Shown in pieces: positions 1 through 64,000 of a stretch of DNA of 64,000 bases. The position numbers and the translations under genes are program-made. Origin of the DNA: Diprion similis (Eukaryota > Arthropoda > Insecta > Hymenoptera > Diprionidae); NCBI RefSeq assembly GCF_021155765.1, contig NC_060107.1, positions 2,586,501-2,650,500 of the forward strand, written 5' to 3'. Position 1 is the stretch's first letter, and the number at the start of each line of letters is the position of its first letter. Under the pieces are notes generated by a model. The model searched no databases, was not told the origin of the DNA, and saw nothing but the letters and a program-made list of their open reading frames with translations.

Positions 1-2248
1 GGCTATGGGAAAATGTTAAACGATCGGCTCACATCGTTCTCGTATTTTTGCCCTCCTTCGTATGCAGCGTTATAATATCTATTTATACCTACAAATTAAT
101 GCCGTCGCGGATCGACTAGCGGCGGCGGATTTTGGGGCTGGTTGCAGGTATGTACGTGGATTAAGGACTAGTGAAGTCTTCGAGCTGCTTCTAATCCTGA
201 TGCCATAAATCAAACGTTTTTTCTCGCTATTTTAACCTGTCTCTTTGGATACCTGATAGATTATTCTACCAGAGAAACAAATTATGTATACAATGAGCTT
301 GGATCAGGATTCAATCCAGTGTTTTAGTCTCTTTAATCCCAGACTCGATCATCTAACCTGCGGCTCTTCGGCAGTCCCATAAACGAGATGTAGCTCGATT
401 TATTTATCCGGACTTTATGATATTTTATGATATAAGTTGAAATCTTAAAAAGAAATCTGGTACCTCGTTTCAGGTTTCTAATCTAGCTTCTACGAACCGC
501 CTAAATTCAGGACTAAATATTTCAAACTGAATACATATACAGTTTATTCATTTTGAAACTTTCGACTCAAAGTCCGAGAAAGCGTGTTTGAACAACCTTT
601 TGAACGGAGAAGAAGAACGTTCATATAATTTCCCGGCTTAATGACAGCGGTCTCTGTGAAAATGGCATTGAATTTTACAAACAATTATGTACACTGGTGC
701 AAGAGAGCGCTTGCAGCTTCCGTGAAAGCGGAGTAAAATACAATTTCCGATTCGGCACGACCTCTTTAACTCGCGGGGAAATAATTATTTCTCTGTTAAA
801 GGTATATCTAACCGGCGAGATTCGCGATTGCAGTGCAGCGCTTGATTTTTTCTCCGATTAGCCATCGGTCAGCTGTAACGGAAAGTATCAGCACAGCGTG
901 ATGCAGGCGGCTTCCAGCTCACCTACTGAATCTGTTAGCCCCGCATGCAGATGCAGACAGCTCACAATCAGCTCCGGTGCACACACACACACACACACAC
1001 AAAAGACGTGAGGCAGCTGTACGTGTTTTGAAATAAACCGGACGCGATTAGCGATCGTTTGAAGCGAATCGAGAGCGGCTTATGGGATCAGAAATCAGCG
1101 TATAGAGGCTCCGGCCGCGGTTCACCGCGTTTGTAGAACGCCTATCGTTCTTCTCGAAAGAAGAAGAATAAGAATAAGAAGGCGGAGGCGAAGGTGGAGG
1201 TGGTTAGATGAGATGATGGAGCAGGAACTGGAGGCGATAGGCAACCGCTGTGCTAGGTATCGCTAGACACGCGGTTATATGTGACGTTTAAAAAGATCTA
1301 GGGCCGCGGAAATCGGTCTGCTCTCGACACGCTCCGTTGCGCCTTCCTCCCTCGTTACAGACTCTGTCGACCTTATTGTTTTGTTGAAAGCTAAGCTACA
1401 CACGCTGCGGCTGCACCATGAGATTATATCATAAACGTCGAGGCTGCATAAGTGCGCCGAAAGGAAACGGTGAAACTTTGCGGCGGCTGATTGACGGACT
1501 GCGCATGCGCGAAACAATTCATCTCCATTCGTTGGCAAGATTGTGCAGGCCGTGATATTTTCGTCTGCGAGGCAGGCGAGCCAACTTATTGAAACGTAAC
1601 TGCATGAGATATCAAAATAGCTCGAATACAGCGGCGAACCTAAATTATGTGATCAGTCGAATTCATCAGTCAGTCTACAGTGCAAAGTTTTTCAAGCCTT
1701 ATTAAATAATAGCTACATCAGTTGTTTGAGCTAAGCTGAAACTTGGGGTGGCCAGCCTGCATGAAACGATGACAAAGCTGACGCATGCGCAGTTGAACGT
1801 TTAATTTGCAAAGTCTCACCATTTTTTCTCGGTAAACGTTCCTCGCCACGCTTTCAACTGTATCGCATTTTTAATGAATAACGCTAAGAAAAAAATTATT
1901 AGGGAAAATCTCTGACTGCCTTAATGGTACGGGGGGGGGGGCTTATATGTGCCATCCCACGATTTTGTTGTTAATTTCAATTGAAAAATTCTAATACGTT
2001 CTTGAAAGTATAAGTAATAAAGCCCTCAAACTAAAATTGCACTAAGTGTTTTCATTTTCATAAAAACGGAAAAAAAATTCCCAAAAATATTTTTGAATGG
2101 TGTTTTCAAAACTTCTTTACATCTCATTCAATTTCAACGTGAAATTAACGACGTTTATCGATTACACTTGTACGGAATGGAGAAAAGGAGTCCTCGTCGA
2201 ACTTCCGAGGCAAGCTTATATATGTATACAAATTCAGCTTTGACTTAC
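1..2248. other. Left flank, no exon recognised
   Basis: No coding exon was recognised in this stretch. It should be intron of the KCTD-type gene whose exons lie just to the right, because the exon at 2249-2452 ends in a good donor and the rest of the BTB domain is not found here. A CA microsatellite lies at about 980-1001 and an 11-base poly-G at 1931-1941. Palindromic GCGCATGCGC-like sites occur near 1501 and 1783. Confidence 0.6.
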
Positions 2249-2684
2249 TTGGTCAGGGTTTCGAGGGATGAGGTATAAATCGTCCCGCCAACGTCAATGT
2301 GGACAGGAGCCGTGTACCTCGAGGCTGCAGCGACGCAGGGGATTCCCGTCATTTTTTGGTTATAGGCGGGGGCCGCGGGCGTCGGAGGAGTGGGCGAGGA
2401 GGAGTTCGACATCGTTGGCGACGTTGCTGGCGAACTGCTTGGCGATAGCAATCTGTAAGTTTCCGTGAGGAATGTAATGAAAATATAAAAATAAACGGAT
2501 GAATATACGTTGGATGAATAAAAGTGTTCTTCTTTTCCTACGCATAATAATATGTATAATATATGTATAGCTAGAAGATCAGTGGCCAATTACCTACCTC
2601 ATTTTTATTTGAGCGCTGGGGAACATATTGCGCTGCGCTGCCAGCTCGGTCTTGGTCTCCTTCCCGTCGGCCTCACATTTCCGT
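2249..2684 (-). CDS. twz: KCTD1/KCTD15-type BTB protein, two internal exons (partial)
   Basis: This is part of a KCTD1/KCTD15-family BTB adaptor (Drosophila tiwaz; vertebrate members bind AP-2 transcription factors). Two minus-strand exons are visible, 2684-2598 and 2452-2249. The first has a CTTAG acceptor and an AG|GTAGGT donor and reads CEADGKETKTELAAQRNMFP and on. The second has a TTACAG acceptor and an AA|GTAAGT donor. The exons join in phase inside an Arg codon. The second exon encodes a Ser/Pro/Thr-rich linker and then [20 protein letters not shown], which matches the first strand of the family's BTB/T1 domain (the vertebrate form reads [20 protein letters not shown]). The remaining BTB and C-terminal exons would lie left of the window, and the start codon lies upstream to the right, not identified. 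Family assignment is strong; the tiwaz name is inferred from family knowledge. Confidence 0.85.
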
Positions 2685-5600
2685 CTAAGAAACATACAGA
2701 GAAAGCCTGGGAGTTACGAAATGCAGTGTATGTACGTAGGTGTGATATCGAAATAGATGTAAGAAGCGATGATACAAAAAAGCACGTAATAAACTATAAC
2801 GATTGATTTTATGAGTAAACTTGGAGTTGATTACGGAACACGGGGTATTGCTTGAATGATATTGATTGAAATTTACGAAAGGGAAAGTAGCTCGAGAGGG
2901 AGATTACATAGGTATTATAAGCTAAAGAAAGAAATAGCCTCGTAAAGCTTTCAAGCGCCATTCAGACCGGCTGTACCAAACTAAACGGGACAGCGTTTTA
3001 TACAGGAGCTACGTGGCCAGATCTCGGTTCGAGGGAGGAAGTGAGTAGCGAAACGGGATCCTGGCACGCGCAAGTATTCAGGATAGTGGGAGCCAGGGCA
3101 CAGGCGCTAATCACGGTGAATTGCCACCGACCGAGCCACGCCGACAGGAGCCCGGCTGGTTCCCGGTTTAATTACCGCAAATGCAAGTTCATGCGTTCCA
3201 TGCGCCGACTTTCGCTCCGTGATTATATCGTCGCCACTTAATTAGAGCCCTACCTGCATCCCCGTACATTAAAGCGATCGTGAAAATTTACGGAGAAACT
3301 ATTCACTCCGTTTTACTCTACTATTATAAACTATTTCTCATTTTTCCGCCCCTTTTAGCCTCCCCCTTCCCTCCCCCATTGTGCTCGTTGCCATCTATTT
3401 ATAATCGTACGATTAATTCCAGGCGGTCGCGGGATTTGTGTGATTTTCATATGTATTAATAAGGCAATTAAGTACGCTAGCGGCACGATGAAATGATACT
3501 GTACACTAATATCCAGCTGTTCGTCAGCTGTATTTACACGTTATACTTTCGTTGGTGAAGGAATCGCTGTTGAAATTTCTGTCCAGGGGTGATTTCCAAC
3601 GCTTGAAATATTTACAACTAATTTGCCTTAGTCTCGCTTTTTCGGGACCTTCAATTTGTCGGGAAATAGAAGCGTTTCTCATAGCCATTGACTTGAAGTG
3701 GAAACACGGGTTCTGGTTTTGGAGGACTTTGCAGAATTCTTACCGAATTTGGTTACCGGTCGATTGGCTGGATTTTAAGTATGTCATAATTCATATCATC
3801 CCGATCCGAAAAGTTCTGATCGACGCAAATCCATCTTGAAGCCTTAAATTCATGAAAATCACGAAACCCATAAATATAAAAAAAGCCTGAACACCTTTCT
3901 TCCGAAGCCTGTATCTCGGGTCCACGAGAAAACTTTCGATGATGAGGATATGTACTATAACATACTGAAAATGGAACCAATCCCCATAAGTATCCTACGG
4001 GATCCTTTCCCAACGACTGGTGTAAAACTGTTTCCGCTTGGTTCTTCAGGTTCTCACTTGCTTCCGGAGACGTCTGGTAATCACCGAAAGAAATGAATAA
4101 TTTTTGCTCATAGGGTCCCGAACCCGATTCGTCCATGGAATGCGGGCAGCTTCAACTTAACGAGGACTCGGATCGTGAGGGATGCCGGATGGGGGCGGGG
4201 GTTGCGGTCCGTAAAACGCCGTAGGATGGTGCAAAGAGCCGGGCTCATTGCAGGCATGGGATGACGGCGAGTGGACCGCCGAAGGCGAGCGTCTCTCTCG
4301 GACTCACGGGGCGTCGGATACTCCGCATCCTATCACCTCGACGCACGCATACCTGCAGTATTATAATCTTGCATATACCTCGGCCCTCGAGGGCTGGAAG
4401 AGCCAGCTTTTGCCCGGCCGCCTCTGCCGCGCCAATCCAGATGCAAATTCAAAAATGTAACGTACAATGCCGCGTGGATATACCGCCTTTTACTTCTCAC
4501 GTTTCACTTGATTCCCGCGAAAAATATGGCCGAGGTTGTGAGGTACGAGTAGCTGGACGTACGAGAAGTCTCGTTGGCGCTGTGCGGTGGGATTCACAGT
4601 TCGAGTGTACGAATTTCGTCTGGTATTATATGCATATTTGCTGGGCATTTTTCCGTTTCATCGCCGCCGCAACGACGGAGGAGCTGTACCGTTAATTACG
4701 AACTTGAGAAAGCCGCTAATTAGATATCAGCTTCCGTTATAATAACCCTCCGTCAGCTACTTCTTCTTCAGCAGCAGTGCTGATGTGCGTTATTATCGTT
4801 ATTACCATCGCTGCGAATGCGGATTGAAGATCAGTGACAGATTCGCCTTACTCGTGCTAATTAACAGAACATCTAAATGGTAATCTGTATGCAGAGGATG
4901 TAAGAAATTGTGAAAGGAAAGCGCAAAGCTGGAGCTAATGTCCGAATATTCTTTTTTTCTTGGTATAAATGGTCCTGCAGTCTTCCTGCACTTCAAGATT
5001 TCGAAGAATTAAGGCGCCCATTAGCAATTATTAGAGGACGAAATAATCAATAAAACCCGTAGCGTTAGGTTCAGTTTCCAGAGGTTATAACTTACATTTA
5101 CGAGTTCAAAGATTTGGAAGAATCCAAATCAGTCATATTTAATGATTTCACAGGGTTCAGAAGAGTTTCCGCAATCTCAAAGGTTTCAGTGCTATTTCAG
5201 ATATTTCAAAGATTTGAATTATTTTACAGGATTTCAAAAGATTTCACAACATTTTAGAAAATTTCAATGGTTGTCCAAAAAGGATTTCAAGAGATGACTT
5301 AGAATTTCAGCATTTTCAGGAGATTTCATGGATTTCCGAAATGTTTGGAACACCCATTGAAGTCTTGTGAAATGTTGCGGAATCTTTAAAAATCATATTC
5401 GATCCCATGAAATTTCTGAAATCACATTAAGGTGCTAAAATTTTAAGTCATCTCTTGGAATCCTGTCCACGAGTAGTGTACGTCACATTTGAAGGATGCA
5501 TCCGTGAGGTAGTTGGAGAAAAAAATTCCTGAAACCCATCGGACCGCATGGTTCACTCCGCGCGAGTGTCGCAGAGTGAATGCCATGCTCTCCGTGGCTG

Positions 5601-8600
5601 CCATCAGTGCAGTGGAGATGGGGGATCATCATTCCGATAGAACGCAGCGATAGCGTGGATGTGGCGAGGAGCGCGTGCCCGACCGGTTTGGCTCGCGCTC
5701 CCCGGTCGGTCAAAAAGCGGTGGGGATCTAGCGGCTGATCTATGCGCGTCGCGTGTGTATGCAAAACGGCGCACTGGCGCGGCGAGCGGAGAATTCGAAA
5801 CCGCGGGGAGGCTGGGTGTTGGAACTTCGGAGATGCGCACTGCGTCATCTTACAGTTTACACGCGTGACGAGCGACGCGTTCTTGATTTCCATCGTCGAT
5901 GTATATGACCTCTATTATAACCTACCTTTTAGCCAAGATCGCCGCCGACGGATACTTTCAAAAATTTCGCGACCTACTCACCGCCCGCTTACGTTATCCG
6001 GGATAAATTGACGTTGCGATGAAACGTTTTTAGTCGTGACTGTTTTTTTCCTTACATTACCGTTAATTTGTCACATGCTACTGCAATTTTAGGCACGTTT
6101 TGAATTTATAAAGCGAGATCCGAGAGCAAATTGTTACGATTTCTTGAATTTTGTTATCAGGCAATGTAAAGCTGAACAAAAATTTTCAATTGTATTCAAT
6201 GTATAATGTTTTCACTGTTTTTCTTACGGTCTCAGCTATATTGTTTAGAATAACCCACGAATCGAGAGTCTTACAATCTGAAGTTGCACTGGCATAGCTC
6301 TGTTTATATACGAGCTATGTGTAGTACGAACTTTCAAACGATCAAACGTCGCTCATTATCCAGCAGTAGGAATGACGCGGGTTTACTCTTGCGCGACGAC
6401 GCGGGAACGAAGGAAAGCGAAACCTAGATAGTATTCGAGATTTATATAAAAATTTCTACACACCAAATACCTGTTCTCATTATTCACCGGCACGTTAGGA
6501 AAGACAGAAAAATGTTATTCGCATTCCTTGAGAAAATCGAACGTATACGGCGCCCAAATTTCGCAAACTGAATTCTCGATTTTTAGGCTTTCGTCGATGG
6601 TGAAATCACCGGTTAAACTATTCTTGCCATCGTTATCTTCGGTGTGAAGTAACGCTCGATTGCCAGCGAGATCTCGAAATAATCTTAGGGACGAAATAAA
6701 ATCGCAGGCGAGTAATCGGCGGCCATATTGAATCGTTATTACCGTACGTAAAGCAAATTCCTTTTTTTCCTAGTTTTCTTTTTTCACTTTAGGCACCGTT
6801 TTTTTACAGCTAGCTGTCGAAATCGAGTAATAATCAGAGAATCCCACATTTCTTGAGCAATTCGAGCCGAGGTCAGTATCGCTCGTTCTTCGGTTGATCC
6901 GGGGGCTGAGAGGGGCGGGTGCACCGGCACTCCCCCGACACGCGCCAATGCGTGTCTTGCTCCATTTCGTCTGTGGCCTGCCTATTTGACCAGTTATACT
7001 CTCTCGCCTACTTGCCAACTAGACGGAAACTTCGGATACACAACGCATACCTATAGAAGCTGCGTGACCGAGGGCCGTACGTTGCGCCTTTCGTATACAT
7101 ATATACCTACTTTGCACCCGGTTCTAGGAGTGTTTGAAAACTTGTTGGAGATTATCTAGCGTTTGGAATATCATTCCGACTTTCATCCTGAGAGTGGCAA
7201 AGATTCGGGAAAGTGTTCTGCAGAAAATTGCAATATTCGCAAATTATTTTGTCAATCAGTAGTGACGCAATTGCATCTATACAGTATCAAAGTTTTCCAG
7301 ATGCAGTCGCATAATAAAATATTATGACATGCAAGTTGACGTATCTTGATACTAGATTTAAAAATTTTAGAAACTCAAGATGCTTTCGATAAATATACAG
7401 AGTGTCGCTTAAAGAGATTTGTGAGTGATAAAGTTTATCACAAGTAGGTGTACATGATTGCAACGATTCTTGCAGCAATCGAACCTAGCATTATATTATA
7501 CATCGATGCAAATTTCTCAATATTTTGTAGCTTTCATAACTTCGAACCAACACGCGTCTCAAATATTTCCTTCAATTTCGATTCATTCATTTTACGTAAT
7601 CTGTGTCAAATTCGAAATTGTAAGTTTCAGATTAGTGAGTTCGATTTTAAAAATCATCTAATTCAATCATTCCTCAATGAATTGATGAAATTCCGTCTAT
7701 CATACGATCCAACGATCGAAAACATCGCTGTTTGAAAACAATAAAAAAAAACCCTGAAAATCTCAATAATTTAAGAATCTAACAATTTCAGACACTCCGA
7801 TCTATCTGCACGTGGCTAAAAATCTGAAACTACAAACTTCCTTGCGAGTACAAACAACACTCATCTATATTGTACAACATGTTTGTACAACTTCACTCGA
7901 AGTAATTAATAAAATCCGTCTCCAAAAATACTTGTTATTATAATAATACCATCGATATACGTTATATTGTCCGACGAACAATAATTTGAATCAGCTCATA
8001 ACGATATTTATATATACATATACATATAATATATACATATATGTTTATAAAAAACATGAATATTTTCTCCGCCCGTTCGCCTCCCCCTACCTCCACCCCC
8101 TGATGCCGAATAAGTTCGGGGCCTCTTACAGTGACGCGAACGCCGAGGGCTCGCCCTCCGGGCTTCTGCTCTAATTACGGGAACGGAACGAGAAGCGCGT
8201 CTGCACCCGGGGGCCCCGGGTGCCCCAGGCATCCCGGTTCCTCTCCTTCCACCCCCCCCCCCCCCCCCCCCCCCGCGTCCTCCACCACGGAGGGCCTCAG
8301 GGCTCCCCGGGTTATCCTCAACCATCGCTAGTCTTTCCAAACGCCACTGAGCCCGAGGTGCAGGGTAAATGTGTATATGTATACACACATACAATATATA
8401 GGTATAGGTATAGGTATAGGTGTAGGTACGTAGGTATAATATAATGTATATGCGATTGAAACACGCCTTATATTATATATTTACCGCTGGGAGAAGAAAC
8501 TAAGGATCGAGATGAGCGAAGAGATGCTGAATATTGACGAGGGGTGGCCTCTGCGTCAGATGATCGGAAAACTTTTCACCCCCCCCTCGCCCCAAGAAAA

Positions 8601-9256
8601 AACAAACCATGTAATCATAATCCGAGTTCTCTGACAGGTTTCAATTGCACTGGATAAAAACCGATGCCACAAAAATGCATAATTTTATCCTTATAATATA
8701 TTTTATAGACAATTAGTGATGACTTTTAATTAATTGTTTGGATTTAGAAATGTCGAATGTATAATGTAAACTAGTTCTGACATCAATACTCAATTTCGCA
8801 CACTCATGGCATACATGTGCCGACGCACGTTTAATGCCAATTTTGCTCGCGCTCAGTAGCTTCTGGGTTTTAATTGCCCCGCTTTGCATGTTTATCGGTC
8901 TCGGGTCGTGGCGCCAGGTTGAATACCTATCGTACGATTCGTCCTCGTAAATCTTTTCCCACAAACAGATCACTATCCCTCGCTCTTTTCTTTCCCTTGT
9001 ACATTGTTATACTAACGAACGAGTCAAATGACGAGAAATTGGATGTGAAGAAAATAGAAAACGTGAGGAAAAATAGTGGTGTATGTTTTTCATACTGTAT
9101 TCCAGCATTCACAACGTTCAACAAGTTATTTATTAAGTTATAATAATTCATTATCGTCACCTTGACAGCCTTCAGATCGAGAATACAGAGCTTTTTAATA
9201 AGGAAATATGGAATGCAGAAGGGATGTCGGAGGAAATATATCAGCGTCATGCTCAC
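2685..9256. other. Intronic or intergenic DNA, no recognised gene
   Basis: No reading frame in this stretch shows a domain or a convincing exon structure. A degenerate block of short GATTTCAAA-like repeats covers about 5140-5350. A CpG-dense block at about 5490-5870 could be a promoter or an untranslated first exon, but I see no supporting splice chain. A 23-base poly-C tract lies at 8252-8274, and GGTATA repeats at about 8399-8440. A short TACAGAGTGTC end-like motif lies near 7396. Confidence 0.5.
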
Positions 9257-9412
9257 CGTTTAGGACACGTGGCCTCCAGGTTGACGGTTCCTCCCCGATT
9301 CTCCACGACGAATTGTTTTCCCTTGATTTTCTTCAACTTGACCAAATTCCGTGGACAATCAAGAATTTGGAATTCCAACGCGATGAAATCAGGCGAACAC
9401 TTTCGAAACACT
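9257..9412 (-). CDS. Candidate internal exon, unknown product
   Basis: On the minus strand a 156-base open segment is bounded by a TATACAG acceptor and an ACG|GTGAGC donor. It reads a Cys- and Lys-rich stretch including CPRNLVKLKKIKGKQFVVEN and ending ATCPK. Its exit phase (two bases, CG) matches the entry phase of the KCTD exon at 2684, which would give an Arg codon and a joined CPK-R-RKCEADG. It could therefore be an upstream exon of that gene. Against this, the polypyrimidine tract is weak, and the right end (TACAGAGTGTTTCGAAAGT on the minus strand) looks like the terminus of a transposon family, so the frame may belong to a repeat. Confidence 0.35.
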
Positions 9413-12400
9413 CTGTATAATTCTCCTATTTTTTAATAAATCAATTTACACGTGCAATCGATTGTCTATCCTGTTTTCCTTCCTGCAATTCTTATCCCCT
9501 TTTGCTTTGCTAACTGGTCTCACCACAAGATAGACGGATGTGTTACAGTATGTACAAGGTTTAAAAAAAAACGCACCTCACACGCGAAAAACAGAAATGC
9601 AAATTGAAAAACAAAAAAAAACAAACAAACAAAAGGGAAAGCATTAAGGAGATGAAGATAACGAGACACGCAATCAGTTGCAATCAGTTGTCAAACTCTC
9701 TAAAAGCGACTACGAGGCGAGGTTTTCCTGGTGACATCGGCACGTAGGGATCGACTACCCGCACCTTCCTCTTATTTATTATATATCTATATACTTGTCA
9801 CACTTGTCACGTGGTGAGTTTTGGCGCGTGGATATCGGACAGGTGCAGCACATCGACGCGCACGACGCGACGGCCGGGCGGGAACTGCGCTGCTCGCGAC
9901 GTCGAGACGCACCGCAGGCCACCGATCATCCTACGCTGGCGTCGCGACGCCGCCGCCGCCGATTTCGATATCCGGCGATATTTTCACTCGGCATCTGATC
10001 AGGGCCTCGAGATATTCCTCATCACGGATTGATCCAATTTCACCTCTCCGCATGAATCCAGGAACAAAGTGGAAGCTGGTATGACTAGGTACCTTAGCTT
10101 GGTGACCATGAAGACGAAATCCAGGTGTAGTACCATGAAAAAATAAATCTGAAACTGCGTTATGGCGCTGGTTCAAGTCGCCGCTGATTGGGCAATGCTA
10201 GGTTTAGGTCTTCGTAGTCTCAATCATTTCTGATCACTGTTAATAGACGTTTATAGACATGTCGAATAGTTTTGAGTAGTGGTCATCCGGGATAAGGCAC
10301 CGTTGCTATGTATAGGAACGGATTTCTTGACGACGCGCTACGACTTGACTGACTAAATTTACTTATTATTCTCGTTTTAATTTTGGTACTCGTTTAGACC
10401 AGAAGATGACACTCCGACGATCGTTTACGCGCGCCACTTGATATACTTCAGGAGTCAATTAGAACTTCGGCGAAACGCTAATTATAGCTTCGAGAGAAAA
10501 CATGTAGAGGCGTTGTACAGAGAATGGGTGGATTTTGATGAAAATAGGGGAATCCGGGAGGCGTTAAATGGTCTTCCCACTACCTCTTTGTCAGTTTAAT
10601 CATGCGTTATTGATTTGGCACTATGGTCAACAAAAATATAGCGTCGAGCAGTTTCCCGGCGTTGCGTTGCTACACGCGGCGTTTGATATTGAGGGAACGC
10701 CGGCTGGCTCGCCTGGCAAGGTCCACTACTACACGGAGATATTCCTCTACAGGATATTGTAGTTATATTGGAATAGCCCAAGGGCGAAGCAGCCACGGCC
10801 AACAACGTTATTCCTCAATGCCCAAGGCGTTTCCGAACCAAATCGAACAGCACGAAACAGTCCGCGAACGCCAACGCCGACGCGAACGAGTATAAGAGCT
10901 GTAGGGCATGGAGAGCCCGGCCGAGTGCCCGGCCAATATCCCATCGCATTGCCATTATCCGGCGTCGGTGTTAATATGCAAATTTGAATGACAGAGGAAA
11001 AAAGCAAACAAAGAAACGGAACAGAAACGTTAAAAGAGCGAATGAGGCGGCTCGCCGAACGCGGTTTCCCCGCCAAATCCTCACATCCCAGCATCCGTCC
11101 CACCAATCCTTAACTCGTACCAACTTTTCAGTGCATCAGAAGGAAACACTCGCGAATAGTTCGGTAAAAAATCCAAGGCTATTGGGAACAGGATATTTCC
11201 ATGACACAAGGAAAACCCAAGGATAGGTTTACGCGATTTTTTAAGGACAAGCAAAATTCAAGGACGTTATTCCGATCAGCCGTGGTTCGTCACCCACGTG
11301 GGCGAGTTATCCTCCCGACGAGGATAAGGTCGTCGTGCAGGGTATCGCTCGATGCCCCAGGGTCAGGGGCTCGAGTTCCTCTCAACGAATGGCGGAGGTA
11401 GGGTTGTATGAGTGCGGGAGAGAAGAAAATAACCTCGTGTTTTTGTATCATACCTCGGTGCTGCTGCAGAGTCAACCGGACGAGCGACGGACCGATGGAC
11501 AGACGAACGGACGGACAAATCGGGCCGCCCCGGGGCATCCGCTGGGATGTAACGAGGAGTCCGCGTCGCCCGAGGGTCCACATATTTTAGGGCGCGCCCT
11601 TCCGCTGGCTGGCCCTATACCTCTACGTGTCTTTGAAACGGGTCGTGTTTCGCCCGAGGCGTAAGGCCGCGGTCGTCTTCCTCCGCGCCTCTCCGCGCCT
11701 CGCTCCACGGCACCACGGGCTACCCTCATCATCAGACAATGCTTCCCTCTCCCCCTCCGCCGTTTTTCGATCCTCTTTCACCTCCGCCTCATCCTCGCAT
11801 CGCTGTACCTACAACGCGTCGGAGTCCACCAGGACGCCTTTTCTGCACCGCCGAGTCAATGTCACGTGATTTTTGGTATGTTTGTGAATTGTGACGAGGA
11901 GGAAGTGCGCGACGTTGACACTCGGAAATGACGAGTGGGGTTAGGTCACGTGTATATTTCAATTGTTGATTACTAGCAAATCAAGATGGCCACTGTTGAT
12001 CCGCTCACTTCGAGTTTTATTTTGGACGCTCGATCGTCACCGGCGCTTATAAACCACCAAACGTAACTCGAGGCCCAATAAAACGATGGCAAGAGTTCAC
12101 CACATGTGATTTCCCATCCGCCGAGAGGCCCAAACACCAAGAATCGAGCCTTGAAAATTCATCGCTGTGAAACCGGAGTGACGCATTTGGGACAACCGGC
12201 ACGGTATTGGCGGAAGAATTTCGCGGGAACTGTTCCACATATTTTGTTCTGCTAGTTCCTACTCACTCAGCTGGATTCTGACAAGAGGAAGACAGACAGA
12301 TGATTAGTAGAAGGAGGTGGGAGCTTATGATCTCCATTTGGCTAGTCACGCGGCGGTAGATCGACTTGGAGTCCAAAAATAGAATCTGCAGCGATTTCGT

Positions 12401-13153
12401 GTGAACGCTATGCGATGAACACCATGGTCCTCGCATCCTACGAAACGGGAAGGAAAGAAGGGACGAAAGAAAGGATCTCCCCAACGCCTCTCTGCCCCCT
12501 TATGCATATTGTTCTTCTCCAGCGCGCTGGGTATATTCTTCCCGAAGCTTGAAATACCTAATAAGCCATATAGGTGGGAGTTGGGGCCCGAAGCGCGTCC
12601 CACGGCCATCTACGGGGATCAGCGTCCGCGACGATCAGCACCGTGGTGCAGCCTTTCTCAAGGAATATTCCTCCTTTTCCTCTTCCTTCGTCTTCATCTT
12701 ATGTAAGCGGACGCGAGCTGCGCCGCGGTACCGATCGCCATGGGGCCCGCAGGACAGAGGAGGATCGGGCCCAGAATCGCTCCCCCCCCTGCCCCCCTTT
12801 CCCGCCTCGTATCCCAGCCTACAACGCGGTTTACGAAATGATTCACAGCCTCTGGTAATTTACATGCCGTGTTGTTGCGTGGGTGATCGTCGGACGTCGA
12901 GGTTGCTCCCTCCCCCCCCCCCCCTCTCTTGCCACCCGTTTGCTCGATCTCCCTTTCCATCAAAAAGGTTAAGCACACACCCACCCACCACAGAGGTCAC
13001 GTGAGAGAGCCAAGAACGATTCGTAATCGTGGATCAGACTAGCCGCCGTGGCCCACCAACAACGAGAATTATCCTCTTCCTGCAGCAACCGAGGGTCCTC
13101 TCGTTTCGCCTATTAAAGTTGAGAAAAAAGAAGTTCAAGTAAATGAGAGTGAC

Positions 13154-13194
<41 letters not shown>

Positions 13195-16100
13195 TGTCGG
13201 CATTGCCCGAAGGCCTGTGTCCAGTTACATGGTTCCTTCGGCAGGGAAATTGGAACGAATAAAGAAACTTGAAATATAAATATAAGACAATTACCTTGGA
13301 GAGCAGATTGGAATCGCGCGCTTTGTAAATTTATTTATAACCTGCGTGTTCACCTTTAATTCCAACTATTTCGTCACCGATTTATTACATATAGTATCAA
13401 CTCTCGATGTACATACATGCATAATTCCGGCATATCATAACGATCGCGCTGTCATCGAAAGTCGTGTAATTGTCTTCGAAGAATCGGAAGACCTCGGCCT
13501 TACGGCAATGGGGCATCTTGTTTCCTTTACGGGGGAAACGCTAGCCGGCATCGACAGGAGGAGGATACGCGGTGTCGAGTTCCCAATTTTCACCGAAACA
13601 ATTAATTGGCGTTCGTCCTTCCGTTTTCCGAGAAACTCGAACCCCTCGAAAAACACCCCCAGACTCACTAAATCTGCTTCAAATCTCTGTGTGGGTATGA
13701 AAACTTGCGTAAGAATCAATATTTCCAATTTTTTCATTTCAATTCCGACATATTGGTCACTCAAAATATTTATCCTTCCAAGTTTTTTTTTTTTTTTCTT
13801 ACCCCACCAGAATATCTTTCACCGCGATGACGAGTCTCGCCGCGCGTTTCACCTCCGACAATCAGCTGGATCATCCACGTCCACTTGGACCTGAACCGCT
13901 CGATTCTTCCCAAGATCCTCGAGGTCCGTTGACCGGCCGGAGGCTGTGTCGTCGAACAAAGGCCCCATTATCCGCGAACAGTCGAAGGTGTTCCACCGCC
14001 TCGCATACTCCCATCGTTCCTTCGGTGCACCACCTCCTCGGCGACGAGTCGTGAGAGGAACCCGGTGATCGGGGGTTCGTTTCTTCACCCCCTTCCCCTC
14101 CCTCCCTCCTCTCTGCCCCATCTCCATCCTTCGGCGCAGCGACGAGATGAAAAGGGGAAAGAGTGCGGAGGGCCTCCGGCTCTTCGTGAGCCTCGTGCTC
14201 CGAGGATCTTGGAGCTAGGTTACGGTTGCGGGGGCGTTCGCGTTCGGTCCCCCCCCCCCCCCCCCCCTCTCCTTGCCATCCGAGAGCCGCTCTCTCCTCT
14301 CTCCTCTCTCCTCTCTTCTACTCCCGCCCCCGGCTCCCGCCCCCGAGTCCTCGTGTACACGTACCTGAAACCTCTCGCTCACTGCAATTAGGAAATTGCC
14401 TCCGGTAGTTTGGTGCCCACCTCGTATTCATACCGCAATGCATCCGCACCGCTGCACCGAGCGAAGACGCGGGGACCGAGAGATCATCTTTGGTATTCTT
14501 CTTCCGCGTGCAGCGGTGATAATTTAGATGTGTATTGTATATTAGGGTGGTCGGAAAAAATGTACCGTTTCTTATTTCTTTTTCAAAATCACATGTTTCA
14601 TAGTCGTAGGGGAAACAGGAAATAAGACGTCTGATGTTATTATTTGAGCACTTAGTGTAGATACTTTTAATTTTTTATTTGATCAATAGGCGAAAATAAT
14701 TTTACTTATTTGTGGATTTTTGTTGCTCGGTAACGAGGCTATATGTATACTCGTTAATAAATGATCGATACATATTTTTCTAGGGAATTCAATGCTCTAT
14801 AAAAAAGGTCTGTTATCAGTTTTTTACGACTCTACTCTTTCAAACGTTGTTCGAAGTTCAAGTTGAAATCATGTAAAATATTCACTTTTCTTCGAGATTT
14901 TACAACGAAAATATTAGACTTGTCGCAAAGTATTGAGGTTTTTTTTCGCAAAGCGTAAAATAACGTTATTCAATTAATTTTCAACTGAAGCAAATTGTTT
15001 TTTTTTTTTTTTTTAAAAAAAGGGGTTTTTACAGTAAAATTTGTCAATAAAATTGTAATATTTATATTTATATATTTATTATTATTATATATTTTAATAA
15101 TTTGTAAAATAACATTGTCATTATTGTAATAATAAAGAAATAAAATTCCTCAAGTTGAAAATTAGTATACACGTCTTTTTCTATCTACTGTTAAGCCCGA
15201 ACTCTTTTTTTATTATGGTATGCATGTCTCAACTTAAATTGTTGTATTGATTTTACCATTAGTTTTTTAGACTTTGATTATCGTTACGAAACATTATTGC
15301 AGATTCAGCATCGTTACATCGGGGAAAAAAGAAAATTATGAATAGAAGTTATTAAGTTTTCACCGTATTCTAGCAGATTCTGAATAACCCGATGAGTCAG
15401 AAAATCTGATTTCTAATCCCAATCCACGAACCTTGTTCAATCCACTTTAGATAAACACTTGCCAAGATAAATATATCGATTCTCCTATACCTTGTATCCA
15501 ATTGCGCTTGCAACAATCGAAGACTGTACACCACAGTAATAGTACAAAGTTATTTCATACGTCACATTAAAGACTTGTGCCGAAATTCAGAGTCCAGCAG
15601 AACTTCCGAGTCCAGCATTAATATCCTAATTCGGCGTCGTCCGGAGTTTCATTTGCCTTACCATATTTCACCGTAAAGTGAAAAAAAAAAAAAAAAAAAA
15701 AAAAAAAAACACTAACAACAACAACGAACAGCGGAATACAATCACACGGAAGTGCAGCAGCATGCTTAATAGATTCGAAGAAGGCAAAGCGTTCCTGGTA
15801 GACAATCAGCATTCGACGATGAGTTGAGGAAGGAGGCGGCGCGCGTTGCATGCAAGTAGGAAAAGAAGACGAGTCGCTCACGGAGGGTATAGGAATATTG
15901 TTTATTATTAATATTTCATTTCGCGCTTATCATTTTCTCCGTTCTCTTCCCAGCCTCGGGCCAGAGTCAGCCCGGGGGCGTCGTTACTGCTCGAAGAGAG
16001 GCCCCCTCCCCCTCCCCCTCCCCCGCCCCCACCCCCTCCCCCACCCCCACCCCCACCCCCGGCCTCCACCTTCCGCAGCTCGCCGGAGGCGGCTCGCATT

Positions 16101-17276
16101 GTCCCATTTTCGCCGCAGGCGCTCGCCGCGAAGCCGCACCGCTATCTCTGCCCGTTTCCGCCCCCCACCTCCACCCCCACCCCCACTCCCACCCCCACCC
16201 CCACCTCCACCTCCAGCCGGCGGCCTCTACGGGCCCCCGGTGACCCCGACTCCCCATCCTTGAAGCCACCGCGAGCGGCGTCATCCTCGCTCACAACTCG
16301 CCCCCGGGGGCCGAACCGACTGCGACTCGCGTCTGCCTGCAGCGCCTCGGGCATCCCTGTTCTTGTCCTCGTCCCCCTCGTTACTCGCCAGCCTCCCCCC
16401 CCCCCCCCCCCTCCCCGGCCCTGCTTTCTTCCAGTCGGTTTCGCCAAACCCCGAAGCGTCTAACTCAGCTCGGATAAAGTGCGGCGGGAATACGAATTCG
16501 CGTGCAACGTCATTAACCGATCGGCAAAATTTAGTCTGACCTTCGAATTGTTATTTAAATTGAACTTAAAGTTGAAGTTAAAGTTAATTTGTTGATTATT
16601 GTGTTACGCGCGGGGGTGAGACGTGAGGGAGCAGTGGTAGTAATGATTGTAAATAATCGAAGATTAAAAATCGTAAGAGACTTACCTTTCGATGAACCGG
16701 TAATGTCATATTTAATGTAAAATACACGGCGATGACGGATTTTGTTTGAATGGTTGAGGCTAATTTATATTGATGAAATGGGATGGATGATCGTTCAGAA
16801 TAAATGGTTGAATATGGCTTAAGTTGGGTGAAGATAATGTATAGTGTTCGAATGATTGATTAATGAAATATGAACGATACGATAACAGGATGAAAAATTA
16901 TAATTATCTAGTGTGTGAACCTGAATGAAATTTAGACTTTTGCAAAGAGAGATGGAAATAGTTTTTATATATAAATATGAGAATGAAATAATGCATCGGG
17001 CGATAAACGCGGCTCAAGCTGCTGGAGAAAAATGCTTGATTGTTTAAATTGAAGAAGAGTTTTGAAAAAGGTACGTCGCAGCGTAAAAACTGCAAATTAT
17101 TATTCGCCAACCGGTTGAAAAAGGGAGTGGAAAACATCCACGAGCCTAATAATGAGTACAATTTTTTTAAACTACTCTGCGAGACCAGGAACACCTAAGT
17201 GCCACGGAACCATCGGAGGATTTTATGTCATAAGTATGGAGACGGATTATTTTCGTACACATGTTTCTTACGTGAC
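9413..17276. other. Repeat-rich non-coding stretch, no recognised gene
   Basis: No gene was recognised. The segment holds long C-rich tracts that create artificial Pro-rich or Gly-rich frames: a poly-C near 14250-14268, CCCCA-type repeats at about 16005-16215 and 17 Cs at 16395-16411. It also holds a GA microsatellite near 13157-13190, CTCTCCT repeats at about 14291-14319 and a poly-A at about 15680-15709. CpG-dense patches lie near 9830-9960 and 10660-11740. The right end (about 17080-17276) is homologous to the 3' flanks of loci C and D. Confidence 0.55.
13155..13192. repeat. GA microsatellite
   Basis: An uninterrupted run of AG dinucleotides inside non-coding DNA. Confidence 0.9.
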
Positions 17277-18006
17277 TCATTCATTGATAACATAACTTAA
17301 TCGATGATCAAGGACGCAGCATACGACGTCTACTTTAGGACATGCACCGACTGCATCTACCTTCGAGGATGTCATCAACATGCAATCGCTCCGACGGATG
17401 CACGAGCCACCTTGCCCCTCGCAGGAGACGTACAAAAGTGTGTTAGCTGAAATTGTATCGAGAAATAATAAATGAATGAAAATAAATCGATAGATATAGG
17501 TACTTTAATAATATAGGGAAAGGTTGAAAGAAAGGAATTTTGTGTCACTCACGAGGGTTCCACCTGCGTATATCATCCCCCGGCTGAGGGTTTGAGTGAG
17601 GATTCTCATGATCGTAGTTTTGTTCGGAGCCATGTTTGTTCTGAAAGTTTATACCGGAAAAATCGCGCGTAATAAACAGACAGCGAAGAAATTTTCAATG
17701 AACGCTGGTCTTGATGCACCGAATCCAAAAGCTGCCTCGCAGAGGCTTATCGACGTTCGATTTAACCGAAGTCAATCATTTTACCTTCGTCTGAACGATG
17801 CGAATTAAATTCGGTTCACAGTCTGCGTAATACTGCATTTAGCATACTGCCTCGAGAGTGACATTTTTGCGTAGGCATGCTGGGATTTTAGGTTTCTAGT
17901 TGGGATCAACAGGAACGCGATCGGTGAGGTGAAAGGGAGGTTCGGACTCACCTGGAAGGTTGACGAACGCCATGACGGTGAACAGAAAAATACAAACGTA
18001 GCGCAT
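17277..18006 (-). CDS. Locus A: secreted six-cysteine peptide, first module lost
   Basis: This is a three-exon minus-strand locus of the peptide cluster. Exon 1 (18006-17952) starts at ATG and encodes a signal peptide, MRYVCIFLFTVMAFVNLP, ending at CCAG|GTGAGT. Exon 3 (17446-17277) has a TTTCAG acceptor and encodes an intact module, C-x6-C-x5-C-x13-C-x6-CC (from CEGQGGSC to VVCC), then a short tail to TGA. The exon 2 equivalent (17654-17553) is degraded: its acceptor reads CG where the sister genes have AG, and indels removed all six cysteines, although it is still in frame by length. Exons 1 and 3 join in phase (an Ala codon), so skipping exon 2 would give a clean single-module secreted peptide of about 74 residues. 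The product may be functional in that form or the locus may be decaying. Function is unknown; the scaffold resembles clip or beta-defensin folds. Confidence 0.65.
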
Positions 18007-19162
18007 GTTGGCAAGCGATTACTCTTCGAGATCGTTCGTTGACTGTTGATGAATGCCGGTACTCTCCGTTGCACACGTGTTTGTATTGAACTGAAATGTC
18101 GATTCTCTTATCGCAGAACTAATTCATGAAAAGGCCGCATTCGCAGCAGTCATCATGCGTGCGATGTACGTACCTGGCTACACAAATCATGGCAGTTCTG
18201 ATATAAAACCAATGACTGTACAATGATTTGGGTGAAGCCCGATTGGACACTTGAAATAATCGGAAGCCGTATTGGACACAGAGATTTATTGGGCATAGCA
18301 CGGTTGGATGCCAGCGGTGGTGCGGTCATGGCTCCAATGGGCCCCAAAAAAGGAATAAATATACGAATGCTCGATTGAAATCAGGGTCGTATACACAAGT
18401 CCGGAACCCTCCGCGATGGGGATGAGTGTCTTATTGACGTGGGATGCATTTCGAGAACCTACTATGAGTGTGGAGGTGGTGCAATTGCAGTTCCTGGTCC
18501 AGAACAGAGAACAGAGAACCTAACCTACTTCTTTTAGATTTATTCAGTGTATAGTAGTGTCTCAATATTGTTCAATAAGAAGTACGATAAGTGGATGTAT
18601 CCAAATATATTATTTTATATCTGTATAAAATAATGTAAGTAAAAATTAAATGAAACCTTGAAATTCAAAGTACATGTTAGCGATTGGGATTCAAAAACGG
18701 TCGTGAACGCTAAACCAAATTAAGACAGCACTTGTCTTTGAGATTAGATTATAATATGAACGTACAAAAACGAAACAAAAAAACTACGAATTTTTTTTAT
18801 ACAAAACCAGGTTGATGGAGGCCTGTCCGCAACACCCCTGGTATCCAATCGTGTTATGTCCGATAAATCTCTGCGTCTAATATGACTTCCGATTATTTTG
18901 AGTGTCCGAAAGAGCTGGTGTCCAATCAGGCTTGACCCAAATCATTATACAGTCATTGGTTTCATATCAAAACTGCCGTGACTTGTGTAGCCAGGTACGT
19001 AGTACATCCCACGCATGATGACTGCTGCAAATGCGACCATTTTGTGGATTAGTTCTGCGATAAGAGAATCGACATTTCAGTTTAATACAAACACGTGTAG
19101 AAAATAAAGTCCCGGCATTTATCGACAGTCAACGTACGATTGACAAGAGTAAACGCTTGCTA
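18007..19162. repeat. Palindromic spacer of divergent pair A/B
   Basis: This is the upstream region shared by loci A (leftward) and B (rightward). The left arm (about 18007-18345) and right arm (about 18813-19158) are imperfect reverse complements, with a central unpaired segment. Both arms carry a 5' leader (GCTTGC next to the A start), a TATAAAACCAATGAC-like stretch in the left arm and its degenerate partner in the right arm, and repeated TTGGACAC motifs. The symmetry suggests an inverted duplication that created the divergent pair. Promoter elements of both genes should lie here. Confidence 0.75.
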
Positions 19163-19569
19163 GTCCAGTTATTATATTTTATTTAGGGGAGGGGCTTAGA
19201 AAAGCTTGACTTGGGATTGTCGACCAAGGGTGTCTCTGAGCTTTTTCAGCCATCTTGAAAGAAGGGGTGAATTTTGTTTTTTTGTTACAACTTGGCTCTT
19301 CGTCGTGATTTGAAAATTACGATCATGTACTTTTTTGTTGCGGTTTTAACGCTCTACAATTAAAGTCATATGAATTCTTCACCTACCGTTGATCGTTGTT
19401 GAGATATAACAAAATTTACCCGTTTTCAAGATGTCGAAGAAAGCTTATAGGAAATCTTGGTCGAAAATTCCAAGATAAGCTTTACTAAACTTCCATAAAC
19501 GATATTTAGAAATCAGCCCTCTCGGTTCATCTGCATTCAATCGCCTCATTTTGGACGTAATAACTGGGC
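19163..19569. mobile_element. MITE-like element next to the start of locus B
   Basis: A roughly 407-base element is flanked by TA on both sides (19161-19162 and 19570-19571). Its inverted ends read GTCCAGTTATTA and GCCCAGTTATTA. It splits the 5' leader: in loci A and C the GCTTGC leader runs directly into the start codon, while here the element lies between GCTTGC and the start and ends about 9 bases before the ATG. TA target and end sequence fit a non-autonomous Tc1/mariner-type element. A diverged copy occupies the same site in locus D. Confidence 0.7.
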
Positions 19570-19578
19570 TATGCCAAA

Positions 19579-20294
19579 ATGGGCTTCGTTAGTATTTTTC
19601 TGTTCACCGTCATGGCGTTCGTCAACCTTCCAGGTGAGTCCGAACCACCGTTTCACTTTACCGATCGAATTCCTGTTGATTTCAACTAGAAACCTCAAAG
19701 TTCAGCATGCCTGCGCAAGAATTTTACTCACAAGGCATCGAATAAATACAGTATTACGCAGACTGTAGACCGAATTTAATTCGCCACGTCCAGACCAAGG
19801 TGAAGTGATTGGCTTCAGCTAAATCGAACGTCGATAAGCCTGTGCGAGGCAGCTTTCGGATTCGATGCATCAGCACCAGCATCCAATGAAAATTTCCTCG
19901 CTGTCTGTTTATTACGCACGATTTTTCAGGTATAAACTCTGATTCCAATTTTTGCCCCGAAAAAGTCTGCATACATCAGGATGATTGCATGCTTTCTCGT
20001 CCGGACCATCGTTGTCAGACTAAAGATTACGTCTGCTGCATCCTTCTTAGTGAGTGATGAAAGTTCCTTCCTTTAAGCTTTCCATCGTATTAAATTATCT
20101 ATTCGTGTCGACTGATTTTCATTCACTTATTTTCCGTCAAAGCAAATGTAACCACATATCAGGTGGCCGCCTGCACAGACCAAGGAGGCGTCTGCATCGT
20201 TCCGGATGAGTGTATGGCGAGCATGATTGCAAAAAAAGAGCTAGCTCATATATGTCCTGTAGAAAACGACGTATGCTGCATTCTGGCCGACTGA
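19579..20294 (+). CDS. Locus B: secreted two-module six-cysteine peptide
   Basis: Three exons give a 108-residue product. Exon 1 (19579-19633) encodes the signal peptide MGFVSIFLFTVMAFVNLP. Exon 2 (19930-20049, TTTTTCAG acceptor) encodes module 1 with spacing C-x4-C-x5-C-x8-C-x6-CC, from CPEKVC to DYVCC. Exon 3 (20143-20294, TCAAAG acceptor) encodes module 2, C-x6-C-x5-C-x13-C-x6-CC, from CTDQGGVC to NDVCC, then four residues and TGA. All introns are phase 1. Both modules end in Cys-Cys, and the C2-x5-C3 and VCC features recall a shortened clip domain, while the overall order also fits beta-defensin-like peptides. No transmembrane segment follows the signal, so it should be secreted. An immune peptide, protease-cascade regulator or venom/salivary component are all possible; the sequence does not decide. 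Confidence 0.85.
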
Positions 20295-21531
20295 TTGATG
20301 CACGAGATAATGGGAGCGGTGGATTGATCGTCGATTAGATTGTGTTATCAATGAATCTGTCAAAAATATGTAAGAAAATAATCCGCATCCATGCCCATGG
20401 AGGGGAGGGTGGTGGCGAGTTCGTGTCGCGAGAAATCTGATAGAAGATAATAATTTGGCTTTGAAACATCAAGGCAACATTCCAACTGTTTACAGATTGC
20501 TTTTATTTTCACCCCTAATAACGAACTCCTGCAGTATTATAGGTATATTATATGTTCGATGTTGAATTTCGAAAAGTGCACGCGATCAAAGCTGGAAAGA
20601 AGCATGAGAGCAAAATTTTTTTTTATCATTTCCGTCGTATCGATGTCGATGAAAAATCATGGCGATGGGCCCGTTTGGATACTAGCAGTATTGCGGACAC
20701 GGCTCCGTCGGGCCCGAAATATTGAAAAAAAAATTGAATGCTCGATTGAAACCGAAATTGGCAATCGTGGAAAAGAAATGCTGAAATCCTATTTTTAGAC
20801 AATTTGATTTTAATAGTAAGGGTTGGTCAGTTAGTGAATTTAAAAAGTTTCACAAGTTAGCCGTTAAAGTTAGAGCGCTGATTCTAGTAGTAGTCAAAAG
20901 TAAATAAACTCTCGTAAGGGAGCGTCCATAAATTATTTAACGCGCTCGAAATGGGAGGAAGTCAAGGAATTCGTTACCCTTTGTTACATCGGCGAGGGGG
21001 TTGGGGGGGGGGGGGGGCTTGGTATCGTCATTACGTAATGATAATATTTCATTAAACAATACACTTAATTTTTTATTACTTAAATGTAAATTATTATCGT
21101 CCACCAGATTTTTCGCAACACTAAACTGGCCACCCTCCCCTCTCGCGTTCCTTCAGTTGGTTTCACCAAATCCAGAACCTTCTCGTCAACTGATCGACAA
21201 AATTTACTCTAACCTTCGAATTGTCATCCGGATTATCTTATCTCCGTAAAAATATTGCAGGGAGTTGAGACGTTTTGTCGATTCTTTGAAATAATAATTT
21301 GCTAACCAGTTAAAGAAGGGAGTAGAAAAGAAAAAACATCCACAAGCTTGACGATCCATACAGTTTTTTCAAAACACTTTGTAACAACAGAAACATCAAA
21401 AGTGTTATGGAACCATCGGAGAATTTTGGGTACATAATAGGCATGGAGGCGGATTAATTTCTTACATATTCTTGAGTAAAACACAATCTAACCGATGATT
21501 AATCCTCCGCTTTCGTTATTTTGCGCATCGA
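20295..21531. other. Convergent spacer between B and C
   Basis: No gene is seen. A fragment at about 20667-20760 is homologous to part of the A/B spacer (around 18305-18390), including a GGATNCCAGC-like start and the ATGCTCGATTGAAA end. Poly-G lies at about 21002-21017. The segment at about 21190-21500 is the 3' flank of locus C and is the inverted homologue of the 3' flank of locus D. Confidence 0.6.
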
Positions 21532-22235
21532 TCAGCGGGTCAGGATGCAGCATATGTCATCGGTGTGAGGACATAGGTGAGGTTCGTCTACACTCGCGAC
21601 GCAATCATTGTAACTGACGCACGTGCCGTTGTGCTCCCCGCAGGCACTCTGCTCACGTCTTGCCCCCGAAAGTGCTTTGACGAATAATAAGGGGATGAAT
21701 ATCAATGGACAGATGTAGATATTCCAATATGGTGGGAGGTTGAAAGAGGGGAACTTTTATCACTCACCAATGCTGCAGCAGACGTAGTTTTCGTCCGGAC
21801 ACTGAAGCCCTTTCCGAGTAACTGTGCAGACACTCTCATGTCTACAATGATCTTTGGGGCAAATTTTGATCTGAGAGTTTATCCCTGAAAAATTGTGCAT
21901 AATAAACAGAGAGCGAAGAAATTTTCGATGGACGTTGGTGCTGCTGTACCGAATCCAAAAGCTGCCTCACACCGGCTCATCGACGTTTGATTTAGCCGAA
22001 GTCAATCACTTCACCTTGGTCTGAACGATGCCAATCAAATTCGGTTCACAGTCTGCGTAATACTGCATTTATTCGATGCCTCGAGAGTGAAATTTTTGCG
22101 CAGGCATGCTGGGCTTTTAGGTTTCTAGTTGAGATCAACAGGAACGCGATCGGTGAAGTGAAAGGGAGGTTCGGACTCACCTGGAAGGTTGACGAACGCC
22201 ATGACGGTGAACAGAAAAATACAAACGTAGCGCAT
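21532..22235 (-). CDS. Locus C: secreted two-module six-cysteine peptide
   Basis: Three minus-strand exons give a 104-residue product: exon 1 22235-22181 (signal MRYVCIFLFTVMAFVNLP, identical to locus A), exon 2 21884-21768 and exon 3 21674-21532. Module 1 is C-x4-C-x5-C-x8-C-x6-CC (CPKDHC to NYVCC). Module 2 is C-x6-C-x5-C-x9-C-x6-CC (CGEHNGTC to DDICC), a shorter third loop than in B and D and within the range of beta-defensins. Splice sites are consensus (TTTCAG, TCAAAG, GTGAGT) and all phases are 1. The exon 1 and promoter region is almost identical to that of locus A, but the mature exons are strongly diverged. Secretion is well supported; biochemical role is unknown. Confidence 0.85.
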
Positions 22236-23934
22236 TTTGGCAAGCGATTACTCTTCGAGATCGTTCGTTGACTGTTGATGAATGCCGGTACTCTCCGTTG
22301 CACACGTGTTTGTATTGAACTGAAATGTCGATTCTCTTATCGCAGAACTAATTCATGAAAAGGCCGCATTCGCAGCAGTCATCATGCGTGCGATGTACGT
22401 ACCTGGCTACACAAATCATGGCAGTTCTGATATAAAACCAATGACTGTACAATGATTTGGGTGAAGCCCGATTGGACACTTGAAATAATCGGAAGCCGTA
22501 TTGGACACAGAGATTTATTGGGCATAGCACGGTTGGATGCCAGCGGTGTTGCGGTCACGGCTCCAATGGGCCCCAAAGAAGGAATAAATACAGAAATGTG
22601 TGATCAATATTTCTATTCACCTCAGAGGAAAAGCTGAAATACGTATTCAAAGTACCTACTTTTTAATAAAAAGACAAATTTAAAGTTTTATATAAAGATA
22701 CTCTAAGTTTAATTCAGTTAGTTTTGTTAGAAAATTGTTTTTAGCAATTGAAATTTGAATTTAAAAAAGACTGAATAAATAATAAATGTTGATTATTAAT
22801 AATGAGCTCAATTTTTTTCTGCATTTAGTTTGCAATTTTGTTTTGTCCGGCGTTTCTCCATTTTCCTCGACATCCTCTCGCCTCCACTTGCCAACGCTTC
22901 GACTTTTCTTACGATAACGCTATACTCTCAACCTGTCCTGCAATTTTCATTCAGCTTCACGCCACTCGTTATCGCCATTGCCTTGCTAATTCTATTCCTA
23001 ACTATCCTGGATTCTTACACTTTTCGTGCGCTTGTACTTCTTGTCTTAGAGTCACTCCTATCCCAACGTTCGAATAATCAACTTCAACTTCCAACCTCAG
23101 TTCCAGGCTAAATAATCATTTCACCTATTTCTGACACACTTCGCCTGGTTACACAATTACAAATTCCTGAATTTCTAATAAAGCCTTCATATGACTTTTT
23201 GAAAGTTTTAAAAATTTCTTGAAAATTTCCAGAGAAAAATAGTAAATCGAGAAAGCAGAAAACCCTAGTTGCAAATCAGTAGTAGATGGTAAACAGAGAA
23301 CCTAACCTAATTTTTTCAGATTGGTTCAGTGTATAGTAGTTCCTCGATTTTGTTCAGTAACGAGTTCGATAAGTGGAACTATCACCTGTATAGAATAATG
23401 TAAGTGGAAATTAAATGAAACCTTGAAATTGAAACTACATGGTATCGATCGGAATCCAAAAACGTCCGTAAATGCTACACTAAATCGAAACAGCACTTGT
23501 CTTTGAAATTAGTTTTACATTTTGTAATATAAATGTTCAAGTAAGAAAAAAAAAAAAACATTCGAAACTTTTCTACTCAGAACCAGGTTGATGAAGGCCT
23601 GTCCGTAACACCCCCATATCCGATCGTATTATGCCCAATAAATCTCAGCGTCCAATACGACTTCCAATTATTTTTAGTGTCCAAAAGAGCTGATGTCCAA
23701 TCAGGCTTCATCCAAATCATTGTACAGTCATTGGTTTTACATCAGATCTGCCGTGATTTATGAAGCAAGGTACGTTCATCGCACGCATGATGACTACTGT
23801 GAATGCGGCCTTTTTAGGGATTAGTTATGCGATAAGAGAATCGACATTTCAGTCCAATACAGACACTTGTAGAACATAGAGTCCCGGCATTTGTCGACAT
23901 TCAACGAACGATTGACCAGAGTAAACGCTTGCTA
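22236..23934. repeat. Palindromic spacer of divergent pair C/D
   Basis: This is the counterpart of the A/B spacer. The left arm (about 22236-22574) matches the A arm base for base over long stretches, at an offset of 4229. The right arm (about 23585-23931) is its imperfect reverse complement and matches the B-side arm at lower identity. Between them lies about 700 bases (about 22590-23285) that is absent from the A/B spacer and has no recognised coding content. Confidence 0.7.
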
Positions 23935-24324
23935 GTACAGTTATTATATTTTATTTGGGGGAGGGGCTGAGAAAAACTTGTATTGCCAACCAAGAGTTTC
24001 TCCGAGCTTTTTCAGCCATCTTGAAAAAAGGGGTGAATTTTTTTTTTTGGGACGACTCGTAAAATAAAAATTATGATCATATACTTTTTTTTGCGGTTTT
24101 AACGCTCTACAATTAAAGTCATATGAATTCTTCACCTTCCGTTGATCGTTGTTGAGATATAACAAAATTTACCCGTTTTCAAGATGGCGGAAAAAGCTTA
24201 TAAGAAATCTTGGTTGACAATTCCAAGATAAACTTTATACTAAACTCTCTTAAACGATATTTAGAAATCAGCCCTCTCGGTTCATCTGCATTTAATCGCC
24301 TTATTTTGGACGTAACAATTGGGC
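23935..24324. mobile_element. MITE-like element next to the start of locus D
   Basis: This is a diverged copy of the element in front of locus B, at the same position in the leader and flanked by TA (23933-23934 and 24325-24326). Its ends are decayed (GTACAGTTATTA, and CAATTGGGC at the right), which is expected if the insertion predates the duplication of the gene pair. Confidence 0.65.
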
Positions 24325-24333
24325 TATACCAAA

Positions 24334-25046
24334 ATGGGCTTCGTTAGTATTTTTCTGTTCACCGTCATGGCGTTCGTCAACCTTCCAGGTGAGTCCGAAC
24401 CACCGTTTCACTTTACCGATCGAATTCCTGTTGATTTCAACTAGAAACTTCAAAGCTCAGCATGCCTGCGCAAGAATTATACTCTCAATGCATCGAATAA
24501 ATGCAGTATTGCGCAGCTGTGAACGAAATTTAATTCGCATCGTTCAGACCAAGATGAAGTGATTGGCTTCAGCTAAATCGAACGTCGATAAGCCTGAGCG
24601 AGGCAGCTTTTGGATTTGGTGCATCAGCACCATATCGTCCATTGAAAATTTCTTCGCTGTCTGTATGTTACGCACAAATTTTCAGGTATAAACTCTAAGA
24701 AAGAGCCGTGCCCCTCGACAATGTGCAGATATGATGGTGATTGCAATAATTATAGAGTGGGGTATGAATGTTCGTCAAAAAGATTCGCCTGCTGCCTCGA
24801 TCGTGAGTGATAAAAGTTCCTTCCTTCAGCCATCCATCGTATTAAATTATCTATTTGTGTCGATTAATTTTCATCTATTTATTATCTGTCAAAGCGACTC
24901 CAGAATCACGTCAGGTGGCCGCCTGCACAGACCAAGGCGGCACCTGCATGTTTATGGATGAATGCACCGAGACCCACAACGCGCGCACAGCCCTATTTGA
25001 TCTTTGTCCTGAAGAAGGTGACGTATGCTGCATGGTGGACGCGTGA
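24334..25046 (+). CDS. Locus D: secreted two-module six-cysteine peptide
   Basis: Three exons give a product of about 107 residues: 24334-24388 (signal MGFVSIFLFTVMAFVNLP, identical in DNA to locus B), 24686-24802 and 24895-25046. Module 1 is C-x4-C-x5-C-x8-C-x6-CC (CPSTMC to RFACC). Module 2 is C-x6-C-x5-C-x13-C-x6-CC (CTDQGGTC to GDVCC), acidic, ending four residues after the Cys pair. Introns are phase 1 with TTTTCAG and TCAAAG acceptors. Module 2 begins QVAACTDQGG as in locus B, so B and D are sister copies, but module 1 shares little beyond the cysteines and the INS start. Role unknown, as for B. Confidence 0.85.
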
Positions 25047-25400
25047 TCGATGCACGACATAAGAGGAGCGATGGATTGATCATTGGTTAAATTATGTTAT
25101 CAATGGATCTGCCAAGAACGTGTAGGAAAATAATCCGCCTCCATGCCTTTGATATACCGAAAATCCTTCGATGGTTTCGTAACACTTCTTATATTCCTGC
25201 TCTTACAAAGTGCTCTAATAAAATTGTGTGCACCATAAAGCTTATGGATGTTGTCTCTTTTCTACTCCCTTTTTTAACTGGTTAGCAAATTATCATCTGA
25301 AGTAATCAACGAGACGTTTCAATTCCCTGCAATATTTTTACGGGGGTAAGGAAATCCGGATGACAATTCGAAAGTTGGACTGAATTTTGCCGTAGATTTT
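25047..25400. repeat. 3' flank module shared with loci C and E
   Basis: From about 25093 to 25370 the sequence is the reverse complement of the C 3' flank (about 21190-21500) and is related to the A 3' flank (about 17080-17280). It includes a CTAACCAGTTAAA-like block and a GAAAATCCTTCGATGG block. Loci D and E run tail to tail over this short spacer. Confidence 0.6.
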
Positions 25401-25977
25401 TGCACAATCGTGAGGCAATCATGGTAATTGAATTGCTTTGGCGAATAATAAATGGATGAATATCGATCGACAGATGTAAATATTCTAATATGATGAAAGG
25501 TGGAAAGGAGGGAACCTTTATCACTCACCAACGCTGCAGCAGTAGTCGTTTTTGTTTTTGGAGCTGCGCAAAGATTTTCATGTCTGCAATGTTATTTGGG
25601 GCAAATTTTGTTCTGAGAGTTTATCCCTGAAAAATCGTGCATAATAAACAGAGAGCGAAGAAATTTTCGATTGACGTTGGTGCTGCTGTACCGAATCCAA
25701 AAGCTGCCTCACACCGGCTCATCGACGTTTGATTTAGCCGAAGTCAATCACTTCACCTTGGTCTGAACGGTGCCAATCAAATTCGGTTCACAGTCTGCGT
25801 AATACTGCATTTATTCGATGCCTCGAGATTGAAATTTTTGCGCAGGAATGCTGAGCTTTTAGGTTTCCAGTTGAAATCAACAGGAATTCGATCGGTGAAG
25901 TGAAACGGTGGTTCGGACTCACCTGGAAGGTTGACGAGCGCCATGATGGTGAACAGAAAAATATCAACGCAGCGCAA
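25401..25977 (-). pseudogene. Locus E: broken six-cysteine peptide gene
   Basis: All three exon positions can be seen on the minus strand but each is damaged. The exon 1 equivalent (25977-25923) keeps most of the signal-peptide frame and the GTGAGT donor, but the start codon is TTG where sisters have ATG. The exon 2 equivalent (25626-25529) has an in-frame TAA after the CPK start of module 1 and a deletion before the Cys pair. Of exon 3 only about 35 bases remain (25435-25401), equivalent to the TYNDC-like middle of locus C, followed by repeat-related flank. It is closest to locus C. No functional product is expected. Confidence 0.8.
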
Positions 25978-26558
25978 TTTGGCAAGCCATTACTCTTCGA
26001 GATTGTTCATTGGCTATTGACAAATGACGGCACTTTGCCGTGCAGCCACTATTATGTGTATAAACAATGGGTTCACACGCATGCACTTTATGGCCTGCAT
26101 GATCTGTATGTGTAAATACAATTCACTCATATTCTAATCATTGGAGATATCACCTGCGTTCAATTTGCCTGTGGAAAAGTACGATCGGTCTTCCCCGATG
26201 TATCGGCAAAGTGCCAGCGTTTAGCTGCGGATTGTAAAAGTTTCCGGAGTCGCAACAACGTCCGACGTTGGTAATAAGAATCGAATAGTACGATATTTGT
26301 ATTCCAGAATCGACCATGTATTACAAAAATACAGAGAGACACGAACTAGTTGAAACCAGAATTTTTTTACTCAAATTGTCACGCTCCAAACTGAGTAAGA
26401 TTAAACTCCACGGACATAAAAATTGTTGCGGAACCATCGCAGGATTTCATATCATAAATAAGGATGTAAATTTTTTCTTTCACATTCTAAACTCATTTAT
26501 TCAAAAAACACAATCGAACCGATGATCAATCCACATCTCCCGTCGTCTCGCGCATCCA
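25978..26558. other. Spacer between loci E and F
   Basis: No gene is seen. The part adjoining F (about 26400-26540) again carries the CGGAACCATCGNAGGATTT block found downstream of the other loci, so the 3' flank module was copied with the gene. Confidence 0.5.
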
Positions 26559-27597
26559 TCAGTGGATCAGGACGCAGCATACCTTGTTGTTAGGACATGG
26601 ACCAGGACGTTGTAGGCTTGGATTGCATTTCTTCATGCACTCTCCACCGTAGTGTCTGCATGCGGTCTCTTGATTTTTTTTCACTAAAATTGTATCGAGA
26701 AATAATCAGTGATCGAAAATCGATCCTCGCAAAAAGGAAAGAACTATCATCACTCACCAACGCTGCAACAGACTTGCTGTTTGTTCGGACATTCAGCCCC
26801 CTTCCAAAGAATGTCGCAGTTATCCTGTGACATGCAGTTTTCCGTCGGACAAGATTCACTCGCAGAGTTGCCTGAAAAAACGTGCGTGATTAGCGGTTCG
26901 GCGATAAAATTTGCAGCGATCGCTTATCTTATCAATTTTCGATTTAGCAGACGTCGAACACTTCACGTTTGTATGACCGACGCAGACTGACTTCGGTTCA
27001 CAGTGTGTGTGCATAATGCTAGTCTAAAATATCCGACACTGTTGATAGAAGTAGGACACTTTCTTCGTTTACCAGATATATATCAATCAGAACGTTTACA
27101 TACAATTCTCACTGAATAATGACACTCTGACTTCTCCAGTCTACCTCTTTATACATCTTTTTTCTTTATAGAACATTATTCTTCTAGAGCTTCCTATCTT
27201 TATAGATCATTCTTGCTCCTTCCTTATCCGCTGTTCCCTTATACATTTACCGACCGTCGTTCTACTCTATCCCTTCTTTACCTACCGATAAAATTGTCTT
27301 AGAAAACAGTTGAATTGATCTGATTTCAACAGACATCTCTATACAGATAGATCCCTTTTTTACCTACCGATAAAATTGTCTTAAAATTGTCTAAAATGAA
27401 GAGAAAAAAAAAAAAAAAACAGTTGAATTGCTCTGATTTCAACAGAGATGAAAATTTTGCGAAAGCATGCTGGGATCTTTAGGCTAACTCTTGAAATCAG
27501 TGGAAATTCGATCGGTGGAATGAAATCAGAGTTCGGACTCACCTGGGAGGTTGACGAGCGCCATTACGGTGAGCAGAAAAATGAAAACGGAACGCAT
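26559..27597 (-). CDS. Locus F: secreted two-module peptide, beta-defensin-like second module
   Basis: Three minus-strand exons give a 97-residue product: 27597-27543 (signal MRSVFIFLLTVMALVNLP), 26871-26758 and 26683-26559. Module 1 is C-x4-C-x5-C-x8-C-x6-CC (CPTENC to QQVCC). Module 2 is C-x6-C-x3-C-x9-C-x5-CC (CRHYGGEC to NKVCC), basic and with a GG before the second Cys, which closely follows the spacing of animal beta-defensins. Acceptors are TTTTCAG and ATTTTAG, donors GTGAGT, and phases 1. It is the most diverged member and has the longest first intron, which contains a local direct repeat (27281-27343 and 27362-27446). An antimicrobial role is plausible by analogy only. Confidence 0.85.
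27281..27446. repeat. Local direct repeat in intron 1 of locus F
   Basis: Two copies of a segment containing CTACCGATAAAATTGTCTTA and CAGTTGAATTG-TCTGATTTCAACAGA lie in tandem, the second interrupted by poly-A. Confidence 0.7.
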
Positions 27598-30500
27598 TTT
27601 GCAAGCGATTACTCTTCTAGATTGCTCGATCACTGTTTACGAATTAATGCCGCCACTTTCCAGTGCGGCCACTGTTATATGAAGAAGGTGTTCACACGCA
27701 CGCGATTCGACGCCTTCAACGTCTTTGTGTGTGGTTGGCTACACATTTGCATGCGGAAGCGTGGGCACGTACATTATACGTATAATAATAAGAAAGTTCG
27801 GGCGTGGGGACGAGCCAAGGAGGAACGAACTGCGATTCGCGATATCTTTGAGTCGCTTCCTCGAGTCCCGACTAATTGGCGCAATCCGGTCGCAACCAGT
27901 GATTGGTAATCCTGACATACGCGTCGGGAATGTCCCGGCGTTTATCTGCGGATTGCGAAATTCCCAGAGCTGCGACAACACCTTAAGAATTAGAGAACAA
28001 GATAAGAATTGAACGGTATGCGATATTTGCGTTGCAGAAATATGACAGGATTTTTTTTTTTTTACGCAACAACCAGGCTCTGATCTCACTCGAGATTAAG
28101 TTCTACCGTCACGTGCGTGTGGACAAAGAGAAAGAAGAAAATATGTCGAGTAAATTATTGTTCTGACTATAAAGCGAAGCTTTTGTAAGCGTATCCAATC
28201 GAGTATTGATTAATTAGAAGGTAATTCTTCGCAAGAAATCATTGACCGTCACTATTTTTCGTTTAATTTTGTTTTTCAGATGCACATTTTTCTTCCGAAT
28301 GATATTTTCTTTTCAAATATGTCGATTCTTAAGTCACGCGCCACGTGTTTGTAATTAGACAAGTGAATTTGAATTCCGAACTATAAATTCAGATTCGTGA
28401 TTAACGATTTAAAAGCCCGTGGATACTATGTTACGTGACAATATGACAAAGTTTTTTGTTTTATTTTGAACTATGTAGTACAATGTATCCGCTATTACAA
28501 ATTTTCGAAGTTTGAACTCCGATTCGTGTGAGAAATATGATATTGATCATTTTTCTTCGAGATCAATAAGGTGGAAATAATTTAAAAATATCTCTTCCAG
28601 GGCTTTTAATTCTCTTCACATTTTACGCATTAAATTCCAGGCATTTAACATTAAAGTAAACCTATAACACCGAAGGAGTTTTTTTTTTTTAGGGTAAAAA
28701 TACCGATACAGCAACCTGTGAAGTAATTAGAATGCTTTCTAGACAGTTGAAAGCGAAATTATCATCCATCGGGTTTTTGGAAATACATATATCCATACAA
28801 CATCCAACGGACATTGAAATCACTTTTGTACAGCGATAATATGTGTGCGATAAGGAATTGGAATGGCGTGTGACATGCACGGGTGTAATAATGTGTAACA
28901 TGTATGTACATATGAGGCAGTTCAGGTCACTTCGATCTACGTACACTCCGTGACCTCTCGGGTTTTGTCCGTAATTTTTTATATGATTCTCCTCACTTTG
29001 AAAAGCTCTAATTTTTTTTTTAGATTTTTTCGACACATTTCGAATTTTCTACAATTTTTCAAAACCATTTTATTGATTGACACAATTTAAAAATCTGGAA
29101 ACATTCTGAAAAATTATGTGTCAGGTATCAAAATATTCAAGCTTAGAACTGCAGTGGGAAGATTTTTCCTTCTCAGTGTCTTCAAGATTTTTCTGGTAGA
29201 AAAAAGTTGAAAAAAATTAGAAGCGAGAGTCGTTTTACTATATATCATTGCTGAAACATTTTCATATGTCATACCGGATTTTTGAAAATATTTAGATTTT
29301 TCCGGAACCATTTTACGATTTGCAATTTTTTTTTTATCAGTAAAATGAAGAGAAAAAAAAAAATTACTTGCGAAAAATCTGAAAAAATGTTCTACGATCT
29401 GGTGCGAAATATGAAAACGTTTCAACAACCATCCATAGTAAAACGACTTGCGCTTCTAATTGTTTTAAAGTTTTTTTGTCGGAAAAAGCTTGAAAACAAT
29501 GAGAAAGAAAAATCTCCCCACTTGGGCTATAAGCTTCAAAATTCTGATACCTGACACATGATGTTTCAAGACTTTTTCAGATTTTTAAATCGTCTCGATC
29601 AATAAGATGGTTTTAAAAAATTGTAGAAAATTCGAACCGGGCTGAAAAAAATGTAGAAAAAAAAAATGACTGCTCTTCAAAATGAGAACAATCATATAAA
29701 CGATCTGGACTGCCCCATATACCATTTTGCTTCATTCTCGCAAGTCGTATCATAAAACAAGTAAATCCACCGAAGCAAAGTGGTATGGTTATACTTATTT
29801 TCAGTTTCCAATGAGTAGCTGGTCGTTCTTTATTTATTCCGATGCCGTGTACTACGGCTCTTATCGAACTCCAACCAATGAAGAGAAGAGCCGGGCAGCC
29901 CCGAGCTGGTTGAAATGGTCAGGCCGGTTTTGCTATCTCCGACGAAGACGAGCTGCAATCGAAACGCCGCGAGCCATATCAGCTTCGTATTACAGGCATG
30001 TAACATACCCACATGCACAATATACATGCCATGGATTGCAGACCGAAAGGAAGTCGTAAGTTTTTGTCGACAGATATGCGTGTGCTTAATATGCTGTATT
30101 TCGAATGTTCTGAAAAATTTACCATTATTTATGCCAACGCATCGTGAACACGGTCGATTAGGGTCGACTCGGCTGCTATATTTTCGGGCGAAAACGTTTA
30201 TTCCATTTCTCATCAGGTACGTGTGTGACTAAGTATAGTCTGAACTACAGCCTGTCCTAGTTTTTCGGGTAATCTTCACTTCGATGGGGGTCAATTTTTT
30301 CCTTATACTTGCTAAAAGAAATCGGCTTCCAAGAAATTGCGAAAGTTGAACTGATTTCACGAATTTATCAGCCCCGATGAGTGGATCAAAGTTACAGGAA
30401 AAGAGTAGAAATATTTGAAGAAAATTAAACAACATTTCTGTAGCCAGGAACGGTGACTTGTAACTTTTTTTCGGTATGGAGTTCATTACAGATGTGGGAA

Positions 30501-32888
30501 TGGAAAGGGGTTGCTCATTTGCTCAAACAGAGTTACCTGATATTTTCATCAACGTTATATCTTTGCACTTTCGAAACAAATTAACCTCGTTTACACATAA
30601 TTTTTCAATAAAACCAAAAGCAGCTCAAAGTTCAGTATTTTACTTAGTCATGATGGAGACATGATTGATTTCTGTTATTATTTATACCCGAGTGTAAAGG
30701 ATCGTTCTGTGAATCAATCTTAATCCAAGATCTGAGTTTCTAACCGCTGTAAAGTGAAAAAATGTTCATACCGCAGCGCAAGACAACTCTAGGATGAATG
30801 AGATAATTCTAAAAAAAAAAAAACAAGAAATCAATTTTAGATTCAATGCAAATGGGTAAAATACTTTATAGACATAGATATGCGGAAAGTTTTAGGCAAT
30901 AAAGCTACTGTCTCAATGATGATCTTCGAAAGTTGTTAATTTGATTCCAATCAAGTCTTCGTCTACCAATAAAGTCCAATCTGTAGATGCGTTTCGTTTG
31001 ATGGCGTTCTTTTCTAATGGTCAATTCTGAACTTGTCCGGCTGTTTCAAAGGAACGATAATACAACTTTAGGTGAAACACAATTGATTTAATGATTCGAA
31101 ATAACGATACGTACTCTCGGCATTCCATCCATCAAAGGTATCAACTCGCGTCGTGGATAAATATGCATAAATTGTAATGCACAAATGTGACTTCGGGTCG
31201 TCGTCAGTCGGTTTCCGGTGTTCGTGAGTCCCGGGAAAAACGAATGTCCGGGGTCCGAGTAGCGACTCACGTTCGCTTTGTCTAATGGGACAATTTGCCC
31301 AATTTCATTTCGGCTAATGGACACGGGCACACAAACGAGTGTGGATAAAAGCTCGTGACCCAGCCTTCAGGTTTTCTCCCCTCAGTCAAACGTGTCCCTT
31401 CCGTTGACCAGCACTCACTTACATTTCGCACACACATACCGGTTCACCTATGCAGAGGTGGAATATTACCGATTGGAGGGACAATTTGTCTCAAAGACGA
31501 ATTGCGCCGTGACGTAGCCTGGCATTATAGCCTGGAAAAAAAAATCGAGTTTCTCTCATTGAATTATTTGGATTTTCGTGCAGGGAAATCGCTTCCTGAT
31601 ATCCTCGCAAAACGGCTACATTATAACGATATCATTTTCGGCTGTACATTTATTTTCGCGTCAACTTTTACACTCTCGTCAATTATTGTTCCGTCGGAAA
31701 TTGTTGGGGACCTTTTTTTTTTTTTAATAATTTTACTCCGTCGTTGGGAATAATTGGAATCGATTTCACCGATTCTAGTCGAAGGTAATTGCGAACGAAA
31801 CCTTTGATGGATTAGGTGGATTTGAAAACGTACTTGTACAATTTTCAGTCCGTTGTTTAACGCATTGAATTCGTGGGAATTCATAGCAGAGCGAGAAACG
31901 AAGATTGCGGATTTGAATAATACGTCACAATTCGGAAAGACCTGAGTGATATTGCGAATAATTGGAACGCAGCTTTTGACTTTAAATTTTGTACCGCTGC
32001 GGCTCTTGATAGAATGAATTACGAGAAGCGAGAGCAAAAAATGTAATCCCGAGTGTAATAGAGTACCGATACCGAAAACTTCCCTCAATTTTAACTATGG
32101 AAATTGTTTATTAGTTTTGTAAATTAAAACGGTGTTTCTCATGTAGACGCATTATATATAATGTAAAGTATACGCTATAATATACAAGTTCGTAGATTAG
32201 TTAGTTTTTAGATTCTACAGAATTTTACATTAAACATTATACAATATAATACGATGAAATTATTCATATAATATACCTATGTTCTTATATCGCGATTTAT
32301 ATTTTAATAACTCTAAAGTTAAGGATCTGTACAGTATGTAATTAATCAATCGTTAACATTACTCACGGCATTCGGTGTATAAACGTAATACTTATCATCC
32401 GGGAAACAGTGAAAAGTTTATCGTTGGAACAATTAATATTCCACGTCAATTATTCTTTCGTCAGATTATTTTCATCGCCACCGTTTATCAGTTTTCTCCG
32501 ATTGTTGTTGTTTTATCGTGAAAAATTTACATCAGCTACGTCGAAGTAAGTAAATTATTTTTTTTGTCAACGGAAATCGCATCAGTTACAACGTAGTGTC
32601 ATAAACATATCGTACATAATCGAATATACATCATTATATTCTTTTTATATTTATATATATATATTTATATTATATGTCTAAGGATTGTCACAAGCTGACA
32701 ATTAATTATTCATCATTTATACGCGCTAGGAAGAAGTGTCATGAAGAATTTCGGCCGAGAGAGTCTGACTGCCCTAATCTCATCTCAGGAAATAGCGCGA
32801 TATATTAAACGACACGTTGACGCATGGAGGAGATCGATTTCCCAGCGCTCTTCGTCAATTATCACAGTCAAGCACGACGATTTACGTT
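27598..32888. other. Intergenic DNA between the peptide cluster and Ddr
   Basis: No coding exon was recognised. Open frames at about 29.7-30.2 kb and 31.4-31.8 kb show no domain or splice context. The Ddr 3' untranslated region should occupy the right end, downstream of the stop at 32889; I did not fix its polyadenylation site. A fold-back element lies at 28913-29717. Confidence 0.5.
28913..29717. mobile_element. Fold-back (MITE-like) element
   Basis: An approximately 805-base imperfect palindrome with TA at both borders (28911-28912, 29718-29719). Ends read TGAGGCAGTTCAGGTC and, inverted, TGGGGCAGTCCAGATC. The arms pair over most of the length (TTCGAATTTTCTAC and TGTGTCAGGTATCA are found in both). 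The open frames inside are products of the palindrome, not genes. Confidence 0.75.
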
Positions 32889-33035
32889 CTACGCTGGGAT
32901 GTAGTCGCCATTAATGGTGACCAGGAACCCGCAGATCTCCTTGAAACTCGGTCGTACAGTTTCCTCGCGTTTCCAGCAGGAGCACATCAGCTTGTAAACA
33001 TTTTCTGGGCACATAGTTGGTTTCGGCAGTAAAAC
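32889..33035 (-). CDS. Ddr: Ddr exon 15 (kinase C-terminus, stop)
   Basis: The acceptor is CTACAG. It encodes kinase helices H and I ([24 protein letters not shown]) and ends GDYIPA then TAG. Confidence 0.92.
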
Positions 33036-36000
33036 CTGTAGCGCAAAAGAAAAGTGTATGGATAAACGAATATTCTGGGAAAAAAACTAAAGACTATCGA
33101 ATAAGACTTTAGGTAATCCTCACCTGCAGCTCTCCCCCGTAATACATTAGCTCGGCGTTCTGGATGACCTGTTCGTTGCTGAGATGCTGGAAGGGTTTTT
33201 CCCGGGCGAGGCTCATCACCTCCCAAAGTGTAACGGCGAAGGACCAAACGCTGCTGGCGCAGGTGTATCTGTCCTGTAAAAAGACGTAAAAAGGCACGAG
33301 GAGTCAAAACGACGGAAATCCGAAACACGGATGAACGAATGAATTAATGAACGAATAGAGAGGTTGACACTCACCAATAACACGCTCTCCCATGGCAGCC
33401 ATCTGATTGGCGCCGGAGGCCTTCCACCGATGTCACAATAGTCCTTCTTATATAGATCGCTGCACATCGCGATGTCGGTCACTTTTACGGCGTAAGAACG
33501 TCCCAGGAGACAATTGCGAGCTGCCAAATCCTTGTGCACGAGATTCCTCGACTCGAGGTACCTCATCCCGGACGCTATTTGCGCGCCCATGTAGAGTAGG
33601 CAGCTCTGGCTGTGGGATATCGGTGATCAGAGTTACGAAAATCGAAGTTACAGGCAAATCTCGTTTTTCATCGCCGGCAATTAGGCAACCGTAGTTACAT
33701 CTGAGGTCTGTTTCCCTGTTATAAGTGTATCTTTGGTTGCCTATCCGTCGGCGTTGAACGGCGAGTTTCGTCAGAAATAAGTTCGTCGTTTGAGTTAAAT
33801 TGTCACTGACTCCCTCTTACTGACTGAGGTACTTCATCCCCGACGCTATTTGCGTTTTGGAAGTCGGTGATCAGGGTTAGGAAAATCGGAGTTACCAGAG
33901 AATTTCGCTGCTCGACGCCGGCAGTTAAGCAACCGTAGTTACGTTTGACGTCTGTATTTCCGCCTTGATACAGGCAGACAGGCAACTGAAGTTACATTTG
34001 AGGTCTGTCTTCCTGTCATGAAGTTAATTACGGTTGTCTATTCGCCGGCGTTGGGTGGTGAGATTCGTCGGAAATAAGTTCCAGACATTTTTCTCGCACA
34101 AATCGTACACTGATTCCCGATCGGTCGTATTTCCACGAACCTGAGAGCCTTCAGACTGCAACTAGTCCTCGTTGTACCGGTCAAAGGAACGCTGTACTGC
34201 AGATAATGAGCGAGGTCTCCCAGTTCCGTATATTCCATGATGGTCCAAGGAGCGGGGTCGCCGGCACAGACGCCGAAGACGCGGGCCAGGTTCGGGTCGA
34301 TGAGGTTTGAGAGAAACCTAACCTCCCGAAGGGCTTCGTCACCGTCGATCGGTGGCACCCGGGCAACAACCAGTTTTCCGACGCCGGTAAGAACGGCGCC
34401 GAGTCCAACCGTCTCGCAGATGATGACCTGCATGGATTTGAAGGCGGGTGAGGAACGGTGTCGTGCAGGAAGTCAGGGCGGGCGGAAAGAACTCGGTTGT
34501 AAAATTGACGATCGATTATATTAGGAGGATAATTATTCCTCGAAGGTAGGGGGAAAACTAATCAGGAAGTATGCATCATCAGGATAGAATTGGGGCGTCG
34601 AGATTAAGTGGGTAATTGGACGTCGTTAAGGGAAGCTCGCGAGATTGTTGAGATTATTGAATTTGCCCCGTACGAGTGGAGGGGAAGGGGGGGGGGGGGG
34701 GCTGCATATCGACTAGTTACGACAATCATTAGCCTCGTTGTAAACTCACCTCTCCGATGTGGCCCGAACCGAGTTTCTCAGCAACGCGGAGACACTGTCT
34801 CGGTATTTCCGTCGGTTCTGTTTCTTTGCATTTGTAGGGCCTGCTCATACTCGGTGCGATGTTCCAGCAGACGACGGGGGCCGGTATCTGATGTGAAGTT
34901 GAACAAAAAGGGAACTTTCAAACTTTCTTACAGTGCCAACTGAGCAAGTTTCTACACCAGGTACAACCGAAGAAGCACAAATGTAGTACCAGTTGCACGC
35001 ATACTGAAAGGACTGTAAGGTGACTTGGAAGTTCGGAAAGCGAAGCGCGGTTAACTGTCGGGCAAACTAGAACCGCATCTCCACTAAGCAGTTAGCAAAC
35101 TTGCCACTCAATTTCCAACCGTCATAAACATGAGGTACAGGTATATGATACGCATATGATACGACGAGGGCGGACGGTTTTAACGCTGTCGTGGAGGCAC
35201 CGCGGAGGTGTCGGCTAATTAACGAGACGTCAACTTCCATTATTTTAATACTATAACGTGGGGCCCGAGACTGTGTGCTGCGGGTTCGTTCCAGCCGACC
35301 AGACGTGAGCAGACTTCGGAGGATTTATGGCTGTCTGCACCTCGCACAACGCCACCCGATTCATTAACGAACCGCAACGAGACGGAATTCAAGATCTCGA
35401 GTTCGGGGGGAGCGGCAGGGGGGGGGGGGCAAAGCGCCTCATTCCTCCGCCCCTGTGGCAGCCCGCCCGCGCTCTCTTATCGCGTTCACAGTGCGCAGTG
35501 ATAATTAGTGGCAGTCTTACACGAACCTTGTGTTTCTCCTTGGGGGCGGTATGCCATCGTTTAGAATGCCAGAGGTCAAGGTCCCTCTGGGGAGAGGCTG
35601 ACGATACTACAGGAGCGTTTGTCCCCCTAGAACCGGACTGCAGCGTTCTGTAATTGTGCGAATGTTTCGAGCCGGATTTACCCTGATGCGAAGTGGGCGA
35701 GGCGTAGCTGCACCCCGACGAACCCTTCACTACCAAATCCGTCTTTACTCCACCTCGTGGTTTACTCTCGTACGCGTCGGACGAACCTCCGATATCCTCG
35801 TCCTCGATGTCTTCAAAGTCCTTTACTGCGTCCAGAGACACTGTTAATAGAATAAAAAATGTTTTTGTTTTCCTCCAATTTCGTATAGAAATTTTCTTTC
35901 GTTGCGCCTCACGGTACGCAGCCTGCTTCGCAGTGTTGCAATTTGAGTGGCTTGAACTCAGGCGCGTTAATTCGCTGCCAGTATCGTGTTTTGTGGAACA

Positions 36001-38252
36001 AAAACGTCCTCTAAGACCAGCTTGAGTTTTTATTTCAGCATAAAAAATAAGAAAAACGTAAGGCAGAAAAAATAAAAATGAAATAAAATTATCCACAAGT
36101 GTTTCTTTTCTTGCAAGCTCTTACCAGTCTTAACCACCGTCGCGTAGGTCGGCTCGAAGGAGAGCGACTGAGCAGCAACGAGGGGCGAGTGAAATTGTTC
36201 CATTGTCAGGGACTCGTGCATGCTTAAATCTTCGGCTGCGCCAGGGGAACCGGCGTGGCCGTTGTCGCGAAGCATTCCACTTGGTGTTAGGTTCAGCAGC
36301 AGACCCTTCAAACAGGTGTAAAACGTAGAGAAAAGATAACGACACCATTAATCCAATGATGGAGGGTTCGAATCTCTGCACAGTTCTCCCCCCCCTCCCC
36401 CCCCCCCCTTTCTTACTCTTTTGATCGATTATTTCTCACAAACGATCGATGTACGAATCCGTATAATAACTATTAATCACCTTCATGTTGATCGCGAATC
36501 CAAAGGGATTCTTTAAGACGGTCGGTGAGTTTTGTAGTTTCTGTCGCCGGCTGAGCAGTAAGATGATAACGAACACCAGAAGAAGAAGAAGAGTGATGGC
36601 TGTAAGGACGCCGATTAAAACCTCGACGTGTTCCTGGCCTTTTTCTCTAGCTGTAACTGATTTTCATAGTTTTGTAAGATACAATTTATTATACGCATAT
36701 AAAAGGAGAATGAGAAAATAGATGAGGGCAGCAATATTCCTAGACAAAGGAAGGCTCGGGACGCCTGGCCATAATCAATCTCAATATTATTACACGTGAT
36801 TAAATTTGCCTGTAAGGTATATTAATATGCAATGTTAGATTACAACGGGACTCTTAGTTCTCTTGGTCTAACCATCTACCTATACTTGCACCCTTTCCCC
36901 TTGGTAAAACGCCAGGGAGGAGGAAGCTGCGGCGCCTAAACTTGGTCCATTGTTGGCAACAATAGAGTCATACTTAACGTCAATTCCTTGCCGTCGCGGA
37001 TACAGCGTTATGGTATCTATATGTAATATGTATGTATGTATGTATGTATGAACATTGAACATGTATATTGTATGTACGAGTGTACGCGCAGTGTATCAGT
37101 TACATTATTAAACCGTCCAACCGCGCTACCTTGTATAACGGAAGTCTAGACCATTTCTCTGAGAAGTGTTTCAGGCCCGTTTACCCTACATTGTTCTTGC
37201 TCGGAGGCTGTTACATACCTTTACAGCATCCCGGCTTTCCTGGCACTTGAGAAATTTCCTATTCTATAAGCCGCTCGCGTCTTCCTTGAATGGAGGGGGA
37301 GAAAAAATCAGCGAATTATTAGCTACGCCATAATGTCGCGGAACGAAACGACGGAAGAACGGTTGCACAACGAACATTTTCGAAAAGGGCAAGGAACTTG
37401 TATGTTTAATTTGAAATTTGAAAATCTTTCCTTGCGCAAGGGCCACCCTGCTATGATTTTTTCCTTTCTTGGCTCCTTATTCTTGTTCGTCTTCCTTTCG
37501 TGAATCATTCTCCTTTCTTCATCTGTAGCGAAATTTATTGATAAAGTTGTTCCTACAGTTCCTGTCGGATATTATACGTAGAAATAGGTTCCACGACTAA
37601 CTTATAGGTATAAGCGCGTGGGTATAAGTTCGGTATAAGCTGGCTACCTTATAACTTTTTCAATAAATTTTGCAAAGACGTTTGAAAAACGGAAGAAAAA
37701 GTATAAAGGAAGAGAGTATGAGAGCAAAAAAAATTAGAAAGGAGAAAGTCTACTTCGATGAGGATATCTCGAACCCCCTTTCGTTGCTTATGCGATATCG
37801 TATTACTCTTTAGCGTTATCCGAGAAAGGATGCTTCCGTTCAAGAATACGAAGAATATCATTAAAAATTAGCCTAGGAATGTTATTATAGTTATAATGGA
37901 TCTAAAATAGTACGATATAAATTCAAGCAATATTAAAATATCGGTTTAAATTAATAACCGAAAACGAAGTAAATATGATTATACGCAGTTCTATATCTAC
38001 CTAAATTCATGCACGACGAAAGCAAAGAGCGAGGAATAATCTGGGCCATGTTTCATCAGAACTGCGTCCCTCCTCACGTATTGTAGAAAATATACATTTT
38101 CCTTCGAAGTGTAAACCTTATGCAGTATATATACATGTATTTACAGAATATAGATTGCCTCGGTGCAGTGGAGGTTTTGATACATGGCGCCCGTATTCGA
38201 TCGCGTAGAAGAATTCATTCATACATATGCATTGTGTGGGTGCGTACGTATT

Positions 38253-38296
<44 letters not shown>

Positions 38297-41200
38297 CTAT
38301 ACAATACACATGCACGCGTGTAAATCTTTCGGTTGAAATATGCATTTCCCTACGTATGTATTCAGTGCCGTAGCACAATCTGGTATAACAAGCTTCCAGC
38401 AGCGGCATCACCACGGTGTGCACTTGTCCCCTAGCGAATTTTCACCACATATATATGCATGATATATACACGCACACACACACACACATGCACACAGTAT
38501 TTCAGCACATGGCAGATACATTTGCGTACAGACAATCATCAACAGGGCGACTTGGATTTGTAAGAGTATCAATAAAGTGTGCTGGAAATAAAGTGAGCCG
38601 ATGAGAGAGCGACTAACTATAAAGATAGACTGAGTTGACCCTCTAGAGAGTTTTTATTCTATGGTCTTCTGCTCTAGTGAAGCTAAGATAGACGCTATGC
38701 TAATTGTATGAAATTCTGTATCTTGTTATATGGTAATAAATGCATTATAAACAAAGGTTAAAATGTGCCATGAGACAAAATCCTGCCCCATAATTATCTT
38801 TGCTAGATAGTGTTAAGGATTATTTTTCCGAAACGAGTTGCATGTATTCTTATTTTTGCCAAAAAACTGGAAACTAACACACTTCTTCTGATCCTAAATT
38901 CGAGGATAAATATCGACTATAGAAAAGTAGTTTTCGTAAAGGGACACCCTGTACGTGTTTCGACGATGAAATGGAACAGCGCGTAGCCCGTCTGACACGT
39001 CGGTTAATTCGCGTTATGTATGCATTATACACGGTATAATACACGGACTCACACAGGTTTAAGTGGAGAACGAGATATATATATGCATATCAGAAACACG
39101 TAGCTCCGGATATTCCGGCTGGCTGCAACTCGGTTCCCCCTTTCATCCTCTCGTATCAACTCTGCGGGTTATCCGCGTGCGGACCGCGAAGCCGAAGGCG
39201 CGACTCTGCCGCCTTATACGAGCCCCTTTACCTAATCCGACTAATTGTTTACGTTAGCTGGTGGAAGTTGCCGCGTGAATTATAAACCGCACCCCCGCCC
39301 CTGCGCGACGCCACTTTTGCTAATCGCATCTACGCGGGGTAAAGAATAGAGGCCTCATTTTCCTAATGAAGTTACTCGAGCCCGCTAGCTGGCTCTCTCG
39401 TTTTCCACCCCCGCCGTCATCTCCCTTTTGGATCTCGAATAACGCACGCTTGTGTCTGCACGCCTGATCACACCTACGTGCCTTGACGATTTTCATCAAC
39501 CAAAGTCATCAGACGTGTAATCCCATGCACACTACGCAGGTGGCAATAGTAGGTACACAAGCGGGGTTCTGCGCGCAGATTCCCTTACTGGCATGTTATC
39601 GACACTTCAGTCGCTTTATAGCTCAGAAACAAACTCTTCTCAACGTTTATAGTTTTCACCGTGATTACAATGACTTTCTTTTTTTTTGAAGTTGAGAATG
39701 ATTTGTGTCTGAGCTACGAAGAGGCTGGAATGTCGGTAAGATGCCGGTAACGGAATCTGTACGCAGAACTCCCCTTTTATACCTACTAGGAAATACGAGC
39801 GGCAGATTTATGGCTTCGGATGCTGTGATTCCTCTTACAGCTGCGGATGAACCGAACTGCGTATCGATTAAGCGTCGTTCCGAAGAATAAGGTCGCTCTA
39901 AATAATTGACCTAGTGATGCTGCTTCACACCGGCATGCGCAACTGGGCAGTTTCATATAGAATAAGGTTGGTAATATTGCTGTGTGGGAGGGTGAAAGGG
40001 TCGGACGGGGATGCAGAATGCCTCGGCGTTTGTGTTTTGGCTTTACGTAATTTGGGGAATGCCTCCGCGCACCGTTCTAATCAGCTCCAATCAAGCCTAA
40101 TCAAATCCTAATCCCGAAACCCTCCGCTGAATAGGAACCCGACAAAAATACCTCGCTTCGAGCATACCAACTGCACCCACCTACCCCGTAAAACATCCGT
40201 CGTTTCATTGGGCTTTTTGAATTGTACTTACTCGTTTGTAAAGTCAGGTCCAATTCCGGACTCACTGGCGCTTCGTTCACCCCAATTTCGAAGCTGGTCA
40301 CCTCGTCCGTTGTGTTCTCGGGCAGACTGGCTGCTCGGAAAAGAACGCGTCACCGTTATAGTGAAATTTGCGTTTGTAGTTTTCGTTCAGCGTCCACATC
40401 GGCAGACGCAATCATTGCACACAAGTGAACTTCTCTCATCCATGAACCCATCTATAGAACCACCGTCTAACTCCCTAATGCAATCGCGAAGAGAGATGTG
40501 TACCTTGGATGCTGTGCAGCTAATTGCATCTGACGATGAGGACCATGTAGTGAACTCACAGGCCTCGAAGACAACCTCGCTAATCATGATCCATCGGTTT
40601 GCGAAGTGAAGGTGGAGCTTGACGAATCGGCCGGTTCTGCCGTGGAGACCGATCGTTACGTTCCTGGCGTTTTCGAGTACAGTGTCGGGCATGTAGGAGT
40701 AGGAAATGGGCTGACCCTTGTAGAACTGACCACCAATGCTGAACCAGATATCCGCCCTGGCGAAGACCTGCCATAATTTCGTCGATACATATTCCAACAG
40801 TAGTAGGTACGATGTCGCATTGCGATTTGGAGAAGCGGACAGGTGATGATCAACGTACCTGGACGTCGCGTGAGAAGTAGTTGTTGGCGTATAAGTGGAC
40901 GGCGTGAAAGATCCTGATTTCATCGAACTGAAAAACGAGCTCGAGGAAGTTCTCCTCGAAGGAATCGCTCATCCAGGCAACCCATCCAGTACCTGAAGTG
41001 GAATCATTATCCTGTAGAATTTAGCATCCTCGTGAACGTCGAGGGGTGGATGTATGGCTTATACTGTCCATCGACCCAGATTCCCAGTGTAAAACCTTTC
41101 AACCGTCTTTTCGCGTAGACTTATAGCAACCCGTTGCAGTGGTGTACACAATACAAGGATAAAGTTTTCAACTACTTGGCAGCTGATACGAAGGTGGATG

Positions 41201-41481
41201 AGGTAAAAACAGTGTCCACTACCCATCGTTCCCTTCCAACCTTCAATTTTATTGTACCTTTTCCGTAGCTGGTGTCAATCCTGTAGTCGTCGGCTCCAAC
41301 CTCGCCGTCCATTAGCCGTCCGATACCCTCGAGGAGATTCCCCTGTCGCTTTATCCCGTCGTAATAGGTGTCCTCAAGTTCTCTTACCGGAGATTGGGGA
41401 ACAGTGTAGCTGACAACTCCGCCTGAAAGTTAACACCTACGAATTTCGGCAATAGACCGCTATTTTGGTCGACAACCATGG

Positions 41482-41512
<31 letters not shown>

Positions 41513-44500
41513 CCTCTTCAAGTTTGTCATTGTACAGCGGTGCGTGGATATAGAGAAGAATTATATCGGAAGAATCTTCTGTCAGATTCTCAAAAAAATT
41601 CTGAAGCGAGTTCAACCGAAGCATCGACTTCAAAGCCTTTTTTTATAATCCCAACATTTTGTGTTTTCGTATTTTTTAACACTTTGCGGTACAGTGTCTC
41701 ATATATGAGAGACCCTTTTTTGAATCGGTTATCCAAAATTTATATTCAATTTTTGAAATATCGCTGTCATTTTTTTTTTTTTTTTTTGCGTAATTGGACT
41801 TCTAGGATGTCAATGTTGGTGTTTTAAGAGGAATTATGATTATCCCATGGATATAGCGAGTGCTATTTATAAATGAAGTGTTGGAAGTGCCTGTTTTTAC
41901 GGAATAAATGTAATTGTGGAAAGGTTATAGGAAATAGAAAAGTGGAACTCGGTAATCTGGGGTCTTCGGGGTTATTGAAAACAAATGTAGCGACAAAATT
42001 CCAAAATTCAAAACAACGGATCCATTATGGTGGACTGAAAATATGAAAATTGATCCGATTGGCCTGAAATTTGTCACCCGGGGATTATCGAGGTCGCTGA
42101 AAACAGATCTGATAACAGAATTTCAAAATTCGGGATGGCGGATCTAATACGGCGGACTAAAAATATAAAAATTGATCCTATTCGCTGATATTAGATCCGT
42201 AATTTTGACTTCAGAAGCCTCGAGAACCCCTATACACCCAGTTTCAAGGAATTTGGCAGGGTTAAGAGCTGTTTGGATGAAAATTTAACGTTCGAGCATC
42301 TCGCAATGAAGTTAAGAAAAAGTATAGATTCATGGCGAACCAACCCCTGCTCGATAATTCATCCAATAAGAAACGAGCACCGGTCGACGAAGTGTCGTGT
42401 CGTGTTTGGAATCCGGCGTCATAACTGGCTTGGGCATTAATTCATCTGTCACGGCACGCGAGGACGCTGCATGCTGTGTTATGAGGCGGCATTCGGTTTT
42501 GAAAACGAGGTGGAAAGGATGGATGACCGCATTAGGGGTACAGAAAGGATTCGGAACTTGTTCGTACTTGTTAAAATTTGGTAAACGCGATCGATTTTTG
42601 ATTTATTAAATGGGGCGCCGCTGTCGGGGCCTCAAAAGCTGGCCGCTCAGCCATTCGCGGTGACTTCAACGTATTCAGCCAACCGGCTGTCGTGCACGAC
42701 CGCCATAAATCTGCCACTCTCGTTCTCACGCGCTCTCTGATTATTTCTTATGTCGGTGGAACCTGGAACGCTCCAGAACTGGGACCCGCTATCGTGCCGA
42801 CCGCCGCTAGTACAGACCGACGAAAAATTATTTATGCAAATATCGCTCTGCCTCGGCGCCGCCTTAAGACGCGGTTACGACGATTCCCCGCTCATTCTGA
42901 AATACCCCGCCCCTTTGCTTACTTGGATCTCAAATTACACCGAACGCTTTATCTGTTCACAGAAACTCACTGGCATGTCACGATTTCCTGATAACTTCGA
43001 TCCAATTCAGCTTATACTTCGTTTTTCACTCTCAACTTCCCGGACGGCATGATTATCGGATTTGGAGGCATCGTTAATACAACTAACGATTCTGTGAATA
43101 GAAACTTTGCGTCGTCTCACGTTTTGGATAAAACGCTGTCTGAACGATGAAAAGGGGATCTTTTTTACCTACACTTCCGGGCCACCACGACTGTAGTTAC
43201 GATAAATAAATTTTCTAAGCGAATTTGGAAAAATGAATTTCTTACTGCTTCACATTTTTTATGAAATCCAATGCGAATGGAACAAAACATGGCTAAAGTT
43301 AAAAAATCCAGCGTTGATAGAAGAAACGAATCTATGAATAGAGACTATTCATCAACTCACATTTAGTTCAAGTGACGCAAAAAGATATTGCATTTGAATA
43401 TATGATATTATAAAAATTTTGTAAAAATCTCGCCAAGTGCATGACGACATCGGTGAAAAGTGAGGTTAGATTTGACTTTGGCGCGATTCAATGTTCGTTA
43501 CATTCCAAACTTTTATCGCCGAGAATCGTCGGAGGGACTCTGAGAGTGAAATATATAAATTTGCAATGGATAATTAATACGAAGGTCGGTATAAGGGTCG
43601 TAAAAAGGGATCGTCTGACTTACTGGTCTCCGGGCAGCCCTTCAGCTCGATGCGAAGGCACACGGTGCGTCTGTGAACCGAATGCGGCAACAGGCGTATT
43701 TTTGTGGCAATGATGGGCGGGTGAAGTTCCTGGGAAACGACGGTGGCCGTGTCGGTGTTCCCTGTCAATATCTGGAGAAAAGAGAGAAGAGGAAGAGTGA
43801 GAGCCGGGAGAAATATGGTCTAAACGTAATGAAAAAAATAAGGCAAGGGTGTTTTGTATAGGCATAGGATGTACGTCGAGCAGCCGCTCGAGTCCTACGG
43901 ACGGTTTTTAATATAATGAACAGGTTCAAAGCTAGACCTTATGCGTAATATCAGCGGCGTTATATATTCCCGAACCTGCAAACTCCCCCTGGACTTAATA
44001 CAGGATATTGAGTATAATCGCTCGAGCAAAGGCGCAGCTTTGGGGTAGAAAGAAGCGCGTCTCTTCATTGCCCTCCATGCAGATTAGTCAATAAATAACG
44101 TCTGTAGTATTAAAATACACTCGCCGGTCGATTCTTCGACGACTTTGTTAGGCCAGTCGAAATAGGTCTAGATTAAAAAATTTTGCGGGATATGGCAGTT
44201 TTTTTTTGTGTCGATAGGGGCGTTCGACTCTCAAGAACTCTGATATGAAGTCATTTTTCAGCTGAATGTAGTCTGCGTTTCGAGAAAACAGCATAATTTG
44301 ACCTTATTTTACGAATCATGGCCTCATAGGTTGGAAACGGAGACGGATTAACAAATTAAGAAAAAAAGGAATTCTACTTATCGACGGAGTCTAGGGAATT
44401 TTGGTGAAATCATTTTTTTTTCTCTTGATTTGTTAATTCGACGCCATTTCCGAAGTACGAAGACATGATTCGATGTAAAATTTTCCGCTCTACACGATAG

Positions 44501-46529
44501 TCAAGTCATTTTTTATCTATCGATATCAGTTTCTAAGGAAAACGCAAAATATGTCAAGTTTTCCTGTTTCCTCGAAACGTCGGCTATGCAGCTGAAAACG
44601 ATATCAGATTTCAATACCTGAGGGTCAAAAACCCTTATAATCGACAAAAAAATGCAGCCACATCTCAAATATTTTTAATTCAGATCTATTCTGACTGGAC
44701 TACGTTGAGGGAACCAAACTAATCAGGGTGCGTCTTGAAGTTGGTTTTGCTGAAAACTAGACCCGTTTACTGGCCTACTGTACTACTCATGTAGAATAAA
44801 TTGTGTCAAATATCACGTTACTAATACCCAAAGAGCAAATCTCAAAATATGGAATCAATTTTCTTCCATTTTTTCTATAGATTTATACATTATAAAAATT
44901 TTTTAGTTGATTGAAGAATTTTTTTTTTTTTTTCTACGTCTCTTTGGCATTAGTAACGCGATACGGCTTTCGATGGTTGACCAGCAAAAAGCCACGACGA
45001 TTTTTTGGAAACCGTGAAAATGCACGTCTCGGATCAAAGAGAAAATGACGCCAACCTTCTGGTCGTCCCACCTCCGGTACTGCCGCCATTCGGCGAACCC
45101 GGGTCTCCAGTACTCGAGGGTGTACTCCTCGACGTATTCCTGGCCCCTGCCATGGTCGTAACGTCCCTGCGTTTCGATCGCCGTCACGACGTGGGAGCCG
45201 CTGAAATCGACCTGCAGCCACTCCCGGACTTCCGCCTCGATCGGCCTTTTCGGGCACCAGGCACCCCCCGCAGTCTCCTTGCGCAATCTGAAACCGTAAT
45301 CAGGAATTATTTGGGCGAAAACGAACTGCAAGAAGCCCAAACGAAAGTGATGAAGCCTCGTTACGATGGCTGATGGGGAATTTTCTTTTTTTTCTAATTT
45401 TTCCGAGGGTAGAAAATCTCGGGGGTAGGTCTGAAGATTATTTTCCTAACTTCATTTTCCCGCTGTTCTTGCTTATACCAAATCCTGCATTTGTTCCACG
45501 CCAGTAATCGAATCCTGATAAAAAAAAGTGGAAATAATTGTACCAAAAAGTACCGGAAGTAAAACTTATCTACCATACCGACAGAGAAAAATTGAAAATG
45601 GATGAGAAAGTGACGTCTGTAATATACAGGGACAAATGAACCCGATTTAATACGATTTCGAAATGGAAAAAAAAGAAGCAAAATGTATACAATATAATAT
45701 TAAGGGGACGAAGGGACGAAGAATAACGAAATACAAAGGAGAGAAAAAAATATCGGAACGAAGGTAGAGAAAGAAAAAAATGAATAACGACTTCGGGACG
45801 AATGAAACAGGAACGAAAAGAATGGTTGCGGGTCGAAAAGCTTTGGGCGAAATTTGATCGAGCGGAGTGACCTGGAGGCATGAAAAAACACAATATACAT
45901 ATATCTATATATAGTAGATACAGCGATGTACATTATTGTATAGCTATTCATTCGCAGAGTGTATTCCTAACGACTGCACGGTTCGTCGTCTGCTAGAATT
46001 CAACGCGCATGCGCTGCAACCGAAAGCGGGGGTCTGGCAGTCGACCAACCGTCGCTAACCTCAAAAAATTAGAGTGTTGTGAATGGAGCCCAACCGGCAG
46101 CAACAGCTGTCAAAACATTTGGTTGGTCACCCTGGCAAGCAGTTGCTCTCGGATTCTAGCGCATGCGCTTGAATTTTTTAGGAATTCTCTGTATAAGGAT
46201 AAGGAAAGTGTATCCGGAGTTATTGACACGTTTCAGCCGAATTATTGCCCCATTTATGTTCCAAAATGATAAATTGTGAATATATCAATGACTAAAACTA
46301 ATTGCTATTTAGGTTAAAAACTACAGATTCATTTTTTGATACGTTTAGAACCAAGTATCAATCAGACATAACCAAAAAATTCAATAACTGGTCCCCTAAC
46401 CTTATATACAGAGCGATCCAACTCACCGAGCATATCGAGGTCCAACGTTTGTTACGTACGAGGAGGAAGCATTGACGGCGGAATCCGGAATAGCCCCAGA
46501 CTCCATCCCCAGGGGTGAATTACACGACC
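32889..46529 (-). CDS. Ddr: Discoidin domain receptor (Ddr), predicted pseudokinase; 5' end missing
   Basis: This is a discoidin domain receptor, a single-pass collagen-receptor family of tyrosine kinases. Fifteen minus-strand exons join with consistent phases into 902 codons plus TAG; only the signal-peptide exon or exons were not found. Counting from the first complete codon: discoidin domain 1-160 ([33 protein letters not shown]), discoidin-like domain about 161-325, a short Ser/Thr stalk, transmembrane segment 373-395 followed by SRRQK, a long juxtamembrane region with several Tyr and an NPFGF motif, and kinase domain about 612-902. The length fits DDR1/DDR2 (about 855-919). Kinase motifs are altered: VAVK reads VVAR (Arg653), HRD reads HKD (751-753), DFG reads DIA (771-773), the YxxxYY activation loop reads YxxxYC, and SDVW reads SSVW (812). 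Catalysis is therefore doubtful. The discoidin domain also lacks several residues that contact collagen in human DDR2. Confidence 0.92.
33124..33273 (-). CDS. Ddr: Ddr exon 14 (kinase helix F to G)
   Basis: Fifty codons, phase 0 at both ends. It reads [15 protein letters not shown], where active DDRs have the helix F Asp (SDVWAFG), then [11 protein letters not shown]. Confidence 0.92.
33375..33609 (-). CDS. Ddr: Ddr exon 13 (catalytic and activation loops)
   Basis: The acceptor is CCACAG. It encodes [11 protein letters not shown], the catalytic loop HKDLAARNC, the DIA motif in place of [15 protein letters not shown] and PIRWLPWE, and ends at TTG|GTGAGT. Confidence 0.93.
33610..34140. repeat. 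Ddr intron 12 with a fossil duplicate of exon 13 start
   Basis: The segment at about 33827-34085 repeats about 33551-33790, including 33 bases that copy the QIASGMRYL part of exon 13 (GAGGTACTTCATCCCCGACG). The copy lacks the exon's first bases and acceptor and reads into a stop, so it is an inactive partial duplication. Confidence 0.75.
34141..34427 (-). CDS. Ddr: Ddr exon 12 (kinase N-lobe)
   Basis: Encodes [10 protein letters not shown], then KLVVAR (Arg at the strand-3 Lys position), EALREVRFL (helix C Glu kept), [11 protein letters not shown], and the hinge [14 protein letters not shown]. It ends AG|GTTCGT, phase 2. Confidence 0.92.
34750..34887 (-). CDS. Ddr: Ddr exon 11 (kinase glycine loop)
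   Basis: Forty-six codons, phase 0. It encodes [19 protein letters not shown]. The glycine-rich loop GxGxxG is kept, but the usual Phe is Ile. Confidence 0.92.
35527..35840 (-). CDS. Ddr: Ddr exon 10 (juxtamembrane region)
   Basis: The AACAG acceptor is followed by an acidic stretch ([19 protein letters not shown]) and a Ser-rich basic region with Tyr residues (CSYASP, NYRTLQ). The donor at AAG|GTTCGT gives phase 0, as exon 11 requires. A second possible donor (CAGG|GTAAAT) would break the frame. Confidence 0.85.
36125..36305 (-). CDS. Ddr: Ddr exon 9 (juxtamembrane region)
   Basis: Starts [11 protein letters not shown] after a TTTGAAG acceptor and ends [11 protein letters not shown], then [16 protein letters not shown] is a likely juxtamembrane phosphotyrosine context. 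Confidence 0.9.
36481..36650 (-). CDS. Ddr: Ddr exon 8 (transmembrane segment)
   Basis: Encodes [20 protein letters not shown] and then LLLSRRQK, a typical transmembrane span with a basic stop-transfer, followed by [10 protein letters not shown]. The TTACAG acceptor and AAG|GTGATT donor are in phase. Confidence 0.93.
36651..40231. other. Ddr intron 7, no exon recognised
   Basis: This 3.6 kb intron contains CA/TATA microsatellites at about 38255-38296, TATG repeats near 37031-37050, a CA run near 38470-38490 and a CACCCTGTAC transposon-end motif near 38944. No coding segment was seen. Confidence 0.7.
40232..40330 (-). CDS. Ddr: Ddr exon 7 (extracellular stalk)
   Basis: Encodes [20 protein letters not shown] and on to LDLTLQT, with an NTT glycosylation site. 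The acceptor GAGCAG is chosen over a nearer CAG because it keeps the stalk frame that joins exon 8. Confidence 0.88.
40560..40767 (-). CDS. Ddr: Ddr exon 6 (discoidin-like domain, C-terminal half)
   Basis: Encodes [18 protein letters not shown], an NVT glycosylation site, and [15 protein letters not shown], matching the end of the DDR discoidin-like domain. Confidence 0.93.
40859..40992 (-). CDS. Ddr: Ddr exon 5 (discoidin-like domain)
   Basis: Encodes [20 protein letters not shown] and [15 protein letters not shown], matching the GWxxW and NN motifs of DDR ectodomains. Confidence 0.93.
41258..41422 (-). CDS. Ddr: Ddr exon 4 (discoidin-like domain start)
   Basis: Starts [11 protein letters not shown] and continues with [22 protein letters not shown], the calcium-site region of the discoidin-like domain in DDR1. 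It ends GKG|GTACAA. Confidence 0.92.
41423..43623. other. Ddr intron 3
   Basis: No exon is seen. Poly-T tracts lie at about 41482-41505 and 41770-41787. Two tandem diverged copies of a roughly 125-base repeat lie at about 41957-42200. Confidence 0.65.
41957..42200. repeat. Two-copy tandem repeat, dispersed family
   Basis: Each unit contains a TCGCTGAAAACA-like start, a CAAAATTC block, ATGGCGGATC and GGACTGAAAATATGAAAATTGATC. Related degraded sequence lies at about 57480-57730. Confidence 0.65.
43624..43771 (-). CDS. Ddr: Ddr exon 3 (discoidin domain, end)
   Basis: Encodes [29 protein letters not shown] and [11 protein letters not shown], the last strand of the discoidin domain with its closing Cys. 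It ends ACCA|GTAAGT. Confidence 0.93.
43772..45055. other. Ddr intron 2
   Basis: No exon is seen. Contains the fold-back element at 44151-44700. Confidence 0.7.
44151..44700. mobile_element. Fold-back (MITE-like) element in Ddr intron 2
   Basis: A 550-base imperfect palindrome with TA at both borders (44149-44150, 44701-44702). Ends read GGCCAGTCGAAATAG and, inverted, GTCCAGTCAGAATAG. The arms share blocks such as TCAGCTG followed by a GTTTCGAG-AAACAG block. The GTCCAGT end resembles that of the element in front of locus B. Confidence 0.75.
45056..45287 (-). CDS. Ddr: Ddr exon 2 (discoidin domain, core)
   Basis: Encodes [54 protein letters not shown] and on to WDDQK. The phase 0 donor AAG|GTTGGC is non-optimal but required by exon 3. 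Confidence 0.92.
45288..46426. other. Ddr intron 1 of those seen
   Basis: No exon. Contains a short fold-back element at 45997-46175. Confidence 0.7.
45997..46175. mobile_element. Short fold-back (MITE-like) element
   Basis: About 180 bases with inverted ends AATTCAACGCGCATGCGCT and AATTCAAGCGCATGCGCT. Inner blocks CTGGCAG and GACCAACC pair with GGTTGGTC and CTGGCAAG. Confidence 0.65.
46427..46529 (-). CDS. Ddr: Ddr exon 1 of those seen (discoidin domain start)
   Basis: After a TTTCAG acceptor it reads [20 protein letters not shown] and [13 protein letters not shown], the canonical start of a DDR discoidin domain. Two leading bases complete a codon from an upstream exon that carries the signal peptide, not found in the window. 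Confidence 0.92.
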
Positions 46530-46859
46530 CTGAAACATTGAAATGGAAAAAAGGGTTAAAAAAGAAGTAAAGAAAAAGCAGAGAAATTAATATTTATCAT
46601 TAGCTCGAGGATACTCGTGTATCGGACATTTGCGTCGGGGTATATCGGACGCAAATTTCGTCGCCAGTTCTTCTCCAGGACAGGCAAAGGTTCCTGATCC
46701 TCGGGGGTCCGTCGACAACTTTTGACAAGCCTGTTTCCCGAGTTTCCAAGTTTCCATCCCATTGCCCGCGTCTCGTCTTCAAATTCGGTCAGGGAAAGTA
46801 AGAGAAAATAAATAAGTGGAAAGAGGAGGAGGTGGTGGTACGACAAAGGGGCGTTGGTA

Positions 46860-47270
46860 GGGGGGGGGGGGGGGGGGGGGGGGGAGAAAAATGAAGAGAA
46901 AAGTAAAATTCATCCGTCGCCCGGGGTGAGTCAACCGTAATAAATGGCTCGGGACTGGCGGTAGGCTGCATGATGCGTATATATGCGGTGGTATTGAGTC
47001 ATTAATATTAAGTCGAGCTCCCAAGGGGTGATGAGAAGGGTGGAGGTGGGGGGGGGGGGGGGGGGGGGGGGAGGGGGAGAAGGAGAAGGAGTCTCGTCGG
47101 TCCGAGCATACGTCTTCCTGTTCGGTGTATAGACACACACACACACACGCAGAGGGTACCGGGGGTGAAATTTTTATGAACCCATTTCTTAACCCTCGTT
47201 AGTTTAAAACGTGGCTGGCCATCGAGGCTCGCGGTTTTTCTTCTTCTTCCCTCTCGTTATCAGACTTGGT

Positions 47271-47319
<49 letters not shown>

Positions 47320-47474
47320 GAAGAAGGAGGAGAAGGGCGTCGGTGGTGTTATTTTTCCAAATCGATGCTGTCGTTATTTTTCACGACGCATCGGGGATAA
47401 CAAAACGAGGGAAAATCAAGCCTCACGCACGAGGCGAGGAAAGAAAAACCGACCATTGATGTTAGACGTAACTC

Positions 47475-47505
<31 letters not shown>
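46860..47505. repeat. Cluster of poly(dG)/(dC) tracts
   Basis: Within 650 bases lie runs of 25 G (46860-46884), 24 G (47048-47071) and 30 C (47476-47505), plus a TAA microsatellite between them. Confidence 0.9.
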
Positions 47506-50206
47506 TTTTGAGCACAGGATTCGCGTTATTTCGGGAAACACGTTCCAGATTTTCGGTTGACTGGTCTAACTGGAGTGAACTCGAAGCATCCTTATTCGTC
47601 CTCCTCGACTTCCAGGGACTTATTGGAAACGCATTCGGACTGGGAACAGATTTCCAACCCCTGATAGTTGCGGGGGGTATCTATATGTATATACGCTTAC
47701 CTACCCCTGAAATAAGCGAGGATGCATGCGGTCATAACAGTCGAAGCCAACCGCGCTAATGATACTCGATGTGAACTCGATATTAACGAGCTTTACATCT
47801 GAAACTCGTGCGGTACGATAACTTTAAAGAAAAAATAACGCCCAGGAATTTTTTTTTTACACACTATTCTGTTCGCTATGGAGTATCCGAACACTTGTAT
47901 AGATTATTTGGAATTGATACGGGACGTGGAAAATTGGAACACATCGATGACGATGAAATTGGAATTTCGACCGAAGGCGGATTTTCAACGACAAATGAAT
48001 GGGAAAAGCAACATTACTCAGAGAAATTTTTGATTTTATTCGAATGTGCTCTTTGACAATTGTCATATAAAACTTTGTACAAAAATTTTCTTGTAATTTA
48101 AACGTTATTTGTGACGGTATTTAAATTGGAACGAAACGAATTTCAACAGATTTTTATAGAGTAGCTTTTATCGCACGATTTGTTGTGCGATTTTGTTGTG
48201 CAAAAATAAGAAAACACCCAAAGGATAAGGATCTGGAGGTTCAGGGGAATTCAGGGTAACTTCGAGATTCCCGAGGGAATCGGGGAAACGAGAGGCGAGC
48301 AACGATCTTGTCGAAGACAGGTGTGTCAGGTCATTCCATGAATTCGTTTCGAGTGGTAGAAAGAATCGCTTCTGCATCGATTTGCATGCAGCCGAGATTT
48401 GTTCTCGATGATGAAATTTGTTGGACACTTTAGAAATTACAGGAATTCTGCAAAAAAAAGTTCCGAATTTCAAAACGAACGGAGTTTTGGATGGTCGAAA
48501 AGCCAACGGCTCAAAGTTCCAAAATTGAAGATTCCGAAAGTTTAAGTTCCGATGTAGCAAAATTTCAAAAATCAAAATATACTCAGCAGGCGTAGTTTAC
48601 TCGACAAGTGGGTGCAAAGAATCAGAAAAACAGAAAATCTGAATCACCAGGATTCGAAACGTAAAAACATCGAACATCCAACACAAAAAAACACAAAAGT
48701 GGTGAAATTCCACCAAACCAAAAATTCACGGAACTGAAAATCCTCGAGCATTCAAAATTTTGATGTTTCGTCAAAGTTTGATTTATTTATATCATAAGTT
48801 TCGCCACCAAAAAGTTCGAAATTCTACGCTTTCGGGACTTTTTAAATTCGGGATTTCAACCCTGATTCACTGTGCGAAATCGTTCTTCCGCTATTTTAGA
48901 ATTTTATAGAAAATTTGGTAATTACTGAAACCGGAGAAGTTTCTCATTATGGTTACACCGTCTGCGTACCGCCCTTAAGGATGTACAGGATGTATGGTCC
49001 GTTCGAAAAAGTTCTGAAACAAAAACGAGATGAAACGGAGTTTCAACCCTTTCAGAATGGTTGTCCATAGCATTGGACATACATTTAAAAAATTTATAAT
49101 CAAAGTTTTTGCCGGACAGAATTCTTTTTAAGATATAAGTTTTATCAACAGTTTTAATAACTTTCTGAAAAAAAAAATATACATATATATTTAAGACTGT
49201 GTCACTAAATTTAAATATGTTTTCAACTATAAAAGTGCAGCTAAAGTAGTAAAAAAAAAAAAAAGTGTGTAATTTTCATTCTCATTTATAATTTTGTACG
49301 TTATATAAAATCAATTTTCGTCGTTTCGAAAAAATATTCATGTTTCTATGATTCGTCGTTTAATTTTCGCATTCCACGTGGAACAAAATTCGTCTTGCCA
49401 GTGGCGTGCAATTTACGCGTGCGCGGAGGGAAAACGTTTCGCGAAATCGCACAATGGCCAGCAATTCATGCTTGAAACGACTAATTCGCGGATTTCAACC
49501 CCCTCGGATCATTCAACGCGGTTTAAACCCCGATCGGGTAAAACCATTTCGTTCATTCGTTCATTCGTTCGTTCGTTCCTCGATCCTCGATCCCTAGCTG
49601 TTGGCATACGAGCGTATAATACCAGAGTTTATATACTCGGGTAAACATCGGGAATAAAGCTTGCCTGGAGCATAAATTGCGAGTAAAGAAATATACGTGC
49701 AAAGATTAACCGATCCTCTATGACAGGCTGAACGGGTGAAATGTACTGCGTGAATTCCAGTAATAAAAATTCCCATACATCACACGGTTGTAATGCGCAA
49801 CTTATTGCGTATAGCTACGCCCTTTACGTAGGATCATCTACAAACATATATGCACACGTCGACTTTTTTTTTGCATTGAAAGCGAGAAATTAGCGAAATT
49901 TGGGGAATCAGATTTGCAGTATATTGTACGATTATTCTTTTAACCCCCGTTTATTATTATTTTATAATTTTTATTCTCATTTTTTAAACATTCCAAAATC
50001 CCATTTTCATGGAATCCTTGAGCAATACTTTATCCCCCTCCCCCCCCCCCCCCCAGCCCCCTCCGCCTTTGAATTAATATTTCTGCACATTTCCTTCCAG
50101 CGAAATCACTTTCGCAATCAAAAATTGTGTAATAATATGGATATATTTTTTTACAACCTCGTGCAATTTTATCTGCTGAAGGATTTCGTTTTGCAGAGAA
50201 ATAGTG

Positions 50207-50250
<44 letters not shown>

Positions 50251-50667
50251 GGTGAGCTTGCGTCGGGGAATTGCATAACTTTTCTACATAAATTCCAGCA
50301 CGGTCGTATATTAAACATGATATTCGTACCTATATGCGTACGTTGGTATACATATATAATATGCAGTATGTGTATACATATTCGTATTATATATGTACGC
50401 GTTCAGCATGATGATATAGGAGGTATATTTTCACGAACCAATCTTAAAGTACAATGCAGGGTTTCATACCTTCGAGACTACGAATTGCGCCCTAAAATGA
50501 GCGAGGAAAAGTACGAGAAACAAAAATGGCAAAAAAAAAAAGAAACAAGAAAGTAAAACACTTTAATTAAAATCCTTCCGCATAAGAAGACGAAAAGCGA
50601 AGACGAAAAGCTTTTCCTGATATAATATAGGCATAAAAGTAACAATTGTTTAAATTTTGAGAAATTT

Positions 50668-50706
<39 letters not shown>

Positions 50707-50810
50707 CTCACTTTTAACCCCTTTTTTAAGATCCTCTCTACGCATATGTTGCGTACGTATGGTAAACCCATGAATGCACGATATACGGATACATTATACT
50801 CTGATGTGTA

Positions 50811-51195
50811 CAGGGTGTGTCAATTGAAACTCCGAGAATGGGAGAAACTCGGTTGTCTTGATCAAAGTCAGGTTCGAAGTCTACGTCTAGGTAAGCACTG
50901 TGAACGAGGAACAATAATGAAGATATGACAACAAAGAAAAGACGACGGCACGAAATGTCAACAATTAGGTTCGTTTTGTCTGTTCTCATCCCTCGCTCTT
51001 TGTCATATCGTGACTTTATTTCTCATTAGCACTGAATACTTGTACCAAGACTTCGAACCTTACTTTGACACGAAGACAACTGAGCTTCTCTCATTCTCGG
51101 AGTTTCGATTGACTCACTCCAGACTGGCTGAAAGATACGACCTGATTCGTCAACTAAGCTCCTCCCATTCTCGGCGTTTCAATTGACTCACCCTG
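50811..51195. mobile_element. Tc1/mariner-type MITE with TA target site
   Basis: A 385-base element flanked by TA (50809-50810, 51196-51197). The left end CAGGGTGTGTCAATTGAAAC pairs with the right end GTTTCAATTGACTCACCCTG, and the arms continue through CTCCGAGAATGGGAG. A second inner copy of the arm (CTCTCATTCTCGGAGTTTCG, near 51086) shows partial duplication of the right end. Confidence 0.8.
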
Positions 51196-52437
51196 TACAT
51201 GTATCACTAGCTCATAGCGCGGTCCTCAGAAAGCGGTTTCAATGGCTTGAAACGCATCGGGCTCAGCATTCGCTCTGCATATATACTGCAATCATCGGGG
51301 TTGGTTACACTTCGAAAGTCGGTGGAAAAGAGCGCATTTCGCACAAGTGCACAGGGTGCAGTATCTACGTCAGAGTAGTTTATAAGTATGTATGTTATAT
51401 GTATATACATATATATATATATAGGAGGTGCCGCGATATTGCGGCGTACCCTAAAACGTTTTCTCCTTCTTTCTTTTTTTTTTTGTCTTTTTTTACTTAC
51501 TTTTCAAAAATTATTGGTTTCGGTAGAAAATAACTTTTTCTAATTTTAACGAATCCACACGTTTTCGAACATCTGGAATATCCGACAAACAGATTTTTAG
51601 AAAAATATTGGTCTCTCTCCAGTCAGTCCGAAAAAAAATGTGAAATCTACAGGATTTTACGGCGGAACGATGGGCATGAAAAATTCCCATCTTCCGTTTA
51701 TCTTCTACTTCCGGTTCTACCGGAAATAAAGCGATGTTCAATGTTTAACTGACAAATATTTACCGTTTCCAAACAAATGACTCCGTTTTTTTTTCCGAAA
51801 TTACATATTTACTTTAAAAAAAAAAAGAATTTATAAACTTTTTTCTCTTTTTTCAATTTTCTTTCAAAACTTTTTCACTCATCCGTCACCGAAATCATCG
51901 CTGAAGAATCTTCCATTTTTAAAAAAAATGTCGGTCAAAAGTATCGCCATTAAACTGTTCTTCTCCCAGCTTGTTTTATTTATTTACAAATAGTCCTACA
52001 GGATGTATTAAATATATACGTATACCTGCGATTTAAATCTGTAACTTGAAAGAATATAATCTCTCATCTCATTCCCTGATTGATTTTAGGGGTGGAAAGC
52101 GGGAAAGCTTTCGATCGCAGAGCAATACTAGCGATTGGGGATTGGGGGATGGAATTCCCCCTGTTGAAACCGGTGAGATTCCGTCAGGTGGCCGAGGGTA
52201 TTAAATCCCGTGAACCGAATCGAACTCGGTCGCATCGTCCATCGCACTGCAGCAGCACTTACAACTGAATCGTGAACTGCAGTCTGGTTTCGGATCAGCT
52301 GAACCGCGTATTTTTATCCGGATTAATTGAATCGAGGTGACGATTTTAGAGAGGGAAAAACAGAGAGAGAGTGATCGAGATAAGGGTGGGAAAAAACGGC
52401 GAGTGCACTGGTCCAACTTTGATGGTGGATAATGGCA

Positions 52438-52480
52438 GGTGGAAAGTGGAAAGTGGAAAGTGGAAAGTGGAAAGTGGAAA
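52438..52480. repeat. GTGGAAA minisatellite
   Basis: Six head-to-tail copies of a seven-base unit; the leucine/proline-rich minus-strand frame here is a by-product. Confidence 0.9.
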
Positions 52481-54507
52481 GGCATACATAAGGGGGCGAG
52501 AAGGAGACGCAAAGAAGGCGTAGGTGTGAGGGTGTGGGTTAAGGAACTACTTCTGGGTCATGTTGGAGATCGAGGTACGTCCTTCTCGAGTGGCGGCGGC
52601 GGTTTGTCTTCCTGAACAAAAGCTTCTCGTCCGGATAATTGAGCGGTAATCTGGCCGAGCATCCTCGAGACGATTTTCTCTCCGGGGGATTTAAAGCTCA
52701 TCGCCCACTTCCATTTTCCGTTCGTTCTTTCATTCGTTCGTTTGTTCGTTCGCAGGCGACGTTTCGCGGAGCTTTCGCTCCTCCCTTCCACCCTTCATCC
52801 CCTTCTCCATCCCCTTCTTATTTGCTAGGCTCGTTATCGAAACGTGAATTTTCTTCCATTTACACACGGCACGGATCAAATTTCTTTCCCGAATAATTCC
52901 TATAGGGTTGGAAAAAGTGTACGAACCGTAATAAAAATTATCTCAATAATAGTATCTGTGTTTGGTAATCTAAGAAGGGTAACAAACATGCAAAAATTGA
53001 AGTACCTAACGAAATGTTTGAAATTTCCATGTATCGCCCATTCAAAATATTCTCCCTTCCAAATTCTAACCCCCCAACCCCTAGACGACGTTCTCCTCGA
53101 CACCATGGATCTACCACGACCATACCTTCTACTTTGCGCATGTCTTACCATTCATTCATTAATTACGTAAGAGTCCCAAGGGGTAGAGGAGGGTTTAAAA
53201 AAACTATACGTGACCTTGTCTCGTAGGAACATGGGGGGGGGGGGGGGGGGGGTAAAAGTCATTCTCATGTAATATTTTACAAGCCTGAATACGCGGAATA
53301 GACATTTTCTATGGAGAAAAAATGTTTCGACAAACTATGAGATCTATTTTAAAAATTTTTTATATACAATTTCATTTACCTATATGTTGTTATTGTAAAA
53401 AAAAAATTTATTTCACAATAAATTTTTAAAATCATAAATGTCTTCATATTTGCACACTTTGAAGCTTATAAATGAAAACAATAGATAAAATCTTAGGTAA
53501 GAAGTGGGAGGGGGAGTCCAAGAAATCTTATGTGTTCTTACACGGGGTAGGGGGAGGTGGGGGGGGGGGGGGGGGGTAAAAATGTTTAAAATCGTCCGTA
53601 ATTGCGTAATTAATGAATGGCCCCTCATCACGTGACGGGCACAGACGAGATCTCTCAGCGAATCATCAGGCTTTGCACGCCTCTTCTCAACGTCATCAAC
53701 CATTTTCTGGGTCATTGCGTATTCCCTGTAGGGTGTTAAAAGGGTTTCTCATACGGCCAATCAAGAAAAATCGGACTCCCTTCCTCCCTCCCTCCCTCCC
53801 ACCCACCCTTCTCTGATGCAGATTATCGTTTTATTCCACTTCTGGGCTGCTTGTCGAAAGTAAGGAAGCGGTTTTCGATGTTTTCCAAAGAGTTTGATTA
53901 GAAAGGCTGTACAAGGTACAAGGTCATTCGGGATCTCGTATCACGTGGTAAGTTGGTTTATATCTTATATCTGACCGGAAGACAACAGGCTGTTTTGGGA
54001 GAAACTGGAGAGTAGTCGGACTGGTTACCCGTTCCCTCGGGAGTTCCGTAGGACGGCAAGCTTCTTGGATCACTATTGTTCTCGCATTAATTAACTTGAA
54101 CGACTTGCCTTCTGTTTTCCCAAGAAAGTCACGTAAAAAAAAAAAAAAAAAATATAAAATTCAACGATGAGATGTGGGCACGACTAGAAAAAAAAAAAAA
54201 AAAAAAAAAAACAACAACAACAGCAACAACAACGAAACCGACAACAACATCAAACAGCAACAACCCTTGACGTAGAAATAAACCTGACAAGTAAATTCGA
54301 CCAATAACACAAGCCAAGATGTATCAAGAATTTGGTAAAATGGTTCTAGAATTCGGTGGTTCAAAATGAACATATAGGCGATTCCGCAATTTATGGAGAT
54401 GATAAAGGCAGGCACCGCGTGGCACTATTCCTGGCATGAGCTAACCGGAATACTGAATTGCGGAACGGAAACGAGGAGATAAAACCGACACGCCATATCG
54501 TGAACAC

Positions 54508-54508
<1 letters not shown>

Positions 54509-54560
<52 letters not shown>
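54509..54560. repeat. AG microsatellite
   Basis: A long uninterrupted AG run, the longest dinucleotide repeat seen in the window. Confidence 0.9.
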
Positions 54561-54564
<4 letters not shown>

Positions 54565-56639
54565 AGGGGGTAGTTTTGTGTGCAGAGAGCATACATATAT
54601 ATATATATACATGTGTAGATGTGGGGAGTGTATAGGAAATACATACTGGGGGGGGGGGGGGGGGGGGGAGGGAGCGACGGGAAGAAATACGATGAAAGGT
54701 GCAATTGAATTCACGTTCGCCTCGGCGAATCGATGCGATCTCAGTGCTTGTATTTATATATCTATCCATCTATCTATCTACCTCCCTTCCCTCCCCCCTC
54801 GCCCTCTATCTTCTTGTATTGATAAGAGCGAAGTGGCTGCACAACAGTTGAAACAATTTCGTCGAATACCTGTACGATCAGAAAAAAAAAGATTCTTCAT
54901 CGTCTGTTACGGAGGGAAATTTTTTTTTTTTTTCAATCTTTTTATTCCCGACTCCAGACCAGAATGTTGGCTTTTTTTTTTTTTTACCTGAAAACCTGGA
55001 CGAAAGTAGGATATTGTTATCGGTAACACTTTTCTCCCGCATTTGCAGTAAATATGAGGCTATGTTTTCCGCATTTGATAATCTCCGACTTTATTCCCTT
55101 GGTACGTAATGTGATATTGTTTGAATATAGATTAACCTACAAATTATATAATAATATAATCGTTGTGCCGAAGGGATGAAAAAAATATTTCTTTAATTTC
55201 ATTCCATAGAGATTCATTTCAGCGGAATAAATTTTTTTTGTCTCTTATCAAGGATAAAATTCTCTGTAATATATGACTCGTACGTATTCGAGTGAATTTA
55301 TTTGTTTTTTTTTTTTCCATCTGCCAGGTATTAATTCGATAGATTACTATTTGAGAAAATTGTCCCTTAAAAAAAAAAAAAACATAAAGAAGAAAAAGAA
55401 AAAGAAAAAAAATCATCAACTTCGAGTTACTTGTTGAAATCACACGCGATTCGAACGAGAGTTTCGCAGGACAATGGACATTTCTGTATTTATAATACAA
55501 GCTTCGTTTCAAAACAACGGGTTCGGCGAAAATTTTGCCGGACGTAGGTGTACTGCGCGAAGGGGGAAGTTTGACGGGCTTAACACGGGGTTAAAAAATT
55601 AATCCTCGTTCACTCAGTCACTCAATCTCGGTGGGGGGGGGGGGGGGGGGGGGGGGGAGGGGGGTGAAACGCGACGCATGACAGCTCGGTAAAACAGCTA
55701 GAAATGCGCGTTTTTAACACCAAAAATCCATTCTCATCGGTCACAATGTCTACATGGAAATTATACAGCTTGCATGGGAATATTACTGTCGTTTTTGGCT
55801 GAAGGGGATTCGAATAATTGAAGAAGAGAATTAACCCTCCGTCGGTAAGGTGGGTCTATGATATTTTTTCAACAGGATTGTGATTTCAAATATGTGAAAA
55901 AATTTACTAGTACTATCTTGGATGTATAGATTGGTTAAAAATAGTTTATTTCGCTACTTACAATTTCGTTTAAAAAAAGAGGGATACTTATTTTTTTTTT
56001 TTTTCCTCTGGTTTTTAATATAGAAAGGTACAAAAAACCCTTAAAGACCAACGTTACCCACGGACGATTAAGGGGTCCCCCTTCATCCCTTAAAAGAGCT
56101 TTTGAACGAAAACTAAAAAAATTCAAAAAAAAAAAAAAAAAAAAAAAATCCACTTATACGGCGATTTTAAATTCTCATCTTCAATTTGAGGAAGATCAGA
56201 GTATAGCGATTGGTGTGCAGGACAATATCGCATATCCGATATCGATTCTCTGTTCGGATGATCGGGGTTGCGGTGACACTTGAGCATGAAAGTTGAAAAA
56301 TTCCAACCTCGTCGTAACTCAACTTTGGAAAATCGAGGGACGTTGCACACGCTGAGAATTTATATTCTCTATATCTTCTTTATATCGAGCCGTGCAGCTA
56401 CGAGAGTTTAAGTTCGGAAGTTGGTGCACCGGGTGTTGAAGTACACGGCGGTCGTTCAAACATTTTGTATCCGGTAATTGAATCGACGAGGATATTACAG
56501 CTCGCGAGTTTAACAGCATTTCCGGGCGATATTATTCGCCCGTTTTATCTCTATTAAAAATATTTTCAACGATTCCATTCGATCATTTTAATAATTTTTT
56601 TGAGGAAGTACTTTTTTCATAATTTAAATGAATTTTTCT

Positions 56640-56677
<38 letters not shown>

Positions 56678-59600
56678 TATTTTTTTATTATTATTATTAC
56701 ACAAATTTTTCATCCTGTATACACTCGATTCTGAAAGTCTGAAAGTTAATCGATCTGAACACCCTCGACGATGGTGAGAATAATTCGCTTTTTGAGTCTA
56801 TATGGGCTGCAGCAGCTGTATAATTCGAGTCAGGCAAGTGCAGCGAGAAACGCATTGCAAGCCGAGCGGAAGGCTGTCGGCAGCCTCTTCCAAGGGGTGC
56901 ATTGTGCTTGGCAGAGGTTTGCAGGGGTGGCATCGACCAGGCGAGAATAATGCTGCATTATGCACCAGCAGCCCGAGTCACGCATGCACAGGGTGGAAAC
57001 GCGCGGTTCGTCGCTTCGGGATCCAGGAATAGATTGTTATTAACTAACCCGAGGATCACTCGCTGAGCTGTGTTTTTTCAAATTCACGTTTATCTGTTTT
57101 CAGAAAAAAATTAGAGAGTTATTGATAAATCACACCGAAAATTAAAAGTCGAGTTATCGTTAGATCGTCACGTTTTGAAGCTTAGAGAATCGCTGAAGAA
57201 TTTTTGTCACCACAAACCCCGAAATCATATTAAAATAATTCGATAACAATTGCCGAATTTCTTTTCAAATTTGAAAAAAATATAATAGGAAATTTTTTTT
57301 TCTTGGGTATATATTTTTTTACAAGAGTAATAATATTTTTTTTAAATCTGTAATCAGGAGGTTTTAGTGAACATTAGTGTTACTATCTGTAAAAAAAATC
57401 ACATCACGATACTAGAAAATCTAAACGAATTGCACTTCTTCTAAATGAAAATTATTTTGGACCGCTAATCACAAATCTAAGGTCAGATTTGCAAAATTTA
57501 AATTTGGCGTATACGATGAGCTGAAAAACAAAAAACGAAAAATATTTGGATTTTGATGAAAATTGGCACTCGCGAATCTGATGTCAGATTACGAAATCCA
57601 AAATGGCGATCCAACATGGTGGAAAAAATCTAAAACTAGTCCAATCGTGGTAGAAATTGATGGGCGGAGGTTTTTTGGGTCGCCGAAAACGAATCCGACG
57701 TCAGACTTTCAAAATTTGTAATCGCAAAACCAATATATTGGTTCAAAATAAAAAGAATCGTCATATTTTCATGTACTATGACTTTAAAATCGTTAATCAC
57801 GAATTCGAATTAGATAAAATTGTTATTTCTTTCGTAGAAAAACCGGCAATTTCGTGGTTTTGGCCAATGGCCATTCGAAGACCCGATATTCCCTGAAATT
57901 TTTCGATCTAGCAGGCATTCTTGGCAAAAGCATAAAACCTTTTTTCTACAAATCCTGCAGGTATCTATAATACTTGCATTATAAATCCTCGTGTATATAA
58001 TAACAATAAATCATATTCACGATGAAATATGATCTTAAAGCCTTTACAAGCCATGACATAAGTCGACAGACGACATGTTATGCCGTTCATTTTTGGTCCC
58101 TTGAAAGGTAACTGGAGACACGCGATTTTCAACCCCCTGCCAAGACAAGGGTTAAAAAAAAAAAAGTGTTGTTTAGAACCGAGGGATCGACGTGCCCGTC
58201 GCCGATTTACATATATATCTTTCCACCCACATCTAGATATAGTATATATATATATATGTGTTATACACAGAGAAATGAAAAACGAAAGAACGAAAAATCG
58301 ACTGCGACAGCCGTCTGTCCGAAAATATGTACCGACTTGTATTACGCACATCGCGATTAGAGTGATAAACTGATATATGATATACAGATTGGCGTGATCG
58401 GGGTGTAGATCTGTTTTTTTTTTTTTTTTTTTTCGTTATTATTTTTTTTTTTTTGTTTTTGTTCTTGTTTATCTATATATTTCACCTTTTTTCGTACCGT
58501 ACCGGAAGGGTGCGAGGGGGTGGGAGGGTAAAATAATGGATGACCTGTCTCGTTAGCGGAAATACCGTGCAGCACGTTCGAATTCGTGCCCACCGATCAG
58601 ACACGTACGCATCGAGCTGTTTCTACCCTGGCTGAGTTCTCTACTGCATTTTTTATCATTTATTTCCAGGTATCGTTCCGTCTATACACTTCATACTATA
58701 AGCTGAAAAAAGCGAATCGAGGATTGTAACGAGTCTGTGATAAATTGACACGTGGAGTCGGAGAGCGCGAAATATGAATTAAAATAAGCGCACAAAAGGG
58801 TGGAGAAAGTTTTTATATCGATTGTAACTCGAACAGCTGTGGCTCATATATTGTACATTTTTATTTCGATGGAAACTGGCTTGATTGTATCTGATATGAA
58901 TAATGAAACAACAACAAAGAAAGAAAAGAAAAAGAAAAAATAAAACGAAATATTCACAGCAATAATGTATTTGATATGGACGTTAATATAAACAAAAGAA
59001 AAGATAATTGATATTATATATATATATGGATAGTTCGGTGATAAGGCAAAGTATAAAACAACTTTGTTTTAGAACGTTACAAGACAAGTAGATTATTGTG
59101 ACAAATATTTGCCGAACTTGGTCTCAACATACATACAGATATCATCAATTATTCATATCGCCCAAAAGCCAAAGTTTGGCACACGGTGTTCGTTTTACTC
59201 CCTGTAAAGGTTCTTTTCGTGTTTACGATTTTACACGTCCCGGGGATTTTGGCGAGAGGAAACTTTTCGCTTTTACAAATGAACGTCAAGTCGGTAGGTA
59301 TATATATATATTATTATATATATATATATGGTATAATATTATATACATATATAATATTCCTCTCCTACCTGTTCGTGAGGGTGAATTTAACATTATCTAG
59401 AGTAAAGCCGAATACATTTGTTGGGCGAAAAAGCAGGGAGTGGAAAGAAGAGTAAAAAAAGTTGGAAATGATTGCTGAGATTCTGGAAAGTCTCTCTCGG
59501 TCGTTGAAATTCGCGAAAAACGTAATTTGCGAGAAATTCTATTCGACGAATGTATATAAGCAATGATCTCGGGGTATTGATCATGCTCGATCTCCTCAAT

Positions 59601-60576
59601 TATCGATTCTCAGATCGATGAAAATTTCTCAAATTATCGAATCATAATGTGGAATAGGAAATGCGAAATTATACGCGTTATATTTGACATGAAATCGTAG
59701 GTACGCACGATCAGATAATGTTATTGATAAAAAACGCACCTCGCGTGTTAACACGCGTGCTTGATTATGGTGTTCAGATATCCCACTCAGTCGGTAGTCA
59801 AAATAATACTGTACGATTATAATTCTTTACTATTGTAGATACGCGACGAATCGTTAATTTTTGGATTAGCGTCACGTTTGATATATTTATACCTACCATG
59901 TATAATTCTCACGTGCATGAGTTCACATGCTTGATTATTGAATTTAATTACAACGTATATTCGTGTTTTTTTTTTGTTAAAACGTTGCAGGTTCAACGAA
60001 ATCAAAAAAAAAAAAAATCACATCCGAGTAGATGGCTAGAAAAGTAGGCGAAGTTTGAAAATTTTTCTCAAAAAAAAAAAAAAAAAAAAAACCATTCGTT
60101 ATATCGAAATATAATATCGAGCCGTTTGTTGCTAAGGATTTTTTATTTTTTTTTCTTATTGAGGAAACAGTCAACGTTTCGACTATAACGTTCGCTTTCC
60201 CGCCTAAGTTCAAAACCTTTTTTTGGATCATAGAAAAATAAATAATTGAATTTAAAAAATCTAGACGCAATGAATAAGGCAAAATGTACAAAAACATTGT
60301 GTCCAAATTTGGTAAAAATTGGTCGTGTCGTTTTCGAGGTATCCTAGGCGATAACTCGGAAACGCAGTTTCGAGATAATCGAGTTTAAAGTTCGTTGAAT
60401 CGGTCGCAATTTGTAGAATTCTTTGGATTTCATGATGCAATTTACACACAATATTCTTCATACTCTAAACTTTCATAAACGGGAATAAAAAGAAAGTCGA
60501 TTTTCTAAAATATTTTACTCAGCTGTGCCTCCTTAAGACTATATGTAATTAAGATTTTGGTTAAAATAGCTATTTA

Positions 60577-60940
60577 TGTAGCATGCCCGTAAACCGCCTG
60601 TTTTTTTGACAAGGATAAAGATTTCAGGACGAGCTGAAGGCGAGCCGAAAGCGATCCGGAAGCGAGTACTGAAATTATCCGAGTCAAAAAACGGTTTACG
60701 GGCATGCCACATACAATATTTTTTACGGAATGGGCATTGAAAAGCAAAACGAAGAGTGAGGTTATGTCGCGATCTGTTCGACGAAGCTACTTTATTCGGC
60801 AGTTTGGGATGCGCACTTCGAACTGCGCATAAAAACTGCGGAATAAAGACTTTATTCCGCAACTTTGTTCGCTGCCGTATAAAGCGTCACTTTACGGAAC
60901 GAAAACTGCGACAAAAAGTTAACTTTTCAATGCCCATGCC
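60577..60940. mobile_element. Adjacent small palindromic elements
   Basis: GCATGCCCGTAAACCG near 60581 pairs with CGGTTTACGGGCATGC ending near 60707. Immediately right, GGGCATTGAAAAG (near 60732) pairs with CTTTTCAATGCCC ending near 60937. Both ends share GGGCAT, so they may be one nested element. Confidence 0.55.
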
Positions 60941-61656
60941 TCAAAAAAGATTTTGTTTAATCCCTAAAATAATGAATGAGAAATAAACTTACATAACATC
61001 GGTATAAATTAGTCAAGTTGTTCAACGATCTGCAGTTGTTCAATCACGCAGGTACAGTCTGTTTAATTAAATTGTCTGCGTCTGTTCACCCGTCTAGTAC
61101 ACACACAGATACATCGTTGCAGTATACATATAGTGTCTAAATTGCGAAATCTATTTCGGCATGATCGCACTTCGTATTAGTGAACCGAAGCAAAAGCTCA
61201 GCAAGAGGCTAAGCCTGCAGTGCTAATATTGTTCTCTGAGAATGCATGGATGCGTTGCCGATCGTTTCGGGGCATGTAATTCCAATAATTTAACGATCGC
61301 ACCCGGCATGCGTTGTTGTGGGAACAGGTGTTTACCCCAAAGGCATAATCTCACGCTCCCAGGTCTAGACTCAAAGAGTCAAAAGTCTAGACTGCATTGA
61401 GTCGAGAAAGAGCATCGGGTGAAAAAAACCGAGAAATATATGGAGGGTTGGTTGTTATTTTCCGAGAAAATTTAAGGGGTGCTATTAGGCGCTGTTAATA
61501 TAATACGTTGCGTGTAGAAATCTGGCACCTTGTAAAAACCTTTCTTATCGAGATTGTTTAACCTCACGATTCGAACGTTTTTTTCGTTCATCTTAATTTT
61601 TGGTTGATTATTTTCTCTGGTTTTTTTTTTTTTTTTTTTTTTTCTTCTTTTGACGA

Positions 61657-62267
61657 CCAATAAAAAGATAGAACTTTGAACCTTTTCTTACATATTTATG
61701 AAGATTTCAATAGTGTGTGAAAAAATTTTTAGGTGTAAATATTCGTAACAAAATGAGTTGTACCATCCCACAAACAGCCATCTTGAAAAAACGGTTGTTT
61801 AGTATTTCCACGATATCTCAAAAACGGTTTCACCGATTGTTTTGCAATTTTGATGGGAAATTTGCACATGCATAGTCGTAGGATGAACTACAATCATTTG
61901 AAAATTCCGAGCGATTCCATTTTTTTTTTTTAAACAAAGTTATCGAAAAAAATTAATCATAAAATTTCATGACTTTTTTAGATAATTTTGCTTAAAAAAA
62001 AAAATAGAAACGCTCGGAATTCTCAAATGATCGTAGTTCATCCTACGACTATGCATGTGAAAATTTCCCATTGAAATTGTAAAGCAATCGGTAAAACCGT
62101 TTTTGAGATATCGTGAAGACACTCAACAACCTTTTTTTCAAGATGGGTGTCTTCGAGGTGGTACAATTCATTTTGTTACGGAGATTTATGACTAAAATTT
62201 TTTTTACACACTACTGAAATGTTAATAAATATACAATAAAAAGTTGAAAGTTCTATCTTTTTATTGG
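61657..62267. mobile_element. Long-armed fold-back element
   Basis: A 611-base near-perfect palindrome. The left end CCAATAAAAAGATAGAACTT and right end AAGTTCTATCTTTTTATTGG (with small gaps) begin arms of about 270 bases, and blocks such as GTCGTAGGATGAACTAC and CATCCTACGAC near the centre pair too. The A/T-rich loop lies at about 61920-61990. No transposase frame is present. Confidence 0.8.
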
Positions 62268-63740
62268 TTAGCAAAAAAAAAAAGAAATCCTTCAAAAACT
62301 GGCCGTCACACGAGGTGACACCTCTTCAGTGTGTATTCTGGTCTAGAAATTTGTAAAAATCGTTTTTTTTCTTCCATATTTTCAAAGTTTAGACCTTTAG
62401 GCATAAACCTCTGAGAGGATTTTTGGAAATTCAAATTATTTTCGGAGTTACAGTTATTTTTGTGACGCGCGATTGTGGATTAAACCAAAAAAAAAAAATG
62501 TGTTATTATTTAAAAAAAAAATCGTAATGGTAAAAAAAAAACAGAGGCACAAGAAAACTGGTCAAAAAAAAAAAGGAAAAAAACAACAATAAAGGTCTTC
62601 TAAAAAGATGCACGGTAAAAATGTTTTTCATTTCTTTTTTATCCCATTTAGAAAAATGCCTAAAATTTAGACCTCTAGACCACCTCAACGGTATCGTTCG
62701 ATGAAAAATGAAAAGAGCAGCAGCACATCGTGTAACTTTTATGGATTCAGTTTTTTTGTTATGTTATAAGGTGAACTTTAATTCTTTTTCATCTCGTTCG
62801 CAAGTTCAGGCTTCCTTGGGACGATGTGAATCCAAACGAATCAAAGCGGCGGAGAATGAATGTTGTACATAAGAAAAACACCAGTTTGATCGATGAAAGC
62901 CAATGACTTGAGATCCTTAGGCTCAGCCTATATCTATATCTAATATCTAATATCTAATATCTAATAGAGGAGCTGTATAACGGGATGCGACGTCGCGACG
63001 TCCCGGAGATCGCAGAGGTCGCTGACGGGTTGGAACACCCTTGAAGCGTCTCGAGTCTCTCAGCCAACCATGCCCTTTCCATCTTCCTTTGTGTACAACT
63101 GTTTACTCGCCGAGAGAATCTGCCATTTACCGTAACGAGGGAACCTTCACCCCCCCCCCCCCCCCCACACACTTTCTTCCTCCAACTACTGCCGCAAGCT
63201 CTTCCGTTTAGCCCTTCAACGAGTTGCAGGCAACGACGCTGCTGTTCCTTCACCTCTTCGTGCAGGTGTTGATGACGCTGTTTTGCGTCGTTGCAGGGCT
63301 GATTTGATCCCCTTCTTTCATGAATACATGCTTGCATTTCATCAACGTTTCAAGTTGGGGAGGGGATGGTTTTTAAAGTTAAAAAAAAAAAACAGAATTA
63401 TCATCATCGTCGTCGTCGTTGTCATCAAAGGCTTCTGCAGGAACGATACTCTTAAGTCATTCCAGTTGACGTGGCGATTAAAAATTTGGAAAAAAGTTTC
63501 GAAAGAAAAAATAGTCTGCATGTAGCCAAAGGTTCCAGAAACACTATATACTATACATTATATATTAGTTGTTTGAAATTCAAACCATTGTCAAAAAAAG
63601 AAGCGTCTTTAAAGCTGAGAATCGCTTTTTCTCTTTCATCGATATTTGGCAAATCATGGAGAACGAGATGCGTGACCTATTAACCATTTATTGAGCTTTA
63701 GCACCTAGTGCGAGGATTTGCAGGCAGGATACACATCCAC

Positions 63741-63742
<2 letters not shown>

Positions 63743-63782
<40 letters not shown>
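63743..63782. repeat. AG microsatellite
   Basis: An uninterrupted AG run near the right edge. Confidence 0.9.
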
Positions 63783-63785
<3 letters not shown>

Positions 63786-64000
63786 CGCGGGTAGAAATCT
63801 TGGTATCGATTTGGGGAAATGGTTCGTTCGGTTCGTCGCAGGGCTCAGCCGTCCATTATTAATGGGATTCTACTTTCGCCATTTGGGTGATCCGTTCAAT
63901 TACGATTGGAACGGGAACGCCAACAGCGATTGAGCGAAGCAGAGAGTCCGGAGAAAACTAAGTCTCATTCCCATATATAGTTTAACATAACAGCTGCTAA

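What the first reader, a model, noticed from the sequence alone, without database searches (positions are those of the whole stretch)
17277..27597. Cluster of secreted peptides built from two six-cysteine Cys-Cys modules
Six linked loci share one plan: signal exon, module 1 exon (C-x4-C-x5-C-x8-C-x6-CC) and module 2 exon (C-x6-C-x3/5-C-x9/13-C-x5/6-CC), all phase 1 introns. Seen directly: cysteine spacing, splice sites, signal peptides. Known: clip domains and beta-defensins both have six Cys with an adjacent C-terminal pair. Inference: this is a family of tandem mini-clip or beta-defensin-like effectors, one exon per module. I do not recognise it as a named insect family.
Basis: partly seen in the sequence, partly recalled or inferred. 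Interest (0 to 1): 0.82.

Follow-up and report, generated by a model that had tools for sequence, protein, structure and literature searches.

The report
Sawfly double beta-defensin-like peptide cluster
A pine sawfly carries a small cluster of fast-changing genes for secreted peptides built from two cysteine-rich modules, the second of which looks more like a vertebrate-type beta-defensin than like an insect clip domain, although what the peptides do is not known.

Summary
The genome is Diprion similis (four encoded proteins equal its database entries). The cluster is real, but four of the six loci, not six, have the full plan: signal exon, module 1 exon, module 2 exon, phase 1 introns (B, C, D, F). 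Locus A has lost the module 1 cysteines and the exon 2 acceptor; E is a pseudogene. Neodiprion has an orthologue of F. No Pfam or NCBIfam model passes its cut-off on the whole proteins. A family profile picks out chicken AvBD11, a double beta-defensin with the same signal/domain/domain exon plan (E 9e-4); 0 of 300 cysteine-fixed shuffles score as high. The predicted structure of F points weakly to beta-defensins and the double-domain tick carboxypeptidase inhibitor; that of B to nothing. The CLIP model finds none of the modules. Against this, Pfam beta-defensin models do not pick out the cluster genome-wide, and three of four peptides are acidic. Among B, C and D mature exons are 55-68% identical, introns 74-91%, signal exons 95-100%. 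Best reading: a diprionid family of tandem beta-defensin-like secreted peptides, diversifying against a changing target; a binder or inhibitor role fits better than membrane killing. Function is inferred.

The parts
17952..18006 (-). Locus A, signal exon
   Evidence: ATG to GT donor, phase 1; 100% identical to the signal exon of C
17553..17654 (-). Locus A, decayed exon 2: no cysteine, acceptor CCGG instead of CAGG
17277..17446 (-). Locus A, module 2 exon (6,5,13,6,0) with a 12-residue tail after CC
19579..19633 (+). Locus B (LOC124404257, P0001), signal exon
19930..20049 (+). Locus B, module 1 exon (4,5,8,6,0)
20143..20294 (+). Locus B, module 2 exon (6,5,13,6,0), stop included
22181..22235 (-). 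Locus C (LOC124404293, P0003), signal exon
21768..21884 (-). Locus C, module 1 exon (4,5,8,6,0)
21532..21674 (-). Locus C, module 2 exon (6,5,9,6,0), stop included
24334..24388 (+). Locus D (LOC124404207, P0002), signal exon
24686..24802 (+). Locus D, module 1 exon (4,5,8,6,0)
24895..25046 (+). Locus D, module 2 exon (6,5,13,6,0), stop included
25529..25977 (-). Locus E, pseudogene: remnant signal exon (25923-25977, TTG where others have ATG) and exon 2 with a stop (25529-25627); module 2 not recognisable
27543..27597 (-). Locus F (LOC124404190, P0004), signal exon
26758..26871 (-). Locus F, module 1 exon (4,5,8,6,0)
26559..26683 (-). Locus F, module 2 exon (6,3,9,5,0), the most beta-defensin-like module, stop included
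18510..20395 (+). Duplicated segment carrying B, 82% identical to 23292-25147 carrying D; with A/C (17635-18361 and 21865-22590, 94%) it shows that a divergent A-B gene pair and the C-D pair are copies of each other
   Evidence: self-BLAST

Best explanation
Shown: a family of small proteins with a hydrophobic leader and two six-cysteine modules, one per phase-1 exon, found so far in Diprion and Neodiprion sawflies, expanded in Diprion similis by copying of a divergent gene pair, with decay of two copies. Supported, not proven: the modules, the second above all, have the beta-defensin type of fold, so each protein is a tandem (double-headed) beta-defensin-like peptide laid out like avian AvBD11 and the tick carboxypeptidase inhibitor. 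Inferred: the conserved leader, cysteine frame and introns with very unlike inter-cysteine loops mean that the loops face a varied or changing partner. Because three of the four intact Diprion peptides are acidic, and the five full-length relatives all end exactly four residues after the last CC, I think it most likely that they bind or inhibit a protein target (a peptidase of pathogen, parasitoid, gut or haemolymph) through loops or the short C-terminal tail, rather than lyse membranes.
Against: The fold is weakly supported: mean pLDDT 64.6 for F and 60.0 for B; best Foldseek E for F is 0.1, and the model of B has one irrelevant match. Module 1 has no profile relative. Genome-wide, Pfam Defensin_beta lists 10 places, none in the cluster, and Defensin_beta_2 has F module 2 only fifth of 6 at E 4.4. 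The Pfam hit of F module 2 alone (23 bits, cut-off 21) is matched by 2 of 60 cysteine-fixed shuffles, the best with a better E. Another family, conotoxin Toxin_18, scores best on two of six module 2 sequences (E 0.00025; 0.0017 and below its cut-off on whole P0002). dN exceeds exon dS only marginally (bootstrap fraction dN<=dS 0.054-0.326 in three pairs), and exon silent sites are also more diverged than introns, so homogenised introns or a higher exon mutation rate are not excluded. No expression, disulfide or activity data.
Confidence: 0.55

Rival explanations
1. [quoted passage not shown]
For: Module 2 shares G-x-C, C-x5-C (not F) and V-CC with clip domains of this same genome. Its profile scores 2.1-9.7 bits on six Diprion clip domains, with 1-17 of 200 shuffles as good, and 2.2-8.7 on three more (no shuffles). 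The PAP-2 clip domain is the first non-AvBD11 match (E 0.54). One of 6 module 2 sequences has CLIP_1 at E 0.44. Clip and beta-defensin cysteine arrangements are said to be alike (PMC11335235 passage).
Against: The CLIP model lists 15 places at E<=10 in the genome, 11 over the cut-off, none in the cluster. Nine clip domains read from that list are spaced 9,5,16-26,9,0 against 6,3/5,9/13,5/6,0 for module 2 and 4,5,8,6,0 for module 1. No protease domain is joined. AvBD11 domains score higher than any of the nine clip domains (17.1 and 15.5 bits).
Confidence: 0.2
2. They are classical antimicrobial peptides that kill microbes by binding membranes, as cationic beta-defensins do.
For: F is weakly cationic (+2, pI 8.0), as is its Neodiprion orthologue; tandem duplication and diversification are usual in antimicrobial peptide families (general knowledge); AvBD11 is antimicrobial (PMC9363672 passage).
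Against: B, D and C have net charge -7, -7 and -3. No excess of kappa-B-like sites: 6 in the window against 6.4 expected; one lies 330 bases before F. An insect-type defensin match is present elsewhere in the genome, so no gap needs filling.
Confidence: 0.2
3. They are a sawfly branch of the arthropod double-domain carboxypeptidase-inhibitor-like family (tick inhibitor; lepidopteran and centipede relatives), and inhibit metallocarboxypeptidases with the C-terminal tail.
For: Tick inhibitor 1zlh is a Foldseek match of F (rank 8, E 2.6); such double-domain proteins are reported from Lepidoptera, a tick and a centipede (PMC11335235 passage); a four-residue tail after CC in 5 of 5 full-length relatives. 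The tail mechanism itself is recalled, not from a call.
Against: No sequence match to the tick inhibitor in the PDB searches with family sequences or profiles; E 2.6 is not significant; tail letters differ in all five.
Confidence: 0.25

Closest known systems
AvBD11 (avian double beta-defensin, PDB 6qeu)
   Same: Signal exon plus one exon for each of two six-cysteine modules (PMC9138766 passages); profile match E 9e-4; first Foldseek match of F
   Different: Bird protein, heparin-binding and antimicrobial as reported (PMC9363672 passage); module 1 spacing differs; three Diprion members are acidic; no evidence of common descent beyond the profile score
Tick carboxypeptidase inhibitor and arthropod double-domain relatives (U-TPTX10-Tp1 of the oak processionary moth and others)
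   Same: Two beta-defensin-fold domains in one small secreted arthropod protein (PMC11335235 and PMC6339383 passages)
   Different: No sequence match found; inhibition untested; sawfly tails variable
Clip domain (insect serine proteases)
   Same: Six cysteines ending in CC, G-x-C and V-CC motifs, C2-C3 spacing of 5 in most modules
   Different: Longer loops in the nine Diprion clip domains read (9,5,16-26,9,0), no protease domain here, not found by the CLIP model
Panusin and big defensins
   Same: Beta-defensin-type cysteine array in arthropods; phase 1 intron before the cysteine-rich exon of big defensins and beta-defensins (PMC7203481 passages)
   Different: Single module; no big defensins in insects according to that 2020 review
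Aphid BCR4
   Same: Insect cysteine-rich peptide with the beta-defensin bonding pattern (PMC9604261 passages)
   Different: Single module, other structural motif, aphid-restricted; not compared by sequence here
Nasonins of Nasonia (multi-unit members)
   Same: Hymenopteran peptides with one cysteine module per phase-1 exon in nasonin-6 (PMC2853521 passages)
   Different: CS-alpha-beta (insect defensin) type

Membership tests
Beta-defensin | Cysteine spacing C-x5-7-C-x3-5-C-x8-11-C-x4-6-CC (table in PMC9604261) | tested here: inconclusive
   3 of 11 modules fit (module 2 of C, F and Neodiprion P0005); module 1 has x4 and B, D, A module 2 have x13
Beta-defensin | Match to Pfam Defensin_beta or Defensin_beta_2 | tested here: not met
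   F module 2 alone passes the Defensin_beta cut-off, but 2 of 60 cysteine-fixed shuffles match too, whole proteins do not pass, and genome-wide the cluster is absent from 10 places or fifth of 6
Beta-defensin | Profile similarity beyond cysteines | tested here: met
   AvBD11 E 9e-4; 0 of 300 shuffles as good; module 2 profile on four beta-defensin-type sequences 8.5-17.1 bits with 0-2 of 200 shuffles as good; module 1 profile only on AvBD11 domain 2 (2 of 200), not on the other three (43-96 of 200)
Beta-defensin | Three-stranded fold | tested here: inconclusive
Beta-defensin | Disulfides 1-5, 2-4, 3-6 | not testable with these tools
   no coordinates or chemistry
Beta-defensin | Cationic mature peptide (usual, not universal) | tested here: not met
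   B -7, D -7, C -3; F and P0005 +2
Beta-defensin / big defensin | Phase 1 intron just before the cysteine-rich exon (PMC7203481) | tested here: met
   both introns phase 1 in 4 of 4 intact genes; common in exon-shuffled modules, so weak
Clip domain | Match to the CLIP model | tested here: not met
   0 of 15 genome places lie in the cluster; related hits only CLIP_1 E 0.44 in one of 6 module 2 sequences and CLIP_SPH_mas E 6.9 in P0005
Clip domain | Loop lengths of clip domains | tested here: not met
   9 distinct Diprion clip domains, read from 9 of the 10 fetched CLIP loci, have 9,5,16-26,9,0; L033 gave no pattern match
Tick carboxypeptidase inhibitor-like | Two beta-defensin-fold domains | tested here: inconclusive
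   fold support for module 2 of F only
Tick carboxypeptidase inhibitor-like | Inhibition of metallocarboxypeptidases | not testable with these tools
   needs an assay
Insect (CS-alpha-beta) defensin | C-x-C near the end and match to Defensin_2 | tested here: not met
   modules end in CC, no C-x-C; Defensin_2 lists 6 places, none in the cluster

The most novel reading that the evidence does not exclude
Pine sawflies possess true members of the beta-defensin (trans-defensin) superfamily in double-domain form, with the same signal/domain/domain exon plan as the avian AvBD11, and one lineage has turned them into a rapidly diversifying set of acidic, double-headed protein binders; this would extend the superfamily to Hymenoptera.
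Probability: 0.25. Interest if true: 0.75.

Novelty: new variant of a known kind. Interest (0 to 1): 0.5.

Why it matters
A 2020 review says that no trace of big defensins was found in insects and names lobster panusins as the only other beta-defensin-like array in Ecdysozoa (PMC7203481, passages); later papers add aphid BCR4 (PMC9604261) and a double-domain peptide of a moth (PMC11335235). A double-module family in a plant-feeding hymenopteran, with introns far better kept than mature exons, gives a compact natural series (one member conserved in two genera, three fast paralogues, one that may have lost a module, one dead copy) to test whether beta-defensin-like tandem peptides arise by descent or by convergence, and what the loops are chasing.

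Tried and rejected
Pfam beta-defensin hit of F module 2: first looked like proof; rejected as proof because 2 of 60 cysteine-fixed shuffles give it too and genome scans do not pick out the cluster. Model of B: no useful match. Module 1 profile: no relative. Conotoxin-type hit Toxin_18: E 0.0017 on P0002, below its cut-off, E 0.00025 on a module 2 alone; 2 of 60 shuffles of F module 2 match it, at best 0.014. Set aside, not disproved, because the model is 31 positions long and the match stops before the CC pair (residues 66-95). 'Replacement of a lost insect defensin': Neodiprion lecontei is reported to lack a clear defensin (PMC10542623 passages), but Diprion has a good Defensin_2 match on another contig, so dropped. 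Immune promoter sites: no excess. Strong codon-level positive selection: not claimed. NCBIfam: best E 0.069, a fimbrial model, one of 5 proteins. No clip domain appears among the Foldseek or VIA-align rows; that absence shows little.

Searches for print. In their listings I saw no paper on this sawfly family; most subscription journals are not covered. Papers were seen as search listings or 'find' passages only, none in full.
Full report
What is there. The window lies in the genome of Diprion similis (C3:2586501-2650500 of the held assembly; four encoded proteins equal named Diprion similis entries). Reading the region, scanning for the cysteine pattern and rebuilding exons gives six loci: A(-), B(+), C(-), D(+), E(-), F(-). 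B, C, D and F are intact three-exon genes for 97-108 residue proteins with a hydrophobic leader ending near LPG, module 1 (4,5,8,6,0 in all four) and module 2 (6,5,13,6,0 in B and D; 6,5,9,6,0 in C; 6,3,9,5,0 in F). Both introns are phase 1 in all four. A has lost the cysteines and acceptor of exon 2; E is dead. The loose module pattern occurs 9 times in the cluster, nowhere else in the window, and never in 40 Markov sequences.

How far the family goes. Three searches of 5.8 billion proteins found only the four Diprion proteins and one Neodiprion protein, P0005 (3 of 3 candidates at E<=10; 5 of 65). P0005 is 73% identical to F and has its spacing and tail length, so F is the conserved member. 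Genome-wide, B finds 12 places (11 in the cluster and one weak place on C12, E 0.88) and F finds 7, all in the cluster. The protein search needs shared five-residue words, so remote relatives could be missed.

How it grew. Self-comparison shows that the divergent pairs A-B and C-D are copies: 17635-18361 against 21865-22590 at 94%, and 18510-20395 against 23292-25147 at 82%. Along B and D identity runs upstream 90%, exon 1 100%, intron 1 91%, exon 2 59%, intron 2 87%, exon 3 68%; introns against exons 2+3 differ with Fisher p 1e-15. The same alternation is seen in B-C and C-D, and in A-C and C-E, where decay of A exon 2 and of E adds to it. dN in mature parts is 0.70-0.97 against 0.10-0.32 for introns among B, C and D. 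Exon silent sites are also raised (dS 0.46-0.69), and dN over dS is not clearly above 1 (bootstrap fraction dN<=dS 0.054-0.326). Diversifying selection is the simplest reading, but a special exon mutation process or homogenised introns are not excluded.

How it may work. Shown: leader, cysteine frame, four-residue tails in 5 of 5 full-length relatives, acidic charge in B, C and D, weakly basic F. Inferred: a secreted, disulfide-locked double head whose loops vary against a partner. Membrane killing fits acidic members badly. A peptidase-inhibitor or binder role has arthropod precedents of the same two-domain layout (PMC11335235, passages). Clip-like regulation of protease cascades is a real rival because the two module types share motifs.

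Verdict. A new variant of a known kind (tandem beta-defensin-like peptides), of moderate interest, rising if the fold and descent are shown.

Noticed in passing
34038-45340: Minus-strand exons of a discoidin-domain receptor tyrosine kinase: kinase part at 34038-34433, DS-like domain at 40387-40923, F5/8 type C domain at 44903-45340. A handy synteny anchor.
   Followed up: partly
L038 (G000:C1:7104506-7104592): A clear insect-type defensin match (Defensin_2, E 1.3e-6) in Diprion, although a clear defensin was not found in the related Neodiprion lecontei (PMC10542623 passages).
   Followed up: no
17277-25046: Silent sites of the mature exons are more diverged than the introns beside them among B, C and D (dS 0.46-0.69 against 0.10-0.32); cause unknown.
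   Followed up: partly
17553-17654: Locus A exon 2 has kept an open frame while losing every cysteine and its acceptor; exon skipping would leave a one-module peptide.
   Followed up: partly
L036, L037 (G000:C12:12779614-12797011): Short-loop clip domains (9,5,16,9,0), three CLIP matches close together on C12; two were read.
   Followed up: partly
16002-16215: Two C-rich hexamer arrays (CCCCCA units) just before the cluster.
   Followed up: no
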